A DNA stretch of 64,000 nt from Vicingus serpentipes. Its GTDB lineage: Bacteria; Bacteroidota; Bacteroidia; Flavobacteriales_E; Vicingaceae. Shown here piece by piece: positions 1 through 64,000 of this stretch. The stretch spans positions 434,001 to 498,000 of the forward strand of contig NZ_VOOS01000002.1 of assembly GCF_007993035.1 (NCBI RefSeq), read 5' to 3'. Position numbers and translations under genes: made by a program. Under the pieces are notes generated by a model, which was not told the DNA's origin, searched no databases, and was given only the letters and a program-made list of their open reading frames with translations. Positions within the stretch are counted from its first letter, which is position 1. Every line of letters begins with the position of its first letter.

Positions 1-1
1 A

Positions 2-3000
2 GCATTAGTTATAATTATTGGATATATTATTTCAGGAACTTTATTATCTGACATTGACAATGAAACCATTGGAGCCTTAGCTGATACATTCGGAATTAGA
101 GCTTTTAGTATTGATACTAAATACTTTACTCCAATTGAAAAAAATACTGTTTCTGTTAGTTTCTCAGGTTTACTTTTAATGAATAGAATAATATGGTTGG
201 GCTTAGGAACATTAATTCTTTTAGCATCTTATTTTTCATTCTCATTTACAACTAAAAACAAAAAATCTAAAAAACTTAAGGCTTCTGTTAAAACTGACGA
301 AAACACCAATTTAACTTTACCTGAATATAGTTTAAATTATGATTCGGGAGCTGGATTTAAGCAGTTTATCAGTTTCTTTAAGGTTAACTTAACTAGTATT
401 ATTAAGAGTACCACTTTTAAAATATTATTTGTTTTTAGTGCTATTATTCTTATTGCTAATTTATTAAATGGTTTTGAATATTTTGGACTTCAATCTTACC
501 CATTAACTTACAAAATGATGGATTTAATTGATGGTGCCTCAGCTATTTTTGTAATTATAATTTTAGTCTTTTTTAGTGGTGAATTAATATGGAGAGATAG
601 AGCAAGTCATATTAACGAAGTAATTGATGCTACCCCTCATAATTCATTTATTTCATTATTAGCAAAATCAGCATCATTAATTGTTGTTGCTTCAACTATC
701 AACATCTTTTTAATTGTTATTTCAATTTGCTATCAATTAGTTACTGGTTATACCAATCTAGAAATAGGATTATATCTACAAAATTTCATCTACTCCTCAC
801 TTCCAACATACATTACTTGGGGGCTGATTCTGATTTTCATCCAAGTGTTAATCAACAACAAATACATTGGTTATTTTGTTTCTGTTATTGTGCTGTTTTT
901 GTTAGATATTTTATTCTTGATTTTAGATATAGATTCTAACATGCTAAAAATTGGATCAACTCCATCTCTTACCTATTCTGATATAAATGGATTTGGAGCA
1001 GCACTAACCTCTGTTCATTGGTTTAATTTGTACTGGATTTTATTTGGTATTTTATTCTTATTAATTGCTGGCCTTTTATGGGTAAGAGGAACAGCGGGTA
1101 ATTTTAAAAATAGAATTAAATCTATCAAAAAACACATTACTTCTAAATATGCATTAGGACTTACTATTGTAACCATTTTATGGGTTTCAACAGCTGGTTA
1201 TGTTTATTACAATACACAAATACTAAACAAATACAAAACTTCTGACGAACAAGAAGAATTACAAGTTGAGTATGAAAAAACATATAAAAAATACCAAGGA
1301 ATTATTCAACCTCAAATCACTAAAGTAAAATACCATATTGATATTTTCCCAAAGAAAAGAGATGTTTTAGTAAAATCGGTTATTACTATAAAAAACAACT
1401 CAAATTTACCTATTGATAGTTTACATTATACTATAGATGAATCATGGCACACTAAGATTCACATTCGTAATGGAAAGCAAGTATTTAATGATGAAAAATT
1501 TGGTTATCAAATATATAAATTAGATGAAGCTTTACAACCTGGTAAAAGTATGCGTTTGATTATCGAATCGAGTTACATTACAAATGGATTTGAAAACAAT
1601 GTTAGCAATTTAAGTGTTGCTGAAAATGGAACATTCATTAATAATTTTGATGTGCTTCCAAGTTTTGGTTATAACGAAGCTTATGAGATTTCTGATAAAA
1701 ATGATAGAAAAAAATTCGGGTTACCTGAGAAAGAAAGAATGCCAGAATTAGAAGAAAATTGCACTACTAATTGTATGTCTAATTACTTAACTAATGGCTC
1801 GGCTGATTGGGTTGAAGTTGAAACATTTATATCAACAAGTGATGATCAAATAGCTATTGCTCCAGGAACACTAGCTAAAGAATGGAAAGAAGGTTCAAGA
1901 AATCATTATCATTATAAAGTTGATCATCCTTCTCAAAACTTCTATGCTTTTATGTCGGGTAGATTTGAAGTAGCTCGTAAAAAATGGAATGGCATTGACA
2001 TAGAAGTTTATTATGATAAAAAACATCCTTACAATGTTGAAATGATGCAAAATGCAGTTCAAAACTCATTGGATTATTACATAACAAACTTTGGCCCTTA
2101 TTATCATAAACAAGCTCGTATTATTGAGTTCCCAAGATATGCTAGTTTTGCTCAAGCATTCCCAGGAACCATGCCTTATTCTGAATCTATTGGGTTTATT
2201 ATAGATTTAACGGATGAAGATGAAAATAATGTAGTTGATGCTGTAATTGCTCATGAAATGGCTCATCAATGGTGGGCTCATCAAGTGGTTGGTTCTAAAA
2301 TGCAAGGAGCGACTATGTTTTCTGAAAGTTTTGCTGAATATTCTTCGTTAATGGTGATGAAAAAGTCAACCAAAGACGATATTAAAATGAAAAACTTCTT
2401 AAAATATGATTTAAACAGATATTTAAGAGGAAGAAGCAGTGAGGTTGATAAAGAATTACCTCTTTACAAAGTAGAGAATCAAACTCATATTCATTACGGA
2501 AAAGGTAGTGTTATTCTTTATGCGCTTCAAGATTACATTGGAGAAGATAAGGTTAACAATGCTATGAGAAGCTTTTTAGAGGAATATCGTTACAGAAACC
2601 CTCCCTACCCTACTTCACTAGATTTTTTAAGGCATCTAGAACCTCAAGTTCCAGACTCTTTAAATTATTTAATTAACGATTGGTTTAAAGAAATTACCTT
2701 GTACGACTTTAGATTGATGGAAGCTAATTACACTAAACTTAGCAATAATAAATATGAAGTTACACTTGATATTGAAGCTAAAAAATTAAAAGCTGATACG
2801 ATTGGTAATGAAATTGAACTTCCTCTTAATGAATGGGTTGATGTTGGTTTTTATAGTGCTTACGATGACGAGGAAAATGCTACTTTGATGTATCAAGAAA
2901 GAATGAAGTTTGATAAAGAAAAAATGAACTTAACATTTACACTTGATAGTTTACCTGTGAAGGCAGCAATTGACCCACGAAGATTGTTGATAGAACGAGT

Positions 3001-3040
3001 TTATAAAGACAATTTAAAATCACTTGCTGAGAAAAATTAA
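2..3040 (+). CDS. ABC-2-type permease / M1 aminopeptidase fusion (5' end outside window)
   Basis: Membrane protein that fuses an ABC-2-like permease region to a zinc M1 metallopeptidase. The ATG at 179 is internal: the same frame is open back to position 2 and encodes a hydrophobic, permease-like stretch (ALVIIIGYIISGTLL), so the gene starts before the window. About seven hydrophobic segments lie before nt 1220; the rest is soluble. The peptidase motif is HEMAH (His codon at 2252) followed by the Glu of SESFAEY; the Glu comes 19 residues after the second His, one more than the usual 18 of M1 enzymes. Such permease/M1 fusions are common in Bacteroidota, normally next to an ABC ATPase gene, which would lie upstream here. 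The substrate is unknown. Family call is firm, role is inferred. Confidence 0.88.
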   Translation, partial: ALVIIIGYIISGTLLSDIDNETIGALADTFGIRAFSIDTKYFTPIEKNTVSVSFSGLLLMNRIIWLGLGTLILLASYFSFSFTTKNKKSKKLKASVKTDENTNLTLPEYSLNYDSGAGFKQFISFFKVNLTSIIKSTTFKILFVFSAIILIANLLNGFEYFGLQSYPLTYKMMDLIDGASAIFVIIILVFFSGELIWRDRASHINEVIDATPHNSFISLLAKSASLIVVASTINIFLIVISICYQLVTGYTNLEIGLYLQNFIYSSLPTYITWGLILIFIQVLINNKYIGYFVSVIVLFLLDILFLILDIDSNMLKIGSTPSLTYSDINGFGAALTSVHWFNLYWILFGILFLLIAGLLWVRGTAGNFKNRIKSIKKHITSKYALGLTIVTILWVSTAGYVYYNTQILNKYKTSDEQEELQVEYEKTYKKYQGIIQPQITKVKYHIDIFPKKRDVLVKSVITIKNNSNLPIDSLHYTIDESWHTKIHIRNGKQVFNDEKFGYQIYKLDEALQPGKSMRLIIESSYITNGFENNVSNLSVAENGTFINNFDVLPSFGYNEAYEISDKNDRKKFGLPEKERMPELEENCTTNCMSNYLTNGSADWVEVETFISTSDDQIAIAPGTLAKEWKEGSRNHYHYKVDHPSQNFYAFMSGRFEVARKKWNGIDIEVYYDKKHPYNVEMMQNAVQNSLDYYITNFGPYYHKQARIIEFPRYASFAQAFPGTMPYSESIGFIIDLTDEDENNVVDAVIAHEMAHQWWAHQVVGSKMQGATMFSESFAEYSSLMVMKKSTKDDIKMKNFLKYDLNRYLRGRSSEVDKELPLYKVENQTHIHYGKGSVILYALQDYIGEDKVNNAMRSFLEEYRYRNPPYPTSLDFLRHLEPQVPDSLNYLINDWFKEITLYDFRLMEANYTKLSNNKYEVTLDIEAKKLKADTIGNEIELPLNEWVDVGFYSAYDDEENATLMYQERMKFDKEKMNLTFTLDSLPVKAAIDPRRLLIERVYKDNLKSLAEKN

Positions 3041-3057
3041 TATTAGTTAATATAAAA

Positions 3058-3088
3058 TTTGCTATGCAAGCATAATAATATATTTTTG
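3058..3088 (+). promoter_or_regulatory. Bacteroidota-type promoter for the 3103 gene
   Basis: TTTG at 3058-3061, exactly 19 bp, then TATTTTTG at 3081-3088: a complete match to the Bacteroidota -33/-7 consensus TTTG-N19-TAnnTTTG. The expected transcription start is about 7 bp downstream, leaving a leader of some 8 nt before the ATG at 3103. Confidence 0.72.
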
Positions 3089-3102
3089 CCGAAAATATAT
3101 TT

Positions 3103-3939
3103 ATGAGCAACATAGCACTAATTACATTCTTCTTAACATTTTTTTTGTGGTGGAGTTTAATATTATTATTTGAACGCTATATGGGTATGCAACCCCTAAT
3201 AGCAAAAAATGATGCCTTTAATGAGCTGGATGATAAAAATAATACCGAACTAATCTATAGAAAAAGCTCAAAATCACTAGATAAAAATGGCGAATTCCGT
3301 ATAATTTTAAAACCATCATTATACTTTGCTAAAGCTATTGCATTTTTTATGTTATTTATGATAGGCCTCTATCCTTTTATTGATGGCAACCCATCAGAAT
3401 ACGTTCGGTTATTTTTTAAATTTGATGAGTCAGTAATAAAGTTACCTTTTGTACAAATAGCTTCTGCCACAATTCTCTCTTGGTATTTATTTGAAATTAT
3501 TGCGCTTATGCAATATTATAAAATTCAATGGTCAACAGTAATTCATCATTGGCTTACTGCTTTTGCTGCTATTATTGTATTGTTAGGCGTATTTACCCCT
3601 GCTGCTATATTATATGGAATTATTATGGTTGCATTAAGCTTTCCTCTTCCTCTACTACAAGCATCAAGGTTATTTATTGGGTTTAAACACCCCGTTTTTA
3701 TTAAAAAGGCACATATAGTTTTAAGTAACTATTACAAAATTTTATTGATTATTTGCATTGGATTACAATTATTGATGCTTATTCATGGTATTACAACTGG
3801 AGCTTATAGTAATTTATATATAGCTACAATTATATTTTGTATTTGTGGTTGGTGTTATGATGACTTGCAAGTTGTTAAATCTCTAAAACATGGTGCTAAA
3901 AGAAAATATGCTCAATTGGATCTTCAAAAACTTAAATAA
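3103..3939 (+). CDS. Multi-pass membrane protein, possibly TLC-fold-like
   Basis: A 278-residue integral membrane protein with about seven hydrophobic segments (starting at residues ~3, 75, 118, 150, 172, 212 and 232) and a charged loop at ~30-65. No signal peptide beyond the first membrane segment. The stretch around residues 130-165 (FEIIALMQYYKIQWSTVIHH, then a hydrophobic helix) resembles the HH-containing core of TLC-domain proteins, but the similarity is only by eye. It has its own consensus promoter and stands alone between the M1 fusion gene and ndk. Function unknown; TLC membership would be the first hypothesis to test by profile search. Confidence 0.7.
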   Translation: MSNIALITFFLTFFLWWSLILLFERYMGMQPLIAKNDAFNELDDKNNTELIYRKSSKSLDKNGEFRIILKPSLYFAKAIAFFMLFMIGLYPFIDGNPSEYVRLFFKFDESVIKLPFVQIASATILSWYLFEIIALMQYYKIQWSTVIHHWLTAFAAIIVLLGVFTPAAILYGIIMVALSFPLPLLQASRLFIGFKHPVFIKKAHIVLSNYYKILLIICIGLQLLMLIHGITTGAYSNLYIATIIFCICGWCYDDLQVVKSLKHGAKRKYAQLDLQKLK

Positions 3940-3981
3940 CTTACAAGCTTTTTTTATGGTAATTATAAATCATAAAAAATA

Positions 3982-4014
3982 CTTGTTTTAAGCGATCAAA
4001 ATTGCATAATTTCG
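3982..4014 (+). promoter_or_regulatory. Probable promoter of ndk
   Basis: CTTG at 3982-3985 and TAATTTCG at 4007-4014 (one mismatch to TAnnTTTG), spaced 21 bp. It predicts a leader of about 35 nt before ndk. Weaker than the other promoters listed. Confidence 0.35.
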
Positions 4015-4055
4015 CAACCTAAATTATTTTGAATAAACATTAAAAAATATATCAA

Positions 4056-4478
4056 ATGGCTGGGAACAGAACTTTTACAATGATTAAACCAGATGCAGTT
4101 GAAAAAAACTACATCGGTGGAATTTTAAAAATGATTAACGATGCAGGATTTAAAATCGTTGCAATGAAATACACTCAACTTTCAAAAGAGAAAGCTGGTG
4201 CATTTTACGAAGTACACAAAGAAAGACCTTTTTATGGTGAATTAGTTGAATATATGTCTTCAGGACCTATCGTTGCTGCTATTTTAGAAAAAGATAATGC
4301 TGTTGAAGATTTTAGAACATTAATTGGTGCTACAAATCCTGCTGAAGCTGCAGAAGGTACAATTAGAAAAATATATGCTGAATCTATTGCTGCAAATGCA
4401 GTTCATGGTTCTGATAGCGATGAAAACGCTAAAATAGAAGGTAACTTCCATTTTACTGCTGAAGAAATTATCGGATAA
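4056..4478 (+). CDS. ndk: Nucleoside-diphosphate kinase
   Basis: Cytoplasmic enzyme that transfers the gamma phosphate of ATP to NDPs through a phospho-histidine, balancing NTP and dNTP pools. The 140 residues are the normal length. The N-terminal [10 protein letters not shown] block and the active-site NAVHGSDS block are intact, with catalytic His at residue 117. The ATG at 4056 gives the usual N-terminus. It is monocistronic: a candidate promoter lies 40 bp upstream and a strong intrinsic terminator begins 22 bp after the stop. Confidence 0.97.
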
Positions 4479-4496
4479 TTTAACACTCTATCTAAA

Positions 4497-4529
4497 AAAA
4501 AGCCCCAACTAATGTTGGGGCTTTTTTTT
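4497..4529 (+). terminator. Intrinsic terminator after ndk
   Basis: Perfect 9-bp stem AGCCCCAAC / GTTGGGGCT (4501-4509 and 4514-4522) with a TAAT loop, flanked by A-runs and T-runs, so it can work on both strands. A TATTTTTG box (4533-4540) for the next gene starts directly after it. Confidence 0.92.
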
Positions 4530-4557
4530 ATTTATTTTTGTAAATAAAAATGATTTA

Positions 4558-5226
4558 ATGAAGTTAACTTACATCATTTTCTTTATTCTTTTTTCTAATT
4601 TTCTTGTTGCTCAAGACAAAAGTAATTGGAGCATCGAAGCTCATGGTGGGTTTCCTATAAACATTCCTTTACCTCTTAATATAAAGCAAGCTGGACACCC
4701 TGACATTAATTTTTCTGCTCATTTTAACTCAGAACCTTTTGTTCCTCCTATTTTTTGGGTGTACCGATTAAGTAAATGGAAAAACGATAAAGCATGGGAA
4801 ATTGAAATGATTCATCAAAAATTATATTTAGAAAATACTACTCCCGAAATAGAGTATTTCAGTATTACTCACGGTTATAATATCATAACTTTTAACCGGG
4901 CTGTTAAGTTTAACTTATTTAAAGAAAATCAATTTATTTATCGTGTTGGAGCTGGAATTGTTTTAGCTCATGCAGAAAATAAAATAAGAGGAAAAGAATT
5001 AGACCAAAAACAATCTTTTTTTAACCAAGGATACTATATTGGAGGCCCTGTTTTAAACATTGCTCTAGCCAAGCAATTTAAAATTTCTTCAAGATTTTAT
5101 TTTAATGCCGAAATTAAAAATAACACTTCATTTGCTAAAGTACCTGTAGTTGATGGTCATGCTTTAGTTTGGCACTCTGCATTTGAACTAATTGGAGGTT
5201 TAGGTATATACATCATAAAACCTTAA
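4558..5226 (+). CDS. Secreted/outer-membrane protein of unknown function
   Basis: A 222-residue protein with a classic signal peptide (residues 1-18, cleavage after LVAQ). The mature part alternates polar and aromatic residues and ends in a Gly/aromatic-rich strand-like tail (LIGGLGIYIIKP), consistent with a small outer-membrane beta-barrel, though no family is recognised. A TATTTTTG box at 4533-4540, inside the tail of the ndk terminator, is a plausible -7 element. The -33 element is poor. It is flanked by ndk and a prolyl oligopeptidase gene with no sign of an operon. Function not known. Confidence 0.72.
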   Translation: MKLTYIIFFILFSNFLVAQDKSNWSIEAHGGFPINIPLPLNIKQAGHPDINFSAHFNSEPFVPPIFWVYRLSKWKNDKAWEIEMIHQKLYLENTTPEIEYFSITHGYNIITFNRAVKFNLFKENQFIYRVGAGIVLAHAENKIRGKELDQKQSFFNQGYYIGGPVLNIALAKQFKISSRFYFNAEIKNNTSFAKVPVVDGHALVWHSAFELIGGLGIYIIKP

Positions 5227-5325
5227 ATGCGTTTGTTGATATTTTATTAAAACCTCATTCTCTCAAAATTAATTGCTACTAATTTATAAAGTAATTTAGT
5301 CAGTATATTTTCAAAAAGAAACACT

Positions 5326-7452
5326 ATGAGAGAACTAATAATTATCGGTGCCATAACCTCTATTTTTTTCACCGCTTGTGTAGATAAAAATGAAACTGAA
5401 AAAACAACTTTTAACTATCCCGAAACTTATAGAGATTCTTCAATTATAGATGATTATCACGGACAGAAAATAACTGATTATTACCGATGGTTAGAAAATG
5501 AGAATTCTGATTCTACTAAAAATTGGGTTATAGCTCAAAACAAATTAACTTTTGACTACATCAATAAGATACCATCTCGTCAAAAATTATATGATGATTT
5601 AAAAGGCATGTGGAATTTCGAAAGTATTTCTACTCCTTCAAAACATGGTGATTATTATGTTTACTCCAAAAACGATGGCATTCAAAACCAAAGTGTTTTT
5701 TATATCAAAAAAGGAATGGATGGAGCTGAAGAAATTTTGTTAGACCCAAATACTTTATCAGAAGATGGCACTGTGTCTGTTTCTACTTTTTCAATTTCAA
5801 ACGATAACAAATACTTGGCTTATGGTCTATCTGTTGCAGGTTCTGACTGGAAAGATTTTAAAGTAATGAATTTAGAAACTAAAGAAATGCAACCTGACTT
5901 TATTACTTGGGTTAAATTTTCTGGTATTTCTTGGTATGAAAATGGCTTCTTTTACAGTGGCTACACTCCTCAAAAAGATGAAAATAAACTAACTCAGAAA
6001 AATGAATTTGCTAAAGTTTTTTACCACAAATTAGGCACTGACCAATCTGAAGACAAAATCATTTTTGAAGACAAAGAACACCCTTTAAGGGGATTTTATG
6101 CTTCTGTTACTGAAGATGAAAAATACATTTCAATAGCTGCTAATGAAGGGACAAGTGGAAACATGCTCTACATAAGAGACTTAACTAAACCAGATAGTGA
6201 GTTTATTCAAGTAACTAACAATTTTGAAAATGATACTTGGCTAGTTGATAATTTTGGAGATAAACTATTGTTATTTACTAATATCGATGCTCCAAACAAT
6301 AGAGTTATTCAAATTACATTAGATAATGTTTCTAAAGAAAATTGGGCTGATTTTATTCCAGAAAAAGAAACTAAACTAGAAAGTATTTCTGTTGCTGGTA
6401 ATAGAATTTTTACAACCTACTTACAAGATGTTAGTTCAAAAATTGAAATATTAAATATCGATGGAACATACCATTCTGATTTAAAACTACCCGGAAAAGG
6501 AATTTGTAATGGTGTATATGGTAAAAAAGAAGAAAACACAGCTTTCTATTCATACTCATCTTATTTAAACCCTAGTACTAGCTACGAATTAAATGTTGAA
6601 ACTCTTAAAGCTAAAGAATATTTTAAACCTGAAATAGATTTCAAATCAGAAGATTATATTTCTAAGCAAGTATTTTATACTAGTGCTGATGGAGAAAAAA
6701 TACCTATGTTTATTAACTATCATAAAGACACTAAATTAGACGGAAACGCTCCATGCTTACTATATGCTTACGGAGGGTTTAATATCAGCGTTAAGCCAAG
6801 TTTTAGTGTTATAAATGCTGTTTTTATGAAAAATGGAGGCATTTACGCTGTTGCAAACATTAGAGGTGGAAGTGAATATGGAGAGAAATGGCATAAAGCC
6901 GGAATGCTTAATAACAAACAAAATGTGTTTAATGATTTTATTGCTGCAGCGGAATATTTAAAAGAAATCAAATACACTAGCACTGAAAAACTTGCTTTAC
7001 ACGGAAGATCAAATGGTGGTTTGTTAATGGGGGCAGTTATGACTCAACGACCTGATTTAGCTTCAGTTGTATTACCTGGAGTTGGTGTTTTAGATATGCT
7101 TCGTTACCACAAATTTACAATTGGCTGGGCTTGGGCTGTAGAATATGGAAGTAGCGACAATAAAGAACAATTTGATAATTTAATAAAATACTCCCCTTTA
7201 CACAATATTAAAGAAACAAGTTATCCTGCTACTTTAGTTCTAACTGGAGATCATGATGATAGAGTTGTTCCTGCTCATTCATTTAAATTTATATCTGAAT
7301 TGCAACACCAACAAAAAGGAGATAAACCTGTAATGGTTAGAATTGATGTAAATGCAGGTCATGGAGCTGGAAAACCTAAAGAAAAATCGATAGGTGAATG
7401 GGCAGATATTTGGGCATTTACTTTTCATAATTTAAATCATCCTCTTAAGTAA
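5326..7452 (+). CDS. Prolyl oligopeptidase (S9A), lipoprotein
   Basis: Serine peptidase that cleaves short peptides after proline. A lipoprotein signal (FFTAC, Cys at residue 18) places it at the cell envelope, probably the periplasmic side. Residues ~25-430 form the beta-propeller region and ~435-705 the alpha/beta-hydrolase. The catalytic triad is visible: Ser562 in GRSNGG, Asp in GDHDDRV (residues ~642-646) and His679 in AGHGAG. Total length 708 fits the family (about 700). The gene is 100 bp downstream of its neighbour and 33 bp upstream of the methyltransferase gene, so it could be read with the latter. Confidence 0.95.
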   Translation: MRELIIIGAITSIFFTACVDKNETEKTTFNYPETYRDSSIIDDYHGQKITDYYRWLENENSDSTKNWVIAQNKLTFDYINKIPSRQKLYDDLKGMWNFESISTPSKHGDYYVYSKNDGIQNQSVFYIKKGMDGAEEILLDPNTLSEDGTVSVSTFSISNDNKYLAYGLSVAGSDWKDFKVMNLETKEMQPDFITWVKFSGISWYENGFFYSGYTPQKDENKLTQKNEFAKVFYHKLGTDQSEDKIIFEDKEHPLRGFYASVTEDEKYISIAANEGTSGNMLYIRDLTKPDSEFIQVTNNFENDTWLVDNFGDKLLLFTNIDAPNNRVIQITLDNVSKENWADFIPEKETKLESISVAGNRIFTTYLQDVSSKIEILNIDGTYHSDLKLPGKGICNGVYGKKEENTAFYSYSSYLNPSTSYELNVETLKAKEYFKPEIDFKSEDYISKQVFYTSADGEKIPMFINYHKDTKLDGNAPCLLYAYGGFNISVKPSFSVINAVFMKNGGIYAVANIRGGSEYGEKWHKAGMLNNKQNVFNDFIAAAEYLKEIKYTSTEKLALHGRSNGGLLMGAVMTQRPDLASVVLPGVGVLDMLRYHKFTIGWAWAVEYGSSDNKEQFDNLIKYSPLHNIKETSYPATLVLTGDHDDRVVPAHSFKFISELQHQQKGDKPVMVRIDVNAGHGAGKPKEKSIGEWADIWAFTFHNLNHPLK

Positions 7453-7485
7453 TAAAATCGTCAAGTATTTTCTTTCCTTTGCAAA

Positions 7486-8679
7486 ATGGAATTAAAATCG
7501 ATTGTACTAAATAGAGATAAAGATAAATCGCTTGAACGAAAACACCCTTGGGTTTTTTCTGGAGCTATAAACAAAATAATAAGCGATACAGGTGAAGCTC
7601 CAAAAGAGGGAGAACTTGTTGAAGTTGTTAATGCTAAAAATAAATTTTTAGCATTAGGTTATTTTAGTGATGCTACAATTGCTGTTCGTGTAATTTCTTT
7701 TGAGAAAACAGTTATCAACCAAAATTTTTGGACAAAAAAAGTACAATCAGCTTTTAATGTTAGAGAAAGTTTAGGGTTAACCGAAAACCCAACAACCAAC
7801 ATGTATCGCTTAATGCATGCTGAAGGTGATGGAGTTCCTGGATTAATTATAGATTTTTACAATGGTACTGCTGTCATCCAAGCCCATACCCTAAGCATTT
7901 ATAACAACATCAGTTTTATAGTCGAAGCCTTAAAAAAGGTTTATGGTGAAAAACTTATTGCCATTTATAACAAAAGTGCCGAAAGTTTGGCAAAACAAAC
8001 CGATTTAAAAGTTGAAAATGAATACGTTTACCAAAATGGAGAAGTTAATTTAATTGGTACCGAATATGATTGTGACTTCAATTTAGATTGGATTAACGGT
8101 CAAAAAACAGGCTTCTTTTTAGATCAAAGAGAAAATAGAAAATTAATTGGTGAATTCTCAAATAAGAAGAAAGTATTAAATACTTTTTGTTACTCTGGTG
8201 GATTCTCTATTTCTGCTTTAAAAGCAGGAGCAAAAGAAGTTCATTCTGTTGATAGTTCTCAAAAAGCAATCGACTTAACAGATGCCAATGTTAAATTAAA
8301 TAAACTAAAAAAACATAAATCTTTTACTTCTGACACTTTAGATTATTTAAAAGACAACACCATTGATTATGATGTTATTATTCTTGACCCACCAGCTTAT
8401 GCTAAAAACCAAAAGGCTAAACATAATGCTGTTCAAGGATATAAACGATTAAATGCAATGGCATTAAAACAAATAAAACCAGGTGGTATATTATTTACTT
8501 TTTCTTGCTCACAAGCGGTAAATAGAAAATTATTTTACGACACCATTACAGCTGCTGCTATTGAAGTTGGAAGAAATATTAGAGTTTTACATCACTTATC
8601 TCAACCAGCTGATCATCCAGTAAATATTTATCACCCTGAAGGGGAATACCTAAAAGGCTTAGTGCTTTATGTGGAATAA
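7486..8679 (+). CDS. PUA-domain class I rRNA (cytosine-5) methyltransferase, RlmI-like
   Basis: SAM-dependent methyltransferase of the RlmI type, which in E. coli makes m5C1962 of 23S rRNA. N-terminal PUA domain (residues ~1-80, with KSLERKHPWVFSGAI), middle domain, then the Rossmann methyltransferase with NTFCYSGGFSISALKAGA as the SAM motif (~225-243) and LDPPAYAKN as motif IV (~303). Length 397 matches RlmI (396). The exact target nucleotide is inferred from family membership only. It sits close behind the prolyl oligopeptidase gene. Confidence 0.9.
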   Translation: MELKSIVLNRDKDKSLERKHPWVFSGAINKIISDTGEAPKEGELVEVVNAKNKFLALGYFSDATIAVRVISFEKTVINQNFWTKKVQSAFNVRESLGLTENPTTNMYRLMHAEGDGVPGLIIDFYNGTAVIQAHTLSIYNNISFIVEALKKVYGEKLIAIYNKSAESLAKQTDLKVENEYVYQNGEVNLIGTEYDCDFNLDWINGQKTGFFLDQRENRKLIGEFSNKKKVLNTFCYSGGFSISALKAGAKEVHSVDSSQKAIDLTDANVKLNKLKKHKSFTSDTLDYLKDNTIDYDVIILDPPAYAKNQKAKHNAVQGYKRLNAMALKQIKPGGILFTFSCSQAVNRKLFYDTITAAAIEVGRNIRVLHHLSQPADHPVNIYHPEGEYLKGLVLYVE

Positions 8680-8692
8680 CTGACGTTTATCA

Positions 8693-8723
8693 AGTTATTA
8701 AACAAAAATGAGGAGTACTTTTG
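8693..8723 (+). promoter_or_regulatory. Promoter of the HlyD/ABC export operon
   Basis: TACTTTTG at 8716-8723 is a full match to the -7 consensus TAnnTTTG, 21 bp before the ATG at 8744. The -33 region (AGTT/GTTA near 8693-8697) is weak. Confidence 0.45.
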
Positions 8724-8743
8724 AGTGAGATTAAAACCTGAAA

Positions 8744-9829
8744 ATGAAAAAGCTACTTTACCTCTTCCCTATTTTACTATTATTTAGTTGTAGCGAAGAA
8801 GAAAATCAATCTACTCAACCTCAAGTACAAAATTTAACTGAATCAGTTTATTCGTCAGTTACCATTCAACCTGACAGTATGTATCAGGCATTTGCTGCTG
8901 TAACTGGTATACTAGACAATATTTTGGTTGAAGAAGGTGATTTAGTAACTATAGGACAACCTATTTTACAAATAATAAACGCGAACCCTAAATTAAATTC
9001 TGAGAATGCTCGATTAGCCATGCAAATTGCTAAAAACAATTACAATGGTAAAAATCCAATTTTAAATGATTTAAAAAATGAATTAGAACTAGCCAAGCTA
9101 AAACTACAAAACGATTCTGTAAACTTTTTGAGACAACAAAACCTTTGGAGGGAAAAAATTGGTTCTGAAGCTGAATATGATACTCGTAAACTTCAGTTTG
9201 AAACAGCCAAACAAACTGTAAATACTTTAAAAAACAAATACAAAAGAACAACTACAGAGCTTGAGCAAAAATTAGAACAAGCTGCAAATAATTACGAAGC
9301 ATCATTAACTCAAACGAAAGATTTTACGATAAAAAGTAAAATTAATGGTCGTATCTACTCTATTTTTAAAAACCAAGGTGAACTTATATCTATTCAACAA
9401 CCCGTTGCCATGATTGGTAGCGCTTCAAAATTTATTGCCGAATTATTAGTTGATGAAGTTGATATAGCAAGAATTGAACTTAGTCAAAAAGTAATTATTA
9501 CACTTGATGCTTATGGAAAGGAAGTTTTTGAAGCAACTGTAAAAAAAATATACCCTCAAAAAAACGAACGCTCTCAAACTTTTAAAATTGAAGCTGAATT
9601 TACTAATGAACCTCCTAAATTATACCCAGGGCTTTCAGGTGAAGCAAACATTATAATAGCAGAAAAAGTTAATGTCTTAACTATTCCAAAAACCTATTTA
9701 ATCGATAACAATAATGTTAAAACTGATGATGGAATAATCGAAATTAAAACAGGATTAGAAAGTTTAGACAAAATTGAAGTTATATCTGGTATAGATAAAA
9801 ATACTACCATTAATTTACCAGAAGAATAA
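8744..9829 (+). CDS. HlyD-family periplasmic adaptor lipoprotein
   Basis: Membrane-fusion (adaptor) subunit of an ABC export system. Lipoprotein signal LLLFSC (Cys at residue 16). A split biotinyl-lipoyl domain is visible (GILDNILVEEGDLVTIGQPIL at the front, INGRIYSIFKNQGELISIQQPV after the helical hairpin), with a coiled-coil hairpin at ~85-185, then a beta-barrel domain and a membrane-proximal domain. Its last base overlaps the ATG of the permease gene (TAATG), so adaptor, permease and ATPase are one transcriptional unit. The cargo is not evident. Confidence 0.92.
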   Translation: MKKLLYLFPILLLFSCSEEENQSTQPQVQNLTESVYSSVTIQPDSMYQAFAAVTGILDNILVEEGDLVTIGQPILQIINANPKLNSENARLAMQIAKNNYNGKNPILNDLKNELELAKLKLQNDSVNFLRQQNLWREKIGSEAEYDTRKLQFETAKQTVNTLKNKYKRTTTELEQKLEQAANNYEASLTQTKDFTIKSKINGRIYSIFKNQGELISIQQPVAMIGSASKFIAELLVDEVDIARIELSQKVIITLDAYGKEVFEATVKKIYPQKNERSQTFKIEAEFTNEPPKLYPGLSGEANIIIAEKVNVLTIPKTYLIDNNNVKTDDGIIEIKTGLESLDKIEVISGIDKNTTINLPEE

Positions 9830-11091
9830 TGAAATGGTTCCTCATCATATTAAACATTTCTAAAACTCATCTTTTATCAAGAATTAAGCAAACTGCTATA
9901 GCTGCACTTGGAGTAACTTTTGGTATTGGAGCTTTTATTATTTTAATGAGTTTTATGACAGGGTTAAATGACCTGTTGGATGGATTAATTTTGAACAGAA
10001 CCCCACATGTCCATATTTACAATGAGATTACACCAAACTTAAATCAACCTGCAACATTATATCAAAAATTAGCCGATAACATGAATGTTATCCATTCTAT
10101 AAAACCAAAACAAACACAAGCAAAAATTCATAATGCGTTACCTATTATGAATTATTTAAACAACGATAAAAAAGTAAAAGGAGCTATTCCTCAAGTTAAA
10201 ACTCAAGTATTTTATACTGCTGGAGCTATAGAAATAAATGGTGTGGTTACAGGCATAAACCCCATGGATGAATCTCGTTTATTTAATTTTAACAACTATA
10301 TTATTGATGGAACACCTCAAGCTTTAAAAAATAACTTAAATGGAATATTATTAGGTGTAGGCGCTGCTAAAAAAATGTCTCTAAAAATTGGAGATAGAGT
10401 TCAACTTGCAACACCAAAAGGCGATTTAATTCCTTTAAAAATTGTTGGTTTTTTTCAAAGTGGTTTAGGAGAAATAGATAATATTCAAAGCTATGTAAAT
10501 ATTAAAACCGCTCAACGAATACTAGGCGAAAATTCAAATTACATTACCGATATTAATGTTAAGTTATTTGATATTGAAAACTCCGTTGCTATGTCGAAAG
10601 CGATATCAAGACAATTTAATCTAACTGCAATTGATATAAATACTGCTAATGCTCAATTTGAAACAGGTACAGATATTAGAAACTTAATTAGTTATGCCGT
10701 TTCGATAACCCTTTTAGTTGTTGCTGGCTTTGGGATTTACAACATCTTAAACATGATGATTTATGAAAAGATGAATGACATTGCTATTTTAAAAGCTACT
10801 GGTTTTTCTGGTTTTGATGTAAAAATGATATTTATAAGCCAAGCTTTAATTATTGGGTTTGTAGGAGGTATTTTAGGATTAATTATTGGATTTGGGATGT
10901 CTAAACTGATAGACTCTCTTCCGTTTGAAACTCAAGCTTTGCCAACAATAAAAACATTCCCTGTTAATTTTGACTATATGTATTATGTTGTAGGAATTTT
11001 TTTTGCAATGATATCGACTTTTTTTGCTGGCTATTTACCGGCTAGAAAAGCTCAAAATATTGACCCAGTAGAAATAATAAGAGGACAATGA
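9829..11091 (+). CDS. ABC transporter permease (FtsX/LolC/MacB type)
   Basis: Permease with LolC/MacB topology: one membrane helix at residues ~18-45, a large periplasmic domain (~46-280), and three C-terminal helices (~285, 335 and 385), ending in PARKAQNIDPVEIIRGQ, the conserved tail of FtsX-like permeases. The start overlaps the adaptor stop by one base and the stop overlaps the ATPase start (ATGA). With a HlyD adaptor next to it, a MacAB-like role in export from the periplasm or inner membrane is more likely than LolCDE-type lipoprotein release, but sequence alone does not decide this. Confidence 0.92.
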   Translation: MKWFLIILNISKTHLLSRIKQTAIAALGVTFGIGAFIILMSFMTGLNDLLDGLILNRTPHVHIYNEITPNLNQPATLYQKLADNMNVIHSIKPKQTQAKIHNALPIMNYLNNDKKVKGAIPQVKTQVFYTAGAIEINGVVTGINPMDESRLFNFNNYIIDGTPQALKNNLNGILLGVGAAKKMSLKIGDRVQLATPKGDLIPLKIVGFFQSGLGEIDNIQSYVNIKTAQRILGENSNYITDINVKLFDIENSVAMSKAISRQFNLTAIDINTANAQFETGTDIRNLISYAVSITLLVVAGFGIYNILNMMIYEKMNDIAILKATGFSGFDVKMIFISQALIIGFVGGILGLIIGFGMSKLIDSLPFETQALPTIKTFPVNFDYMYYVVGIFFAMISTFFAGYLPARKAQNIDPVEIIRGQ

Positions 11092-11759
11092 ATCCAGTAC
11101 TTGAAGCAAAAAATATCAACAAATTTTTTAGAAAACCTGTTTTATTTCAGGCTCTTAAAGACATTAGCTTTAGCGTGGCTAAAGGTGAATTTGCTTCCAT
11201 TATGGGTAAGTCAGGTTGTGGTAAATCTACCCTACTCTATATTTTATCTACAATGGACACCGACTACGAGGGTGAGTTATTTTTAAATGGAGAACTAATT
11301 AGTGGCAAAACAAAAAATGAACTAGCAACTATTAGAAATGAACACATTGGTTTTGTGTTTCAATTTCATTACTTATTGCCCGAATTTACAATATTAGAAA
11401 ATGTAATGCTCCCTGCTAAAAAACTAGGTATAAAATCACTTGAAGAAATTGAGCATGATGCAATGGAAAAATTAAAGCTTTTACATATTGAGGAACAAGC
11501 ACTTAAAATTGCCTCCCGTATTTCGGGAGGACAAAAACAACGAGTTGCCATTGCAAGAGCATTAATAAACAATCCAACCATAATTATGGGCGATGAACCT
11601 ACTGGAAATTTAGATAGCCACAATGCTGATAATGTTTTTAACATTTTTAAAGAACTAAGAGAAGAACAAAAACTATCTTTACTTGTTGTTACTCATGATA
11701 AAGATTTTGCTGATAAGACAGATCGTATAATTGAAATGGGTGATGGTATGATTATTTAA
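11088..11759 (+). CDS. ABC transporter ATPase (LolD/MacB type)
   Basis: Energy-coupling ATPase of the adaptor/permease set. All motifs are present: Walker A GKSGCGKST (~41-49), Q-loop in FVFQFHYLLPEF, signature ISGGQKQR (~145), Walker B TIIMGDEPTG (~163-172), D-loop NLDS and switch His in VVTHDKDF. Length 223 is usual for LolD/MacB-type subunits. The start overlaps the permease stop by 4 nt. The last 22 codons have a decayed near-copy about 620 bp downstream (12385-12450). Confidence 0.96.
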   Translation: MNPVLEAKNINKFFRKPVLFQALKDISFSVAKGEFASIMGKSGCGKSTLLYILSTMDTDYEGELFLNGELISGKTKNELATIRNEHIGFVFQFHYLLPEFTILENVMLPAKKLGIKSLEEIEHDAMEKLKLLHIEEQALKIASRISGGQKQRVAIARALINNPTIIMGDEPTGNLDSHNADNVFNIFKELREEQKLSLLVVTHDKDFADKTDRIIEMGDGMII

Positions 11760-11780
11760 ATTATTATTAATAAGACCACT

Positions 11781-12335
11781 ATGAAAGTAAAATATAGAAA
11801 CATATTATTCCTTACACTGCTATCATTAATAACTCCTTTTATTGTAGCTCAGCCTTTTAATCAAGATGTTAGAGCTGAAATACTTGGCATAGCAAACGAT
11901 ACTGCTTTTATAACAAAAACTAACGAATGTTTAATCAATTATTATTCTTCCCAAAATCAGTTTGAGATAACCATTCCACCCGAATCATTTAAAAGTGGAA
12001 ACGCATTTAAAGACAGTCTTTTTCTTCTTAACAACACTTCTCTAATTAGAATAATTGGAAAAGTAGACGGTAGTGTTTTTGATTTATTTAAAAATGAAAA
12101 CTCTAATAAAAAAGATATCCTTGAAGGGGATGTTTATTTTAACAACAAAAAACTTCACGTTACTAAAGAATATCAAATCTATACCAGCCCATCAGTTCAA
12201 CAAGGACGTAAAATAATTTATATCAACTTGCGATTTTATTTTGATCCTTCTTATTTTGACATAGGTTTAAATGGTTATTTTGAAAACCCTATGGAGTTTA
12301 TAATTCAAGGGGGATATGTCAATCAAAAAAATTAA
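11781..12335 (+). CDS. Secreted protein of unknown function
   Basis: A 184-residue protein with a signal peptide (residues ~1-24, LITPFIVAQP) and a beta-rich mature part. The layout is loosely reminiscent of YceI-like lipid-binding proteins (residues ~95-184, ending in a GG strand), but no diagnostic motif is seen. It begins 21 bp after the ABC ATPase and is followed by the ATPase-gene remnant, so it may have been carried in with a duplication of the ABC region. Function unknown. Confidence 0.65.
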   Translation: MKVKYRNILFLTLLSLITPFIVAQPFNQDVRAEILGIANDTAFITKTNECLINYYSSQNQFEITIPPESFKSGNAFKDSLFLLNNTSLIRIIGKVDGSVFDLFKNENSNKKDILEGDVYFNNKKLHVTKEYQIYTSPSVQQGRKIIYINLRFYFDPSYFDIGLNGYFENPMEFIIQGGYVNQKN

Positions 12336-12384
12336 AAAGTAGCAACTAAAGCTTAAAACAATGGTTTTAGATTTTTTTTGCTAA

Positions 12385-12450
12385 CACAATAAAGATTTTA
12401 AGGATAAAACAGACAATATTATTGAAATAGGTAATTGAACAATTATTTAA
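12385..12450 (+). pseudogene. Remnant of an ABC ATPase 3' end
   Basis: 66 bp that align without gaps to the last 22 codons of the ABC ATPase (11694-11759), 50 of 66 bases identical. In that frame the remnant reads HNKDFKDKTDNIIEIGN, stop, TII, stop, against HDKDFADKTDRIIEMGD GMII in the intact gene. An internal TGA and lack of any upstream coding frame show it is dead. Similarity continues weakly for about 15 bp upstream with one base lost. It fills most of the gap between the 184-aa gene and the M13 peptidase gene. Confidence 0.78.
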
Positions 12451-12486
12451 TTACATTTGGATTAACATAATTTTAGAAAAATCCAA

Positions 12487-14538
12487 ATGATAAAAAACAT
12501 TATTAAAAGCTCGTTAATCCTATCTTCTACACTATTTTTTGCTTGTAGTGATGCACCCGAAAAAGTAGAAAAAATCGTTGATATTGACCCACTAATTCAA
12601 CACATCGATTCCTCTTTTAAAGCAAGTGATGACTTTTTTATGTTTGCTAACAACACTTGGTTTAAGCAACACCCTATAAAAGCTAGTGAAACTAGTAATG
12701 GCATTTTTAAAACCATTGACGATTCTGTAAATGCAGCTATCAAACAAATTTGTATAAAGTCATCGCAAGCTAATGCTGTAAAAGGTAGTAACGAACAAAA
12801 AATTGGTGATTTATATAAAAGTAGCATGGACACTATTCTACTTGAAGAGCTAGGTATTACTCCAATTCAAAATGAACTTAATACAATTGACAACATCAAT
12901 TCTTTAGAAGAATTACCTCAATTAATTGCGCATTTAAATACAATTGGTGTTTCTCCTTTATTCCATTTTTGGATTGGACCTGACGACAAAAACAGTAGCT
13001 TAAATAGAGGTGCATTATGGCAAGGAGGTTTAGGCTTAGGCGAGCGAGACTACTACTTAAACACTGACGAAAGAACGGTCAAGATTAAGAATGAATATGT
13101 AGCTCATATTCAAAATATGTTTGAATTATTAAAATTTGAAGAAGCTGAAGCTAAACTAACTGCTAACTCTATTTTAAATATAGAAACCGATATAGCAAAA
13201 ATTAGCAAAAGCATGGAAGCATTAAGAGACCCTTATGGTAACTATAATTTAATAGCGACAAGCAATTTAAAAACAAATTTTAGCACTGATTTTTGGCAAA
13301 ACCTTTTACAAGCATGGAATTTAAATTCAATGGACTCCTTAATAGTTGGTCAACCTAGCTTTTTTAAAGCCCTTACTCCTATTTTAAACAAATACTCAAT
13401 TGCAGAATGGAAAAATTACTGCAAATGGTTTTTAATTAGCGATTATGCAAGTTATTTATCTAAAGATTTTGCTGATGAAGATTTTCACTTTTTTAGCACT
13501 GTTTTATCTGGCGTAAGTGAGAAAAAACCTAGATGGGAAACTGCTGTAAATGAAACCAATGAAGCTTTAGGCGAATTAATTGGACAAGTATATGTAAAAG
13601 AATATTTACCGGCAAACACTAAAGAAAAACTAAAAGAGATTGGCGAAAATATTAGAACGGTTTATGCTGAGCACATTAAAAATTTAGATTGGATGAGCGA
13701 AGAAACTAAAGCAAAAGCATTGGTTAAACTGGCTAAAATAAACATGAAGGTTGGTTACCCTGACAAATGGAAAGACATGAGTGCTATTGAAATTAAAAGT
13801 GATGAATACTTAATGAATATATTGCATTTAAACGAATGGGAATTTCACAGAATGCTTGCTAAAAACGGACAGCCAGTTAACAAAGATGAATGGGGAATGT
13901 ATCCTCAAACTTATAATGCGTATTACAGCCCATCGTTTAACGAAATTGTAGTACCTGCTTGTAATATAATTGTACCGGGCTATGAAGGTAAAATGCCTGA
14001 CGATGCTATTTTATATGGTATAATTGGTGGCTCTACTTTTGGACACGAAATTACCCACGGTTTTGATGATGAAGGAAGTTTGTATGACGAAAACGGAAAC
14101 TTAAACGATTGGTGGACTGCTGAAGACAGAGAAAAGTTTGAAGCAAAAACACAATTAATAGTGGAACAATATAGTGCTTACACCGTGCTAGATAGCATGC
14201 ACATTAAAGGTGATGCTACACAAGGTGAAAACATTGCCGATTTAGGTGGTGTAACTATGGGGATTGAAGCATTTAAGAAAACCGACCAATACAAAAACAA
14301 TATAATTATTGGAGGAGTAACACCTATGCAACGTTTCTTTTTGGGGTATGGTTTTGCGTGGATGGTAAACCGAAGAGACGAAGCGTTAGCTCACAGAGTA
14401 ATGACCAATGTACACTCTCCTGCAAAATTTAGAGTAAATGGAGTGGTAAGTAACCTTACAGAATTTTACGAAGCATTTAACGTTAAAAAAGGCGATAATA
14501 TGTACCGTAACGAAGATATTAGAGTTAAAATTTGGTAG
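12487..14538 (+). CDS. M13 family zinc endopeptidase, lipoprotein
   Basis: Neprilysin/PepO-type peptidase acting on oligopeptides in the envelope. Lipoprotein signal LFFAC (Cys at residue 20). The M13 N-terminal domain spans ~40-430 and the catalytic domain ~475-683. Zinc ligands: His520 and His524 in HEITHGFDDEG, Glu581 in ENIADLGG; substrate-binding NAYYSPSFNEIVVPA is at ~477. Length 683 is normal. The C-terminus ends in VKIW, close to the family's conserved CxVW end but without the Cys. Single gene, apparently complete. Confidence 0.95.
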   Translation: MIKNIIKSSLILSSTLFFACSDAPEKVEKIVDIDPLIQHIDSSFKASDDFFMFANNTWFKQHPIKASETSNGIFKTIDDSVNAAIKQICIKSSQANAVKGSNEQKIGDLYKSSMDTILLEELGITPIQNELNTIDNINSLEELPQLIAHLNTIGVSPLFHFWIGPDDKNSSLNRGALWQGGLGLGERDYYLNTDERTVKIKNEYVAHIQNMFELLKFEEAEAKLTANSILNIETDIAKISKSMEALRDPYGNYNLIATSNLKTNFSTDFWQNLLQAWNLNSMDSLIVGQPSFFKALTPILNKYSIAEWKNYCKWFLISDYASYLSKDFADEDFHFFSTVLSGVSEKKPRWETAVNETNEALGELIGQVYVKEYLPANTKEKLKEIGENIRTVYAEHIKNLDWMSEETKAKALVKLAKINMKVGYPDKWKDMSAIEIKSDEYLMNILHLNEWEFHRMLAKNGQPVNKDEWGMYPQTYNAYYSPSFNEIVVPACNIIVPGYEGKMPDDAILYGIIGGSTFGHEITHGFDDEGSLYDENGNLNDWWTAEDREKFEAKTQLIVEQYSAYTVLDSMHIKGDATQGENIADLGGVTMGIEAFKKTDQYKNNIIIGGVTPMQRFFLGYGFAWMVNRRDEALAHRVMTNVHSPAKFRVNGVVSNLTEFYEAFNVKKGDNMYRNEDIRVKIW

Positions 14539-14568
14539 AAATATAAAATTAACATTTTGAACAAACCA

Positions 14569-14838
14569 ATGACAGTAATTGAAATAGATAGAATTATTGA
14601 AATGGCATGGGAAGACCGAACACCTTTTGAAGCAATTAAAATTCAATTCGGTATTTCGGAACCAGAAGTAATTAAGCTAATGAGAAAAGAGCTTAAATTA
14701 AACTCCTTTATACTTTGGAGAAAACGAGTTCATAATGGAACAAGTCAAAAGCATTTAAAAAAAAGAAGTGAAGAAATTACCCGCTTTAAATGTTCAAGGC
14801 AAAGGAGTATATCAAACAATAAAATTTCTAAACGTTAA
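14569..14838 (+). CDS. TIGR03643-like small protein
   Basis: Small basic protein of the family known as TIGR03643 (DUF2805): the core is DRIIEMAWEDRTPFEAI followed by FGISEPEVIKLMRKEL and an FILWRKRV block. The first part looks like a helix-turn-helix, but no function is established for the family. I chose the ATG at 14569; a TTG at 14557 in the same frame would add four residues. It lies 30 bp after the M13 gene and converges on selO. Confidence 0.85.
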   Translation: MTVIEIDRIIEMAWEDRTPFEAIKIQFGISEPEVIKLMRKELKLNSFILWRKRVHNGTSQKHLKKRSEEITRFKCSRQRSISNNKISKR

Positions 14839-14855
14839 TTAGATATATAACAAAT

Positions 14856-16433
14856 TTAAGAACTACACGACAACATAGAACAACCAACTTTTGTTCTTGC
14901 CCATTCTGGTCGTTTGGCAAACCATTTTTGTGCTTCTGGCTGTTCGTTGTAAGGTTTTTCTAAAACAGTAAACAACTCATCTACAATACTATAATCATCT
15001 TTATTTGCAGCATCAATTGCGAGTTGTGCCATGTAATTTCTTAGCACATATTTAGGGTTTATTGTATCCATTAATTGCTTACGCTCATCATCTGTAGCTG
15101 TTTCTTCTTGCAAACGTGCTACATATCTTTTCATCCAATCTTTCCAAAAAAACAACACTTCTCCTTTCAATTCTTCAGGTTTGTAAAAGGCATCCATTAC
15201 CTCAGCTAAAAAAGTCAACTCATCTTTTACAGGTACTTCCAACGTTTTAGAAACAGTTGCCAAGTTTCTAAAAAATATGGTCATGTCTGTTTCTGTTTTT
15301 GCTAAAACCGTTTCTAAATCAGTAATCAGCTTCGCATTTTCTGTATTTTGGGTAGTTAACCCTAGCTTGGCTTTCATCATACCTAAATACTTAGCCGCAA
15401 AAGTTGTTTTGTAGTTTGCTAAAATCTCTTCTAAGGGTTCTGCTTCTTCTATTAAAGGGTACAAGGCATTGGCTAGTTTTAATAAGTTCCACAACCCAAT
15501 ATCGCCTTGGCTTCCAAAACGGTATCGTTTGTGTTGGCTATCCGTAGTATTTGGTGTCCAGCCTTTATCATAACCTTCTAACCAACCATAAGGTCCATAA
15601 TCTATCGTCAACCCTAAAATTGACATGTTATCGGTATTCATTACCCCATGCACAAAACCTACCCGCTGCCACTCTATTATCATATCGAGCGTTCGTATAC
15701 TTACTTCTCTAAAAAACTGAATATAACCTGTTTTGTTTAGTTCACAATTCGGATAAAAGTTCCGTAAAGTATAATCAACTAATATTTTCAAAGTTTTATG
15801 ATCTTGCCGTGAAGCAAATATTTCGTAGTTCCCAAAACGTAAAAAAGACGGTGCAACACGAGTTACGATTGCTCCTTTTTCGTAAGCAGGATTGCCATCG
15901 TACAAAATATCTCTCATTACCTCATCACCACTTAAACACAAAGAAAGAGCTCTTGTAGTTGGCACACCTAAATTATGCATTGCCTCGCTACACAAATACT
16001 CACGAATAGATGACCTCAACACTGCCAATCCATCTGCAGTTCTTGAATAAGGTGTTTCTCCTGCTCCTTTTAGTTGAATTGTCCATTGCTTATTGTTATG
16101 CAATACTTCAGCTAAATTAATTGCTCTACCATCTCCTAACTGTCCAGCCCAATGACCAAATTGATGACCTCCATAACACATTGCATAAGGTGTTGTGTTG
16201 GGCAATAATTGGTTACCAGTAAAAACGTTTAAAAATTCTTGGCTTTGGGTTTCTTCTTCTGTAATTCCTAAAAGATTTGCTACGCTTTTAGCTACATGAA
16301 TAAACTTTGGTGCTTTAGTTTTGGTTGGAGAAACATAAGAATAACAAGCTTCAACAACTTGTCTTCTTGAGTTTTCAGTAATTGAATCGCTCGGAAGTTC
16401 TTTTACAAATGTGTCTTTAATGGTTATGTTCAT
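14856..16433 (-). CDS. selO: SelO-family protein adenylyltransferase (YdiU)
   Basis: Pseudokinase-fold enzyme that AMPylates proteins, linked in E. coli to redox stress. Length 525. Characteristic blocks: CYGGHQFGHWAGQLGDGRA near residues 84-102, LKGAGETPYSRTADG (~120), VHGVMNTDNMSILGLTIDYGPYGW (~263-286). The C-terminus keeps the redox site as SCSS, the Cys form of the selenocysteine motif of animal SelO. The start ATG overlaps the stop of the DUF2237 gene by one base (TAATG), so they are co-transcribed with the two secreted proteins upstream. Substrates unknown. Confidence 0.96.
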   Translation of the reverse strand: MNITIKDTFVKELPSDSITENSRRQVVEACYSYVSPTKTKAPKFIHVAKSVANLLGITEEETQSQEFLNVFTGNQLLPNTTPYAMCYGGHQFGHWAGQLGDGRAINLAEVLHNNKQWTIQLKGAGETPYSRTADGLAVLRSSIREYLCSEAMHNLGVPTTRALSLCLSGDEVMRDILYDGNPAYEKGAIVTRVAPSFLRFGNYEIFASRQDHKTLKILVDYTLRNFYPNCELNKTGYIQFFREVSIRTLDMIIEWQRVGFVHGVMNTDNMSILGLTIDYGPYGWLEGYDKGWTPNTTDSQHKRYRFGSQGDIGLWNLLKLANALYPLIEEAEPLEEILANYKTTFAAKYLGMMKAKLGLTTQNTENAKLITDLETVLAKTETDMTIFFRNLATVSKTLEVPVKDELTFLAEVMDAFYKPEELKGEVLFFWKDWMKRYVARLQEETATDDERKQLMDTINPKYVLRNYMAQLAIDAANKDDYSIVDELFTVLEKPYNEQPEAQKWFAKRPEWARTKVGCSMLSCSS

Positions 16434-16813
16434 TAAACATCTTGCTTGGTGTAGTGTGCATTTTCAATTAAAATATCCATGCTCACTACTTTTAAGGTTT
16501 TTTCATTGGTTGCTTCTAAAACTACTTTTGGTGCAAATCCAGCTTTATGTGCCTCTAAAAAACGTTCAGCACACAAACACCATTTATCCCCAGCTTTTAA
16601 GCCTGGAAAACCCCAATTTGGATGTGGCGTAGTTAAATCATTACCTACTTGAAGTGAAAATTCTAAAAATTCTGCCGTGGTAACCACACAAACTGTATGC
16701 ATACCTAAATCGGTATCATCAGTATTACAACAACCATCTCTAAAATAACCTGTTAACGGGGTATTGCTACAAGCAATTAAAGCTTCTCCAAATACATTAT
16801 ATTGTTCTTCCAT
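16433..16813 (-). CDS. DUF2237 family protein
   Basis: A 126-residue cytoplasmic protein of the DUF2237 family: NVFGEALIACSNTPLTGYFRDGCC at the start, then DLGMHTVCVVTTAEFLEFS and WGFPGLKAGDKWCLCAERF. Four conserved cysteines (in ACS, GCC, WCLC) suggest a redox or metal role, but none is established. It overlaps both neighbours by one base (the 299-aa lipoprotein upstream, selO downstream), a tight translational coupling that links it to SelO. Confidence 0.93.
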   Translation of the reverse strand: MEEQYNVFGEALIACSNTPLTGYFRDGCCNTDDTDLGMHTVCVVTTAEFLEFSLQVGNDLTTPHPNWGFPGLKAGDKWCLCAERFLEAHKAGFAPKVVLEATNEKTLKVVSMDILIENAHYTKQDV

Positions 16814-17712
16814 TATAGTCCGTTTAAAAGGTTTGTTAAATCAGCATCAGAGATAGAACTCAACTCAACATCCATAGTTGTTGCTCCATTAATAGTTGTT
16901 TCTGTATAATAAAAATACATATCTCCAGGAGATTTCATTCCCATTAATATTATTTTAACATTAGATCCATTTGGGATAGCTCCCGAAACAGAACTGTAAA
17001 CCTGCATCACTGTTTTTGTATCTGGAAAATAAATAAAAATACCAACATTGGTTAGCACATCTGTATCAGATGTAAAAGCAATTGAACTACCTCCACTACC
17101 TGCAATTTTACCACAATTTAACCACCCTAACAATGGAATATCTCCTTTATAACCATAAGCATCAGTAGAAAAAGTTGAAGCAACAGCCGTTGTCACACCC
17201 AACCCTGCAACATTATCAGTCCAATCTACAAAAGTGCCATTATCCACACCATAAAACTTACGCATATCTGATTGAGGAGAAGCATTTGGCATCATTGTTT
17301 GATAATAACAATATGGTCTCAACACCAAATCTTCACCATTTTTAACAGCTCTTACTCTAATTTCTCCATCGGTAGCTAATAAACTACCTGCTGCTATAGT
17401 TGGCATTTGCCAGTAAATCATATCTTTAGGAGTGTAAAGTTCAACTAGCTTAACCGTAAATGGATAAGAAACACTATCTCCATTTGCAAAACGTAAACAA
17501 TCTTTACCCATTAACAATCTTGTACCTTGGTTACCTGTAATTGTATCACTTGAAGGTCCAGTAATTTCAAAGGACTGCTCCTCTTGTTTTTTACTATCCA
17601 AATAATCGTTTATAGGTTGATATTCATTTTTACTTTCTATTCTGTCTTTTTTACAAGCAGAGAAACTAAAAATCAAAGCAATTGCAGTTGTAATTAAAGC
17701 TATTTTTTTCAT
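16813..17712 (-). CDS. Lipoprotein of unknown function
   Basis: A 299-residue predicted lipoprotein: MKKIALITTAIALIFSFSACKKD with lipobox FSAC (Cys20). The mature part is Ser/Thr/Gly-rich and beta-like, without a recognised domain; two regions (residues ~60-110 and ~200-260) look like immunoglobulin-type strands. It lies 14 bp after the small outer-membrane protein gene and overlaps the DUF2237 gene by one base, so it is the second gene of a four-gene unit. Confidence 0.72.
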   Translation of the reverse strand: MKKIALITTAIALIFSFSACKKDRIESKNEYQPINDYLDSKKQEEQSFEITGPSSDTITGNQGTRLLMGKDCLRFANGDSVSYPFTVKLVELYTPKDMIYWQMPTIAAGSLLATDGEIRVRAVKNGEDLVLRPYCYYQTMMPNASPQSDMRKFYGVDNGTFVDWTDNVAGLGVTTAVASTFSTDAYGYKGDIPLLGWLNCGKIAGSGGSSIAFTSDTDVLTNVGIFIYFPDTKTVMQVYSSVSGAIPNGSNVKIILMGMKSPGDMYFYYTETTINGATTMDVELSSISDADLTNLLNGL

Positions 17713-17726
17713 TGTATCATCATTTT

Positions 17727-18254
17727 TTAATTATAAGCAGGGCAAACTTTACCACCACCTCTTCTACCTCCCGTTTGTGGGCCTCCACTACATCCAAAAA
17801 TGTATAGCAAGCCTAAACGCAAGTGAGTTTCCATGAATTTCACATTATATCTATACTCTAAAAACGGTCTCAAACACTTATTGGTTGTAACACCAATACC
17901 TGCTTCTGCATTCCAGTTAGTTGGCTCAGCTCCTTTCATTGAAGATTCATCAAAATTACTCCAACGATTGTAGCCAGCATGACCAAGTAAATAATAAGTT
18001 AATTTATTACCTCTTCGTATTTTATACTCAAGCCCCATGCCTATAGTATATTCAGTTATCTTACCAAACCCAGGGTAATAAGTAAATTGTGGAACGAAAC
18101 TAATTGTTCTGTTAGGAAAAAAGTTTGCTCTTGCACCAAAGCCAAAACTCTCAGTTTGAAAGTTATACATTGCAGAAGCACCCAAACCAAAGTTTTGTGC
18201 ATTCAAAACTAAAGATGAAGCTACAATTAAGAAACCTAAAATAACTTTTTTCAT
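17727..18254 (-). CDS. Small outer-membrane beta-barrel protein
   Basis: I place the start at 18254, where MKKVILGFLIVASSLVLNAQ gives a proper signal peptide; the frame is open 24 bp further upstream but that would spoil the signal. The mature ~155 residues contain alternating strands (NFGLGASAMYNFQTESFGFG, TYYPGFGKITEYTIGMGLEY, EAGIGVTTNKCLRPFLEYRY) typical of an eight-stranded OmpX-like barrel, and end with a Gly/Arg/Cys-rich tail GGPQTGGRRGGGKVCPAYN that does not look like a barrel strand. First gene of the four-gene unit that ends with selO. Confidence 0.75.
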   Translation of the reverse strand: MKKVILGFLIVASSLVLNAQNFGLGASAMYNFQTESFGFGARANFFPNRTISFVPQFTYYPGFGKITEYTIGMGLEYKIRRGNKLTYYLLGHAGYNRWSNFDESSMKGAEPTNWNAEAGIGVTTNKCLRPFLEYRYNVKFMETHLRLGLLYIFGCSGGPQTGGRRGGGKVCPAYN

Positions 18255-18309
18255 ATTTTCAAAAATAACGAAACACATTAAGCAAAAGCTATTCCATTTT
18301 TAAATGATA

Positions 18310-18903
18310 CTAACATTTATTTCTTAACTCTAACACTTCAACTACATCTTTCAATTTGAAGCCTTTAGCTTGAAGTAAAATCAAATAATGAAACAACAAA
18401 TCGGCACTTTCATCCAAGAACAAATCATCATTATTATCCTTTGCTTCAATAACAACCTCAACAGCTTCTTCACCAACTTTTTGAGCTATTTTATTCATTC
18501 CTTTTTCAAATAATGATTTCACATAAGAGTTCTGATCATCACTTTCCTTTCTAGTTTTTATAATTCCTTCCAATTGATTTAAGAAACTTATACTTCCCTG
18601 ATTTATTTCTCCCCAACAGGTATCTGTTCCTTTATGGCAAGTCGGCCCTTCTGGGTTTACTTTTATCAGCAAAGTATCATTATCACAATCATTTTCAATT
18701 GATACTAAGTTTAAAAAATTACCACTCTCTTCTCCTTTCACCCATAAACGACCTTTGCTTCTACTATAAAAAGTAACCTTATTCGTTTCTTTTGTTTGCT
18801 TTAACGACTCTTCATTAAAATAACCTAGCATTAACACTTTAAGTGTATTAGCATCTTGTATAATTGCAGGAATTAATCCTTGTTTATTTAATTTTAGTTC
18901 CAT
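18310..18903 (-). CDS. hisIE: Bifunctional phosphoribosyl-AMP cyclohydrolase / phosphoribosyl-ATP pyrophosphatase
   Basis: Catalyses histidine steps 2 and 3. HisI half (residues ~1-100) has LMLGYFNEESL, FYSRSKGRLWVKGEESGN, the metal-binding DCDNDT and the Cys motif GPTCHKGTDTCW. HisE half (~110-197) carries EKGMNKIAQKVGEEAVEVV and DESADLLFHYLILL. Length 197 is typical for the fused form. It is the last gene of the operon, 3 bp after hisF. The fused IE form is common in Bacteroidota. Confidence 0.97.
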   Translation of the reverse strand: MELKLNKQGLIPAIIQDANTLKVLMLGYFNEESLKQTKETNKVTFYSRSKGRLWVKGEESGNFLNLVSIENDCDNDTLLIKVNPEGPTCHKGTDTCWGEINQGSISFLNQLEGIIKTRKESDDQNSYVKSLFEKGMNKIAQKVGEEAVEVVIEAKDNNDDLFLDESADLLFHYLILLQAKGFKLKDVVEVLELRNKC

Positions 18904-18906
18904 ATT

Positions 18907-19662
18907 TTAAAATCTTACTGCTATATTTTTTCTACTTAATTCTTGTTTTAATTCTTTTATCTCCACCTCTTTAAAATGAAAGATACTTGCCGCAAGAGCA
19001 GCATCAACATTACTTTTTTCAAAACAATCTACAAAATGCAGAATATTTCCCGCCCCACCAGAAGCTATAATTGGAATATTAACTAAACTATTCATTTTTG
19101 CAAGAGCATCATTTGCAAAACCAGATTTAGTACCATCGTTATCCATCGAAGTAAAAAGTATTTCACCAGCACCTCTTCTCCCTACTTCTTTTGCCCATTT
19201 AAACAAATCAATCTCAGTAGGCACTTTTCCTCCAACTAAATGCACTTTCCATTCTCCATCAATTTGCTTAGCATCTATAGCTACAGCAATACATTGCGAG
19301 CCAAATTTATCAGCTAGTCGGTTTATTAAATCAGGATTTTTTACAGCTGCAGAATTGATAGAAACTTTATCTGCTCCTGCTTTTAGCAATAAGTCAACAT
19401 CTTCAACAGATGAAATTCCACCACCAACAGTAAAGGGAATATTTATTGATTCACCAACTCTTGATACTAATTCTAGAAGCGTTTTTCTTTTTTCTTCAGT
19501 CGCAGTAATATCTAAAAAAACCAGCTCATCAGCACCTTCTTTACTATAAATCTTAGCTAACTCCACAGGATCTCCAGCATCAATTAAATCAACAAAGTTG
19601 ACCCCCTTTACAGTTCTTCCATTTTTAATATCCAAACAAGGTATTATTCTTTTTGTCAACAT
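18907..19662 (-). CDS. hisF: Imidazole glycerol phosphate synthase, cyclase subunit
   Basis: Makes imidazole-glycerol phosphate and AICAR from PRFAR with ammonia from HisH. A (beta/alpha)8 barrel of 251 residues. Visible signatures: [19 protein letters not shown] with catalytic Asp11, [19 protein letters not shown] with the second catalytic Asp near residue 130, and IIASGGAGN. Three bases separate it from hisA upstream and from hisIE downstream. Confidence 0.98.
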
Positions 19663-19665
19663 GGT

Positions 19666-20394
19666 TTAATTATTATTAATAATAAATTTCTCTAATTCTT
19701 TCAAGGTTATTCTACCCTCATAAATAGCTTTACCTATTATCGCCCCATATATTTTTTTCTCCCACAAAGCATCTAAATCAGCTATAGAAGCAACTCCTCC
19801 ACTTGCTACTAAATTTAAATCAGGGAATTCGCTCATCATTTCTTGATATAACTCAAGAGAAGTTCCTTCTAACATACCATCTTTGGCTATATCAGTGCAT
19901 ATTACAGTATTTACCCCTAAATCTTTATAACTTTCTATAAATGGAAACAAATCTAGCTTTGTTATCTCTTGCCATCCACTTACAGCAATCATCCTATTTG
20001 AAACATCTGCTCCTAAAATAATTTTATCGGGACCGTATTTTTTTATCCAAGACTGAAACAATTTTGGGTTTTGCACAGCTATACTTCCTCCGGTAATTTG
20101 ATTAGCCCCAGCATTAAATGCAATTTCAACATCCTTGTCGGATTTTAAACCCCCTCCAAAATCAATTTTAAGTGATGTTTTAGACGCTATCACCTCTAAA
20201 ACCCCACTATTCACTATCTGACTAGATTTAGCTCCATCTAAATCAACTAAATGCAAATACTCTATTCCACTTGCTTCAAACTGTTTTGCAACTTCAAGAG
20301 GATTTTCATTATAAGTTACTTGCGTTGAATAATCTCCTTTTGTTAATCTAACACATTTTCCACCGATAATATCTATTGCTGGTATTATTTTCAT
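19666..20394 (-). CDS. hisA: ProFAR isomerase
   Basis: Amadori isomerase of histidine step 4, a TIM barrel of 242 residues related to His[21 protein letters not shown] carries catalytic Asp8; [15 protein letters not shown] carries the second catalytic Asp (~130); [16 protein letters not shown] is the phosphate-binding loop. Four bases separate it from hisH. Confidence 0.98.
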
Positions 20395-20398
20395 TTTT

Positions 20399-20980
20399 TT
20401 ATAATTCTAAAAAGTTTTTCAATATCTGTTCTCCTGCATCACCACTTTTTTCAGGATGAAACTGACAGCCGTAAAAATTATTTTTATTTATAGCTGAAGA
20501 ATAACAACCTCCATAATCTGCTTGAGCTATAGTTTCTTTTGCTAACGGAACGTAATAACTATGCACAAAATACATAAACTCTCCTTCCTCCACCTTATTA
20601 AACAAAGGAGTTTTTAAGTCTGATATATTATTCCATCCTATTTTGGGAATCTTATTTCCTTCCTTAAACTTCAACACATCCAAATCAAAAATACCCAAAC
20701 ACTTTGTCTCTCCTTCTTCTGAAAAATTACACATTAACTGCATACCCAAACAAACCCCTAACACAGGTTGCTTTAGCTGGGGAATTAATAAATCCAACCT
20801 TTGCTCCATTAACTGACACATTGCAGATTTAGCATGCCCTACACCTGGAAATATAACTTTATCAGCTCGTCTAATCTCTTCTTCATTACTACTAAGCTTA
20901 GCTTTAAACCCCAATCGCTTAAGTGCAAACATTACTGACTGAACGTTTCCTGCTCCATAATCTATTATTACTATTCTCAT
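20399..20980 (-). CDS. hisH: Imidazole glycerol phosphate synthase, glutaminase subunit
   Basis: Class I glutamine amidotransferase that feeds ammonia to HisF. 193 residues. Nucleophile Cys in GVCLGMQLM (~78), oxyanion-strand [10 protein letters not shown], and catalytic His-Glu in [10 protein letters not shown] (~173-182). Lies two bases after hisB. Confidence 0.98.
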
Positions 20981-20982
20981 AA

Positions 20983-22095
20983 CTACAAAACACCTTTAGT
21001 TGACGGTAACTGCATATTATTTACATCTCTCTTTTTTGCCATTTTAATTGCTTTTGCAAAAGCTTTAAAAATAGCTTCAATTTTATGATGCTCATTTACA
21101 CCCTCAGCCTTTACATTCAAGTTACATTTAGCTCCATCAGTAAATGATTTAAAAAAGTGAAAAAACATTTCTGTTGGCATTTTGCCTACCATCTCTCTTT
21201 TAAATTCAGCCTCCCATTCCAACCAATTTCTACCCCCAAAATCAATTGCGACCTGAGCCAAGCAATCATCCATAGGTAAGCAAAACCCATAGCGTTCAAT
21301 TCCTAGTTTATTGAACAACGCTTTATTAAACACTTCTCCTAAAGCGATTGCAGTATCTTCAATAGTATGATGTTCATCTACCTCTAAATCTCCCTTTACC
21401 TTAACCGTTAAATCTAGATTGCCATGCCTTGAAATTTGCTCTAACATGTGATCAAAAAACACAATTCCTGTTGATATATCTGAAACACCCTTCCCGTCAA
21501 GGTTTAATCGAATTAAAATATCTGTTTCATTGGTTTTCCTTGAAACTTCAGCTGTTCTATCTGCTAATTTTAAAAACTCATAAACCACTCTCCAACTATC
21601 TGTTTTCAATACTTCAACATCTTTCTTATTGTAATTTAAAATCTCATCGTTACTTAATAATATTCCTTTTGCTCCTAAATTATCTGCCAACTCAATATCT
21701 GTTAATCGATCGCCAATCACAAAAGAATTTTTTAAATCATAGCTCCCATTCATATAGGAAGTAAGCATTCCTGTCTTAGGCTTTCTTGTTGATGCATTAT
21801 CTGCAGGAAATGATTTATCAATCAACACTTCTTTAAAACAAACCCCCTCATTTTCAAAAGCTTCAACAACCTTGTTTTGAGCTGGCCAAAAGGTTTCTTC
21901 TGGAAAAGAACTAGTCCCTAATCCATCTTGATTAGTAACCATAACCAATTCAAAATCCAACTCTTCTGCAATTCTACTCAACCACCTAAAAGCCCCTGGG
22001 TAAAACTCTAATTTTTCCAAACTATCTAACTGATAATCAACAGGCGGTTCAATAACTATAGTTCCATCTCTATCAATAAATAATACCTTTTTCAT
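20983..22095 (-). CDS. hisB: Bifunctional histidinol-phosphatase / imidazoleglycerol-phosphate dehydratase
   Basis: Fused enzyme for histidine steps 6 and 8. HAD-type phosphatase at residues 1-~165 ([11 protein letters not shown] with nucleophile Asp, [19 protein letters not shown]) and dehydratase at ~175-370 ([52 protein letters not shown]). Length 370, similar to the E. coli fusion (355). The typical zinc-loop cysteines of the E. coli phosphatase half are not evident; the corresponding region reads [16 protein letters not shown]. Four bases separate it from hisC. Confidence 0.97.
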
Positions 22096-22099
22096 AATC

Positions 22100-23128
22100 T
22101 CAACTATTTATTTTATTTAATGCATTTAACAATATTTCATTTTCTTGCTTTGTACCAATTGAAATACGAACACAGTCTTTACACAATTTCTCGTTGGTTC
22201 TATTTCTAATTATAATCTGCTGATTCACTAACTCATCATAAACCCAATTAGCATTTGTAGTTTTCACCAATAAAAAATTAGCTTCACTTGGATAAACTTT
22301 CTCAACATAGTTTAATTTCGATATCTCTTTAGAAAGATTTTCTCTCTCTTGAATAACTTCTCTCCTATAACCTAAATCAACATTTTCTAATAAATCAACT
22401 GCCTTTTGTTGTGTAAGCACATTTATATTATAAGGTGGTTTAATTCTATTTAAAACAGTTATCACATCCTTATTCGCAAAGCACATTCCCAACCTAATTC
22501 CAGCCATACCAAAATATTTTGAAAGTGTTTGTATAACAATTAATTGATTATATTTATTTAAACTTTTAATACAACTATTTTTAGTTGAAAAATCAATATA
22601 AGCTTCATCTACAACCACTAAACAATTTGTATTATTCAAAACCTTTTCTATTACATCTAACTCAATAGAATTACCCGTTGGATTATTAGGCGAACACAAA
22701 ATAATCAGTTTTGTATTTTTATTTGTTGCCGCAATAATTTTATCGGCATCTAAACTAAAATCTGATTCATAAAGCACCTCGTTTGCTAGAACATCATTTA
22801 AATTAGCTAACACCTTATACATTCCATAACTTGGAGCAGTAATTACAATATTCTCTTTTTTAGGCTCACAAAAAGCTCTAAACAACAAATCCAACACTTC
22901 ATCACTACCATTACCTAGCAAGATGTTCTCATGCAAAAGATGCTTTTGACTTGCAATTACTTCTTTTAATTTTCTTTGATAAGGATCTGGATACCGATTA
23001 ACACCATTTGAATATGGATTCTCATTTGCATCCAAAAAAAGTCCTTCAACCCCATCAAACTCATCTCTAGCTGAAGAATACGGCTTCATTGCCAACACAT
23101 TCTTCCTAACTAATTTATTAATATCCAT
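22100..23128 (-). CDS. hisC: Histidinol-phosphate aminotransferase
   Basis: PLP enzyme (fold type I) that transaminates imidazole-acetol phosphate. 342 residues. [15 protein letters not shown] for cofactor phosphate binding, [19 protein letters not shown] with the PLP-pyridine Asp, [15 protein letters not shown] with the Schiff-base Lys (~205), and a C-terminal [12 protein letters not shown]. Two bases separate it from hisD. Confidence 0.97.
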
Positions 23129-23130
23129 TT

Positions 23131-24438
23131 CTATTTATTTAATTCATTTAACCTAACAGTCACTGCATTTTTGTGTGCTTGCAGCAATTCTGCTTCTGCC
23201 ATTAACTCTATCGAACTTCCTAAATTCAGAATACCCTCTTTAGTAATTTTTTGAAAAGTAACTTTCTTTACAAAAGCATCCATATTCACCCCACTAAAAG
23301 ACCTTGAAAATCCATTAGTTGGCAAAGTATGATTAGTACCCGAAGCATAATCCCCTGCACTTTCTGGGGTGTAATTACCAATAAAAATAGACCCTGCATT
23401 TATAGTGTTTTCACAAAAATACACTTCATCTTCTACTGCTAAAATTAAATGTTCAGGTGCATATTCATTTACAAATTCTATAATTTTTTCCTTAGCACTA
23501 ATTACTATCAGCTTAGAGTTTAATAATGCTTGACTTGCAATTTCTTTTCTAGGCAACTCTTCCAATTGGGCTAACAGCTCTTTTTCTATATCATCTAACA
23601 ATATTTTGTTTGTAGCCACACAAACTACCTGACTATCAGCCCCATGCTCTGCCTGAGACAGCAAATCAGCTGCAACAAATTTTGGCACTGCTGAATCATC
23701 AGCAACAACTAAAAGCTCAGATGGCCCTGCCGGCATATCTATTGCAACACCACATCCAAAAGCTTCCATTTTTGCAGCTGTAACATATTGGTTTCCTGGT
23801 CCAAAAATTTTATAAACTTTTGGAATAGTCTCTGTTCCGTATGTCAAACCTGCTATAGCTTGTATGCCTCCTACTTTAAAAATTTGAGTTACTCCAACTA
23901 AATCAGCCGCATAAAGAATTTCATCAGCAATCTTTCCCTCTTTATTTGGGGGCGTACACAAAACAATTTCTTTACAGCCAGCTAAAACTGCCGGAACAGC
24001 TAACATCAAAACAGTGGAAAACAAAGGTGCTGACCCCCCAGGAATATACAAGCCCACTTTCTCAATTGCTCGAGATTCTTGCCAACACTTTACACCATTG
24101 GCAGTTTCGACAATTTGAGTATTTACAATTTGAGATCTGTGAAATTTTTCAATATTCGACTTCGCAACCAGAATTGCTTGCTTTAAATCAAGCCTCACAT
24201 TCTTAGAAGACTCTCTAACTTCTTCATCAGAAACTTTAAAATCATCCAATTTAACCTTATCAAAAAGAGCTGTATTTTTAATTATCGCTTCATCTCCATT
24301 CAACCTTACATCATTAAAAATTTCTTTTACCAATTGCGACAAATCCTCTTTTTTAACCTCAGGCCTATTTAATAATTCTTGCCAAATTATATTTTTTGGC
24401 TCAATGTATTTTTTTATTTTTAAACTACTTATAGTCAT
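23131..24438 (-). CDS. hisD: Histidinol dehydrogenase
   Basis: Zinc- and NAD-dependent enzyme for the last two oxidations of histidine synthesis. 435 residues, normal length. LYIPGGSAPLFSTVLMLAVP, GNQYVTAAK, the signature DMPAGPSELLVVADD, SQAEHGADSQ with zinc ligands Gln/His, EHLILA and SGTNHTLPT are all present. Follows hisG after 21 bp. Confidence 0.98.
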   Translation of the reverse strand: MTISSLKIKKYIEPKNIIWQELLNRPEVKKEDLSQLVKEIFNDVRLNGDEAIIKNTALFDKVKLDDFKVSDEEVRESSKNVRLDLKQAILVAKSNIEKFHRSQIVNTQIVETANGVKCWQESRAIEKVGLYIPGGSAPLFSTVLMLAVPAVLAGCKEIVLCTPPNKEGKIADEILYAADLVGVTQIFKVGGIQAIAGLTYGTETIPKVYKIFGPGNQYVTAAKMEAFGCGVAIDMPAGPSELLVVADDSAVPKFVAADLLSQAEHGADSQVVCVATNKILLDDIEKELLAQLEELPRKEIASQALLNSKLIVISAKEKIIEFVNEYAPEHLILAVEDEVYFCENTINAGSIFIGNYTPESAGDYASGTNHTLPTNGFSRSFSGVNMDAFVKKVTFQKITKEGILNLGSSIELMAEAELLQAHKNAVTVRLNELNK

Positions 24439-24459
24439 TACTTAAACTTTTTATTTAAA

Positions 24460-25317
24460 TTAAAATACCATTTTTTCAATTGGAACAATCAATATTCCTT
24501 CTGCTCCATTTAGCTTCAACTCATCAATCACCTCCCAAAATTTATCCTTATCAATAACTGAGTGCAAAGAACTCCACCCTTCTTCTGCCAAAGGTAAAAC
24601 TGTAGGGCTTTTTAAAACTGGCAAAATATTACTAATGGCTTCAATCTTATCATTTGGCGCATTTAACAAAATGTATTTTGATTTTCTCGCCCTTAACACA
24701 GACTGTATTCTAAATTGAAGCTTATTAAGAATTAGTTGATTTTCTTTTGAAATAACTGGAGATACTACCAAACAAGCTTCTGATTTTAAAATCACTTCTT
24801 TTTCTTCTAACCCATTTTTAAATAAAGTTGAACCAGAACTAACTAAATCACAAATCGCATCAGCTAAACCAATATTTGGAGCTATTTCTACTGATCCTGA
24901 TATTTCATGTAACTCAGCATTTACATTGTTTTCTTTTAAATACCTCATCAATGTATTAGGGTATGATGTTGCAATTTTTTTACCCTCAAGATTTTTTATA
25001 TTTGAATATAATACACCTTTAGGAGTTGCTATAGAAAGTCGGCATTTTGAAAACCCTAAATACTCAACCACATTTAATTTTGGATTTTTCTCTAAGATTG
25101 TATTTTCGCCTATTATAGCAACATCTACAACTCCATCAGCTAAATACTGAGGAATATCTGAATTTCTTAAAAATAAGACCTCTAATGGGAAGTTAGAAGC
25201 TGTAGCTTTTAATTGATCAATACCATTTTCAATTGATACACCACAGTCTTTTAAAAGCTGTATGGTATCTTCATTTAATCTTCCTGACTTTTGAATGGCA
25301 ATTTTTAGTTTACTCAT
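24460..25317 (-). CDS. hisG: ATP phosphoribosyltransferase (long form)
   Basis: First, rate-limiting enzyme of histidine biosynthesis, condensing ATP with PRPP and feedback-inhibited by histidine in long-form enzymes. 285 residues include the C-terminal ACT-like regulatory domain (~215-285, from LKSPTVLPL on), so no HisZ partner is needed. KIAIQKSGRLNEDTIQLL starts the catalytic domain; the PRPP loop is in GSVEIAPNIGLADAICDLVSSGST. First structural gene of the operon, 40 bp downstream of the attenuator terminator. Confidence 0.97.
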   Translation of the reverse strand: MSKLKIAIQKSGRLNEDTIQLLKDCGVSIENGIDQLKATASNFPLEVLFLRNSDIPQYLADGVVDVAIIGENTILEKNPKLNVVEYLGFSKCRLSIATPKGVLYSNIKNLEGKKIATSYPNTLMRYLKENNVNAELHEISGSVEIAPNIGLADAICDLVSSGSTLFKNGLEEKEVILKSEACLVVSPVISKENQLILNKLQFRIQSVLRARKSKYILLNAPNDKIEAISNILPVLKSPTVLPLAEEGWSSLHSVIDKDKFWEVIDELKLNGAEGILIVPIEKMVF

Positions 25318-25356
25318 TTTTTTATTTTTTTAAATCTGAGCAAACTTCAAGGAAAC

Positions 25357-25388
25357 AAAAAACCCGTCTGAATGCTCAGACGGGTTTT
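25357..25388 (-). terminator. hisL: his attenuator terminator
   Basis: Perfect 11-bp stem (25361-25371 with 25376-25386), loop of 4 nt, core CCCGTCTGA / TCAGACGGG. On the minus strand the stem is followed directly by six T (25357-25362 on the plus strand read as A). It lies between the His-rich leader peptide and hisG, in the position expected of an attenuator. Confidence 0.92.
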
Positions 25389-25440
25389 AGATATTTTTTA
25401 TTTAAAATTACATAATATCATTAACTCCTCGCCTGAGAGC
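25374..25440 (-). promoter_or_regulatory. Candidate antiterminator pairing in the his leader
   Basis: On the transcript, the 3' part of the leader ORF (25425-25440: GCUCUCAGGCGAGG) can pair with the left arm and loop of the terminator (25374-25384: CCCGUCUGAGC). I count 11 pairs (one G-U) with two small bulges. A ribosome stalled on the His codons (25445-25462) would leave this segment free and so prevent the terminator; a ribosome reaching the stop at 25421 would cover it. Confidence 0.65.
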
Positions 25441-25480
25441 AAGTATGAAAATGATGATGATGTAATTGAATAAATTTCAT
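25421..25480 (-). CDS. hisL: his operon leader peptide
   Basis: A 19-codon ORF, MKFIQLHHHHFHTCSQARS, with five His codons in six positions, ATG at 25480 and TAA at 25421-25423. It ends 35 bp before the attenuator stem and about 100 bp before hisG. His-tRNA shortage would stall the ribosome on the His run and favour the antiterminator. This is the classic design of proteobacterial his attenuators; here it is seen directly in the sequence upstream of a Bacteroidota his operon. Too short for normal gene finders. Confidence 0.9.
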   Translation of the reverse strand: MKFIQLHHHHFHTCSQARS

Positions 25481-25499
25481 TGTTATTGTTTTGTTGATG

Positions 25500-25507
25500 C
25501 AAATATA
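25500..25507 (-). promoter_or_regulatory. Probable -7 element of the his operon
   Basis: TATATTTG on the minus strand matches TAnnTTTG and would start transcription near 25494, about 14 nt before the leader ATG. The -33 element is poor: the nearest TTTG lies only 15 bp upstream, shorter than the usual 19. Confidence 0.45.
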
Positions 25508-25568
25508 TAAAATTATATTTCTCAAAAAAAATAATTTTATACTTATACAAAATTTAAGTTTAGAACTA

Positions 25569-27077
25569 TTAAAACTTCTTACTAAAACTAAAACTTAACT
25601 TACGCTCATAATCTTCTTGGAGCCATTTTAAATAGTTATCTGTACTCTTACAAATACAATAAGAATATAATCGAAGACGGTAAGCGATATCATCCTTAAG
25701 TAACTTAGCTAATTCTCTTGCTTCATTAGAGTCTTCACTATTTTCTAAACACATTTGTGAATGCTGTTCAATTGACCTTTCTAATACAACTTTAGGTCTC
25801 AGACCAGCCCTCATTACTTCTCGATATGTTTCTTCAATATCAAAATCAATATTTTCTGATTTGGAAAATTTCGCTCTAATCTCATCAGTCATCACATATT
25901 TAAACCTGCGTTCTATTTCTTCATCAATAACAATGTTTTGCAAATAAAAGTCAGGATTACGAAATATTTCATGCCAATCTATCTCTGCGTTCCAAGCTCC
26001 AAATCGAGCAACATTGTTTCCTAAATCAAGAATTGTAAATTTATCTTTATTTGGAAGTATACGAGATCCTCTTCCTATCATCTGAAAGTAAAGTGTTAAC
26101 GATTTTGTTGCTCTATTTAATATAATTGTTTCAACAGTAGGCTCATCAAATCCAGTTGTTAAAATACCTACTGAGGTTAATATTGCGTCATCTGTTTCTT
26201 TAAACCACTCTAATATCTCTTTTCGTTCAGCAGGTGTATTTTTATTATCTAGGTGCTTAATTTCATACCCAGCTTTAGTAAATGTATCATGAACATTTAA
26301 TGAAGTGTTTATTCCATTATTAAATATTAATGTTTTTTTGCCTACAGATTTCTCTTCGTAAGCATGTAACAACTTTTGAAGCATTGGATAATCGCCATAA
26401 AGTAAATCTGAAGAACGAACAGTATAATCACCATTTGCTCCAATTTTTAACGATGACAACCCTACATCATAACAAAATGTATCAGCTTTAGCCAAAAAAC
26501 CGTTTTCAACCAAATAAGGAATAGATTCACCAACAATAAGTTCATCATAATTCTCATACATTGGCAATTTAACATTGGAACTTAAAGGGGTTGCTGTAAC
26601 TCCAAGCAAAATACAATCCTTAAAATAATGAAATAGTTTTCTAAACGAATTGAAATGGGCCTCATCTATAATTACCATCCCAATATTTTCCAAATCAATT
26701 TTTTCATCTTGTAAACGATTATTTAATGTTTCAACCATCGCAACAAAACACATATAATCGTTTTGATCAGGTAATTCCTTTACTTTACTATTTATTATTT
26801 TATTCTCCACATCAAATCCATGAAGCATTTCAGATGTTTGATGATAAAGTTCAATTCGATGGGTAAGTATTAAAACTTTCTTTTGTTTTTTTTCAATAAA
26901 TCTTCTTGCTATTTCTGAGAAAATAACAGTTTTACCTCCACCAGTGGGCAATTGATAAAGTAAATTATGGTTTTCGGGAGCCCTATCTAGGGCATCAAAT
27001 ATTTTGTCTAATCCTTTTTTCTGATAATCATAAAGTTCTTTTTTTTGTTTCTTCATTAAGCTTACCTCGATCTCCAT
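25569..27077 (-). CDS. DEAD/DEAH-box SF2 helicase
   Basis: Stand-alone superfamily 2 helicase of the restriction-subunit/Ssl2-like kind. RecA1: motif I QLPTGGGKTVIF, Ia ILTHRIELYHQ, II VIIDEAHFNSF, III GVTATPLS. RecA2: ILTSVGILTTGFDEPTVETIIL (motif V) and FQMIGRGSRILP (motif VI). The C-terminal ~150 residues are helical and unrecognised. The frame opens with GTG at 27095, but a good promoter at 27097-27128 would start transcription near 27090, so I place the start at ATG 27077; ATG 27056 is also possible. Substrate (DNA or RNA) is unknown. Confidence 0.9.
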   Translation of the reverse strand: MEIEVSLMKKQKKELYDYQKKGLDKIFDALDRAPENHNLLYQLPTGGGKTVIFSEIARRFIEKKQKKVLILTHRIELYHQTSEMLHGFDVENKIINSKVKELPDQNDYMCFVAMVETLNNRLQDEKIDLENIGMVIIDEAHFNSFRKLFHYFKDCILLGVTATPLSSNVKLPMYENYDELIVGESIPYLVENGFLAKADTFCYDVGLSSLKIGANGDYTVRSSDLLYGDYPMLQKLLHAYEEKSVGKKTLIFNNGINTSLNVHDTFTKAGYEIKHLDNKNTPAERKEILEWFKETDDAILTSVGILTTGFDEPTVETIILNRATKSLTLYFQMIGRGSRILPNKDKFTILDLGNNVARFGAWNAEIDWHEIFRNPDFYLQNIVIDEEIERRFKYVMTDEIRAKFSKSENIDFDIEETYREVMRAGLRPKVVLERSIEQHSQMCLENSEDSNEARELAKLLKDDIAYRLRLYSYCICKSTDNYLKWLQEDYERKLSFSFSKKF

Positions 27078-27096
27078 ATTTGATTTAAAAAACACA

Positions 27097-27128
27097 CAAA
27101 GTTACGCGAAATAAAAGGGTTTATTAAA
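27097..27128 (-). promoter_or_regulatory. Promoter of the SF2 helicase gene
   Basis: TAACTTTG (minus strand, 27097-27104) is a full -7 match; TTTA at 27125-27128 is 20 bp upstream. Transcription from about 27090 rules out the GTG at 27095 as start codon. Confidence 0.6.
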
Positions 27129-27268
27129 TATATACTGAATTAATATTTTGTTTTAGTTTTATTATCTTCGTTATTTAGATTAGAATCATGTTAAATATAA
27201 TTTAGCCCTGTTTACTCAATGATTTAAACTAATATTTTTATATTTAACCTCCATTTAAAATACACAAC

Positions 27269-28954
27269 ATGGCAGACGCAAAATTTTTATCAGACATTGA
27301 AATAGCTCAAAAAAATGTTATGACTCACATCAAAGACATTGCAAGCAAACTTAGTATTGATGAGGACGATATAGAAATGTATGGAAAGTATAAAGCAAAA
27401 CTTCCTTTAACATTAATAGACCAATCTAAGATTAAAAAAAGTAATCTAATTTTAGTGACTGCACTTACTCCTACTCCTGCTGGAGAAGGAAAAACAACTA
27501 CTTCAATTGGTTTAACCGAGGGGTTAAATAAAATTGGGAAAAAAGCAACCGTTGTTTTAAGAGAACCTTCTTTAGGCCCCGTATTCGGAATTAAAGGTGG
27601 TGCTGCCGGTGGTGGCTATGCTCAAGTTGTTCCAATGGAAGATATTAATCTTCATTTTACAGGTGATTTTTCAGCTATTGAAAAAGCTAACAACTTGCTT
27701 TCTGCTCTTATAGATAACAATATCCAAAACAAAACTAATAACCTTGGTATTGACCCAAGAACAATTGTTTGGAAACGTGTAATGGACATGAATGATAGAT
27801 CTCTTAGAGATATTACAATTGGTTTAGGTGGAACTGCAAACGGTATACCTCGTGAAGATGGCTTTAATATAACACCTGCATCCGAGGTTATGGCAATTCT
27901 ATGCATGGCTCAAAGTTTTAAAGATCTAAAAGAAAAGTTGGGTAATATTTTTATTGGATTTACATTCGATAGAACACCAATTTATGCTAGAGACTTGAAA
28001 GCTGAAAATGCTATGGCTATTTTACTTAAAGATGCTATAAAACCAAACCTAGTTCAAACATTAGAAGGCAATCCTGCAATTATTCATGGTGGTCCTTTTG
28101 CAAATATTGCACAAGGAACAAATACTATACTTGCAACTAAAATGGGCTTATCAATTTCTGATTACGTTGTAACAGAAGCTGGTTTTGGTGCCGACCTAGG
28201 AGCTGAAAAGTTTTTAAATATTAAATGTGTTTCTGGAAATCTAAAACCAAAAGCACTAGTTTTAGTTGCTACCATTAGAGCTTTACGCCACCATGGAGGA
28301 GCTTCAAAAGAACAGTATAATGACCCCAACACAGAAAGAGTTTCTGCTGGTTTTGCTAACCTTGAAAAACATATTGAAAATTGTAAGAAGTTTGGACTAA
28401 ATCCAGTTGTGGCAATTAATGCATTTCCATCAGATAGTGATGACGAAATTCAATTAATACAACAAAAATGTGCTAAAATGAATGTTAAAGCAGTTTTAGC
28501 AAAAGGATTTGCAAACGGAGGAGAAGGGATGACAGATTTAGCAGAAGCAGTTGTTTCTGAAATTGAAGGTGGTAAAAATAAATTTACTCCTCTATACAAC
28601 TGGAACTTATCTATAAAAGAAAAAATTGAGCGTATAGCTAAAGAAATATATGGAGCTGATGGTGTTGACTACTCTAAACAAGCTATTCAAGATCTTAGAA
28701 AAATTGACACATTAGGTCTTCAAGGTCTTCCTGTTTGTATGGCAAAAACTCAAAAATCATTTTCTGACAATGAATCATTATTAGCTCGACCAACTGGATT
28801 TAGAATAAATGTTCGTGAATTCGAATTTGCTACAGGTGCAGGTTTTGTTATTCCTATTTTAGGTAAAATGATGCGTATGCCAGGACTTCCTGTAATTCCT
28901 GCTTCAGAACATATGTTTATTGATGATAATGGTAAAATTTCAGGCTTATCTTAA
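27269..28954 (+). CDS. fhs: Formate-tetrahydrofolate ligase
   Basis: ATP-dependent synthesis of 10-formyl-THF from formate, feeding one-carbon metabolism. 561 residues, normal length. P-loop TPTPAGEGKTTTSIGL (~65-80), EPSLGPVFGIKGGAAGGGYAQV (~98-119), GFDRT-like TFDRTPI, and FATGAGFVIPILGKMMRMPGLP near the C-terminus. Monocistronic, closed by a strong two-way terminator shared with the convergent universal stress gene. Confidence 0.98.
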   Translation: MADAKFLSDIEIAQKNVMTHIKDIASKLSIDEDDIEMYGKYKAKLPLTLIDQSKIKKSNLILVTALTPTPAGEGKTTTSIGLTEGLNKIGKKATVVLREPSLGPVFGIKGGAAGGGYAQVVPMEDINLHFTGDFSAIEKANNLLSALIDNNIQNKTNNLGIDPRTIVWKRVMDMNDRSLRDITIGLGGTANGIPREDGFNITPASEVMAILCMAQSFKDLKEKLGNIFIGFTFDRTPIYARDLKAENAMAILLKDAIKPNLVQTLEGNPAIIHGGPFANIAQGTNTILATKMGLSISDYVVTEAGFGADLGAEKFLNIKCVSGNLKPKALVLVATIRALRHHGGASKEQYNDPNTERVSAGFANLEKHIENCKKFGLNPVVAINAFPSDSDDEIQLIQQKCAKMNVKAVLAKGFANGGEGMTDLAEAVVSEIEGGKNKFTPLYNWNLSIKEKIERIAKEIYGADGVDYSKQAIQDLRKIDTLGLQGLPVCMAKTQKSFSDNESLLARPTGFRINVREFEFATGAGFVIPILGKMMRMPGLPVIPASEHMFIDDNGKISGLS

Positions 28955-28975
28955 TTAAACTTTAATATAAAAAGA

Positions 28976-29007
28976 AAAAACCTCAGAGCATATGTTCTGA
29001 GGTTTTT
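28976..29007. terminator. Bidirectional intrinsic terminator
   Basis: 12-bp stem AAAAACCTCAGA / TCTGAGGTTTTT with an 8-nt loop, A-rich before and T-rich after. It lies between the convergent fhs and universal stress protein genes and can serve both. Confidence 0.9.
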
Positions 29008-29033
29008 CTTTTATATATCATTATCAAATAAAC

Positions 29034-29834
29034 TTATTCTGGTATCGGTATAGTTAAAACAGGTCTAAACGAATGAGTTACTAAGTTTTTGGAAGTACTT
29101 TCAAACATTAATTGCCAAAACGAATGTTTATGAGTTCCCAATGCCATCATGTCTATTTCGTTTTCTATACAATAATTTAAAATTCCTAGTTCTTGAGTAC
29201 TATCAGAATATAATGCTACTCTATACTTATCACCAGATATTGGAGAAAGCCCCTCATTTTCAATAAAATGATTTATCTTCTCCATAGATACTCGCGTTGG
29301 CTCAAAATGAGTTGGGGTATTAACCTTTAACAAATGTATTTTGGCATCAAACTTATCAGCAAAAGTTCTAACTATAGAAAAGATTCGATTTGATTCAGGT
29401 GAAAAATCTGAAGCAAAAACAATGGAGTCAATTTTCATGTCTGAAACCTTATGTTTAATTGTTAAAACACTAAATTCTGATTTACGAACAACCCTATCAG
29501 TATTACTACCTAATAATATATCTGACACAGTAGATGTTCCATGAGAACCCATTAAAATTAAATCTGCCTCTACTTCCTCAGCACATTCTACAATTTTATC
29601 ACATATCTGGCCATCAATTTTAATATATGTCTCAATTTTAATATTAGCTAAAAAATCAAGCTTAAGCAATTGCTTCAAGTCAACTTCAGCTTTTTTATAT
29701 TCAGCCTCATCAGTTGAACGAACAACTGTTAATATATGTATTGTACTTTTTCTAATTTTCGCAATAAATGCTGCATATTCTAATGCTGCTTCAGCGTATT
29801 TTGAAAAATCAGTAGGAACTAGTAAGCTTTTCAT
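29034..29834 (-). CDS. Tandem universal stress protein
   Basis: Cytoplasmic protein of two UspA-like domains, a form common in Bacteroidota. Domain 1 (residues 1-~140) begins KSLLVPTDFS and has the ATP-binding signature GSHGTSTVSDILLGS (G-x2-G-x9-G-S). Domain 2 (~145-266) begins DSIVFASDFS and ends with MALGTHKHSFWQLMFESTSKNLV, which lacks the full glycine signature, so only domain 1 looks nucleotide-binding. The start at 29834 is chosen because MKSLLVPTDFS is the usual family start and fits the promoter at 29850-29880. Confidence 0.93.
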   Translation of the reverse strand: MKSLLVPTDFSKYAEAALEYAAFIAKIRKSTIHILTVVRSTDEAEYKKAEVDLKQLLKLDFLANIKIETYIKIDGQICDKIVECAEEVEADLILMGSHGTSTVSDILLGSNTDRVVRKSEFSVLTIKHKVSDMKIDSIVFASDFSPESNRIFSIVRTFADKFDAKIHLLKVNTPTHFEPTRVSMEKINHFIENEGLSPISGDKYRVALYSDSTQELGILNYCIENEIDMMALGTHKHSFWQLMFESTSKNLVTHSFRPVLTIPIPE

Positions 29835-29849
29835 AATTAGTATTTTCAA

Positions 29850-29880
29850 CAAAGTTAATTTCGTAAATCAAATAAACAAA
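29850..29880 (-). promoter_or_regulatory. Promoter of the universal stress protein gene
   Basis: Minus strand TTTG (29877-29880), exactly 19 bp, TAACTTTG (29850-29857): perfect Bacteroidota consensus. Predicted leader about 10 nt. Confidence 0.72.
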
Positions 29881-29909
29881 TGATAAAAATCAAATATCTT
29901 ATTAAATGG

Positions 29910-29940
29910 TTTAATTACCGATTGATAAAAACTATTTTTG
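29910..29940 (+). promoter_or_regulatory. Promoter of surE-lpxB
   Basis: TTTA (29910-29913), 19 bp, TATTTTTG (29933-29940), divergent from the stress-protein promoter 30 bp away. It leaves a leader of only about 9 nt before the surE TTG start. Confidence 0.6.
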
Positions 29941-29955
29941 TGAAAAACCACGAAT

Positions 29956-30726
29956 TTGAAAACACCAGTAATATTAGTCGTTAATGATGATGGGATAACT
30001 GCTCCAGGCATTCTTTCATTAATTGATGTTGTGAAACAATTTGGAAAAGTAACAGTTGTTGCTCCTAATAAACCACAGAGCGGAATGGGACATGCAGTAA
30101 CCCTTAACAATACCATAAGAGTTGATAAAACAAGTAAAAATGACGTCGATTATTATTCTTGTTCTGGCACACCGGTTGACTGTGTTAAAATTGCTGTAAA
30201 CAAATTAATGCCTCAACGTCCTGATTTAATTGTATCTGGGATAAATCATGGCTCTAACTCTTCTATTAATGTAATTTACTCTGGTACTATGTCAGCTGCA
30301 GTTGAAGGAGCTTTAGAAGGAATTCCTTCTATTGGATTTTCATTATGCGACCATAGCATTGAAGCAGATTTTAGAGCTTCAAAACACTTCGCTAAAAAAA
30401 TTATTAAAAACGTACTTAATAGCGATTATAAAAAAGGTATTTGTTTAAATGTAAACATCCCTAAAGCTCCAATTGACATGATTGCTGGCATTAAAGTTTG
30501 TAAACAAGCAAATGGAAATTGGGAAGAAGATTTTGATGAACGAGTTGACCCAAATGGGAAGACATATTATTGGTTAACTGGTAAATTTGTTGTTTATGAC
30601 AATACAAATGATACTGACGAATGGGCACTAGCAAATAATTATGTATCAGTTGTACCAGTTCAATACGATGTAACTGATTATTCCGTTATTAATGATTTAA
30701 AACATTTTGAAGATGAAACCAACTAA
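29956..30726 (+). CDS. surE: 5'/3'-nucleotidase SurE
   Basis: Metal-dependent nucleotidase/exopolyphosphatase. 256 residues, usual length. ILVVNDDGITAPGI holds the Asp-Asp metal site at the N-terminus; VSGINHGSNSSINVIYSGTMSAAVEGALEGIPSIGFS is the conserved middle. The start codon is TTG at 29956: a stop at 29941 leaves no ATG upstream, and the protein starts with the normal MKTPVILVVNDDG. Its 3' end overlaps the next small gene, which leads into lpxB. Confidence 0.96.
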   Translation: MKTPVILVVNDDGITAPGILSLIDVVKQFGKVTVVAPNKPQSGMGHAVTLNNTIRVDKTSKNDVDYYSCSGTPVDCVKIAVNKLMPQRPDLIVSGINHGSNSSINVIYSGTMSAAVEGALEGIPSIGFSLCDHSIEADFRASKHFAKKIIKNVLNSDYKKGICLNVNIPKAPIDMIAGIKVCKQANGNWEEDFDERVDPNGKTYYWLTGKFVVYDNTNDTDEWALANNYVSVVPVQYDVTDYSVINDLKHFEDETN

Positions 30727-31009
30727 AAAAAAGTTCGATCATTTATTAATAGGGTTAATTCCAGGTATTTTACTTCCAGCAACAGTAATGCATATTATTT
30801 TAACCTATTATTCTAATTTTACTTTAGAATATATTTTTGAAAATGCGATGTTCAGTCCGCTAGTTAATGATTTAAAAGGTGCTCTTTTAATTAACTTGGG
30901 ATTGTTTTTTATTTTTTATTGGTTAAAAAAAGATAACTCTGCCAAAGGTGTTGTATTTGCAACACTTATTTATGCAGCTTTTTACTTATACTATATGTTT
31001 TTTATGTAA
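30713..31009 (+). CDS. Small membrane protein between surE and lpxB
   Basis: 98 residues from ATG 30713 (MKPTKKKFDHLLIGLIPG), overlapping the surE stop by 14 nt; a TTG two codons earlier is less likely. Three hydrophobic helices (~10-32, ~52-68, ~75-97) with a Lys-rich N-terminus. No recognised family. Position between surE and lpxB, with 1 bp to lpxB, suggests a role in the same operon, possibly in the envelope. Confidence 0.78.
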   Translation: MKPTKKKFDHLLIGLIPGILLPATVMHIILTYYSNFTLEYIFENAMFSPLVNDLKGALLINLGLFFIFYWLKKDNSAKGVVFATLIYAAFYLYYMFFM

Positions 31010-31010
31010 A

Positions 31011-32120
31011 ATGAAGTATTATATTATTGCTGGTGAAGCCTCTGGAGACTTACATGCTTCAAATCTTATAAAACACCTTAAAGAAACCGATACTAATGCT
31101 GAGTTTAGATGTTGGGGAGGAGATTTAATGCAGTCCCAAGGAGCAACTATTGTTAAGCATTATAGAGATTTAGCATTTATGGGCTTTGCCGAAGTGTTAA
31201 TGAACATTAAAACCATATTACAAAATTTAGCTTTTTGTAAAGAAGATATTACTCAATACCAACCAGATGTAATTATTTTTATAGATTACCCAGGCTTTAA
31301 TTTAAAAATTGCTGAGTGGGCAAAAGCTCAAAAATTAAAAACTTTTTACTACATCTCGCCACAAATATGGGCTTGGAAACAAAACCGAGTCCACAAAATA
31401 AAAAAATGTGTCGACAAAATGTTTGTCATCCTCCCTTTTGAAAAAGATTTTTACAAGAAGTTTGATATGGAGGTTGACTTTGTAGGACATCCTCTATTAG
31501 ATGCTATTGCTAACAGAAACAAGTTACCATTTGAATCTTTTTGCAAAGAAAATGGTTTATCTAACAAGCCCATAATTGCGCTTTTACCTGGTAGTAGAAA
31601 ACAAGAAATTTCAAAAATGCTACCTATTCTATTATCTGTTGTAACTAAGTTTTCAGATTATCAATTTGTTATTGCTGGAGCACCGTCACAAGATAAAAGT
31701 GTTTACGAATCTTATCTGAATAAAAATGTTTCTATTATTGAAAATAAAACTTATCAATTGTTAGAACAATCTTCAGCAGCACTAGTAACATCTGGAACAG
31801 CAACTCTTGAAACAGCTCTTTTCAATGTACCACAAGTGGTTTGTTACAAAGGCAATAAAATCTCTTTCTTAATTGCTAAAGCCATCGTTAAAGTTAAATA
31901 CATCTCTTTGGTTAATTTAATAATGGATAACGAAGTAGTAACTGAATTAATTCAAGAAAAATTAACTTCAAAAAACTTAACAAAAGAGCTCGAAAAACTA
32001 TTAACCCCTGACAACAGGACAGTTATTACTGAAAAATACTCTGTATTAAAGCAAAAATTAGGTGGTTATGGAGCTTCTAAAAGAACGGCACAATTAATGA
32101 ACAAGTACTTAACCAATTAA
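31011..32120 (+). CDS. lpxB: Lipid-A-disaccharide synthase
   Basis: Glycosyltransferase family 19 enzyme joining UDP-diacylglucosamine and lipid X. Start at ATG 31011, giving the standard MKYYIIAGEASGDLHASNLI; frame upstream is open but would add a hydrophobic tail not found in LpxB. 369 residues. Other marks: FIDYPGFNLKIA, YYISPQIWAWKQNRVHKIKK, GHPLLDAI, LLPGSRKQEI, TSGTATLETAL. Peripheral inner membrane. Shows that the organism makes lipid A. Confidence 0.97.
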   Translation: MKYYIIAGEASGDLHASNLIKHLKETDTNAEFRCWGGDLMQSQGATIVKHYRDLAFMGFAEVLMNIKTILQNLAFCKEDITQYQPDVIIFIDYPGFNLKIAEWAKAQKLKTFYYISPQIWAWKQNRVHKIKKCVDKMFVILPFEKDFYKKFDMEVDFVGHPLLDAIANRNKLPFESFCKENGLSNKPIIALLPGSRKQEISKMLPILLSVVTKFSDYQFVIAGAPSQDKSVYESYLNKNVSIIENKTYQLLEQSSAALVTSGTATLETALFNVPQVVCYKGNKISFLIAKAIVKVKYISLVNLIMDNEVVTELIQEKLTSKNLTKELEKLLTPDNRTVITEKYSVLKQKLGGYGASKRTAQLMNKYLTN

Positions 32121-32175
32121 TAGTTAATTGTGGATAACTGATTAGCCCATTAATAAAACTATTCTTCTATCCTAT

Positions 32176-32183
32176 TACTTTTG
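32176..32183 (+). promoter_or_regulatory. -7 element upstream of the SpoIID gene
   Basis: TACTTTTG, a full TAnnTTTG match, but it ends only 4 bp before the GTG start and has no visible -33 TTTG, so either the mRNA is leaderless or the start codon lies further in. Confidence 0.35.
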
Positions 32184-32187
32184 TACC

Positions 32188-33357
32188 GTGTTTAAACTAA
32201 AATTATTCCTTTTCGCTATTGTTGCTCTTACTTCATTTATAAGTAAAGCAGAAATTGTAAATATTGGCATTTTATATCAAACAAAAATCACTTCCTTCAT
32301 CTTTTCTCCTGAGAAGGGTAAATACACTATTTATACAGAAACGGGTAAATTAACCGATATTGAAAATGATGAAATCATACAATTAAGTTATTCAAATGGT
32401 GAAATCCTTGTCAAGTCACTTGACAAAGACTACGGTTCGTTTAAAAAAGTTCGATTTATTGGAACTGCTTGGGAAAATTCATTTAAAATTAAAACCAATA
32501 ACCCTGCTGGAAAAATTAAATTTTATGACGACAACTTACTCGTTAAAGTTCATAACTATGATAGCTACTTTCAACTTATAAACAACATCGATATCGATAA
32601 TTATGTTGGTGGCGTTGTTGAGTCTGAAGTTGGTAGAAGCCCTCCCCCAGAGTATTTTAAGTTACAAGCCATTATTTGCAGAACTTATGCCTTAAAAAAC
32701 ATAGACAGACATCAAGCAGAAGGATTTAGCTTATGTGATAAAGTTCACTGCCAAGCATACAATAGCAAACCAAAATCGGCTTTAATAAAAGATGCCGCAC
32801 TTGAAACTAAAGGGGTTGTAATTGTTGATAGCGATATCAATTTAATTACTGCTACTTTTTACTCAAATTGTGGTGGACAAACTGCAAATTCAGAAGAAGT
32901 ATGGCGACAAAGTTTATACTATCTAAGATCTGTAAAGGACACTTTTTGTTTAAATGAAAATAATGCCGTTTGGACTAAAAAAATCCCTAAAACAGATTGG
33001 ATAAATTACTTATCATCAAAACATAAATACCCTCAAGAAGAATTAAGCCACGAATGCAGTTTAGAGTATTTTCAAAACTGTAGAGAGCAAAACTTTGAAA
33101 AACAAAATATAAAAATACCCTTAGTTGACATTAGAAGTGATTGGCGATTAAAATCAGCTCAATTTGATATCATTCCTAAAGGAAACGAAATAGTTTTACA
33201 GGGAAAGGGATTTGGCCATGGCGTTGGATTATGTCAAGAAGGCGCAATGCGAATGGCTAAATTAGGCTATTCTTATGCTCAAATACTGCACTTTTATTAT
33301 AAAGATGTGCACATGATAAACTTAGAATCGTTAGACTTTTTTAAACAAGATTTTTAA
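32188..33357 (+). CDS. SpoIID/LytB-domain protein
   Basis: Secreted or periplasmic protein with a SpoIID domain, a fold that in other bacteria cleaves denuded peptidoglycan glycan strands. Signal-like N-terminus (FKLKLFLFAIVALTSFISKAE). Domain at residues ~135-389: NYVGGVVESEVG with the catalytic-type Glu, LQAIICRTYALKN, TFYSNCGGQTANSEEVW, then GKGFGHGVGLCQEGAMRMAKLGYSYAQILHFYY. Start codon GTG at 32188. In Bacteroidota the domain is found outside sporulation; its role here is inferred. Confidence 0.9.
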   Translation: MFKLKLFLFAIVALTSFISKAEIVNIGILYQTKITSFIFSPEKGKYTIYTETGKLTDIENDEIIQLSYSNGEILVKSLDKDYGSFKKVRFIGTAWENSFKIKTNNPAGKIKFYDDNLLVKVHNYDSYFQLINNIDIDNYVGGVVESEVGRSPPPEYFKLQAIICRTYALKNIDRHQAEGFSLCDKVHCQAYNSKPKSALIKDAALETKGVVIVDSDINLITATFYSNCGGQTANSEEVWRQSLYYLRSVKDTFCLNENNAVWTKKIPKTDWINYLSSKHKYPQEELSHECSLEYFQNCREQNFEKQNIKIPLVDIRSDWRLKSAQFDIIPKGNEIVLQGKGFGHGVGLCQEGAMRMAKLGYSYAQILHFYYKDVHMINLESLDFFKQDF

Positions 33358-33360
33358 CCC

Positions 33361-34650
33361 CTATTCTACTATCATTTTATATTTGGGGTCTTCATCAAAT
33401 TCTATTGAATTCTCTTTCTCCAATATCATTGTTGGAACGCCATCAAAATCAGCTATTTTACCACTAATTGTAATCTTTTTGTTCATCCATTCTACCAAAG
33501 GGTTGTAGCTAAAATTGACAATGTTTTGTTTCCAAATCGCAACAGTAAATATTTGATTAGGATAATTTTTATCTAAGTTAAAAAATAAATGACCATTTTT
33601 GGTTTCTCTTGCATTTACGACTGTTCCTTTTACCGTAATTTTTTTCCCGTTACCTATATAGTTTTTAGCTTGTACAGTATTAAATACTCCAGGAGGTAAA
33701 CTAGGCTGATAAATTGGTGTTACATCTGTTTCTTGGCTTTCTGGCAACCAATCACTTACTTGGTTTTGACTTTCTAATTGTTCTTCTAACTCATCATCCA
33801 ATTGATAAAAAAAGTCTATTCCTGCAGCCATTTCAACTTCGTTTATAGACACTGCAAAGCTAGAAATAGGATTCTTTATGTCTTTATTTGGCATAATAAA
33901 TCCTATTGCTTTTTTATTAGCATAATCTAAAGCTACTTTATAAAAATACTCAGGAATAGTTACTTGATTTTCACCTCGCTCAATTACAGGCAAACTATCA
34001 TTTAAAATAGGTCCTGTTACAATAAATAATTGCTCATTGTTATTTTCAACATAACCTCTCATCAACCCTTCTAGTTTTGCCCATTTTTTTCGATTAAAAT
34101 CTGCCAACTGAGGCGACATGTTTGAATAATAAAATGACTCTGACAGGGCTTTTTTATTCCATTTAAAATCAGCTGAAGGGGCTAAATGGCCCCTATCATA
34201 TCCAAATCCATCATATTCATATTTGTTTTTCTCTCCAAGTTTTTTAGTTTTTAAAAAATAATCTTTTTCAGTTGCACTTCCTGTTTTTACTAGCGTATCA
34301 ACTCTAAAATTATTCGACCTACTTGCTTTACCATCTATTATATCAGTAGAAATTATATGAACTACCCATTTTGCTTGTTCATGGTTTTCATCATAAACCA
34401 AACTATAAGCCAAATGAGAAATCACCTCTTCTCCTTCTACTGGTTTAGGTAAACCTATCTCTGCAATTTCTTGTCTTATTTTCGCAAGTTTTAGTTCATC
34501 AATTTTAGACTGAACTTCCCCTTTTTTAGATTCTAAAACTTCAACCTCTTTGGTTAAATCAATTATTTGTTGATTGATTGTTTGAGCAACTCCAGTAAAA
34601 GGAAGATAGAATAACAATATTGCTATTCTTATCATTATTTTATTGATCAT
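33361..34650 (-). CDS. Secreted DNA/RNA non-specific endonuclease (NUC1) with C-terminal OB-like domain
   Basis: Signal peptide (~1-22, PFTGVAQ), a coiled coil (~24-58), then the NUC1 (betabetaalpha-Me) nuclease at ~75-270: YDRGHLAPSADF with the catalytic His, NMSPQLADFNRKKWAKLE with the Mg-binding Asn, LFIVTGP. After it, residues ~315-425 (AKNYIGNGKKITVKGTVVNA, FFNLDKNYPNQIFTVAIW) look like an OB-fold nucleic-acid-binding domain. Length 429. Likely extracellular degradation of nucleic acids. Follows the 177-aa secreted protein gene after 8 bp. Confidence 0.93.
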   Translation of the reverse strand: MINKIMIRIAILLFYLPFTGVAQTINQQIIDLTKEVEVLESKKGEVQSKIDELKLAKIRQEIAEIGLPKPVEGEEVISHLAYSLVYDENHEQAKWVVHIISTDIIDGKASRSNNFRVDTLVKTGSATEKDYFLKTKKLGEKNKYEYDGFGYDRGHLAPSADFKWNKKALSESFYYSNMSPQLADFNRKKWAKLEGLMRGYVENNNEQLFIVTGPILNDSLPVIERGENQVTIPEYFYKVALDYANKKAIGFIMPNKDIKNPISSFAVSINEVEMAAGIDFFYQLDDELEEQLESQNQVSDWLPESQETDVTPIYQPSLPPGVFNTVQAKNYIGNGKKITVKGTVVNARETKNGHLFFNLDKNYPNQIFTVAIWKQNIVNFSYNPLVEWMNKKITISGKIADFDGVPTMILEKENSIEFDEDPKYKMIVE

Positions 34651-34658
34651 TAAGTTCT

Positions 34659-35192
34659 TTATTTATTTTTCTTAGCTGCTTTCTTTGCCGCTTTAGCCGC
34701 TTCTTTTTCTTTCCTTTCTCTTTCCTTCTTCTCGTAATATTCTCTAGTTAATTTTTCTTCTTTTGTTTCTAATCGCTCTACTATTTCAGCTTTATATTTA
34801 GTCATGTTAAACGATTGAAATCCAGGTCCAAAATTTGAAACAGAAACAGGTCCAACACCAATTCCAATACTTGGACCTGATTTAGGTTGTGGAGTTACTA
34901 TTTTTAATGGTTCTTGTTTATTTAAAGCTATTTGAGTTAGTACCTCATTGTCTTTACCAACAACTGAAACCACATCTAGAAACGATTTAAAATACCATCT
35001 TCCATTTACAGTTCTTCCATCAATTTTTGTACTAATTTGAGCTCCTTCTTTCACTACATGATTTACATTTCCATCTTTTGTAATTACAATCACATAAAGT
35101 GTTTTATAGCCTTCATCTTCTAAGTCTCTTGCTTGAGAAAAAACGTTAAAACTAAAAAATAATGAGACTAAAATTATTGCAAAATTCTTCAT
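34659..35192 (-). CDS. Secreted protein with Lys-rich tail, unknown function
   Basis: 177 residues with a signal peptide (~1-20, FFSFNVFSQA). The middle (residues ~25-100) is beta-rich; ~105-125 is GPSIGIGVGPVSVSNFGPG, a glycine-rich loop; the C-terminal 40 residues are a highly charged helix ending in KEAAKAAKKAAKKNK. No family recognised. It is the first gene of a pair with the NUC1 nuclease; a possible -7 element TACCTTTA lies at 35206-35213 on the minus strand. Confidence 0.7.
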   Translation of the reverse strand: MKNFAIILVSLFFSFNVFSQARDLEDEGYKTLYVIVITKDGNVNHVVKEGAQISTKIDGRTVNGRWYFKSFLDVVSVVGKDNEVLTQIALNKQEPLKIVTPQPKSGPSIGIGVGPVSVSNFGPGFQSFNMTKYKAEIVERLETKEEKLTREYYEKKERERKEKEAAKAAKKAAKKNK

Positions 35193-35283
35193 ATCTATTA
35201 ATTTTATTTAAAGGTAAGTTATTGCTTTTAAAAGCACAATAACCATTCAATAAAAGGTATATTTTTTATAATATTGAAACTTC

Positions 35284-37419
35284 ATGCCAAGTTTAGCTCA
35301 AATACCGCTAATTCGATTTATTATCCCTTTTATTTTAGGAATTGTTTCGGCTATCTATATCCCTTTAGAAAATCAATTAACAAATTACACACTTGGAGTT
35401 TTTTTAATTTCTTACCTCCTACTTCTATCCATTAAAAAAATAAATTCGAGCTACAAATTAAAATGGCTATTTGGAGTTTTAATTTACCTCATCCTTTTTA
35501 ATCTAGGACATACTATTACACTTCAAAAATCAAATAGTAGCAAACCTTTTCAACTCAACAATAAACAAAACCAAGTAATGATTGGAGAAGTAATTTCTCC
35601 CCCTCTAATTAAAGAGAAAACGGTAAAGACTACAATTGCAATAAAAGGATTAAAAACCAATGAAAATTGGGTTTCAACAAATGGAAATGTAATTGTGTTT
35701 GTTCAAAAAGATTCACTATCAGAATCCTTAAAATTAGGTGATTACATTTCATTTAACCCTCAATTTGAGAATGTACCAGACCCCAAAAACCCTAACGAAT
35801 TTGATTATAAAAGATATTTATCGTTTCACCTTATTCATCAGCAATCTTATTTAAAATCAAGCAATTGGAAGATAATTGACAACACTAATAACAATAGCTT
35901 ATTCCTTTATGCTGATAAATTTAGAACTAAACTCATTAAAATTTTAGAAGAAAATGGATTGAAAGGGAATGAATTAGGAGTTGCTTCAGCATTAATACTA
36001 GGCTATAAAAACAATATTGATGCTCAATTAAAAAATGCTTACTCAAGTGCTGGAGCAATGCACATTTTAGCTGTATCTGGTTTACATGTAGGTATAATTT
36101 TTATGATTTTTAATTATCTTCTCCAATTTTTAGAAAAATTAAAATATGGAATTATTATTAAAGCAATAATCATATTGTTACTTATGTGGTCCTATGCTTT
36201 TATTACAGGTTTATCACCTTCAGTTTTAAGAGCTTCAACCATGTTTAGTTTTATTGTTTTAGCTAAAGCGATAAAAAGAAATTCCAATTTTTATAACACG
36301 TTAGCTGCTTCTGCTTTTGTGCTTCTAATCTACAATCCGTTTTATATAATGGATGTTGGTTTCCAGTTGTCATATATTGCGGTAATTGGAATTGTAATTA
36401 TTCAACCATGGCTTAGTAAATTTTACTTACCTAAAAACAAAATCATACAGTATTTTTGGGACTTAACAACCGTTTCTGTAGCTGCACAAATAGCCACTTT
36501 CCCTCTTGGTTTGTATTACTTTCATCAATTTCCAAATTATTTTTTCATCTCTAATTTAGTTGTTATTCCTTTTGCTGTAATCATTTTGTATCTCGGACTA
36601 TCTTTATTTATTATTTCTTTTATACCTTATGCAAATGAGTTTACAGCCTATATACTAAATAAGTCTATTTGGATTTTAAATGCTTCTGTAAATACTATAA
36701 ACGAACTCCCCTATTCCGTTTCCGCAAATGTTAGGTTTACATTTGAACATACCATTTTAATATACCTAGTCATCACATTTATTGTCGTTCTTTTTATTTC
36801 AAGAAAACTGAAATTTCTTTTAATTAGCCAAACTATTATTATTTTGTTTTTAATTGATGTCGGATTTAATTCTATTGAGCAATCCAAACAGAAAAAAATA
36901 ATGATTTACAACATCCCTAATTATTCAGCAATCAATTTTATTGATGGTAAAGACAACATTCTTTTATCTGATATAAAGCTCTATAACAATAAGAGCAAAC
37001 TATTATATCATGTAAAAAACAATTGGATTGAAGAAGGGGTGAAAAATGAAAAAGTTGTTGATTTAGATAAACTAAAAAAAGCACATTTACTTTCTAATAT
37101 TTATAGAATTTCAAATCAAAACCTTTTTACCAAATTAAATTACTTTCAATTTTACAACACTAAAATCGCTATTATTGACAACAATCTAACTCATAAAAAA
37201 GCAAAAGCACCAATTAATATCGATTTATTAATATGGACAAAAAACAACTCAACTTCTATTTCAGAAGTTATGAAATCTTATACCTTTAAGCAATTGATTA
37301 TCGATTCTTCAAACTCAAACTACACAAATGAAAAATTAATAAACGAAGCTAAAAACTTAGAAATAGATTATTGGTCGGTTTTAACACAGGGATCTTACTC
37401 AATTAATTTAGTGTTATGA
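35284..37419 (+). CDS. comEC: ComEC/Rec2-family DNA-uptake channel
   Basis: Inner-membrane channel for single-stranded DNA during transformation. 711 residues: N-terminal helices (~5-75), DUF4131-like OB region (~85-190), then the ComEC core (~225-525) with LGVASALILGYKNNIDAQLKNAYSSAGAMHILAVSGLHVG as the signature, GLSPSVLRASTMFS and YNPFYIMDVGFQLSYIAVIGIV. The C-terminal ~180 residues are soluble and do not show the metallo-beta-lactamase HxHxDH motif of Gram-positive ComEC, as is usual in Bacteroidota. Confidence 0.93.
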   Translation: MPSLAQIPLIRFIIPFILGIVSAIYIPLENQLTNYTLGVFLISYLLLLSIKKINSSYKLKWLFGVLIYLILFNLGHTITLQKSNSSKPFQLNNKQNQVMIGEVISPPLIKEKTVKTTIAIKGLKTNENWVSTNGNVIVFVQKDSLSESLKLGDYISFNPQFENVPDPKNPNEFDYKRYLSFHLIHQQSYLKSSNWKIIDNTNNNSLFLYADKFRTKLIKILEENGLKGNELGVASALILGYKNNIDAQLKNAYSSAGAMHILAVSGLHVGIIFMIFNYLLQFLEKLKYGIIIKAIIILLLMWSYAFITGLSPSVLRASTMFSFIVLAKAIKRNSNFYNTLAASAFVLLIYNPFYIMDVGFQLSYIAVIGIVIIQPWLSKFYLPKNKIIQYFWDLTTVSVAAQIATFPLGLYYFHQFPNYFFISNLVVIPFAVIILYLGLSLFIISFIPYANEFTAYILNKSIWILNASVNTINELPYSVSANVRFTFEHTILIYLVITFIVVLFISRKLKFLLISQTIIILFLIDVGFNSIEQSKQKKIMIYNIPNYSAINFIDGKDNILLSDIKLYNNKSKLLYHVKNNWIEEGVKNEKVVDLDKLKKAHLLSNIYRISNQNLFTKLNYFQFYNTKIAIIDNNLTHKKAKAPINIDLLIWTKNNSTSISEVMKSYTFKQLIIDSSNSNYTNEKLINEAKNLEIDYWSVLTQGSYSINLVL

Positions 37420-37462
37420 TTTTTTAACTTTTTGACAATCAAAAAATTAATAATTTTAAAAG

Positions 37463-38212
37463 GTGAAATATATTTCTGCTTTACTTATTACATTTATCTT
37501 TTGCTCAGCTTCTCTTGAACTAAAAGCACAATCTATATTCAATTTAAATAGTACTATTTTAAGTGCAAAAGATTCTACCCCTGTTGGGTTTGTACACATC
37601 ATTAACCTTTTTACAAATTATGGGGTTGTTTCTGAATATGATGGAACTTTTACTTTTATTGTAGCTGAAAATGATACGCTTAAAATTTCTGCAATCGGTT
37701 ACAACACATTAACACTTCCTGCTAATAAAAACATAACTACAATTTATATTTCACCTAAAAATTACAACTTAGAAGAATTTACTGTAATACCCTACAAGGA
37801 TTTTAATGAATTTAGATATGCATTCTCGGAATTAGAATTGTACGACTCTACACTTCAAATTAGTCCTTTAATTTTTTTAAATGGGCATTTGTACAATTAT
37901 GTTGATAATGGTGGTAGGTTAGGCGTAACTATTGGAGGAGGAATTTCAATGCTATATGATGCACTAAGTAAACAAGGAAAAAGTAAACGTAGATATGAAC
38001 AATTAATCATTAGAGATAGGTACAAAGCCTTTTTAGCTTCTAAATTCAATAACAATATAATAAAACAAGCTACTTACCTTGATGATGAAACTACAATTAA
38101 TGACTTTAAATATTATTGTGATTTTAGTGATGATTTTATTGAAAAATCAAATGGTTACGAAATAATTAAACAAATACAAGATTGTTATAGGGAATATCTT
38201 GTCTACAAATAA
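37463..38212 (+). CDS. Secreted carboxypeptidase-regulatory-like domain protein
   Basis: 249 residues, GTG start at 37463 with a weak upstream AAAGG. Signal peptide (~1-22, SLELKAQ). Residues ~26-105 form a CarboxypepD_reg-like beta-sandwich: STPVGFVHIINL, GVVSEYDGTFTFIVAENDTLKISAIGYNT, with the typical DG-TF and SAIGY elements. The remainder (~110-249) is unrecognised. Stops exactly abut with the convergent glycosyltransferase gene (no bases between the two stop codons). Confidence 0.82.
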   Translation: MKYISALLITFIFCSASLELKAQSIFNLNSTILSAKDSTPVGFVHIINLFTNYGVVSEYDGTFTFIVAENDTLKISAIGYNTLTLPANKNITTIYISPKNYNLEEFTVIPYKDFNEFRYAFSELELYDSTLQISPLIFLNGHLYNYVDNGGRLGVTIGGGISMLYDALSKQGKSKRRYEQLIIRDRYKAFLASKFNNNIIKQATYLDDETTINDFKYYCDFSDDFIEKSNGYEIIKQIQDCYREYLVYK

Positions 38213-39223
38213 TTAAGCATCTATTATTTCTTTAAACGTATTCTTGCCTCTAAAAAATGACAAAAACAAAATGTTTTTACTAACAATACCAACAGTATTT
38301 GGTTGGTATTTTTTTAATCGTTTGGCATTGTTTTGTTTTATGTCTCCATAAAAATGGAAATGTGCTTTAAGTATAGCCAGAGTGTGTTTAGGTTTACCTT
38401 CTAATAACATTTTAATCCCAGCCAGTCCATCTAAAATTAATCGTGTAAAAATGATTTTAAACCGTTTGTTTTTAGGTAAGTTTTTATGCAGTAGAAACAA
38501 ATTATTTCTAAAATTTAAATACGTCTTTTGGGGATTGATTTTATTTAACGTTCCTCCACCAACATGATAAACCGAAGAATTTGGATGATACATAACCTTG
38601 TAACCAGAATTTTTCATTCTCCAACACAAATCAATTTCTTCCATATGAGCAAAAAAGTGATTATCCAACCCTTCTAATTCATTAAATACTGAAGCTCGAA
38701 TAAACATACACGCACCTGTTGCCCAAAAGATTTCTGCAATATCATCATATTGACCTTTATCTTCTTCTATGTGATTAAAAATTCGTCCACGACATAATGG
38801 GTAACCTAAATAATCTATAAACCCACCTGCAGCCCCAGCATATTCAAAAAAGTTTTTATTGTTGTAATCTTTAATTTTAGGCTGACATGCTGCGATAGAA
38901 CAATCTTTATCCATCAACTCAATAATGGGATCAATCCAATTTTCAGTAACCTCTACATCTGAATTTAAAAGCACAAAATATTCAGCCTTTATTTTCTTTA
39001 AAGCTTCATTATAACCTTCAGCAAAACCGTAATTTTTATCATTAATTACAACACCAACATCAGGGAAATTATTTTTGATAAAATTTATTGAATCATCTGT
39101 TGAAGCATTGTCAGCAACATAAACTTTAGCGTTTTGTTTACTGTATTGCAATACATTTGGTAAAAATTTTTCTAAATAATCTTTACCATTCCAATTTAAA
39201 ATAACTACTGCAACTTTATCCAA
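38213..39223 (-). CDS. Family 2 glycosyltransferase
   Basis: GT-A fold transferase of the rhamnosyltransferase-like group. VAVVILNWNGKDYLEKFLPNV, YVADNASTDDS (nucleotide-binding Asp), NYGFAEGYNEAL, FVLLNSDVEV (DxD-like metal site), ACQPKI and HMEEIDLCWRMKNSGYKVMYHP (catalytic ED region). About 336 residues. No ATG is available: I use TTG 39223, which gives MDKVAVVILNWNG just after the upstream stop; TTG 39247 would overlap the GWxTD gene by 17 nt. Probably surface polysaccharide or glycoprotein assembly; substrate unknown. Confidence 0.9.
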   Translation of the reverse strand: MDKVAVVILNWNGKDYLEKFLPNVLQYSKQNAKVYVADNASTDDSINFIKNNFPDVGVVINDKNYGFAEGYNEALKKIKAEYFVLLNSDVEVTENWIDPIIELMDKDCSIAACQPKIKDYNNKNFFEYAGAAGGFIDYLGYPLCRGRIFNHIEEDKGQYDDIAEIFWATGACMFIRASVFNELEGLDNHFFAHMEEIDLCWRMKNSGYKVMYHPNSSVYHVGGGTLNKINPQKTYLNFRNNLFLLHKNLPKNKRFKIIFTRLILDGLAGIKMLLEGKPKHTLAILKAHFHFYGDIKQNNAKRLKKYQPNTVGIVSKNILFLSFFRGKNTFKEIIDA

Positions 39224-39230
39224 CGCTAAT

Positions 39231-40682
39231 TTATTTAGGTAAGGCAAAATACTCTTCTGTTCTATCTTGAGAATATTCTCTAGGATTTTCTTGATCTATT
39301 TGACGAGTAGCATTTGTACGTTTATGTAAATCTACTTTCCATTGCGAGTTAAAAATCTCTCCTGGCATTGTAGAATGAAGTAATGTGTATTCGTTAGATA
39401 TTATATCTGTATCATAAAATATAAATTTTACATTACTTCTTCCTTCTACACTGTAATAATGCCAAATTTCATAAGGGTATGAACTTGGTTCATTTTTCAT
39501 CTCACTTATAGTATTAGGTTTTCCATGTTTTAAAAATATCCTACCCCTATCAGTTTCGTATCCTCTTTTTATAGAAGTTGCATATTGTTTTTGAGTAATA
39601 TCAACCAACTCTTTATATTTTTTCCAATCTTCTTCTGGATTCGTTGGATTTCTGGTTAACCAAAAGTTATAAAAAAACTGTTTCATCAATTCAGGGTCAT
39701 TAGCATCTACTTGATTTTTTGCAAAACTTAATTCTGCATTAGAAGATATAGGTTCTAGACATTTTATATAGTCTTGCATTTTTTCAGGAGAAATCTCCAT
39801 TACAAAAGAATTTACATAATCATCAGAAATTAACAAAGTACTAACCCCTGGATTACTTCGCTGAAAGAAAATCTTTTTGGAGGCTATTAAATCGTTTGTT
39901 TTATTTCGAACTTCTATAGCTAAACTATAATTACCTGAAGGTAATTTTTCAATATTAAATGAACTAAACACGACATTTACAGCTTTAGCTTTCTCTCTTT
40001 TAAAACTTTTATAATTACCCACAACATTTTTAGTTTCAAATGATTCGATGTAGGTATTAATTAAAAAGTCTTCATCATCGCCTAATACTTTTGATGAATT
40101 ATAAACTTCTGCATAAAAAGCAATCTTCTCAAAATCTTCTGCGAAGAAATCAGATGTGTAAGGCAATAAATCGAAGCCACTTTTACTTAAAATACCTTTT
40201 GTTTCTGTTTTCTTAAACGATTCAACATACTCAATATCAGAAATACTTATATCACTATCATTATATTCAATTTTTAATTTTTGGGTATTAACAAAAGGTT
40301 TCTCATCAGTATTTAAATCTCTTAAACTAATTTCAAAATCGTAATCACCATTTGGTAAAGGAATACGCTGCTGATCTATTATGTTCGTTTTTAAAGCTAA
40401 TGAATCTTCATATTCATAACTTAATAAGTTATATTTTTTATAATCAATTATTTTATCTAATTGCTTAAATATTAAAACAACTTCTACTCCACTCTGAAAC
40501 TTTCCGTTCTCATTCTTTTTGTAGATAAGTGATTCTCCAACAAAAGATAAATAAGTTTCGATAAAAGGACCTTTTTCTTGATTGTAAAAAGAACAATAGC
40601 TAAAATTAGCTTGCATATTAGTTGCATAAATAAATTTACCACCAAACAAAGCTAATAGAGAAAAGAAAATAAGTTTTTTCAT
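39231..40682 (-). CDS. GWxTD-domain secreted protein
   Basis: Protein of the GWxTD family, found mostly in Bacteroidota. Signal peptide from ATG 40682 (MKKLIFFSLLALFGGKFIYA); the frame is open ten codons further but that would bury the signal. Two beta-rich domains occupy ~20-290; the GWxTD region (~330-460) shows FYNFWLTRNPTNPEEDWKKY, YETDRGRIFLKHGKP and YPYEIWHYYSVEGRSNVKFIFYD. Total 483 residues. Family function unknown; its gene leads into the glycosyltransferase gene. Confidence 0.88.
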   Translation of the reverse strand: MKKLIFFSLLALFGGKFIYATNMQANFSYCSFYNQEKGPFIETYLSFVGESLIYKKNENGKFQSGVEVVLIFKQLDKIIDYKKYNLLSYEYEDSLALKTNIIDQQRIPLPNGDYDFEISLRDLNTDEKPFVNTQKLKIEYNDSDISISDIEYVESFKKTETKGILSKSGFDLLPYTSDFFAEDFEKIAFYAEVYNSSKVLGDDEDFLINTYIESFETKNVVGNYKSFKREKAKAVNVVFSSFNIEKLPSGNYSLAIEVRNKTNDLIASKKIFFQRSNPGVSTLLISDDYVNSFVMEISPEKMQDYIKCLEPISSNAELSFAKNQVDANDPELMKQFFYNFWLTRNPTNPEEDWKKYKELVDITQKQYATSIKRGYETDRGRIFLKHGKPNTISEMKNEPSSYPYEIWHYYSVEGRSNVKFIFYDTDIISNEYTLLHSTMPGEIFNSQWKVDLHKRTNATRQIDQENPREYSQDRTEEYFALPK

Positions 40683-40805
40683 ACCATATAATTTATATTG
40701 TAAAATTAACATTTATCTATGAAGATACCATTGATATTTAATTAACGGTAAAAAACTGATTATTAAGGTATTTGAAAAAATACAGTTTTTTTTTATTAAA
40801 AATAA

Positions 40806-40835
40806 GTTGTTTTTTAAAATCTATTGCTACTTTTG
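40806..40835 (+). promoter_or_regulatory. Promoter of tRNA-Ser
   Basis: GTTG at 40806-40809, 18 bp, TACTTTTG at 40828-40835, directly before the tRNA gene. Full -7 match. Confidence 0.62.
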
Positions 40836-40839
40836 CAGC

Positions 40840-40927
40840 GGAGAAATGGCAGAGCGGTCGAATGCGGCAGTCTTGAAAACTGTTGTACTGCAAGGTACCG
40901 GGGGTTCGAATCCCTCTTTCTCCGCCA
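40840..40927 (+). tRNA. tRNA-Ser(UGA), CCA encoded
   Basis: Acceptor stem GGAGAAA / TTTCTCC (40840-40846 with 40917-40923), discriminator G, encoded CCA at 40925-40927. Anticodon loop CTTGAAA gives anticodon TGA. Long variable arm (GTAC..GTAC, around 40884-40899) is typical of tRNA-Ser, and the T-arm reads GGGGGTTCGAATCCCTC. The gene is intact and marks the boundary between core genes and the integrase-bearing region, so its 3' half is the likely attachment site. Confidence 0.97.
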
Positions 40928-40960
40928 AGCGGAAACTCAAAAAACCGCAAAAAAGCGCAA

Positions 40961-40997
40961 AACCCTTGATAGAATTGATCTTCAAGGGTTTTTTTGT
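40961..40997 (+). terminator. Terminator after tRNA-Ser
   Basis: 9-bp stem AACCCTTGA / TCAAGGGTT (40961-40969 and 40982-40990) with a 12-nt loop and seven T. It closes the tRNA transcript. Confidence 0.82.
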
Positions 40998-41139
40998 GTT
41001 TTGCATTTTCTAGCAAAAACGCATAAATCACTTGAATACGCACAACATCACTACCCTATTCGTTACCCTAGGAAATCAGGGTAACGATTTTTGAAAAAAG
41101 GGAACCAAAACAGGTGTAACTAACTGATTATTAGCGTAA

Positions 41140-41161
41140 AAAAAGTGTCAACTAAATTCTA
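41140..41161 (+). repeat. GTGTCAACT direct repeat, copy 1 (left of integrase)
   Basis: 22-bp sequence beginning AAAAAGTGTCAACTAAAT and ending TCTA, repeated exactly at 43343-43364 (2203 bp away); its first 18 bp recur again at 43364-43381. Here it is also the left arm of a hairpin. The two places flank the recombinase gene and the 266-aa gene. Candidates: integrase arm-type sites, or scars of past insertion. Confidence 0.85.
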
Positions 41162-41172
41162 GTTGACACTTT
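41142..41172. repeat. Perfect inverted repeat upstream of the integrase
   Basis: AAAGTGTCAACTA (41142-41154), 5-nt loop, TAGTTGACACTTT (41160-41172): 13 bp perfect. It ends 42 bp before the integrase ATG. Could be an operator or integrase site; lacking a T-run it is a poor terminator. Confidence 0.85.
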
Positions 41173-41214
41173 GAATAGTAACATTTACTGAATTTTTAAC
41201 TAAAAAACAGTAAT

Positions 41215-42465
41215 ATGAAACAACTAAGAGTTACCCTTTTCATTAAAAATGATAAGGTAGACAAGAAAGGAAATGTTCAAGTCTTCTTGAAAATCAAGTA
41301 CTTAAACACATCTACAACCCTAAGCACCGACTTCTGGGTAGATGAAGAAAAATGGAAAAAGACTACCCAGTTTCTTTTTGCCAAAGCTTTAAAAGAAATT
41401 CACATTAGAAGAAAAATTGATGAACTAATCAATAAAATCCATTTAATTGAACAGAACCTTACCCTAAAAGGAACACAATTTAGTGCTCATACTTTAAAAC
41501 AGGTTTTAGTAAATGGCGAAGACAGTATAATAAATTATCACATTATGCTATCTGACTTATTTAACAAACAATATTCAATTTATATTCCTCTAGTAGAAAA
41601 TGGAATTAGAGCTAAGGAGTCTTTAAGAAAATTCAAAACATTAAACAATCATGTCAATGATTTTTTAAAATATGAGTATGGTTTAGAAAATATTGCCTTA
41701 AACAAGCTTAATTATAGCTTCATAGAAAGTTTTGACATCTTCTTAAGGTCAATTAAAAAGATTGGCAACAACACTACTGTAAAATACATTCAAAGCCTAA
41801 GACAACTTGCGAAGCTAGCAGTAAAACACGATTGGTTAATAAAAGATCCTTTTGCCCTCTATGATAAAAAAATAGTAACCAAGGAAGTTGAATTTTTAAC
41901 TAAAACTGAATTGAGCCTTTTTGAGACTGTAAAACTTCCTTCAAAAAAGCTTGAAGTAGTAAGGGATTATTTTCTTCTCTCTTGTTATACTGGTTACGCA
42001 TACTCTGATATCTTCTCACTAACCTATTCAGATATTCAAAATGGAAATGATGGCCAGAAATGGATTATACATAGAAGGCAGAAGACTAAAATCAAATGTG
42101 ACGTACCTCTTTTACCTCAAGCTGAAGCAATCATAAATAAGTATAGAGATGATTTTAATTGCATAAAAACAAATAAAATACTCCCAGAAAGGTCTAATCA
42201 AAAAATAAACAAGTACTTAAAAGAAATAGCTGAAATCGTCGGAATAGAGAAAAGAATTCACTTTCATTTAGCAAGACATACTTTTAGCTGCACTATAATT
42301 TTAGCTAATGGATTATCTATGGAAGTGCTAAGTAAAATGCTAGGACATACTAATTTAAAACAGACAATGCATTACGGCAAAATTCAAAATCAAAGAGTGG
42401 GTGAAGAAATGAAATTATTAAGAAGTAAACTCACTATAAACACTAGAAAAAGTAATAGTTATTAA
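41215..42465 (+). CDS. Tyrosine recombinase (integrase) of Bacteroidota type
   Basis: Site-specific recombinase, most likely the one that inserted the island at tRNA-Ser. N-terminal arm-binding region (1-~105, VFLKIKYLNTSTTLSTDFWVDEEKW), SAM-like core-binding domain (~115-215), catalytic domain (~225-405). Box II reads HLARHTF (HxxR, ~351-354), then LGHTNLKQTMHYGKI with the nucleophile Tyr (~386). Box I reads SCYTGYAYSDI: the usual first Arg (TGLR) is Ala, a substitution also seen in other Bacteroidota element integrases. 416 residues, complete. It is 290 bp downstream of the tRNA and points away from it. Confidence 0.93.
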   Translation: MKQLRVTLFIKNDKVDKKGNVQVFLKIKYLNTSTTLSTDFWVDEEKWKKTTQFLFAKALKEIHIRRKIDELINKIHLIEQNLTLKGTQFSAHTLKQVLVNGEDSIINYHIMLSDLFNKQYSIYIPLVENGIRAKESLRKFKTLNNHVNDFLKYEYGLENIALNKLNYSFIESFDIFLRSIKKIGNNTTVKYIQSLRQLAKLAVKHDWLIKDPFALYDKKIVTKEVEFLTKTELSLFETVKLPSKKLEVVRDYFLLSCYTGYAYSDIFSLTYSDIQNGNDGQKWIIHRRQKTKIKCDVPLLPQAEAIINKYRDDFNCIKTNKILPERSNQKINKYLKEIAEIVGIEKRIHFHLARHTFSCTIILANGLSMEVLSKMLGHTNLKQTMHYGKIQNQRVGEEMKLLRSKLTINTRKSNSY

Positions 42466-42557
42466 CATTCATTCATTAAAAATAAAACAAAAAAATAATT
42501 TCATAACTCTTTAATTCAGAACTTTACCAAACATTAACTAAACTAAATATTTAATTT

Positions 42558-43358
42558 ATGAAAGATCTTTCAGAAAATATTAAAAAATTAGATTTCAAAA
42601 AACATCTTGAAACAACAATCCAACAATTTGACAACTTCAATCAAGAAGATTACTTTAAAATAAATAATGCTTTAGCATCATCTTTAACAGATATGAATCC
42701 GAGCATTAATGTTTTAAATAAAGTATATCAAAAAATAAAAGAAAGAAAATATGTTGAACTTGACACATTTGAAGTTTTATCTATAAAAAATGATATAAAA
42801 CACTTTAAGTGGTCTGTTGAAAGGGCAATAAATGAAATCGAAGCCTACAATTACCCAACTCAATTAAACGTTATAATTCTTTCTTACTTTAATGATTGCA
42901 TTTATAAATTGGAAGAGTGTATATTAAAACTTGATTTTATATTTGATATCATAGACAGAAAACTAATCCCCATAAAATTTTCAAAACCCGAAAAACAAAC
43001 ACCTGTTGATTTTAAAAAAATAAAAATTACAGCATCAAGTTTCACAACTTCCGTAGGACTCCACCTATTGAAAGACGCTGGTTATTTTTATGATTTTAGA
43101 AATGGAGAACCTTTTAATAAGGAGTTTGCAAAAACACTTAATGCCACTTTCGAATGTGTTAAACAAAATGGTAAAGCTTATGGTCAAGAATATTTATTCT
43201 CTACATTATCAAAAGTAAATGGTCCAGCAAATATAACTCGTGCAAACCAACAGAAACATTCCTTACTATCTGAACTTGATAAAGCTTTCGATAATTTTCA
43301 GAAAGCAAATGACAGGCTCAAGAATTTTAGGTTTATACCTATAAAAAGTGTCAACTAA
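42558..43358 (+). CDS. Protein of unknown function next to the integrase
   Basis: 266 residues, mostly helical and Lys/Glu/Asn-rich; no motif recognised. Residues ~150-210 (VGLHLLKDAGYFYDFRNGEPFNKEFAKTLNATFECVKQNGKAY) look globular. The last codons (IKSVN, stop) are supplied by the GTGTCAACTAA repeat that starts at 43343, so the present C-terminus may have been created or moved by an insertion at the repeat. It is the second gene of the recombinase module enclosed by the repeats. Confidence 0.68.
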   Translation: MKDLSENIKKLDFKKHLETTIQQFDNFNQEDYFKINNALASSLTDMNPSINVLNKVYQKIKERKYVELDTFEVLSIKNDIKHFKWSVERAINEIEAYNYPTQLNVIILSYFNDCIYKLEECILKLDFIFDIIDRKLIPIKFSKPEKQTPVDFKKIKITASSFTTSVGLHLLKDAGYFYDFRNGEPFNKEFAKTLNATFECVKQNGKAYGQEYLFSTLSKVNGPANITRANQQKHSLLSELDKAFDNFQKANDRLKNFRFIPIKSVN

Positions 43359-43381
43359 ATTCTAAAAAGTGTCAACTAAAT
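43343..43381 (+). repeat. GTGTCAACT direct repeats, copies 2 and 3 (tandem)
   Basis: Two adjoining copies of AAAAAGTGTCAACTAAAT, 43343-43360 and 43364-43381, 21-bp period. Copy 2 extends to the same 22-bp unit as at 41140. Copy 2 includes the stop codon of the 266-aa gene. Copy 3 ends 45 bp before the ATG of the HTH gene, almost the same distance (42 bp) as the hairpin is from the integrase ATG. Confidence 0.88.
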
Positions 43382-43426
43382 GATTTAGGTTTTTTACTCT
43401 CAGTTTCTTTGTTAAAAAAAGAAATT

Positions 43427-43702
43427 ATGAGCCCTAATCAATTAGTAACAAAGGAAGATATAAATAATCTTGAAATAAGGTTAATATCTATGATGGAGAA
43501 TATTACCACAAATTCTCCAATTGACCTCGAACAAGAAACCTACTTGAGGTCTAAAGAAATAAGAAAACTATTAAGCATTAGCGATAACACATTGCGAGCC
43601 ATGAGAGAGAAAGGGGAAATCCCCTACTCTTTTATTGGTAGTATATATTATTATCCAAAAATTAAAATTTTAGAGACACTCGAAATTAACACCATAAATT
43701 AA
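43427..43702 (+). CDS. HTH_17/excisionase-like DNA-binding protein
   Basis: 91 residues from ATG 43427 (a TTG at 43409 in frame is unlikely). A MerR-like winged helix of the HTH_17/Xis group occupies the C-terminal half: YLRSKEIRKLLSISDNTLRAMREKGEIPYSFIGSIYYYPKIKILE. The N-terminal part is a helix with many Glu, typical of Bacteroidota element proteins. Being next to a tyrosine recombinase, a role in excision or in regulating the element is likely. Confidence 0.85.
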   Translation: MSPNQLVTKEDINNLEIRLISMMENITTNSPIDLEQETYLRSKEIRKLLSISDNTLRAMREKGEIPYSFIGSIYYYPKIKILETLEINTIN

Positions 43703-43729
43703 TAATTAACTAAAAACAACAAAAAAAAA

Positions 43730-44089
43730 ATGAAAAGTAAAAAAGAATTCTTGCAAGAAGTAAAACACGCAAACACTATTAACCATGTATTAGATTGTAA
43801 CAAAATGAAAGTTGATGAATCAAAAAACTATCAGCAATTAAACAAGGAAGTTTTTAACCAAATTGATGCTCTCGAAGAACTGCTACATCAGCTTAATTTA
43901 CCAGCAAATAAAGTAATGCTTAATATCTGTGAATCATTAACTAGTATTGACCTATTATTACACCAAATGGAACTTCTACATCATGAATTAAAGTACGAAG
44001 CTAATCCTAACTCTAAATCAGCAAAAGAAGATTTAACAACCTTAAGAGAGGATTTCTTAGGTAGAGCTAAAACATATTGTAAATATTAA
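43730..44089 (+). CDS. Small helical protein of unknown function
   Basis: 119 residues, no membrane segment or signal, predicted helical with Leu/His-rich coiled-coil-like part (~45-95, LEELLHQLNLPANKVMLNIC). Follows the excisionase-like gene after 27 bp, preceded by a run of A. Small helical proteins in this position are common in Bacteroidota mobile elements; no family recognised. Confidence 0.62.
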   Translation: MKSKKEFLQEVKHANTINHVLDCNKMKVDESKNYQQLNKEVFNQIDALEELLHQLNLPANKVMLNICESLTSIDLLLHQMELLHHELKYEANPNSKSAKEDLTTLREDFLGRAKTYCKY

Positions 44090-44099
44090 TATTATAAAG

Positions 44100-44345
44100 A
44101 TGAAAAATTCGAAAACTGAAATTATTACTGCAAGAGTTGACCCAAAAATTAAAGAGGTGTTACAATACATTGCAGTACAAGAAGGTGTAAGTGTAAATTA
44201 CCTTCTAAATCTAATGGTAAACAATCAATTATCTTTAATGTCATCTAGTGATGACATTGAAGATTTTAAAAAAAGAATTGCGGGATTAGAATTAAGACTT
44301 AAAATACGGAAAAGAATGTGTGAGAAGCTAAAAAATAATAAATAG
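44100..44345 (+). CDS. Ribbon-helix-helix-like small protein
   Basis: 81 residues. The N-terminal part (EIITARVDPKIKEVLQYIAVQEGVSVNYLLNLMV) has the beta-strand, two-helix pattern of CopG/MobC ribbon-helix-helix proteins; the C-terminal part is a basic helix. It lies 10 bp after the 119-aa gene, so both are likely co-expressed. Possible roles: mobilisation accessory or antitoxin-like repressor. No relaxase gene is seen nearby. Confidence 0.66.
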   Translation: MKNSKTEIITARVDPKIKEVLQYIAVQEGVSVNYLLNLMVNNQLSLMSSSDDIEDFKKRIAGLELRLKIRKRMCEKLKNNK

Positions 44346-44358
44346 CCTTTAATATTAA

Positions 44359-44610
44359 TTATTTCCTAATCCAATAATAAAAAAAGACTCCTTTCTTGAC
44401 AATCCATATTATTAATAAAACAGTTATAATAAACAATGCTAAAAGAATCGTTAATATATTTCCAATAAAATCTAATGTGGAAAGAAACCCTGCTAAGCCA
44501 TTAGAAGTTCCATGAATTGCATTTTCTATTCTTTCAAAAGCTATGTTTGTCTTAAACTGAGTATCAATAGCACCTCCTATTTTGGAGTCAAATATATTTC
44601 TTAAATCCAT
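44359..44610 (-). CDS. Small single-span membrane protein
   Basis: 83 residues with one long hydrophobic helix (~50-72, NILTILLALFIITVLLIIWI) followed by a basic tail KKGVFFYYWIRK. Last gene of a minus-strand group with the AAA+ ATPase, 130 bp after the 229-aa gene. No family recognised. Small membrane proteins beside ATPases in islands can be effectors, but that is only a guess here. Confidence 0.58.
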   Translation of the reverse strand: MDLRNIFDSKIGGAIDTQFKTNIAFERIENAIHGTSNGLAGFLSTLDFIGNILTILLALFIITVLLIIWIVKKGVFFYYWIRK

Positions 44611-44740
44611 CTGTTTATTTATTAATATTTACATTAATTTATAACGAATAAATTAAATTTTTACAGCATATATTGATTTATCATGATATACCCTAATTTT
44701 ATATTAGTTTCTTCCACTTCATAAAAAATAGCACCTAATC

Positions 44741-45430
44741 TTATTTTTTAACATTACAAAACATAATAGGTTCGTTATTATTATTCCTAAGTAAATAAAT
44801 CCTAGAATCGTTTTCTAATTCATAAACGATTTCAAAGCAAGATAAATCCAATTGAAAATTATCAAGAACCATGTCCTGATAATTTCCAGGTAAATAATTC
44901 ATAAAGTATTTTATATTGCTTTCTACTAATTTATAAGGACTTATTGGGTTTAATAATAAATATTTTAACACATTAAATAAATATTGATTTGTTGTATTAG
45001 AACAGAGTGAAGCATCACCTATCCTATTAGAAAGATTATAAGCAAATTGATCAAATTTATATTGACCTTCATACCCATTTAAAAAAGAGTTAAAAGTACT
45101 CCAGCATACCATATTATCTTTTGTAATTAGGAAATCTGGAAAATATAGAAGGCTTAAATCTTCTTCATTTTTAATAGAAGTAGCTAGTTCAGATAATTCA
45201 TCATCAATTACTTCATAAGGATTTTCAAATAATAAATTTTCTATCCTTTCAGTAACCTTTTTAATCTCTTCATATTTATAATAATCAAAGAATGGAAATG
45301 AAAAATGAATTGAAGGATAATAATTAAATTCAACTTCATCATTAGATAATTCAGTTAAAACATTAACTATTATACAAAATAATGGCCTTCCATTTTCATC
45401 TTTATAATATTTCCTAATAACCCTATCCAA
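44741..45430 (-). CDS. Protein of unknown function coupled to the AAA+ ATPase
   Basis: 229 residues, TTG start at 45430 four bases after the ATPase stop; no ATG lies near the front. Cytoplasmic, acidic, with many aromatic residues and no recognised motif. The tight spacing to the ATPase gene suggests that the two act together. Confidence 0.68.
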   Translation of the reverse strand: MDRVIRKYYKDENGRPLFCIIVNVLTELSNDEVEFNYYPSIHFSFPFFDYYKYEEIKKVTERIENLLFENPYEVIDDELSELATSIKNEEDLSLLYFPDFLITKDNMVCWSTFNSFLNGYEGQYKFDQFAYNLSNRIGDASLCSNTTNQYLFNVLKYLLLNPISPYKLVESNIKYFMNYLPGNYQDMVLDNFQLDLSCFEIVYELENDSRIYLLRNNNNEPIMFCNVKK

Positions 45431-45434
45431 TATA

Positions 45435-47108
45435 TTAATTCAAATAGCCAATTTTTCTTTTAGATTTTGTCACTTTAGACTTCATCAACTCTTGCTTAAT
45501 AAGCTCTTCTATTCTTGATTCATCTTGATTAGAATTAAAAATTCCATCTATTGTATACCTTCTTGACACATTCCCTATCTGCGCACCTGTCAAATCATAA
45601 TTAAAAGATAGTTCCTCTTTTTGTTTTTTAGATAATTCAGGAAAATGATGATGTAATATCTTAAACCGATTATGCTGTTCTGGCTTATCAATTTTTAATT
45701 TGATTAAAAAGCGACGTTCAAAAGCTTTATCTATATTACCAATCAAATTGGAGGTTGCTATCATTATGCCTTTAAACTCTTCCATTTTTTGCAAAAACAC
45801 ATTTTGCATAGAATTATTCATTTGGTCTACAGATGCTTTTACATTTATTCTTTTACTAATTAAAGCATCACTTTCATTAAGAAGCAAAATAGGTGTTCTA
45901 GACTCAATTTTAGATAAACGAACATAATCATCAAAAACCTTTGCAACTCTTTTCTCTGATTCGCCTACATATTTATCTCTAACAGAAGATAAATCAACCA
46001 TAAGGATTTTTCTTCCAGTAATACGAGATAATTGATAAACAAGCTCTGTCTTTCCTGTTCCAGGTGCACCATAAAGCATAACTGTAATGCCTTCCTGTAA
46101 TTTTTTACTCTTAAGCCTTGTTATGCATTTTTTATAATTACTCTCCCTAAGGACTTTCTTTAAATTATTAACCTCATTTAACTCTCTAGAATTGTAAAAC
46201 AAATCGACTTTACTTATTGATTCAGGATTAATAATTTCTCCAACATCAGTCTTAAACACTTTAGCTAAGGTTTTAGTTAGAGTCACTGACATAATTTTTG
46301 CACCAACTTCTCCTAGAAGATAAAACTCATTATCCATAAACACCCCACCCTCTAGTTTTAGGAGTTTTTTTCGAAGCAATATATTTTTTCCGTGAAGTAA
46401 GCTACGCTTAAAGCTTACAAACCTGTTTAAATTTTCATAAACTGCTCGACCAGCGTAATGTACATTCGCACTCCTATCTTCAATAATTGAACTATATGCA
46501 ACAAAAAGAAACACAACTATTTCTTCCCATTTTAATCCCATGGATTTTAATAAATTCAATTCTTTTATTTCGTTAGAACTTTCCAAATTGGCTTTAATTT
46601 CTTCACTAAATTCATCTTTAGTTTGATCAAATCTATTACCCTCAATCAACTGATATAAATTTTGCATAAGATTTACAATAGTTATATCATCATCAATTTG
46701 ATGTGGAATTTCCATCCTAATTATTTGCTTGAATACTTTTTTTCGAACTATTATTCGATCTTCTCCTCTATTCTCTTTTATTTCAATAAATCCTTTTCTT
46801 TTTAAAGATTCAAAATGTTTATATTTCTTATATAATTCAACAACAGGATAACAGATAAAATCAGAAATCTTAACAATAGTACTCTGATAATTATCTCTCA
46901 TCTGTAAATGCATCAACACTGAAAATAAAATCGTCTCGGTAATTGATAGGTTTAATACTAAAGAAAGATGATTAACAATATCAAATTCCTTTCGACCACT
47001 AAGAATATCTTCAGTAGTATCAGAATCTTCTACTTTTGTAAAAAGATTAGCTATCGTTTCAATTTGATCGATCATTGTCTCTGGCATATTGATTTTTTCT
47101 TTTCCCAT
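45435..47108 (-). CDS. AAA+ ATPase with Asn-type Walker B
   Basis: 557 residues. An all-helical N-terminal half (~1-320) without recognised domain, then a classical AAA module: Walker A LYGAPGTGKTE (~346-354), pore-loop-like DKYVGESEKRV, Walker B ILLLNESDALIS (~405), sensor 1 IMIATSNL, arginine fingers AFERRFL. In Walker B the Asp before Glu is Asn; this form occurs in other Bacteroidota AAA proteins, so the enzyme may still be active. Likely partners: the lipoprotein gene 7 bp upstream and the 229-aa gene 4 bp downstream. Cellular role unknown. Confidence 0.9.
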   Translation of the reverse strand: MGKEKINMPETMIDQIETIANLFTKVEDSDTTEDILSGRKEFDIVNHLSLVLNLSITETILFSVLMHLQMRDNYQSTIVKISDFICYPVVELYKKYKHFESLKRKGFIEIKENRGEDRIIVRKKVFKQIIRMEIPHQIDDDITIVNLMQNLYQLIEGNRFDQTKDEFSEEIKANLESSNEIKELNLLKSMGLKWEEIVVFLFVAYSSIIEDRSANVHYAGRAVYENLNRFVSFKRSLLHGKNILLRKKLLKLEGGVFMDNEFYLLGEVGAKIMSVTLTKTLAKVFKTDVGEIINPESISKVDLFYNSRELNEVNNLKKVLRESNYKKCITRLKSKKLQEGITVMLYGAPGTGKTELVYQLSRITGRKILMVDLSSVRDKYVGESEKRVAKVFDDYVRLSKIESRTPILLLNESDALISKRINVKASVDQMNNSMQNVFLQKMEEFKGIMIATSNLIGNIDKAFERRFLIKLKIDKPEQHNRFKILHHHFPELSKKQKEELSFNYDLTGAQIGNVSRRYTIDGIFNSNQDESRIEELIKQELMKSKVTKSKRKIGYLN

Positions 47109-47115
47109 ATATAAA

Positions 47116-47592
47116 TTATCGTTTTAAATTATTTAACTCATCAATAAAAGCTGTTAACTCTAACCTTACTGTATCATCTTCAATTATTACTGGCATTACT
47201 AAAACTTGTTCTGTAGCTGTTACTTCAACTTTGTAAAAAAGTTTATAATTAATATTATGTCCTTCTATATTTTGTAATTTCATTTTAAACCCCATATTCA
47301 TTTTTTTATAAAAGTTAATGATCTCTTCTTCTGACAATTCATTTCTAGAAATTGAATCTGTTAACCTTACTAGTAATTGATAATTACCTAATCTATAAGC
47401 TGTATTTATAATTTCTCCGAAAGAAGATCCTTTAATTAATGCAGGATTAGACCATCCATTTTTGGCATCACTACTTTTACTTACTTGTATATCAAAAGTA
47501 GATTGAGCCTTTTCATCTGATATTACACATGACATCAGACTAACTAGAGATAGTAAAATCAAACTTATTTTTTTTTCAATACTGCTCTTCAT
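47116..47592 (-). CDS. Small lipoprotein
   Basis: 158 residues with lipobox LMSC (Cys at residue 22) after ISLILLSLVS. The mature part has about 135 residues with a hydrophobic beta-rich end. First gene of the AAA+ group, 7 bp before the ATPase. A lipoprotein in one operon with a cytoplasmic AAA protein is unusual for a defence system and points to an envelope-related function. No family recognised. Confidence 0.68.
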   Translation of the reverse strand: MKSSIEKKISLILLSLVSLMSCVISDEKAQSTFDIQVSKSSDAKNGWSNPALIKGSSFGEIINTAYRLGNYQLLVRLTDSISRNELSEEEIINFYKKMNMGFKMKLQNIEGHNINYKLFYKVEVTATEQVLVMPVIIEDDTVRLELTAFIDELNNLKR

Positions 47593-47620
47593 GCTATTAC
47601 TAACGATGTAGATTTTTATT

Positions 47621-47671
47621 TACAGCATTTATAAAAAAAATTAAGACAACAACTTTACTTCCAATGCTGTA
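47621..47671. repeat. Inverted repeat between divergent genes
   Basis: TACAGCATT at 47621-47629 and AATGCTGTA at 47663-47671, 33 bp apart, in the 133-bp gap between the divergent lipoprotein/AAA group and the 230-aa membrane protein. A related half (TACAGCAT) occurs at 44662. May be an operator pair shared by the two promoters. Confidence 0.45.
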
Positions 47672-47725
47672 TCCAGAAAATTACTTCGTTAATCTTTAAA
47701 GCTATTAACTAACACAATCCCCTAT

Positions 47726-48418
47726 ATGCAATTTTATAAGATATTTAAGTTTGGAGACTTAATCGGAGTAAATCAATTATCATTTACCGATTTAATTAAA
47801 GTACAATTTACAGTGTTAATTATCTATATAATCCTATTTGCATTTTTCGCTCTTGCATTACCATCTTTATTATTTACGCTTTATATTGTATGGATGATAA
47901 CTGGAGATGGTGGAAAAGGTTATGATGGACGAAATATTGAACAAAGACTCTATATTAACATTTTTACAATTTTAAGTGTAATCTATTTTTTAGTAGATTT
48001 TCATTTAGGATGGATTTCAATGAAAGTTACATCTAGTGCTTTTAGTAAAGAAACTCTAGATTCAATTGCTGCATTTAACTTAAATATTGGAATATTAAAC
48101 CTAATACTATTTTTTGTTGGACACGAAATATATTACTTAGGTGGAAATCGCATTTTTAGAATTTTAATCTTTCTTGTTGCTATTTATTATGGGGCCAAAA
48201 TAAGCAACTCTATTTCCTATGATATAATTTCTAAAAACAACCTTCAATACAATAATGAAGAAATCGAAAAAATGAGAGAGGAAATGTCCAACTTTAATAA
48301 ATATAATAATGAATCCACTAGGATTAAGCATATCGAAAAAGAAAAATTAAGACTTGAAGAAAGAGAAAGAAAGCTTAAAGAATTCGATGAAAATTTTGCT
48401 GAAAATTATTTAAAGTAA
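47726..48418 (+). CDS. Membrane protein with C-terminal coiled coil
   Basis: 230 residues with four hydrophobic helices (~27-60, ~78-97, ~117-134, ~140-156) and a highly charged cytoplasmic helix at ~178-230 (MREEMSNFNKYNN, then EKEKLRLEERERKLKEFDE), a likely coiled coil. No family recognised. Transcribed away from the AAA group; followed by two more plus-strand genes. Confidence 0.68.
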   Translation: MQFYKIFKFGDLIGVNQLSFTDLIKVQFTVLIIYIILFAFFALALPSLLFTLYIVWMITGDGGKGYDGRNIEQRLYINIFTILSVIYFLVDFHLGWISMKVTSSAFSKETLDSIAAFNLNIGILNLILFFVGHEIYYLGGNRIFRILIFLVAIYYGAKISNSISYDIISKNNLQYNNEEIEKMREEMSNFNKYNNESTRIKHIEKEKLRLEERERKLKEFDENFAENYLK

Positions 48419-48457
48419 CCTTCTTTATAGCTGTATTTTTTTAAGTATTACGTTAGG

Positions 48458-48997
48458 ATGAATATGAGCAATTACAGATATCATATTATTCCAAATAGAT
48501 TTGTTTACCATATTACCTCAAAAGAAAACAGAGAGAATATACTCAACAAAGGTATACTTTCTAATAGTAATAAAAACATTGGATACAATAATGCTGTATT
48601 TGCCCATAATTGTGAATTAATAAACACTAATTGGTATCCATTTATTTTAGATCAATATGAATGGGATTTTGATGAAGAAATAGGTTGGTATAGAGACTCA
48701 CCTAAAAACATCTTAAAAAGAGCTATAAAAAAATATTATGACATCTGGCGAATAGATACTAAATATTTAAATAGAACCTGGTTTATTGATGATGTAGGTG
48801 AAAAAGAATTCGGAGGAAGTTTCATAAAGAATAGAAAACTATATATAGTAACTTTTGGAGATATACCTAAAGAAGCTATTAGACTTTGTGAAATAAGAAA
48901 TGAAAAGAAACATATAATTGATGGCCAGAATGGTTGGATGAGCTTGTATTTTCCAAATATTGTTAAAGCACCTTCACACAAACAACTTTTAGTCTAG
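48458..48997 (+). CDS. Possible ADP-ribosyltransferase-fold protein
   Basis: 179 residues. The front, PNRFVYHITSKENRENILNKGILSN, followed by NAVFAHN, resembles the first part of ART-fold enzymes such as DarT and Tpt1 (YHxTxxxNxxxILxxGL). A possible third catalytic residue lies in AIRLCEIRNE near residue 145. The rest is Trp/Tyr-rich (ILDQYEWDFDEEIGWYRD). If right, it would modify nucleic acid or protein with ADP-ribose; an ADP-ribosylglycohydrolase gene lies 14 kb away in the same island. Weak RBS-like TTAGG just before the ATG. Confidence 0.62.
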   Translation: MNMSNYRYHIIPNRFVYHITSKENRENILNKGILSNSNKNIGYNNAVFAHNCELINTNWYPFILDQYEWDFDEEIGWYRDSPKNILKRAIKKYYDIWRIDTKYLNRTWFIDDVGEKEFGGSFIKNRKLYIVTFGDIPKEAIRLCEIRNEKKHIIDGQNGWMSLYFPNIVKAPSHKQLLV

Positions 48998-49031
48998 AAC
49001 TTAACTCTTTAATGTCAAAAAATGAAATACC

Positions 49032-49970
49032 ATGAAACACCTTAAACTAATAATCCTTATTCTTGGAAGCGTAATATTCCAAAAAGTTAGCATAGCTCAA
49101 TTATCAAAAATAGAAATGCAAGATTCGGCTTGCAATCTTTTTAATAATGAAAGGTATTTAGAATATGTTTCGTACATAAAAACTTTTCCTGCTGAAAAAA
49201 AACTTATTAATACTTATAGCGGTCTTGCCTTTGAATTACAATCAGAAAAAGAAACAACAAAACATAAAATAAAGTTATATTATAACAAAGCAAAAAAATA
49301 TTATAAATCAGCGTTAAAAGAAGGCAGTGATTCTTTTTACCCAAATTATTTTATAGCAAATGACAACCTAGCTAAAGGTAAAAATATAGACGCTCGAAAA
49401 CTATTTGAAAAAGCATTCAAAGACACTATAGTTTGTAAGCAATTTGAATGCGATTCAGCTTGTTATAATTTATCAATAGCATTAACTTATCTCCCTGAAA
49501 ATCCTAATAAAGCACTAAAATATTTTAACAAAGGTAAAATTGGTCTAATTCGCAATCCTTACTATTTAAACCAATGGATTTACACTAACCTCCTGGTTAA
49601 ACAAAAAATTGATTCCGATTTTTATAATGAAATTATGTCATTTGCAGAGCACATGGTTTTTGATGATATTGAACAAGAGGCTCTCTTTATGGCTTATTTA
49701 TTAGTAATTGAATATTGCGTAGAATTATCTAATGAAAATTGGCATAAAGCTTTTCGCAATAATATAAAAGGCGTTGGATTACTAGACTTTATTCCTGATA
49801 AATATTGGGACGGTTACCCACAATCGGTAAGTAAAGAATTATTCTATAATCCTTATTACCTATACTTTAATTATGATATTGGGACTATCGATAGAAAGAC
49901 ATATAAAAAAGGATTAAAAAAGCAGAAAGACACTTTTAGTCTTATTTTAAAAAATCTAATTACCCATTAA
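49032..49970 (+). CDS. Secreted tetratricopeptide-like protein
   Basis: 312 residues with signal peptide (~1-22, KVSIAQ). Helical repeats (~60-190), e.g. YYNKAKKYYKSALKEG, NIDARKLFEKAFKDT and NPNKALKYFNKGKIG, have the alternation of TPR motifs. The C-terminal 120 residues are helical, without recognised domain. Located 34 bp after the ART-like gene; a link between them is not evident since this one is exported. Confidence 0.7.
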   Translation: MKHLKLIILILGSVIFQKVSIAQLSKIEMQDSACNLFNNERYLEYVSYIKTFPAEKKLINTYSGLAFELQSEKETTKHKIKLYYNKAKKYYKSALKEGSDSFYPNYFIANDNLAKGKNIDARKLFEKAFKDTIVCKQFECDSACYNLSIALTYLPENPNKALKYFNKGKIGLIRNPYYLNQWIYTNLLVKQKIDSDFYNEIMSFAEHMVFDDIEQEALFMAYLLVIEYCVELSNENWHKAFRNNIKGVGLLDFIPDKYWDGYPQSVSKELFYNPYYLYFNYDIGTIDRKTYKKGLKKQKDTFSLILKNLITH

Positions 49971-50035
49971 GTCTTAACAAATTAATTTGAAGAAGTTTAT
50001 TTTAAAAAATTAATACAACATAGTCAACCAACTTA

Positions 50036-51043
50036 TTAGAAAACAAACATTTCACCACGCACATCTTGCTGTTCAATAGCTTTATCATAATACTTATCTA
50101 AAATATTAAGATTATTATTATAAGAGTTATAACTAAATTTATCCAAAATAGATTCTATTATAAATCTACTGTTAGATTTTTCAAACCTTCTACCTTTCTT
50201 ATATAATTCAAAACCTTTACCTACGTATATTGAATAGAAACTAGAAAAACAACATCTATCATGTAAGTTGGCTCCAATTTGGATTTTTTTATCATAAATA
50301 ATTAACTCTATAGATATATTTAAATTTGCAAGATTGCTATTTAAAAAAGTTTTAAATCTTTTGGCAAATTCTATTCTTTCTTTTTGAAGCTTTAGTTCGT
50401 CTTGTAGTTCTATTTTTTTTTCATTTTCTGGTACTTCAGAAAAAATTCTTAAATAACATTTATTATTTGATTTTTCAGGAACTAATGTCTTTATAAACTC
50501 AAGAATATTTTCTTTAATGATGTCTTTATCATCTTTCTTAAAAATATATCGATCAAAAATATAAATTGAATTACTATAATTTGATAAATAATTAATTCCT
50601 TCCCACCCATTCCAACTATATTCACTTGAATTCTCATCTTCAAGGAGATCGAATTTTCTTTCTAAATCTAAAATATTTTTAATTACAGACTCAAATGTTT
50701 CTATATTACAAATTTTTAAATTTCCTCTTGAATTTTCAAAACACCAATCACTATCTTCACTAGTGAAAGCTAGAGCAGGTCGTTTATTATTATAAAATAA
50801 AATATCCTTTACTAAATCATTAGAATAACCTTCAAACTCAGCATAATCAAACAATTTTTCAACTAAAGGGTTTTCGATTACAGCGTTATGATGTTCTTCA
50901 ATAGTCTCAAAATTAATATAGAACTTAACCTTAACAAAAGAGCTAAAAATTTCTAATACTTTTAAATAGGCAATTCTATTTTCTGATTGGTCTAGACAGC
51001 CAAAAAAATCATTTATAAAATCTTTATCAATAAATAAAACCAT
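50036..51043 (-). CDS. HDR-motif protein paired with the AAA ATPase
   Basis: 335 residues, starting 4 bp after the ATPase stop. N-terminal half (~1-110, MVLFIDKDFINDFFG) is unrecognised and begins with an acidic loop as in PIN-like or CRISPR-type nucleases, by eye only. The C-terminal half (~150-310) contains SIYIFDRYIF, then IIYDKKIQIGANLHDRCCFSSFYSIYVGKG, with a His-Asp-Arg motif like that of MITD1-C/PLD-like domains (lHDRf). The protein could be the effector of a two-gene ATPase system. No known family assigned. Confidence 0.7.
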   Translation of the reverse strand: MVLFIDKDFINDFFGCLDQSENRIAYLKVLEIFSSFVKVKFYINFETIEEHHNAVIENPLVEKLFDYAEFEGYSNDLVKDILFYNNKRPALAFTSEDSDWCFENSRGNLKICNIETFESVIKNILDLERKFDLLEDENSSEYSWNGWEGINYLSNYSNSIYIFDRYIFKKDDKDIIKENILEFIKTLVPEKSNNKCYLRIFSEVPENEKKIELQDELKLQKERIEFAKRFKTFLNSNLANLNISIELIIYDKKIQIGANLHDRCCFSSFYSIYVGKGFELYKKGRRFEKSNSRFIIESILDKFSYNSYNNNLNILDKYYDKAIEQQDVRGEMFVF

Positions 51044-51047
51044 AAGA

Positions 51048-52607
51048 TTATTTATTAGTAGCTTTTAAAATTTTAAACTTAGTATTAGTAGCTTCATCAT
51101 AAAAACCTTCTCCAAAATTATCTTGGAACACCCCATTTTCATTAGGGTTTAAATTAATTATTTGAGTTAAATCTTTTTTCTCTTTTTGAAGTTTATTAAT
51201 ATAGTAAATTCTAAATTTATCAGATATAGGTTTCTTACCTGGATTTCCTTCTAATCCTCTATTAGCAATTATAAATTGAAATTTTCGAATCATATATTCA
51301 CTATGGGTTTCTAGAATAAAATGAATTCCAAATAATTCATAACCTTCATAAAACATATCTGCAAGTTTACTCTGAAAATCAGGGTGTAAATTTGCCTCTG
51401 GTTCCTCTATAGATATAACAAAATAGGGAGATAATGGGTTTTCTGGTATTATCTTTTTACAAGAAAAAACATAAATTTGTAAGAGGATTGTAATTAACTG
51501 AGTTGATCCAAATCCTAAATCACTTAAATCACCCCAATGATTATTATTTAATAATTGGACCGAAGTCGTAGAACCATATTCTCTTTTGATTTTTATATCA
51601 TCTCCAAGTTCAAATACAATTAACCATTTATTAAGATAATCTTTTATTTTTTTAAAATCATCAACCTTTTTAGGATTTGACTGACCTAATGCTTTAGCTT
51701 CTTGGTCAACTTTAATGAATTCTTTTAAAAGTAAACCTAAAGGAGTTTTATCGTATTTATCAAAATGTAACCTATCTTGATTACCTCTTATTGTTGGTAA
51801 ATGAACATATCCGTGATAAAGAAAATCAGAAAAACTAGTAGAGAACCTAAATTCTAAAGAATTTTTTAAACCAATAGCTACTTTATCATCTCCTATTTTC
51901 TTTTTAAAATACTGCTCTAAAACTGACCATAGATCAGCATTATGAAGCAAATTTAACTTTCCATCATCTTCATCTCCTTCTCCATAAATTTCATGATAAG
52001 TAATATCAATATATTCTATTGGATAAACATCATCATAAGTACCCATTTTTTTTAGAACATCATATGAATTATCAAGTCCTTTACTCTTCCTTTTACTTCG
52101 TTCAATAATCTTTTGATGATCAGGCAACATCATCCCTTCAAGCATTTCATATAGCAAGTCAAACTTCATCATAATATGAATTTTTTGACCTTTCTGATAC
52201 TCAACAATTCCGATTAACTCTTTCCTAACAACACTATAAAATTCTACAGCATAAACAAAGCCTCTATCAGGATCTTTTTTATCAACTGTATAGCTCATTT
52301 TGATTTTAGGAGTATAGGATGCATCAACTGTAAAGGCAGGCCAAGAGAACGAAGCTTTTGTTGCATGTTTACCATCAAATTGACAGAGTGTTTTCTTAAT
52401 ACTTCCCAATCCATGATCTCCTCCATCAAAATTCAGAATAGTTGGAAACTTATTATTAATAAAATTATCTTTTAACAACAATAAAGACTTAAGTACACTT
52501 GATTTACCCGAACTATTTTTACCTGTAATTACATTTACTCCCGAAAATTCAAATTCCTTATCTCCTTTAAAAACTCTAAAATTCTCAACATTAAAAAATC
52601 TAAACAT
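51048..52607 (-). CDS. AAA15/21-type ATPase (OLD/SMC-like, DUF3696-like end)
   Basis: 519 residues. FRFFNVENFRVFKGDKEFEF with Walker A VITGKNSSGKSSVLKSLLLLKD (~29-40), a long insertion (~60-340) without endonuclease motifs, DLSDLGFGSTQLITILLQI as the ABC-type signature region (~365), Walker B FVISIEEPEANLHPDFQSKLAD (~400) and FILETHSEYMIRKFQ, the end typical of DUF3696-bearing ATPases. No TOPRIM domain is seen. Such ATPases are the sensors or motors of many two-gene defence systems (Septu, PARIS and Gabija have related ATPases). First gene of the pair with the HDR protein. Confidence 0.88.
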   Translation of the reverse strand: MFRFFNVENFRVFKGDKEFEFSGVNVITGKNSSGKSSVLKSLLLLKDNFINNKFPTILNFDGGDHGLGSIKKTLCQFDGKHATKASFSWPAFTVDASYTPKIKMSYTVDKKDPDRGFVYAVEFYSVVRKELIGIVEYQKGQKIHIMMKFDLLYEMLEGMMLPDHQKIIERSKRKSKGLDNSYDVLKKMGTYDDVYPIEYIDITYHEIYGEGDEDDGKLNLLHNADLWSVLEQYFKKKIGDDKVAIGLKNSLEFRFSTSFSDFLYHGYVHLPTIRGNQDRLHFDKYDKTPLGLLLKEFIKVDQEAKALGQSNPKKVDDFKKIKDYLNKWLIVFELGDDIKIKREYGSTTSVQLLNNNHWGDLSDLGFGSTQLITILLQIYVFSCKKIIPENPLSPYFVISIEEPEANLHPDFQSKLADMFYEGYELFGIHFILETHSEYMIRKFQFIIANRGLEGNPGKKPISDKFRIYYINKLQKEKKDLTQIINLNPNENGVFQDNFGEGFYDEATNTKFKILKATNK

Positions 52608-52743
52608 ATTTATGTATTTAACATATAAACTAAATTAATTAATCCAATATTAATATATCAAATTACTTAATCTTTATTCACGTCTTTATTTCTTTTTCTT
52701 ATAACATTTTTAAATGTATCTGTTAAATCTTCTATTCCGAAAG

Positions 52744-53122
52744 AGCTAAGCCAACATCTTTATAATTTGCTATATAAGGTCTACAATTCTTTTAGGGTCT
52801 ATATTAGTTTTTTGGAAAACAGTTTCTACTAATATTTTTTGAGCAAAAAAGACAGCTCCTTGATGGTCAAAACAACCGTAATTTTAAAGTCAAATTAAGG
52901 TTCCAAAATGTTGATAACTTAGCTGAATTTCATCTTTTGATTTGTCTCCCCTTATTTGAACTCTTGCCCCACTTATGTCAATAGCATTAAATCCTTCTTG
53001 ATTATTTTATAATAATTCTAAACTCAAATAATTTCTGTAAACTCTTTGGATAAGTTCTTAGTTGAAAAACCATTTTCATCAGCTAAAACACTAAGTTCAT
53101 TATGAGCTTTCCTCACTTTCAT
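52744..53122 (-). pseudogene. Decayed gene between the ATPase pair and the AddA-like gene
   Basis: The 559-bp gap 52608-53166 holds no intact gene but clear coding traces on the minus strand. An ATG at 53122 opens 33 codons (MKVRKAHNELSVLADENGF..); after a frame change, 53006-52890 reads NNQEGFNAIDISGARVQIRG.. up to a TGA; two stops later the same frame goes on as GCFDHQGAVFFAQKILVETV.. with NIDPKRIVDLI, a TAG at 52770-52772 and a last stop near 52746. One frameshift and at least three in-frame stops mark it as dead. The original product is unknown. 52608-52743 shows nothing recognisable. Confidence 0.72.
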
Positions 53123-53166
53123 ATTATCCTTTTGACATTTAATAAATATTAAAAATAAGTTTTAAA

Positions 53167-56100
53167 TCAATTATTTTGAAATTCTACCATTTTTCCAAGA
53201 ACAGTATAATATATTAACTTTTTTAACACCTTTTTGCATGTTAACTTTTCAATCATTTTTTCATAAGTATTCAATTGACCTAAATATTTACCAGCATAAT
53301 TAGAATTATCTACAGATGTTCTATCTAATATTCTTTCTATTTGACCAGGATAAGATTTATAATCTATTAAAATAAACCCTCCCGATACTTCTAACAACAA
53401 ATCAACTTCACCCTTATATACTTGACCATTAATTTCTGTCTCCAATGATAATTCCCTATACCATTCTTTAGGCTTAAATTCTTTACATATAAAATCATAA
53501 AACAAATCAATAGAGGAAGCAACATCTTTAGAATTAATTATATTATCCATTCGATAATTAATAATAATTCTTTCTATATTATTTAAACTATTATTGGTAA
53601 TATCATTAAGTTTATTTCCCAAGTAGAAGTATAAGATATCATGTAAACAATTTCCTAAAATGTCAACTTTATCTTTTGCTGATGATCCTGTAGGTATTCT
53701 ATTTTGAATATCTGCATAAATAGAAACGTCTACATTATTATTAATTTTAACTTTACTTGGAGAGATAAAATAAGGCTCTATATCACGATTATGATTTAAC
53801 TTCTTACCTAAAAAATATTTATTTTTTTCTTTATTTTCTATTTTATCATCATTGTTCAACTCCAACTTATGCACATGAAAATCAACACCTCTATCAAAAA
53901 CATCAGCTTTACCAGTATCTACATCTGCAAAATCTTCAAATCTCCAATTATCATGATGATTCACAATATCTAACCAAGGATATGCTAAGGTTTCTCCTTT
54001 GATATTAGGTTGTTTATGCATGCCTGTCGTTATTAGGTAATCTCGAGGCCTTGTCATACCAACATACATTACTCTTTTTAATTCGTTTTCATGTTTTGAT
54101 TTAGTTATTCTATATTCTTCTAACGATTTAATATGTGTAACGAAATCTTCAGATGGATTTGATGTTGCTGCACCAAAGCACCAGGGTAAAGACAATATAT
54201 CCCTATCTATTAAAACAGCATCTATGTTAATATTCGATTTATTTTCAATAAATATTCCAAAAACATTTCGAGATATAAACCCCCAATTAACATCTTTCTG
54301 CAACTCTGTTAGAATAACTAATGGCCATTCTAACCCCTTGGATTTATGATAAGTTAAAACGTTTATAGAATCATCATTTACTGATTTACTTTCTGTTAAA
54401 CTACTTTGAGAATCTAGATAATGAATAAATCCCATTATACTAGCGCCCATATTCATATTTATGCATCGATCATCATATTTGTATGCATATTCTATGATTT
54501 TTTGAATATTACTTCGTCTCTGTTCAGACTTACCCCAATTAGTAGTTACATTATAAATATTTAGCCTATTCACTAAATGTTCTATTAATTGGGGTAGAGG
54601 TAAATCTTTTATTTCATTTATTATTGAAGAAATACCGGTTATTAATAGGTTGTCCTTTCCCCAAGAGTTTAATTCATTATAATAATTTTCTCTTTTATTT
54701 ATATATTTTTTTAACTCCTCATTATAGTCAGCATCCTTTAAATCATCTTTATTTGGTTTTTGGGGATAACCAGGTAATTTATTTAAAAATATTAATCTAT
54801 CATCGATTAGATCACCAACATTATATGATGTTTCTGTAAGAATTTTAACCTCTGCTTTTGCTAAAACATTTTCTTTGGATAGAATCAACTTAATTAATGA
54901 AATAATCAAATAATATTCAGCTGTATTTTTAAGATTATCACTTTCTGAAGAGACTTTAATTCCAAAGTTATTTAACTCTTTAGTTAATGTGTTAACTTCA
55001 TCATTCCCTTTACATAAAATTGCAATATCACTTGGCCGTAATATTTTAGATTTTACGACCTCTTCATCGGGATTATTCAAATTTGGCTCCGATTGATCTT
55101 TATCAGTAATTATCCAACTTTCATTTAAAACTTTTACAACACTTTTAGCAACAGATTTAAAGTATGCTGGTTTAGTTGCATCTACTACATTCTCGCCTTT
55201 AGAATTAGTTTTAAATTCAACTAAATTAAAATGATGTAAAGCTGATAATTTAAAACCTTTATCTGTTCTTACAGGTTTTAATGTGATATGTTTTTCTTTT
55301 ACTTGATCTTTTAATGCCGGTTTAAAAATTTTGTTAACACAATCAACTATTTCTGGCCTTGACCTCCATGAATATTCTAAATTATCATTGACTAAACTTT
55401 TCTCTTGATTTTCTTCAAATCTCTTTACAATTGCATCTATTAAAATAGGATCAGTACCTCTAAAACTATAAATAGATTGTTTTGGATCTCCAACCCAAAT
55501 ACTCCTATTTACTATAAATGATAATTTTATAAAAATAGCTAATTGAATAGGACTAGAATCTTGAAATTCATCAACCATTACTAATTTTACTGTATCACGA
55601 ACTTCCTTTTGAACCTCCTTAATTTCGAGTAATTCTAAAAAACCCTTTTCCATATCGGAATAATCAATTAAACCGATTTCTTGTTTATAATTAGTATACT
55701 TTTTTATACTTTTTTCAGCTATATCAAATAATAAATTATTATACTCATCAATATCATTTAACAAGGTTTTAGTTCTATGATAAGCTTCTAGCTGATTCTT
55801 TGAAAATAACAGATCTTGACTTAACAAACCTTGATTTTCAAAATCATCAATAACTAATTTAATTTTCTTTAATTCGGAATATTGAATATTATACTTATTT
55901 ATATCTTTTAAATCCTTAGCTGCTTTTTTTCTTGTTTTATTTCTAGCTTCCGGAAGTTCTTCTCCAATTTTTATAATATTATCAATAATTCGATCTAAAT
56001 CTTTATAATTAATATGCGTACTATTTGTGTTCAGTATTTTTTTTGCGTAATCCAATGATTTTATCTTTGAATTTTCAAAATTTAAAATATTGTTTGTCCT

Positions 56101-56577
56101 TGCTAATTCAATAATTTTTAACAGATCATCTTTCCATTTTGAAGTGTCAACAGTTTTAAAATTGCCTAAAAAATTAAACTTATAACTTAAATCTGTTAGT
56201 CTTTCTAATTGGATTATTGAAGGAACATCGGCGATAGCTTGAGAGAAATAAAAATCAGTATCAGCCTCATCCATAACTTTAATTTCTTTTGGAAAACCTA
56301 TGTAATGCCAAAATTTTTGAATAAACTTTTGACAGACGGCATGAACAGTTCCTATATATGCATTAGTCAAATCATTTGCTTCAATAAACAAGCCTTCTTT
56401 TAGAAGACTCTCCATAGACTTTACTTTGATCTCGTCTGCTGCTTTTTTTGTAAAAGTTGTTAGCATCACCTCGTCAGCTTTACACTCCTTTTCAATAATA
56501 GCTTTATTCAACTCTACAGTTAACCTATAAGTTTTTCCACTTCCTGCACCAGCATTTATAAATGTTATATTTTTCAT
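53167..56577 (-). CDS. AddA-like UvrD helicase with C-terminal PD-(D/E)XK nuclease
   Basis: 1136 residues. SF1A helicase motifs: I FINAGAGSGKTYRLT (~5-19), Ia MLTTFTKKAADEIK, II LVMVDEFQDSSPIQ (~330), III VGDPKQSIYSFRG, IV in NLEYSWRSRPEIV, V VLTYHKSKGLEWPLVIL (~760) and VI VMYVGMTRPRDYL. The nuclease at the end shows GEVDLLLEVSGGFILIDYKSY (~1070) and QLNTYEKMIE. This is the layout of AddA/RecB. Its place in an island with an AddB-like partner 46 bp upstream suggests an accessory, probably defensive helicase-nuclease rather than the housekeeping AddAB, which should be elsewhere. Confidence 0.93.
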   Translation of the reverse strand: MKNITFINAGAGSGKTYRLTVELNKAIIEKECKADEVMLTTFTKKAADEIKVKSMESLLKEGLFIEANDLTNAYIGTVHAVCQKFIQKFWHYIGFPKEIKVMDEADTDFYFSQAIADVPSIIQLERLTDLSYKFNFLGNFKTVDTSKWKDDLLKIIELARTNNILNFENSKIKSLDYAKKILNTNSTHINYKDLDRIIDNIIKIGEELPEARNKTRKKAAKDLKDINKYNIQYSELKKIKLVIDDFENQGLLSQDLLFSKNQLEAYHRTKTLLNDIDEYNNLLFDIAEKSIKKYTNYKQEIGLIDYSDMEKGFLELLEIKEVQKEVRDTVKLVMVDEFQDSSPIQLAIFIKLSFIVNRSIWVGDPKQSIYSFRGTDPILIDAIVKRFEENQEKSLVNDNLEYSWRSRPEIVDCVNKIFKPALKDQVKEKHITLKPVRTDKGFKLSALHHFNLVEFKTNSKGENVVDATKPAYFKSVAKSVVKVLNESWIITDKDQSEPNLNNPDEEVVKSKILRPSDIAILCKGNDEVNTLTKELNNFGIKVSSESDNLKNTAEYYLIISLIKLILSKENVLAKAEVKILTETSYNVGDLIDDRLIFLNKLPGYPQKPNKDDLKDADYNEELKKYINKRENYYNELNSWGKDNLLITGISSIINEIKDLPLPQLIEHLVNRLNIYNVTTNWGKSEQRRSNIQKIIEYAYKYDDRCINMNMGASIMGFIHYLDSQSSLTESKSVNDDSINVLTYHKSKGLEWPLVILTELQKDVNWGFISRNVFGIFIENKSNINIDAVLIDRDILSLPWCFGAATSNPSEDFVTHIKSLEEYRITKSKHENELKRVMYVGMTRPRDYLITTGMHKQPNIKGETLAYPWLDIVNHHDNWRFEDFADVDTGKADVFDRGVDFHVHKLELNNDDKIENKEKNKYFLGKKLNHNRDIEPYFISPSKVKINNNVDVSIYADIQNRIPTGSSAKDKVDILGNCLHDILYFYLGNKLNDITNNSLNNIERIIINYRMDNIINSKDVASSIDLFYDFICKEFKPKEWYRELSLETEINGQVYKGEVDLLLEVSGGFILIDYKSYPGQIERILDRTSVDNSNYAGKYLGQLNTYEKMIEKLTCKKVLKKLIYYTVLGKMVEFQNN

Positions 56578-56623
56578 TATCCTTTTGAGATTTACCTTAA
56601 TTACTAAATTAGTTCAGATAATA

Positions 56624-59314
56624 CTATTTAACTAAGCCTTTAAATAAACCATAATCGCTGTAAGGATTTGGTTTCTTGGTTTTATCTTTAATATCTAAGG
56701 GTATTAAAAAATTAGTTTCTGTATCAATCGAATATTGGATTTCTTCTTCATTCTTCCCTTCTGAATGCTCTAATTTTCCATTTTTAAATTCAGCCCATCT
56801 ATAATTATAAGAATTTACAGTCCTATTAATTATTCTATGATTAACATTATTAAAATCTTCTTGAAGCTTAATAATATTAACTCTATTACCTTCTAATAAT
56901 TCATTTGTAGTATATAATAAAGCATCAGAAATTAAGAAATACCCTGTAAATGAATTCTTATTATTAAGCAGCTTTGAATATAATGCTAGTTGTATGGATT
57001 TTTCCTCTTCTAGTATTTTAACATATTTCTTGGAACTCAAAGTCCATTTTAAGTCAATTATTACAGGCATGTTATTTTTGTAAAATAATAAATCGATTTT
57101 ACCTGAAAAATTAATTGAATCGATTTTACCTTTCGCTTCATATTCAGAAGAATCATAATAAAGATTATTGTCTTTTATTATTTTGAGTAAAACCTTAAAT
57201 GATTTTTTAAGTTGAGTTGAAAAGGACTTAAATTCAAAGTTGTTTTCATCTAAATAAAATGGAGCTGCAATTTTAGGTGTAAATTCTTCTAATAAATTAT
57301 CTATTTCATTATTAATATCAACTTTATTAAAATCAATTACACCATCTTTTTCATTTTGTAATAATGTCTGTATAATGATATGAGACAAATTACCTTTAAG
57401 AGTTATTAATTCATCAATATTCCCAAGCCCTTTACTAGTAATTTTTGCTTGATAATAAAGAATCCAATCTAATGGATTTAATATTAAATCATTTATACTA
57501 CTATAACTTTCTGTCTGTCTTTTATTTAATAAGTCAACATTACTTATTTTAATATAATCAGTCTCCTCAGGTAATTTAACTTTTTCTACAATAGCAAATT
57601 GAGATTCATTCCAATTATAGTTTGCTATACAAGCATTTTCAAATTTAAAATCGTAAATAAAATCTTTTAAATTATCAACAGAAGATGATAACTGTATAAA
57701 TAATGGATGAAGTGAAGTTAAAGTCCCATTAGATTTTTCTGAAATAAATAAACATAATTTATTTTCTGTTCTCAATATTGCCTTTTGAAGGTTGATTATT
57801 TGTAGTTGAATCTGTTTTTCTTTTGACCATAACAAAATCCCTTTTTGTTTTGTTAATTTATTAATTTCAGATTGCATTAAAAATGAACAAAAATTTGCTT
57901 TTAATTCTTGATTATAAAAATCAAACCACACCAAAGTATCTACATTTTCATACAACTGAGATGGTTGTTTTATAACGTTATAACTCCCCTTTTCTTTATT
58001 ATTTATTCTTATATTAATTGATTCATAAATTTTATTCGTGAGTTTATCTAATTCCCTAGAATTAAACTCTATTTCTTTTAAATTTTCGACTGTTTGAATA
58101 AAGCTTTGAGAAAGAATATGTAAATTCAAAAGTTGATCTTTCATTCCTTCTTCCTCAGTTATATTTTGCATTTTAGCAGACCAAGAAGCTAAATTTCTAT
58201 AAACATTTATAAGATCCTCTTTTTTTATTTTTTCAGTTCTTGATCTTCCAATATATAAATCAACTTCCTTTATTTTTTCTTTCCAATTTTTCTTCTCTTT
58301 ATTGATATTATTTTTAAAATAATTAATAACCTCGAACCATTCATTATTACCAATACCTCCACTACTAATTAAGACTTTACTAAGTTCTTTTGCTAGTTTT
58401 TTTGAAAACGGAAGCATAGGAAGACTAAGTAATGACAAAAGATTATAAGGATTTACTTTTTTAAAAAACAATGCGCTTATTAGCTTAAACAATTGTATTA
58501 CTTGTGGATTTGAATCATTTATCTCTGAACCAGAAAGAGGTATATTGTATGTTAAAAATGATGTATCTAAACTATAATTATTTCTATTAATAATAACAGG
58601 ATTTATATTATTATAGGTTAATTGTTGAGCTAAGAAATCTGCAGATACTATAGAATCTTTAAATCGTAAAATTTGAAAACTATTATCATTTTTTTCAAGT
58701 TGTATTTTTCTATTATTATTATAAATAGAATCTTTTATTTTAGATAAATTATTGTTTAAACTTAAATCAACATCTAAATTCTTATTCTTGATATATACAC
58801 CTTTATCTTTAAGTAAAAGAAATATCTCATTATAAATTGGGTGTAAAAACTGAAGATTATCATTTATTTCAATACTCCCTATATTTATATCGTCTACACC
58901 ATTTATAATAGAAAGAATTAAGATCCACCTGTCTGAAATTCCTAAAGATAAATTATTATTTAATTCAATATCTGCGATTAAATCTAAGCGTTCGGATACC
59001 CCTTTATTAAAGTCCCAATTACAAAGTTTTAATTCATCCCTCCATTTTAACAATTCTTTAGCTACCCCAACATTATCGTTATTAAAAGATTCTGAGATAA
59101 ATGAGTTTTTACCCTCTATTTCTTTGCTTAAATATTCTAGATATTCAGCTTGTCTCTCTTTATTAGAAATATACTCTCCACTTAATCCTAACTCACGTTC
59201 TAAAAAACTTAAAAGTTGAAGCTCTCCAACAAATTTTTTATTAAACAAATCTTGTTCTGTCTTGTATATGAAGCTATCATAGCCAGTTGAGAAAATTAAA
59301 TTGGTTTTTATCAT
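56624..59314 (-). CDS. AddB-like protein with PD-(D/E)XK nuclease
   Basis: 896 residues. The C-terminal ~260 residues contain a PD-(D/E)XK nuclease: GKIDSINFSGKIDLLFYKNNMPVIIDLKWTLSSKKY (Asp, then DLK, at ~750-765) and QLALYSKLL. The remainder resembles AddB-type inactivated helicase lobes (e.g. LLSLLSLPMLPFSKKLA, VDTLVWFDFYNQ), without Walker A. Cysteines for an Fe-S cluster as in AddB are not evident. First gene of the AddAB-like pair; the divergent promoter region to the DnaB-like gene contains the CGTAA-N5-TTACG site. Confidence 0.88.
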   Translation of the reverse strand: MIKTNLIFSTGYDSFIYKTEQDLFNKKFVGELQLLSFLERELGLSGEYISNKERQAEYLEYLSKEIEGKNSFISESFNNDNVGVAKELLKWRDELKLCNWDFNKGVSERLDLIADIELNNNLSLGISDRWILILSIINGVDDINIGSIEINDNLQFLHPIYNEIFLLLKDKGVYIKNKNLDVDLSLNNNLSKIKDSIYNNNRKIQLEKNDNSFQILRFKDSIVSADFLAQQLTYNNINPVIINRNNYSLDTSFLTYNIPLSGSEINDSNPQVIQLFKLISALFFKKVNPYNLLSLLSLPMLPFSKKLAKELSKVLISSGGIGNNEWFEVINYFKNNINKEKKNWKEKIKEVDLYIGRSRTEKIKKEDLINVYRNLASWSAKMQNITEEEGMKDQLLNLHILSQSFIQTVENLKEIEFNSRELDKLTNKIYESINIRINNKEKGSYNVIKQPSQLYENVDTLVWFDFYNQELKANFCSFLMQSEINKLTKQKGILLWSKEKQIQLQIINLQKAILRTENKLCLFISEKSNGTLTSLHPLFIQLSSSVDNLKDFIYDFKFENACIANYNWNESQFAIVEKVKLPEETDYIKISNVDLLNKRQTESYSSINDLILNPLDWILYYQAKITSKGLGNIDELITLKGNLSHIIIQTLLQNEKDGVIDFNKVDINNEIDNLLEEFTPKIAAPFYLDENNFEFKSFSTQLKKSFKVLLKIIKDNNLYYDSSEYEAKGKIDSINFSGKIDLLFYKNNMPVIIDLKWTLSSKKYVKILEEEKSIQLALYSKLLNNKNSFTGYFLISDALLYTTNELLEGNRVNIIKLQEDFNNVNHRIINRTVNSYNYRWAEFKNGKLEHSEGKNEEEIQYSIDTETNFLIPLDIKDKTKKPNPYSDYGLFKGLVK

Positions 59315-59385
59315 AATTGGATCTTATTTGATACTAACTTACGAAAAAACAAAAATTTCACATCATAATAATTATAAATAATTGG

Positions 59386-59404
59386 AACGTAATTAGATTA
59401 CGTT
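59386..59404. promoter_or_regulatory. Operator-like inverted repeat, site 1
   Basis: AACGTAAT (59386-59393), TAG, ATTACGTT (59397-59404): perfect 8-bp arms, core CGTAA-N5-TTACG. It lies in the 111-bp divergent region between the addB-like and dnaB-like genes, directly after a TTGG at 59382-59385 and before TTAGTTCG (59406-59413), i.e. between possible -33 and -7 elements of the dnaB-like gene. The same core recurs at 61300-61314. Confidence 0.72.
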
Positions 59405-59425
59405 ATTAGTTCGTATTTTCAACTC

Positions 59426-60295
59426 ATGGAAAAACTAAGCAACCTAATTAATGAATATTACAATCCAAAATCAGACCTTAAAAAAGGTCTTAAACCCATT
59501 ATTAAAACAGGTTTTAAAGATTTTGATGAGCAATTTAGTGGATTTTATAAAGAAGAACTTGTAATTATAGGTGCAAGACCTGGAATGGGTAAATCTCATC
59601 TTACTTTAAAAATGGCTTTTAACCAAGCTAAAGCAGGAAATAAAGTTGGTGTTTATAGTTTAAATTTATCAGCAAAACATATAACTAATTTGTTTATCTC
59701 TTTTATTACCAATATCCCCCCACACAACATCAACTCTGGCGAATTATCTCCAACTGAATTAAACTTAATTACTGATTCTTTAAAAGTATTAAATACGCTC
59801 GAAATTTATATTGAAGAACATATGAGAACTATTGAAGCTTTTCGTAACTCTCTTTCTAATTTATCCAATAAAGAAGTTTTTGATATAATTTATTTAGATA
59901 ATTTACAATTGTTTAGTTTAAAAGAACAAGAAGGAAGATATCTTAATAGAAAAGAAGAAGTTCGTGATATCATTTATGATTTGAAATCATTATCATTAGA
60001 GTTTAACATCTCAATAGTAATTATTTCTCAGCTTAATAGGACACTCGAATTAAGAGGAGGAGAGAAAAGACCACAATTATCAGATATCAAAGAGTCAAGC
60101 TGCATTGAAGAACTTGCAGATAAAGTAATATTTCTTTGGAGACCAGAATATTATGGATTTACTGAAGGAGAAGATGGAAATTCTGTCCTTGACAAAGCTC
60201 ATCTTATTATCGCAAAAAATAAATTAGGCTATACAGGAGAGGTTGAACTTTTTTACAATGGTAGGTTTTCTAACTTTCTTACGTTAGAGAAATAA
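59426..60295 (+). CDS. Stand-alone DnaB-type (RecA-fold) ATPase
   Basis: 289 residues corresponding to the C-terminal helicase domain of replicative DnaB without its N-terminal primase-binding domain. Walker A IIGARPGMGKSHLTLKMA (~50-58), Walker B DIIYLDNLQLF (~160), IVIISQLNRTLELRGGEKRPQLSDIKESSCIEELADKVIFLWRPEYYGF (typical DnaB end of the fold), then IIAKNKLGYTGEVELFYNGRFSNF. Some RNA/DNA-binding Arg residues seem retained. Full-length DnaB should be encoded elsewhere. Pairs with the 189-aa gene 18 bp downstream. Role in the island unknown. Confidence 0.9.
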   Translation: MEKLSNLINEYYNPKSDLKKGLKPIIKTGFKDFDEQFSGFYKEELVIIGARPGMGKSHLTLKMAFNQAKAGNKVGVYSLNLSAKHITNLFISFITNIPPHNINSGELSPTELNLITDSLKVLNTLEIYIEEHMRTIEAFRNSLSNLSNKEVFDIIYLDNLQLFSLKEQEGRYLNRKEEVRDIIYDLKSLSLEFNISIVIISQLNRTLELRGGEKRPQLSDIKESSCIEELADKVIFLWRPEYYGFTEGEDGNSVLDKAHLIIAKNKLGYTGEVELFYNGRFSNFLTLEK

Positions 60296-60313
60296 ACCTA
60301 TTCTTGTAATTGT

Positions 60314-60883
60314 ATGTCAATAGTGATTAATTTATTTGGTAATGGTATAAGGTGTTGGATATGCGAAATACCAATTCATAGATATAACCAACTAAAGGAT
60401 GTTGCTGACTTTAATAAAACATCTCTTAATAATGTTATTTTTGACTTAGAAATCTTAAAAAATCTTGGATATTATCATTGGAAAAATATTTTTCCAATAA
60501 AAGAGATTATTGGGTTTAATATAGAGGGTAATAATAAAATTGAAATTAAGCAAAACGTAAAAACATTATCGAAATTCACTTCAAAAGACATATTTAATGA
60601 GCAAGCTCTTTTTAAACTTTATTCTACAAAAGAAATCGATTTAGAATTTACCAAAAAAGCTAATTATAAATATATTTTAATAGGTCAAACTGAAATAGGC
60701 TCCTACAAATACAAAGTAAAAAAAGAGCCCTTTACTATTGAAAAACTATGCTTTTCTTATTGTCAAGGTATAAATAATAAAAGCTATATGATTGAAATTA
60801 ACTATGAGGGTAATCAATTGTTACCTATAAAAAACGATACTATCATTAGATCATTTTTTATTAATTATTTAAATTTTGAATAG
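60314..60883 (+). CDS. Protein of unknown function behind the DnaB-like gene
   Basis: 189 residues, no signal or membrane helix. The front (~1-60: NGIRCWICEIPIHRYNQLKD, then NVIFDLEILKNLGYYHW) has a pattern seen in element-borne proteins, but I recognise no family. Beta-rich C-terminal half. 18 bp after the DnaB-like ATPase, so probably co-expressed. Its TAG stop abuts the stop of the convergent 126-aa gene without spacer. Confidence 0.66.
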   Translation: MSIVINLFGNGIRCWICEIPIHRYNQLKDVADFNKTSLNNVIFDLEILKNLGYYHWKNIFPIKEIIGFNIEGNNKIEIKQNVKTLSKFTSKDIFNEQALFKLYSTKEIDLEFTKKANYKYILIGQTEIGSYKYKVKKEPFTIEKLCFSYCQGINNKSYMIEINYEGNQLLPIKNDTIIRSFFINYLNFE

Positions 60884-61264
60884 TCAAAATGGAGAATCAA
60901 AATCATAATTTCGACCAGTTTTAGTCTTGAATTTAGATAGGTCATTTATAGATTTTATATGTTCATTAATGATGTCTTTATATTTTAGATAATCTAACTG
61001 TTTTGAAATAAAATTTCGGGCACCCCCCATTGTTTTATAGTTAGAAACATACTTAAACTCAACTTCAGATATAAAGAATTCATCCATACCGTCAACAATT
61101 ATTAATTTTCTAATCCATTCTTCCACTTGTTTTCCAACCTTAACAAAAGTGACGTGAAAGACTTGTTTTTGAGAAATATAAAAGAAGCTCTCATTTGAGT
61201 CTTTAAAGTTTCCCTCTATTAACAAATAATGATGATTGTTTTTGTAATCTAGTTTTTCTAACAT
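60884..61264 (-). CDS. Protein of unknown function with operator-like site upstream
   Basis: 126 residues, cytoplasmic, mixed alpha/beta (HYLLIEGNFKDSNESFFYISQKQVFHVTFVKVGKQVEEWIRKLI). No family recognised. A CGTAA-N5-TTACG site lies 36-50 bp upstream of its ATG, overlapping the end of the WYL gene, so it likely has its own regulated promoter (TTGG at 61306-61309 and TACTTTAC about 17 bp downstream on the minus strand). Confidence 0.66.
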   Translation of the reverse strand: MLEKLDYKNNHHYLLIEGNFKDSNESFFYISQKQVFHVTFVKVGKQVEEWIRKLIIVDGMDEFFISEVEFKYVSNYKTMGGARNFISKQLDYLKYKDIINEHIKSINDLSKFKTKTGRNYDFDSPF

Positions 61265-61299
61265 AAATATTGGTTTTATGTAAAGTAAAAAAACTAGAA

Positions 61300-61314
61300 C
61301 GTAACCAATTTACG
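61300..61314. promoter_or_regulatory. Operator-like inverted repeat, site 2
   Basis: CGTAA (61300-61304), 5 bp, TTACG (61310-61314): same core and spacing as site 1. It overlaps the stop codon of the WYL regulator gene and sits at the -33 region of the presumed promoter for the 126-aa gene. Confidence 0.62.
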
Positions 61315-62335
61315 CTTTGTAATTATTTAAAGATTCTTGTAAAATTTGTTGTAATTTATTTTTTAAATTAATTGGAGAAATAACCTTAACATTATTACCC
61401 ATAGCAAGTATGTCCATAATGAGTTCCCAAGTTAATCTTACATAAATTGAGATAACCACTTCACCTTTAGTTTTATTGATTATTTTTTGAGAATGATGCA
61501 TTGGCATAGATATTATATATCTTGCTTGATTTGGAGTTAAACTCAATTGAATTTCAACAGGGTCTTTTTCAAAGGCGGTTATACCGTAACAATTTTTAAA
61601 AAAACTATCAGGGTTGAAATAATCATCAATCTTAAACTTTTCTTCAGTTTGAGTAATACTTATTATTCTATCTAAACCAAAGGTTTTTATATAATTTATC
61701 TCATTATCATAGCCAATCAAATACCAACGATGCCTAAATTCTTTGAGTAAGTATGGATTTATTTGATACGACTTCACTCCTGCTCCATCATCAAATTTAC
61801 GATACTCCATAACAACAGTATTTTTAATTTTTATTGCAGACAATAATGTTGGAAGATATTCACTTCCTTTAACTTCTGGATACTGATCAAATTGAATGTA
61901 TTTTTCAATTGAAGAATCCTGTATACTTTCTGATAAATTTATACGGTCAACGATTTTAGATATTGCATATTGAAAATCTTTAAAAACCTTGATTCCTTTA
62001 AATTGATTTAAAGTATTCACTGCAAACTTTATAGCCTCTTCATCTCTTTCGTTAAGTGATATTTTACTGATGCTATAATTTGAATCCTTATAATAATACC
62101 CCTTTTCTAATTTAGAATACCTAATTGGCGCATGATAACCTAACAAATCCTCATAACGCATAGCAAACAAATCTTTTTCTATGGTTGAATCAGAAATTCT
62201 TTCACTCCCCATACCATACAATTCTTCTTGACAAGCCTGCTTAAGATCTTGTTTAGATGGATATGGATTATGTTTATTTCTGATTAATTTATCAATAATA
62301 TGATAGCGAAAAAGTGCATATTTATTTGAAGGCAT
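61310..62335 (-). CDS. WYL-domain transcriptional regulator
   Basis: 341 residues. N-terminal winged helix (~1-85, ALFRYHIIDKLIRN, then YGMGSERISDSTIEKDLFAM), WYL domain (~150-240: NTVVMEYRKFDDG, YLLKEFRHRWYLIGYD) and the C-terminal WCX extension (~255-341). WYL proteins of this kind (BrxR, CapW) repress defence operons by binding inverted repeats and release on an infection signal. The CGTAA-N5-TTACG sites are the natural candidates for its operators. 27 bp after the ADP-ribosylglycohydrolase gene. Confidence 0.94.
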   Translation of the reverse strand: MPSNKYALFRYHIIDKLIRNKHNPYPSKQDLKQACQEELYGMGSERISDSTIEKDLFAMRYEDLLGYHAPIRYSKLEKGYYYKDSNYSISKISLNERDEEAIKFAVNTLNQFKGIKVFKDFQYAISKIVDRINLSESIQDSSIEKYIQFDQYPEVKGSEYLPTLLSAIKIKNTVVMEYRKFDDGAGVKSYQINPYLLKEFRHRWYLIGYDNEINYIKTFGLDRIISITQTEEKFKIDDYFNPDSFFKNCYGITAFEKDPVEIQLSLTPNQARYIISMPMHHSQKIINKTKGEVVISIYVRLTWELIMDILAMGNNVKVISPINLKNKLQQILQESLNNYKA

Positions 62336-62362
62336 ATCTTACTAAAATTTTCTTAAATATAA

Positions 62363-63292
62363 TTATTCTAGATTATTTGCAATAGACCTTTCTGCTAATT
62401 CAAACAAATCGTCTTTTCTTGCTAACTTATTAATCCATACCTCGGGTATTTGCTCAAACCCATAATACAATCCTGCTAAGCCTCCTACCACAGCCCCAGT
62501 TGTATCAGAATCTCCGCCTAAGTTAACAGCTTTTAACACTGCATCATAAAAACATTGTGTTGAGAGCAAACACCACAAAGAAGCTTCCAGAGTATGAATA
62601 ACATAACCATCACTTTTAATTTTATCTTCAGGGAAGTCAATCAAAGCTCCTGATAGTATCCTATCAAATTTATCACCCAAAACATCTTCTAAATTGTTGC
62701 TATTTATATAATCGTTTATATTATTTATAAGCACCTCATAAGCCTGAATAATATTATAATTTTTATAGAGTAACAAGGCGAACTCTAAATAAACAAAACA
62801 AGAAAAAACAGAGTAAATATGAGCATGTGTTATACTCGACACATCTTTAATCAATTCAAATCGATCTTCAATTGGTTTATCTCGAATAAGATAAAGTAAT
62901 GGTAGTATTCTCATTAATGATCCATTCCCATTTGAAAATTCATCTGACTGCCCTGCTTCTATTGGAGAAACCCCTTGAATTAAATTAATAATTGACAATT
63001 GGGTTGTACCACCAATATCAAAAACATCCCCATGAGGAGTCCAATAATTATGCTCATACCAATTAATAAACCTGTTACTTAATTTTTGAAGAGAAAAAAC
63101 TTTATCATTTAATGTTTCTATCAAACATAATGTCATTGAAGTATCGTCACTCCAAGTTCCTTTAGGCTGATTATATGTTCCATAACCAGTCATAGATGAA
63201 ATCGGATTTTTTTTTAATTCGTTACGATTTACGAACTCAACCGGAACCCCCAACGCATCACCAACTGCAATTCCAAAAATTATTCTCTTCAC
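62363..63292 (-). CDS. ADP-ribosylglycohydrolase family protein
   Basis: DraG/ARH-type enzyme that removes ADP-ribose from proteins or nucleic acids. 309 residues, GTG start at 63292 (family start MKRIIFGIAVGDALGVP). Two-metal site: GTWSDDTSMTLCLIE (~46-60) and GGDSDTTGAVVGGLAG near residues 258-273. Helical all through. Transcribed with the HNH-like gene (11 bp upstream) and the WYL gene. It may reverse ADP-ribosylation by a partner, e.g. the ART-like protein at 48458, or act on phage or host modification. Confidence 0.95.
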   Translation of the reverse strand: MKRIIFGIAVGDALGVPVEFVNRNELKKNPISSMTGYGTYNQPKGTWSDDTSMTLCLIETLNDKVFSLQKLSNRFINWYEHNYWTPHGDVFDIGGTTQLSIINLIQGVSPIEAGQSDEFSNGNGSLMRILPLLYLIRDKPIEDRFELIKDVSSITHAHIYSVFSCFVYLEFALLLYKNYNIIQAYEVLINNINDYINSNNLEDVLGDKFDRILSGALIDFPEDKIKSDGYVIHTLEASLWCLLSTQCFYDAVLKAVNLGGDSDTTGAVVGGLAGLYYGFEQIPEVWINKLARKDDLFELAERSIANNLE

Positions 63293-63303
63293 TTATATTA
63301 GTT

Positions 63304-63669
63304 TTATTTTTTATCATATTCTTTATGACAATCCTTACATAATACTCTTATAACTTTACCTAATTTATCAATAGAATGAATATCAATAAAAATATCTTTA
63401 AACTTAGTTAAATCAACATTATAACTGCTAATGTTCCCCTTAAAAGTTTTTTCTTTAAAATTAGAATCTAAAATTTCTGTAATAATATCTACTCTAGATT
63501 CTATATGAGCTGCATCTAATGGTTTCTTCTGTTTTTTACAATCTTGACAAAAACCATTATGGTGTCCTTGATTATATTTATATTTTCTAGTAGTGTTTTG
63601 AACTGAATTTCGACACCAAGCTCCTAAATACTTTTTAAACTCTTCAGCTGTTCCAATAAATGTTGCCAT
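63304..63669 (-). CDS. HNH-like zinc protein
   Basis: 121 residues. Two zinc knuckles, FCQDCKKQKKPLDAAHI (~40-56) and VLCKDCHKEYDKK (~108-121), frame a region with His of AAHI at the usual place of the HNH first strand; the catalytic His-Asn pattern is only partly visible. Small HNH-type proteins of this kind are frequent in islands beside ADP-ribosylation genes. Own promoter (TATCTTTG at 63691-63698) about 20 bp upstream of the ATG. Confidence 0.7.
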   Translation of the reverse strand: MATFIGTAEEFKKYLGAWCRNSVQNTTRKYKYNQGHHNGFCQDCKKQKKPLDAAHIESRVDIITEILDSNFKEKTFKGNISSYNVDLTKFKDIFIDIHSIDKLGKVIRVLCKDCHKEYDKK

Positions 63670-63690
63670 AAATAATATATTATGTTAAGC

Positions 63691-63698
63691 CAAAGATA
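63691..63698 (-). promoter_or_regulatory. -7 element of the HNH/ADP-ribosylglycohydrolase/WYL operon
   Basis: TATCTTTG on the minus strand, full match to TAnnTTTG. A T-rich -33 region is about 22 bp upstream. Predicted start near 63685, 16 nt before the HNH-like ATG. Confidence 0.5.
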
Positions 63699-63724
63699 AT
63701 TTTTTAATAGCTTCTATTTTAAAA

Positions 63725-64000
63725 CTAAAAAAACATAGCCTTAGAATACCCCAATGAAGACATTGCTTTTTGTAAATAAGAAATAGCTCTTATCTTAACA
63801 CTCGCAACTTGCTTCGAAGGTATATTTAACTTGTCAGCTATTTCATTATAACTAAGCTCCTCAAAATAAACCATACTTATAACATCTGCATGCCTTGAAG
63901 GTAAATTAGCCAATACTTCCTTTAATATCTTATGGTTCATTTTATAATTTATCAACTGGTCAGAAACATCACTTGTTTTTAAAGCATATTCACTTTTTGA
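63725..64000 (-). CDS. Sigma-70 region-4-like protein (5' end outside window)
   Basis: The frame is open from 63725 to the window edge, so the TTG at 63955 is not a real start; upstream codons read SKSEYALKTSDVSDQL. The visible 91 residues contain a sigma region 4 helix-turn-helix: VLANLPSRHADVISMVYFEELSYNEIADKLNIPSKQVASVKIRAISYLQKAM. Probably the C-terminal part of a sigma-70 family factor, likely ECF-type. It ends 55 bp before the HNH-like ATG, beyond the latter's promoter, and may regulate the island. Confidence 0.85.
   Translation of the reverse strand, partial: SKSEYALKTSDVSDQLINYKMNHKILKEVLANLPSRHADVISMVYFEELSYNEIADKLNIPSKQVASVKIRAISYLQKAMSSLGYSKAMFF

Follow-up and report, generated by a model that had tools for sequence, protein, structure and literature searches.

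A his attenuator of Flavobacteriales with a conserved third partner for its terminator arm and a predicted lock on the hisG start

Introduction

The closest described counterpart of the locus presented here is the gamma-proteobacterial his attenuator (RF00514), with which it has in common a leader peptide bearing a run of His codons, an antiterminator that is opposed to a terminator, and a position 5' of hisG. It differs from RF00514 in that the leader has no Shine-Dalgarno sequence, the terminator arm has a third partner (segment 5), and the hisG start is itself predicted to be paired. To our knowledge, neither a third terminator-arm partner nor a hisG start-codon lock belongs to the gamma-proteobacterial design, and we found no description of a third terminator-arm partner in amino-acid attenuators in the open-access literature searched. 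Beyond the Proteobacteria, His-run leader peptides accompanied by a terminator have been reported for Firmicutes hisS and hisZ, which concern another gene and another phylum and for which no third partner is described; until then, the authors of the 2010 survey that described these cases were aware of leader-peptide attenuation only in Proteobacteria and Actinobacteria (PMC2965389). A study of Flavobacterium psychrophilum, which belongs to the same phylum as our locus, noted "strong clues" for leader peptide attenuation at amino-acid biosynthesis operons, although the main text of that paper includes neither a his locus nor the anatomy of the leaders nor a segment 5 (PMC9723704).

Joint control of termination and of access to a start codon is also known. 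In Bacillus subtilis tlrB (yxjB) and vmlR, ribosome stalling within a leader peptide relieves both termination and start sequestration (PMC6851288, PMC9226507). Leaked tlrB transcripts are silent, and no overlapping antiterminator was found there; both hairpins are blocked directly by the stalled ribosome. The signal for tlrB and vmlR is an antibiotic, whereas the putative lock of our locus would instead be coupled through a shared terminator arm. Similarly, the B. subtilis trp leader combines attenuation with a TRAP-controlled structure that sequesters the trpE start (PMC12288461), except that tryptophan is sensed there by a protein and a Shine-Dalgarno sequence is sequestered, while our locus employs a leader peptide. 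Double control of transcription and translation is thus already known from B. subtilis trpE and tlrB/vmlR, and our locus would be a shared-arm version of it.

Results

The locus lies within a 64,000-nucleotide stretch of the Vicingus serpentipes genome, and we refer to this entire analysed stretch as the window. On its minus strand, a promoter-like box, a leader ORF, a terminator and hisG follow one another in this order. The elements that frame the leader are these:

25500..25507, minus strand: -7 promoter-like box TATATTTG of the Bacteroidota TAnnTTTG type, recognized by sequence
25421..25480, minus strand: leader peptide ORF MKFIQLHHHHFHTCSQARS followed by a stop, 19 sense codons, without Shine-Dalgarno sequence, recognized by sequence and conservation
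25445..25462, minus strand: regulatory codons His7-His10 and His12, recognized by sequence
24460..25317, minus strand: hisG, ATP phosphoribosyltransferase, first gene of the operon (Pfam HisG and HisG_C)

The TATATTTG box is separated from the leader ATG by 19 nt, and TANNTTTG occurs no more than 60 nt 5' of the leader ATG at 81 of 106 loci, compared with 4.7 expected from shuffling. The original prediction, made from the letters of the window, had described a 19-codon His-rich leader ORF in front of a hisGDCBHAF(IE) operon, and both descriptions hold: five of six consecutive codons of the ORF at 25480-25421 encode His, and the ORFs of the operon extend downstream of the leader from 25317 to 18310, with Pfam HisG and HisG_C on the first gene. 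The leader peptides of relatives conform to the pattern M..(I/Q)LHHHHFH.C.QA... The remark accompanying the prediction that Shine-Dalgarno sites are rarely used agrees with our finding of an SD-like motif in 3/106 leaders. Bacteroidia ribosomes do not use Shine-Dalgarno pairing, and therefore ribosome loading on the leader must follow other rules. In ViennaRNA models at 37 C, which underlie all folding results given here, the leader fold reached z = -6.7 relative to shuffles, and an early-leader hairpin between the His-run strand and the region past the stop, a candidate pause or protector hairpin, is predicted in the window. On the minus strand, RF00514 His_leader was the Rfam family that the region matched best (36.5 bits, E 1.6e-4), short of its gathering score of 49, and no Rfam match in the leader attained the gathering score. 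For this reason a T-box or riboswitch was likewise considered and dropped; no T-box reached the gathering score anywhere in the window or was among the weak matches at 25250-25560.

The distribution of such leaders was determined at the level of the class, using a sample in which hisG was present in 175 of 396 genomes, 132 of them with enough upstream sequence. Short ORFs encoding 3 or more His within 8 codons were found 5' of hisG in 125 of these 132 Bacteroidia genomes, while the reverse strand gave a count of 7 and shuffled sequence one of 3.7. When the threshold was raised to 4 or more His within 8 codons, there were still 112 genomes versus 0 on the reverse strand and 0.3 in shuffled sequence. 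Given His leaders in 125/132 genomes against 3.7 when shuffled, the comparative evidence makes it nearly certain that the leader in the window is a ribosome-mediated his attenuator. The outcome named as refuting the prediction, close relatives lacking a His-rich ORF or terminator 5' of hisG, did not occur: of those that possess hisG, nearly all have the His run, the antiterminator and the terminator. Specifically, hisG is present in 15/46 genomes of the family to which the window belongs; among the family loci for which the leader region was covered (L002, L003 and L005-L014), each has a terminator and a leader rich in His 5' of hisG, and the terminator is still present at L004, which is cut by a contig end. 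Since hisG is found in just those 15/46 family genomes and is absent from G043-G045, the three other genomes of the same genus as the window, the his operon appears to have been lost or gained often in this family.

The terminator and its competing strand occupy the following positions:

25357..25388, minus strand: intrinsic terminator 3:4, AAAACCCGUCUGA-GCAU-UCAGACGGGUUUU plus U, with loop GCAU and six T; arms -20.0 kcal/mol
25430..25437, minus strand: segment 2, CUCAGGCG, the antiterminator strand within the leader ORF; 8 pairs with segment 3
25375..25382, minus strand: segment 3, CGUCUGAG, the shared strand and left arm of the terminator; pairs with segments 2, 4 and 5

A terminator stem of 11 bp followed by six T had been predicted, and the core at 25388-25357 indeed consists of 11 perfect pairs, or 13 counting the A-U ends. 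The 3:4 stem is paired in 99.8% of alignment cells. An alternative hairpin with the left arm of the terminator had been put forward as well, also with 11 pairs, but we found 8 contiguous pairs (one G-U) at -11.0 kcal/mol. Across 51 aligned leaders, the 2:3 pairing is kept in 98.5% of cells versus 19-53% for slid controls. The prediction looked to relatives for conserved His runs and compensatory changes, both of which occur: CUCAGGCG/CGUCUGAG changes in step to CUCAAGCG/CGUUUGAG, a swap of G-C to A-U that couples columns 79 and 133 and that represents a single event on the tree. The geometry of the leader was analyzed in the 92 Flavobacteriales-type loci that have a segment 5 and for which the leader had been located, with the ribosome footprint assumed to extend 13 nt past the A site. 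In 92/92 loci, segment 2 is free when stalling occurs at the third His and is covered when the ribosome has arrived at the stop codon, and in nearly all of the loci listed segment 2 begins 2-7 nt past this assumed footprint of the stalled ribosome.

Between the terminator and hisG, a further segment matches the terminator:

25334..25342, minus strand: segment 5, UGCUCAGAU, 16 nt before the hisG ATG; 9 pairs, -12.9 kcal/mol

Its complement is the left arm of the terminator plus the loop, GUCUGAGCA at 25381-25373, and the match in the window locus has p=0.010. Among 109 Flavobacteriales-type loci, which include F. johnsoniae (L220), F. psychrophilum (L183) and Kordia (L146), segment 5 scored p<=0.01 in 89 and p>0.05 in 13 (e.g. 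Sinomicrobium L145 and L152), while the same test applied to the hisG leaders of other Bacteroidia returned 1/56. Matched against its own downstream segment, the terminator core scored 22.9, as opposed to 16.7 with swapped partners, and 0/20,000 permutations were as high. In the 3:5 alignment, both sides have changed at 8/13 pairs, a number that 0/500 shuffles reach and that compares with 2-4 for slid partners. The loci are related, non-independent sequences, a kinship that is addressed in part by counting on the HisG tree, where 3:5 shows 13 double compensatory changes versus 0-2 for slid partners. Variants of the pairing include GAGCACA/UGUGCUC (L110), GUUUGAGACAAU/AUUGUUUCAAAC (L135), UUUGAACUAA/UUAGUUCAAA (L172) and GCUUGGCUUUCAAG/UUUGAAGGCCGGGC (L129), and in one branch of 16 sequences a change in the loop coincides with changes in segment 5 and in codon 3 of hisG. 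G-U pairs are common in 3:5, a frequency that points to pairing at the level of RNA. Chance or low complexity as the source of the match is ruled out by the shuffles, the partner swaps, the slid partners and the 56 control loci, and on these comparisons the 3:5 pairing is real with near-certainty. While the pairing itself is well supported, a function for segment 5 is something that we infer. Segment 5 was also considered as a general feature of Flavobacteriales attenuators, which was rejected for trpE: in ten trpE loci with WWW leaders, no segment 5 was found save for a weak match at L255 (p 0.02), and the starts were mostly open.

The segment overlaps a strand that is complementary to the beginning of hisG:

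25337..25345, minus strand: start-lock strand GUUUGCUCA, which shares bases with segment 5; -9.5 kcal/mol when paired with UGAGUAAAC
25308..25316, minus strand: segment 6, the hisG start region UGAGUAAAC, codons 1-4; pairs with 25345-25337

As predicted by folding, opening positions -3..+6 of hisG in the window would cost 8.5 kcal/mol, the highest value of 46 window genes (median 2.3). The predicted median cost of opening the start is 6.8 kcal/mol for hisG with a segment 5 versus 1.8 kcal/mol for hisG of other Bacteroidia, and the mean cost of 6.0 compares with 2.5 in shuffles of the same region and falls to 1.7 once segment 5 is blocked in the model. Start sequestration past the terminator, of the kind known for tlrB and trpE, is clear by the folding model in 67/92 loci; in about 70% of loci, as in the window, segment 5 also has a predicted pairing with the hisG start. 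About a quarter of the loci with a segment 5 keep 3:5 without clear start occlusion, such as L129, L146 and L200, and because these occlusion-free loci still keep 3:5, its conservation cannot serve start release solely. Pairing of segments 5 and 6 has fewer double events on the tree than 3:5, 6 versus 0-2 for slid partners; some of these events are shared with 3:5, and they are partly a consequence of the 3:5 events. At L182, L192 and L121, the simple match between segment 5 and the start has been lost, and the occlusion seems to be kept by sequences adjoining segment 5. The choice of the hisG Ser2 codon was dropped as evidence for a lock, as AGT is the commonest Ser2 codon in the few other genes available for comparison too.

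The three states of the shared strand differ in what they are predicted to do to the start, the modelled opening cost being 6.5 kcal/mol with 3:4, 5.8 with 2:3 and 1.6 with 3:5. By the same models, 2:3 and 3:5 would be isoenergetic (median difference 0.3 kcal/mol), while 3:4 would be more stable than 3:5 in 89/92 loci. Past the 2:3 duplex, a median of 5 loop-side bases are open to segment 5.

Discussion

We propose that this locus is a his attenuator with a second, translational check on the hisG start, a combined mechanism to which we assign a probability of roughly 0.55. When histidine is plentiful, the ribosome would reach the leader stop and cover segment 2, so that 3:4 forms and most transcription ends. 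When charged tRNA-His is scarce, the ribosome would stall on the His run and leave segment 2 free, 2:3 would form, and polymerase would continue. Segment 5 would emerge only after read-through. Following leaky read-through, segment 3 would be locked in 3:4 and could not be displaced, such that segment 5 would pair with the hisG start and the mRNA would be silent. Following genuine antitermination, segment 5 would enter via the free terminator loop and exchange places with segment 2 at about equal energy, a swap that would leave the hisG start open. Segment 5 would thus discriminate stalling from leakage, since it is able to take the place of segment 2 and unable to take that of segment 4. As 3:4 is the most stable pairing nearly everywhere, the model also needs 2:3 to be a kinetic trap from which segment 5 offers an escape before segment 4 does. 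The parts of this proposal differ in standing: the leader, the terminator and the 2:3 and 3:5 pairings are supported by sequence comparison, the occlusion of the hisG start and its release are predicted by folding, and we infer how the events are ordered, that the strands swap, and that HisG synthesis is affected. The full proofreading claim for the Flavobacteriales his attenuator, in which the hisG start would be opened only after antitermination by a stalled ribosome and leaked transcripts would go untranslated, seems to us to fall slightly short of even odds. The original prediction that this organism regulates its his operon in the same way as gamma-proteobacteria captures the stalling his attenuator but is incomplete, as the third arm partner and the predicted start lock come in addition.

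Several other explanations share part of this evidence. Segment 5 might take segment 3 away from segment 2 merely to stop the terminator from re-forming in full-length mRNA, which would prevent late termination, processing or decay, with the occlusion arising as a by-product of the resemblance between the loop and the hisG start. The retention of 3:5 where start occlusion is absent and the equal energies of 2:3 and 3:5 both suit this explanation; however, segment 5 is made well after the U-tract and so too late for an ordinary termination decision, the occlusion of the start is unusually strong compared with other genes, and L182, L192 and L121 seem to keep it despite having lost the simple match. 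We consider this hand-off in the service of mRNA stability unlikely, if worth keeping in mind. It is also conceivable that the locus is an ordinary his attenuator and nothing else, in which neither segment 5 nor the start pairing regulates anything and the resemblance to the arm is vestigial or fortuitous. Control could be achieved with the terminator, 2:3 and the His run, the trpE attenuators of the same genomes manage without such a segment, and a significant segment 5 is lacking from 13/109 Flavobacteriales-type loci. Co-variation is not expected of a relic, though: 3:5 has 13 compensatory events versus 0-2 for slid partners, 0/20,000 permutations score as high, and the control loci give 1/56, which leaves this explanation improbable.

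Complementarity to the loop plus one arm is furthermore the pattern of loop-started antisense pairing, raising the idea that the terminated leader RNA acts in trans, its exposed loop pairing with segment 5 of the full-length his mRNA to repress it. We judge this very improbable, because the target arm would be tied up in the terminator hairpin, which is more stable than 3:5 in 89/92 loci, and because the same complementarity works in cis with no need of a second molecule. Finally, seen as DNA, segments 3 and 5 constitute an inverted repeat, as would befit a DNA operator or a component of an internal promoter of hisG in place of an RNA element. We give this next to no credence: the spacing of the repeat varies, the G-U pairs common in 3:5 fit RNA and not DNA, and a TANNTTTG box lies between terminator and hisG in 0/95 loci (1.3 expected), for which reason an internal promoter in segment 5 was rejected.

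Should the combined mechanism hold, one stalled ribosome would control both transcription and translation via a single shared RNA strand, and start-region structure, which tunes initiation in F. johnsoniae (PMC6847099), would act at hisG as a regulated lock. The conserved third partner provides a concrete and easily mutated case in which one stall may set both termination and access to the start. The leaders also suggest that leader-peptide attenuation is near-universal 5' of hisG in Bacteroidia.

Some additional observations concern the leaders more broadly. Most leaders have a T-rich TTNTTT stretch after the terminator (25351-25362 in the window), which resembles the B. subtilis NusG pause motif; by analogy, a pause of the polymerase at this site is possible, which would give segment 5 time. 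A his leader of another design, lacking an intrinsic terminator, lies 5' of hisG at L041, L045, L066, L067, L072 and L074, where the peptide ends in HHFHHSS or similar and no Rfam match was obtained; the L066/L067/L074 group has a TCCTC..GAGGA element and then a conserved stretch around ACCCATCCGGTGACGCTGATGACAGGGATTCGGC. Yet another design is found in one family (L100, L106, L113, L118, L119, L128, L130 and L139), with a ..HHLHLHH.. leader, no strong terminator, a GTG or TTG start of hisG, and TATGTTTCTACGCGAAATA common to L118, L119 and L139; it is possibly under translational control. In the genome of the window, trpE (L253, G000:C5) has an attenuator-like leader, MGMTKNTNWWWFSLNSINVN, and a terminator with no third partner, and trpE leaders are similarly present at L245, L250, L251, L254 and L256. 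Lastly, leader peptides rich in Ile and Val, e.g. MMQISIIITSVIVVNVYSTYASGMV, precede a terminator 5' of ilvD at L225 and L232 in two Flavobacteriales-type genomes.

Follow-up and report, generated by a model that had tools for sequence, protein, structure and literature searches.

A mobile AddAB-type helicase-nuclease pair in a Vicingus serpentipes island: a candidate defense module under probable WYL control

What does a second AddAB-like gene pair do in a bacterium that already possesses one, when it resides on an integrase-borne island next to a stand-alone DnaB-type ATPase gene, two genes for small proteins and a gene for a WYL regulator? We addressed this question for a 64,000-nucleotide stretch of the V. 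serpentipes genome (hereafter, the window), in which a first-pass annotation had proposed that these genes together form a defense locus. All six open reading frames, of 1136, 896, 289, 189, 126 and 341 aa, were recovered as described in position and length, and the DnaB-like and 189-aa genes are indeed divergent from the AddB-AddA pair. The features discussed below are:

40840–40927, plus strand: tRNA-Ser, the island insertion site, with the attL core CCTCTTTCTCCGC at 40913–40925
41215–42465, plus strand: island integrase, 416 aa
53167–56577, minus strand: AddA-like SF1 helicase with a C-terminal RecB-type PD-(D/E)XK nuclease, 1136 aa (Pfam, profile and motifs)
56624–59314, minus strand: AddB-like protein, a degenerate helicase fold lacking Walker A, with a C-terminal PD-(D/E)XK nuclease, 896 aa (PDDEXK_1 and model)
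59386–59404, no strand: perfect palindrome AACGTAAT-TAG-ATTACGTT, operator-like, located between the starts of AddB and the DnaB-like gene (motif scan)
59426–60295, plus strand: stand-alone DnaB C-terminal (RecA-type) ATPase, 289 aa (DnaB_C, 4.4e-61)
60314–60883, plus strand: 189-aa protein of a small family with varied contexts elsewhere
60884–61264, minus strand: 126-aa protein, no relatives found
61298–61316, no strand: second operator-like palindrome, with one mismatch in one arm (motif scan)
61310–62335, minus strand: WYL+WCX-domain regulator, 341 aa (PF13280 and PF25583)

By sequence and predicted structure, the window pair is an AddAB-type helicase-nuclease. The AddA-like protein contains the Pfam UvrD-helicase and UvrD_C domains, with Walker A and the DEFQD motif conserved, and the best PDB match of its profile is AddA (3u44_A, E 2e-78). 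The AddB-like gene precedes it by 46 bases, and its product contains PDDEXK_1 according to Pfam and matched no family in PADLOC 2.0.0 or NCBIfam (E ≤ 0.01); in a Foldseek search with its AlphaFold2 model (pLDDT 86), the top five matches were all AddB of the B. subtilis AddAB (E down to 3.1e-19, TM 0.57). Both nuclease motifs are complete, as previously proposed, comprising H979, D1059, D1072-x-K1074 and Q1101xxxY1105 in the AddA-like protein, and H645, D741, D754-x-K756 and Q775xxxY779 in the AddB-like one. The nuclease pattern was present in 50 of 52 AddA rows compared and Walker A in 0 of 72 AddB rows, the native AddA and AddB of the same genome being among them. Iron-sulfur cysteines are a defining feature of AddB; a C-terminal CxxC-x(3-9)-C pattern occurs in 52 of the 72 AddB rows, and neither the window AddB nor the other Bacteroidota rows have it.

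The native set consists of a 1056-aa AddA (contig C1) and a 927-aa AddB-type frame (contig C4), so that the pair is, as had been claimed, a second set and not the organism's sole RecBCD/AddAB. The two sets are barely related: blastp found no match between the window and native AddB, and the window AddA aligned to the native AddA with 43 bits, versus 642 bits to locus L081. The pair is therefore not a duplicate of the native genes, and an origin as their recent copy was dropped. The AddA-like protein scores below the NCBIfam AddA cut-offs (182.6 versus 707.65 bits for TIGR02785 and 143 versus 860.75 for TIGR02784), but the native AddA misses them too (163.7 and 148.5, respectively), making this a weak test in Bacteroidota.

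Although scans of genome and viral contigs with the single AddB-like sequence gave no match, an 11-row profile identified 72 loci in bacterial genomes and none in the viral contigs; together with 14 plasmid loci, 86 loci were compared. An AddA-like gene directly follows the AddB-like gene in 58 of the 72 genome loci, the remainder being ended by a contig edge (9), unpaired (4: L087, L140, L143 and L152, of which L143 and L152 are partial matches) or fused (1), and the two are paired in all 14 plasmid loci examined. The natural fusion, a single 1986-aa protein with AddB followed by AddA, argues for a complex of the two subunits. Ten phyla are represented among the rows of the AddB tree, and in both the AddB and the AddA tree the window proteins fall in a Bacteroidota clade. 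Thus, the AddB-AddA pair is conserved on its own and recurs in many unrelated bacteria. In two chromosomal genomes (G183 and G446), AddB-like genes have apparently housekeeping surroundings, so that part of the family may be plain repair AddB.

The other genes of the locus behave differently. Neither the DnaB-like and 189-aa profiles nor the 126-aa sequence found a counterpart in any of the 86 loci carrying the pair; the supposed six-gene system is therefore not conserved, and the three genes appear to be local additions to the pair. The DnaB-like protein has the DnaB C-terminal RecA domain and lacks the N-terminal domain, aligning with the NCBIfam DnaB profile at 175–434 of 435 only. No stand-alone relative was found among the matches listed in 199 genomes, and a viral contig scan gave no match; a plasmid tblastn hit 1219 of 72,556 records and was uninformative, the 30 hits listed being mostly annotated replicative DnaB. 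The 189-aa protein matched one viral contig and no plasmid or phage record, and its single-sequence structure was unusable (pLDDT 31.6). At the eight other genome loci of its family there is no AddAB pair nearby. Members occur in other settings, an example in the same genus starting 10 bases after a type IIG restriction-modification gene; the 189-aa protein was considered as a regular companion of the pair and dropped on its absence from the 86 loci. For the 126-aa protein, the searches turned up no relative.

What joins these genes to the pair in the window is a shared palindrome, AACGTAA-N5-TTACG, with one copy between AddB and the DnaB-like gene and another before the 126-aa gene. The shared operator sites predicted earlier are thus real as motif copies, at 59386 and 61298. 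Within the 64-kb window, AACGTAANNNNNTTACG occurs without mismatch only at 59386–59404 and 61298–61314; genome-wide, the 16-base core ACGTAANNNNNTTACG is found at these two sites and at one more, within the coding sequence of EF-Ts, against zero occurrences of the reversed control pattern. The palindrome at 61298 precedes the 126-aa gene by 33 bases and overlaps the WYL gene at its 3' end. We presume from this arrangement that both palindromes are bound by the WYL protein, and the locus is probably co-regulated as a unit by this local regulator through the shared operators. Elsewhere, a WYL gene lies at most 1 kb from AddB in 8 of the 86 loci, farther away (3.0–7.6 kb) in 5, and in no flank of the other 73, some of which are on short contigs; when the stretch between WYL and AddB was scanned for palindromes by a simple method in six further loci, a single weak one emerged. 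WYL control may therefore be local to the window. A separate neighbor scan covered 92 of 162 proposed ORFs and two hand-added WYL ORFs in 35 loci, and its WYL count of 2 is not evidence.

The locus could also be read as two unrelated modules, AddB-AddA on the one hand and the DnaB-like, 189-aa and 126-aa genes on the other, joined under one regulator. The occurrence of WYL genes near the 189-aa family without AddAB in three of its eight other loci (L021, L022 and L023) would fit such a history, whereas the presence of a palindrome where each module starts is more than side-by-side insertion alone predicts. We regard this as a doubtful reading, and one compatible with the pair being a defense enzyme.

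The genomic context bears on a second alternative, that the pair is an acquired spare repair AddAB that mends double-strand breaks or aids island recombination, its defense neighbors being fellow passengers. The inference of an integrase-borne island was borne out: the integrase, which we take to be of the tyrosine type and which resembles an integrase-like ORF in L017 (E 6.5e-30), lies beside tRNA-Ser, and copies of the attachment site delimit an island of 68.9 kb, with attR outside the window at G000:C2:543833-543845. Same-genus homology stops at 40927, the end of tRNA-Ser; the right flank had no match in G001, G003 and G006, so that relatives support the left junction only. The attachment site was initially assigned to a 21-bp repeat (41051 and C2:543750), an assignment given up in favor of the copy at the tRNA 3' end. 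Other island genes are IetA-, Mza-, DrmMII/MTase_II- and PDC-M26A-like. An AAA_15 protein at 51048–52607 shows weak GajA matches (best E 9.3e-12) and a better NsnB match (2.9e-35). In a raw neighbor count, 8 of the 14 plasmid loci lie beside annotated defense genes (CBASS, R-M, ThiF/multiubiquitin, SIR2 or AbiEii), and 6 are without a clear one. The AddAB fold and active sites, the related unpaired chromosomal AddB in Bacteroidota, and the presumably UmuDC-like genes close to the right end of the island are all compatible with repair, but the genome already encodes a native AddAB, the distribution of the pair is patchy and plasmid- and island-borne, and defense neighbors recur, so that we consider a spare repair enzyme unlikely.

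That the DnaB-like, 189-aa, 126-aa and AddAB-like proteins act in one mechanism, as the operators in common and the 18-base spacing of the DnaB-like and 189-aa genes, divergent from AddB, might suggest, is improbable given the 0 of 86 loci with these companions and the 8 of 8 other loci where the 189-aa family lacks a nearby pair. Of the original interpretation, then, the second AddAB-type enzyme, the mobile defense island and the probable WYL/operator control stand, whereas a conserved defense system of exactly this gene set does not.

Comparison with known systems sharpens the assignment. The pair shares with the B. subtilis type AddAB the AddB-AddA gene order, one SF1 motor, the AddB fold and a RecB-type nuclease in each subunit, but differs in being mobile, in a defense island and beside a native set, and in that its AddB lacks both the C-terminal CxxC...C motif and the N-terminal Walker A. 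UvrD-Cas4-like fusions are described by Hudaiberdiev et al. 2017 (PMC5704561) as single proteins in defense loci, neighboring type III R-M or Dcm/Vsr; they likewise combine a UvrD helicase with a RecB/Cas4-type nuclease in defense contexts, some with WYL regulators, whereas the window has a separate, conserved AddB-fold subunit with its own nuclease, the likeness being one of architecture. Gabija GajB is also a UvrD-type helicase, and PADLOC GajB models match the helicase part of the AddA-like protein, but the partner here is of AddB fold and not GajA (an OLD-type ATPase-nuclease), and the AddA-like protein has its own nuclease. BrxR is reported to be a WYL repressor whose binding sites are inverted repeats separated by 5 bp (PMC9122601), and CapW to bind palindromes and to be released upon infection (PMC9122588). 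The window regulator resembles both in its WYL+WCX domains, short-spacer palindromes and defense locus, a likeness of domains and sites; for the N-terminal winged helix-turn-helix of such repressors, no Pfam HTH model matched at E 0.1. The open-licence literature searched, with most subscription work outside its scope, yielded no two-gene AddAB-like defense system, and the phrase 'AddAB-like' occurred there in one paper, which concerns staphylococcal repair.

We therefore favor, with moderate confidence, an undescribed WYL-controlled defense module of AddAB type with local accessories, for which we infer an antiphage effect, degradation of DNA ends and WYL repression. Its core would be a mobile two-subunit enzyme in which an AddA-like SF1 motor and a motor-dead AddB-like protein, each with one nuclease, presumably form a complex. 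Such an enzyme would most likely load on free double-stranded DNA ends, those of entering phage genomes or of replication or cleavage products, and degrade both strands, serving as a dedicated anti-invader enzyme apart from the host repair AddAB. The WYL protein would most likely repress from the two palindromes until a signal of infection or DNA damage releases it, whereupon AddB-AddA, the divergent DnaB-like and 189-aa genes and the 126-aa gene would be expressed together. The latter three would be accessories, our guess being a role at the replication fork or in sensing.

More broadly, and tentatively, this could be a widespread undescribed defense, a mobile AddAB-type heterodimer on plasmids and islands of at least ten phyla, silenced by WYL repressors in some of its members. 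In the window, a truncated DnaB ATPase and two small proteins that share its operator would be additions to it, and might couple destruction of DNA ends to an attack on replication forks or to the sensing of such forks. The pair comprises only two genes and is carried by cultured strains of Rhizobium, Sinorhizobium, Sphingomonas and Lysinibacillus, and is thus directly testable. If the proposal holds, it would explain the uncharacterized 'PD-(D/E)XK nuclease / UvrD-helicase' gene pairs of defense islands. RecBCD and AddAB are housekeeping enzymes often inhibited by phages, and a second, divergent, inducible and mobile copy would evade inhibitors aimed at the host enzyme.

The six genes that the first-pass annotation had claimed for this locus were all found at the described places:

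59314 to 56624, minus strand: AddB-like protein, 896 aa, with PDDEXK_1 (Pfam)
56577 to 53167, minus strand, after the AddB-like gene: AddA-like protein, 1136 aa, with UvrD domains (Pfam)
59426-60295, plus strand, with its start 111 bases ahead of the AddB-like gene: DnaB C-terminal ATPase (DnaB-like), 289 aa, with DnaB_C (Pfam)
60314-60883, plus strand, after the DnaB-like gene: 189-aa protein
61264 to 60884, minus strand, convergent to the DnaB-like and 189-aa genes: 126-aa protein
62335 to 61310, minus strand, preceding the 126-aa gene: WYL+WCX regulator (WYL/WCX, Pfam)

Family searches, including Pfam, gave no convincing family for the 189-aa and 126-aa proteins. A group of tightly packed minus-strand genes (62363-64000) precedes the WYL gene and may form one operon with it; the products are a sigma-factor-like protein, a CxxC/HNH-like 121-aa protein and an ADP-ribosylglycohydrolase.

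By sequence, the large pair is of the AddAB type. The AddB-like protein was modeled with AlphaFold2 from a 32-row alignment (the window protein plus 31 of 72 genome loci) at a mean pLDDT of 86, and the five best PDB matches of the model were all the AddB chain of Bacillus subtilis AddAB, with RecC and AdnA ranking next; the AddA-like profile was nearest to AddA (3u44_A). The nuclease residues are invariant in both alignments, and the nuclease motif pattern was present in 50 of 52 AddA rows and 70 of 72 AddB rows, native proteins being among the rows. Because none of the 72 AddB rows showed a Walker A pattern in the first 90 residues, AddA should be the only motor of the pair. The AddB C-terminal cysteine motif, presumably with an iron-sulphur role, occurs in 52 of the 72 rows and is absent from the window protein and its Bacteroidota relatives.

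The pair is also a second AddAB set, as previously proposed: the genome encodes a native AddA of 1056 aa on contig C1 and a native AddB-type protein on contig C4. No match between the window AddB-like protein and native AddB was found by blastp, and the AddA-like protein scored 43 bits against native AddA versus 642 bits against its nearest relative, L081. In FastTree trees, which have long branches and local support values only, the AddB-like protein falls inside a 7-row Bacteroidota group and the AddA-like protein beside L081, each apart from its native counterpart.

Comparison across genomes and plasmids shows that the AddB-AddA pairing is conserved by itself. The 72 genome loci comprised 58 paired, 9 cut off and 4 unpaired cases, and 1 without a separate AddB ORF. 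The AddB-like protein matched 26 of 72,556 plasmid records, and in all 14 of the 26 that were examined a UvrD-helicase gene directly follows (as two separate parts in L037 and L039). Judged by annotated product names, a recognised defence gene lies within 8–9 kb in 8 of these 14 plasmid loci (L033, L034, L035, L036, L038, L039, L041, L042), with L034/L042 and L039/L041 being related pairs; no clear defence gene was seen within that distance in the other six (L027, L028, L029, L030, L037, L040). The genome locus that lacks a separate AddB ORF (L126, 8770-14730, from a Beijerinckia) encodes a natural fusion, a single 1986-aa protein with AddB followed by AddA, which argues that the two proteins form a physical complex. 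Among the host's relatives the pair is rare: a single-protein search matched 3 of 297 genomes, the window's own included, and a profile search of 395 genomes of the phylum matched 73, only 3 nearly full length (its own, G183 and G446), with no AddA next door and housekeeping-like surroundings in the latter two. The pair is also present on an unverified faecal 'phage' scaffold (L163, MT835507.1 14922-35219), whose other genes include one with weak similarity to WYL, one for an IetA-like ATPase and one resembling SIR2; the scaffold may be a bacterial island, not a phage.

The expectation that the six genes would be found together elsewhere failed, as the DnaB profile, the 189-aa profile and the 126-aa sequence matched none of the 86 AddB loci (72 genome, 14 plasmid). 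For the DnaB-like protein in 199 relatives, non-self frames among the matches listed were at least 379 aa long and at most 39% identical. Members of the 189-aa family turned up in 8 of 149 relatives, the window's own included, with an AddAB pair near none of the other family loci (0/8) and a WYL gene nearby in 3 of 8 (L021, L022, L023). In a same-genus locus (L016, 4435-8125), a 62%-identical homologue lies 10 bases behind an Eco57I/type IIG restriction-modification gene and is followed by an NYN-domain gene. A viral-contig relative (64%; L162, 639-1208) sits on the edge of an element carrying a phage-type primase/helicase gene. The 126-aa protein had no relative in other genomes among the 149 searched.

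The shared operator sites suggested earlier were recovered as exact copies of AACGTAANNNNNTTACG at 59386-59402 (mirror 59388-59404) and on the plus strand at 61298-61314, where the minus-strand copy of the palindrome has one mismatch. The distance from the first site to the DnaB-like start downstream of it is 21 bases, and to the AddB start 71; the second site precedes the start of the 126-aa gene by 33 bases. Allowing up to two mismatches gave 13 matches, a count inflated by scoring each palindrome twice, against a shuffle mean of 5.06 and maximum of 10. Genome-wide, the core occurs at three places: the two locus sites and one inside a coding sequence that we take to be that of EF-Ts. The palindrome geometry agrees with the sites described for BrxR, inverted repeats with a 5-bp spacer (PMC9122601), and for CapW, palindromes over promoters whose repressor is released in infection (PMC9122588). 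In 8 of the 86 loci a WYL gene is less than 1 kb away from AddB (8 to 639 bases), four of these loci being from one Sinorhizobium/Ensifer lineage; in 5 more it is 3.0–7.6 kb away, with one of the 5 a duplicate, since L039 and L099 are a single record. A simple palindrome scan of the WYL-AddB gap in six other loci gave just one weak site, which argues against a conserved operator. At this locus, the WYL protein may act as a repressor.

The 3' end of tRNA-Ser (40913-40925) is repeated at C2:543833-543845, delimiting an island of 68.9 kb, and same-genus homology ends at the tRNA end in two genomes (G001, G003). A scan of 10 island proteins, 8 with a match at 1e-8, found IetA-like, DrmMII/MTase_II-like, PDC-M26A-like and MzaB/D/E-like genes (PADLOC). 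The IetA-like gene (45435-47108; 557-aa AAA ATPase, E 4.9e-24) has relatives near AddB-AddA pairs in L085, L100, L104 and L163, and one adjoining a 189-aa family gene in L023. At 50036-52607, a 519-aa AAA_15 ATPase (best PADLOC match NsnB) and a 335-aa neighbour without any family form a candidate separate two-gene defence unit. In the right half of the island (C2, ~502000-519000; L015, L158), cytosine methyltransferase genes are present along with the MzaB/MzaD/MzaE-like ones.

The idea in general has a precedent, since Hudaiberdiev et al. 2017 (PMC5704561) already tied UvrD-Cas4 fusion proteins to defence, in some cases accompanied by WYL genes. Those proteins are fused, whereas the type in the window has a separate AddB-fold partner, whose presence in defence islands and wide distribution our literature search did not find in print. 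We infer that this pair would degrade DNA ends and may have a role in defence.
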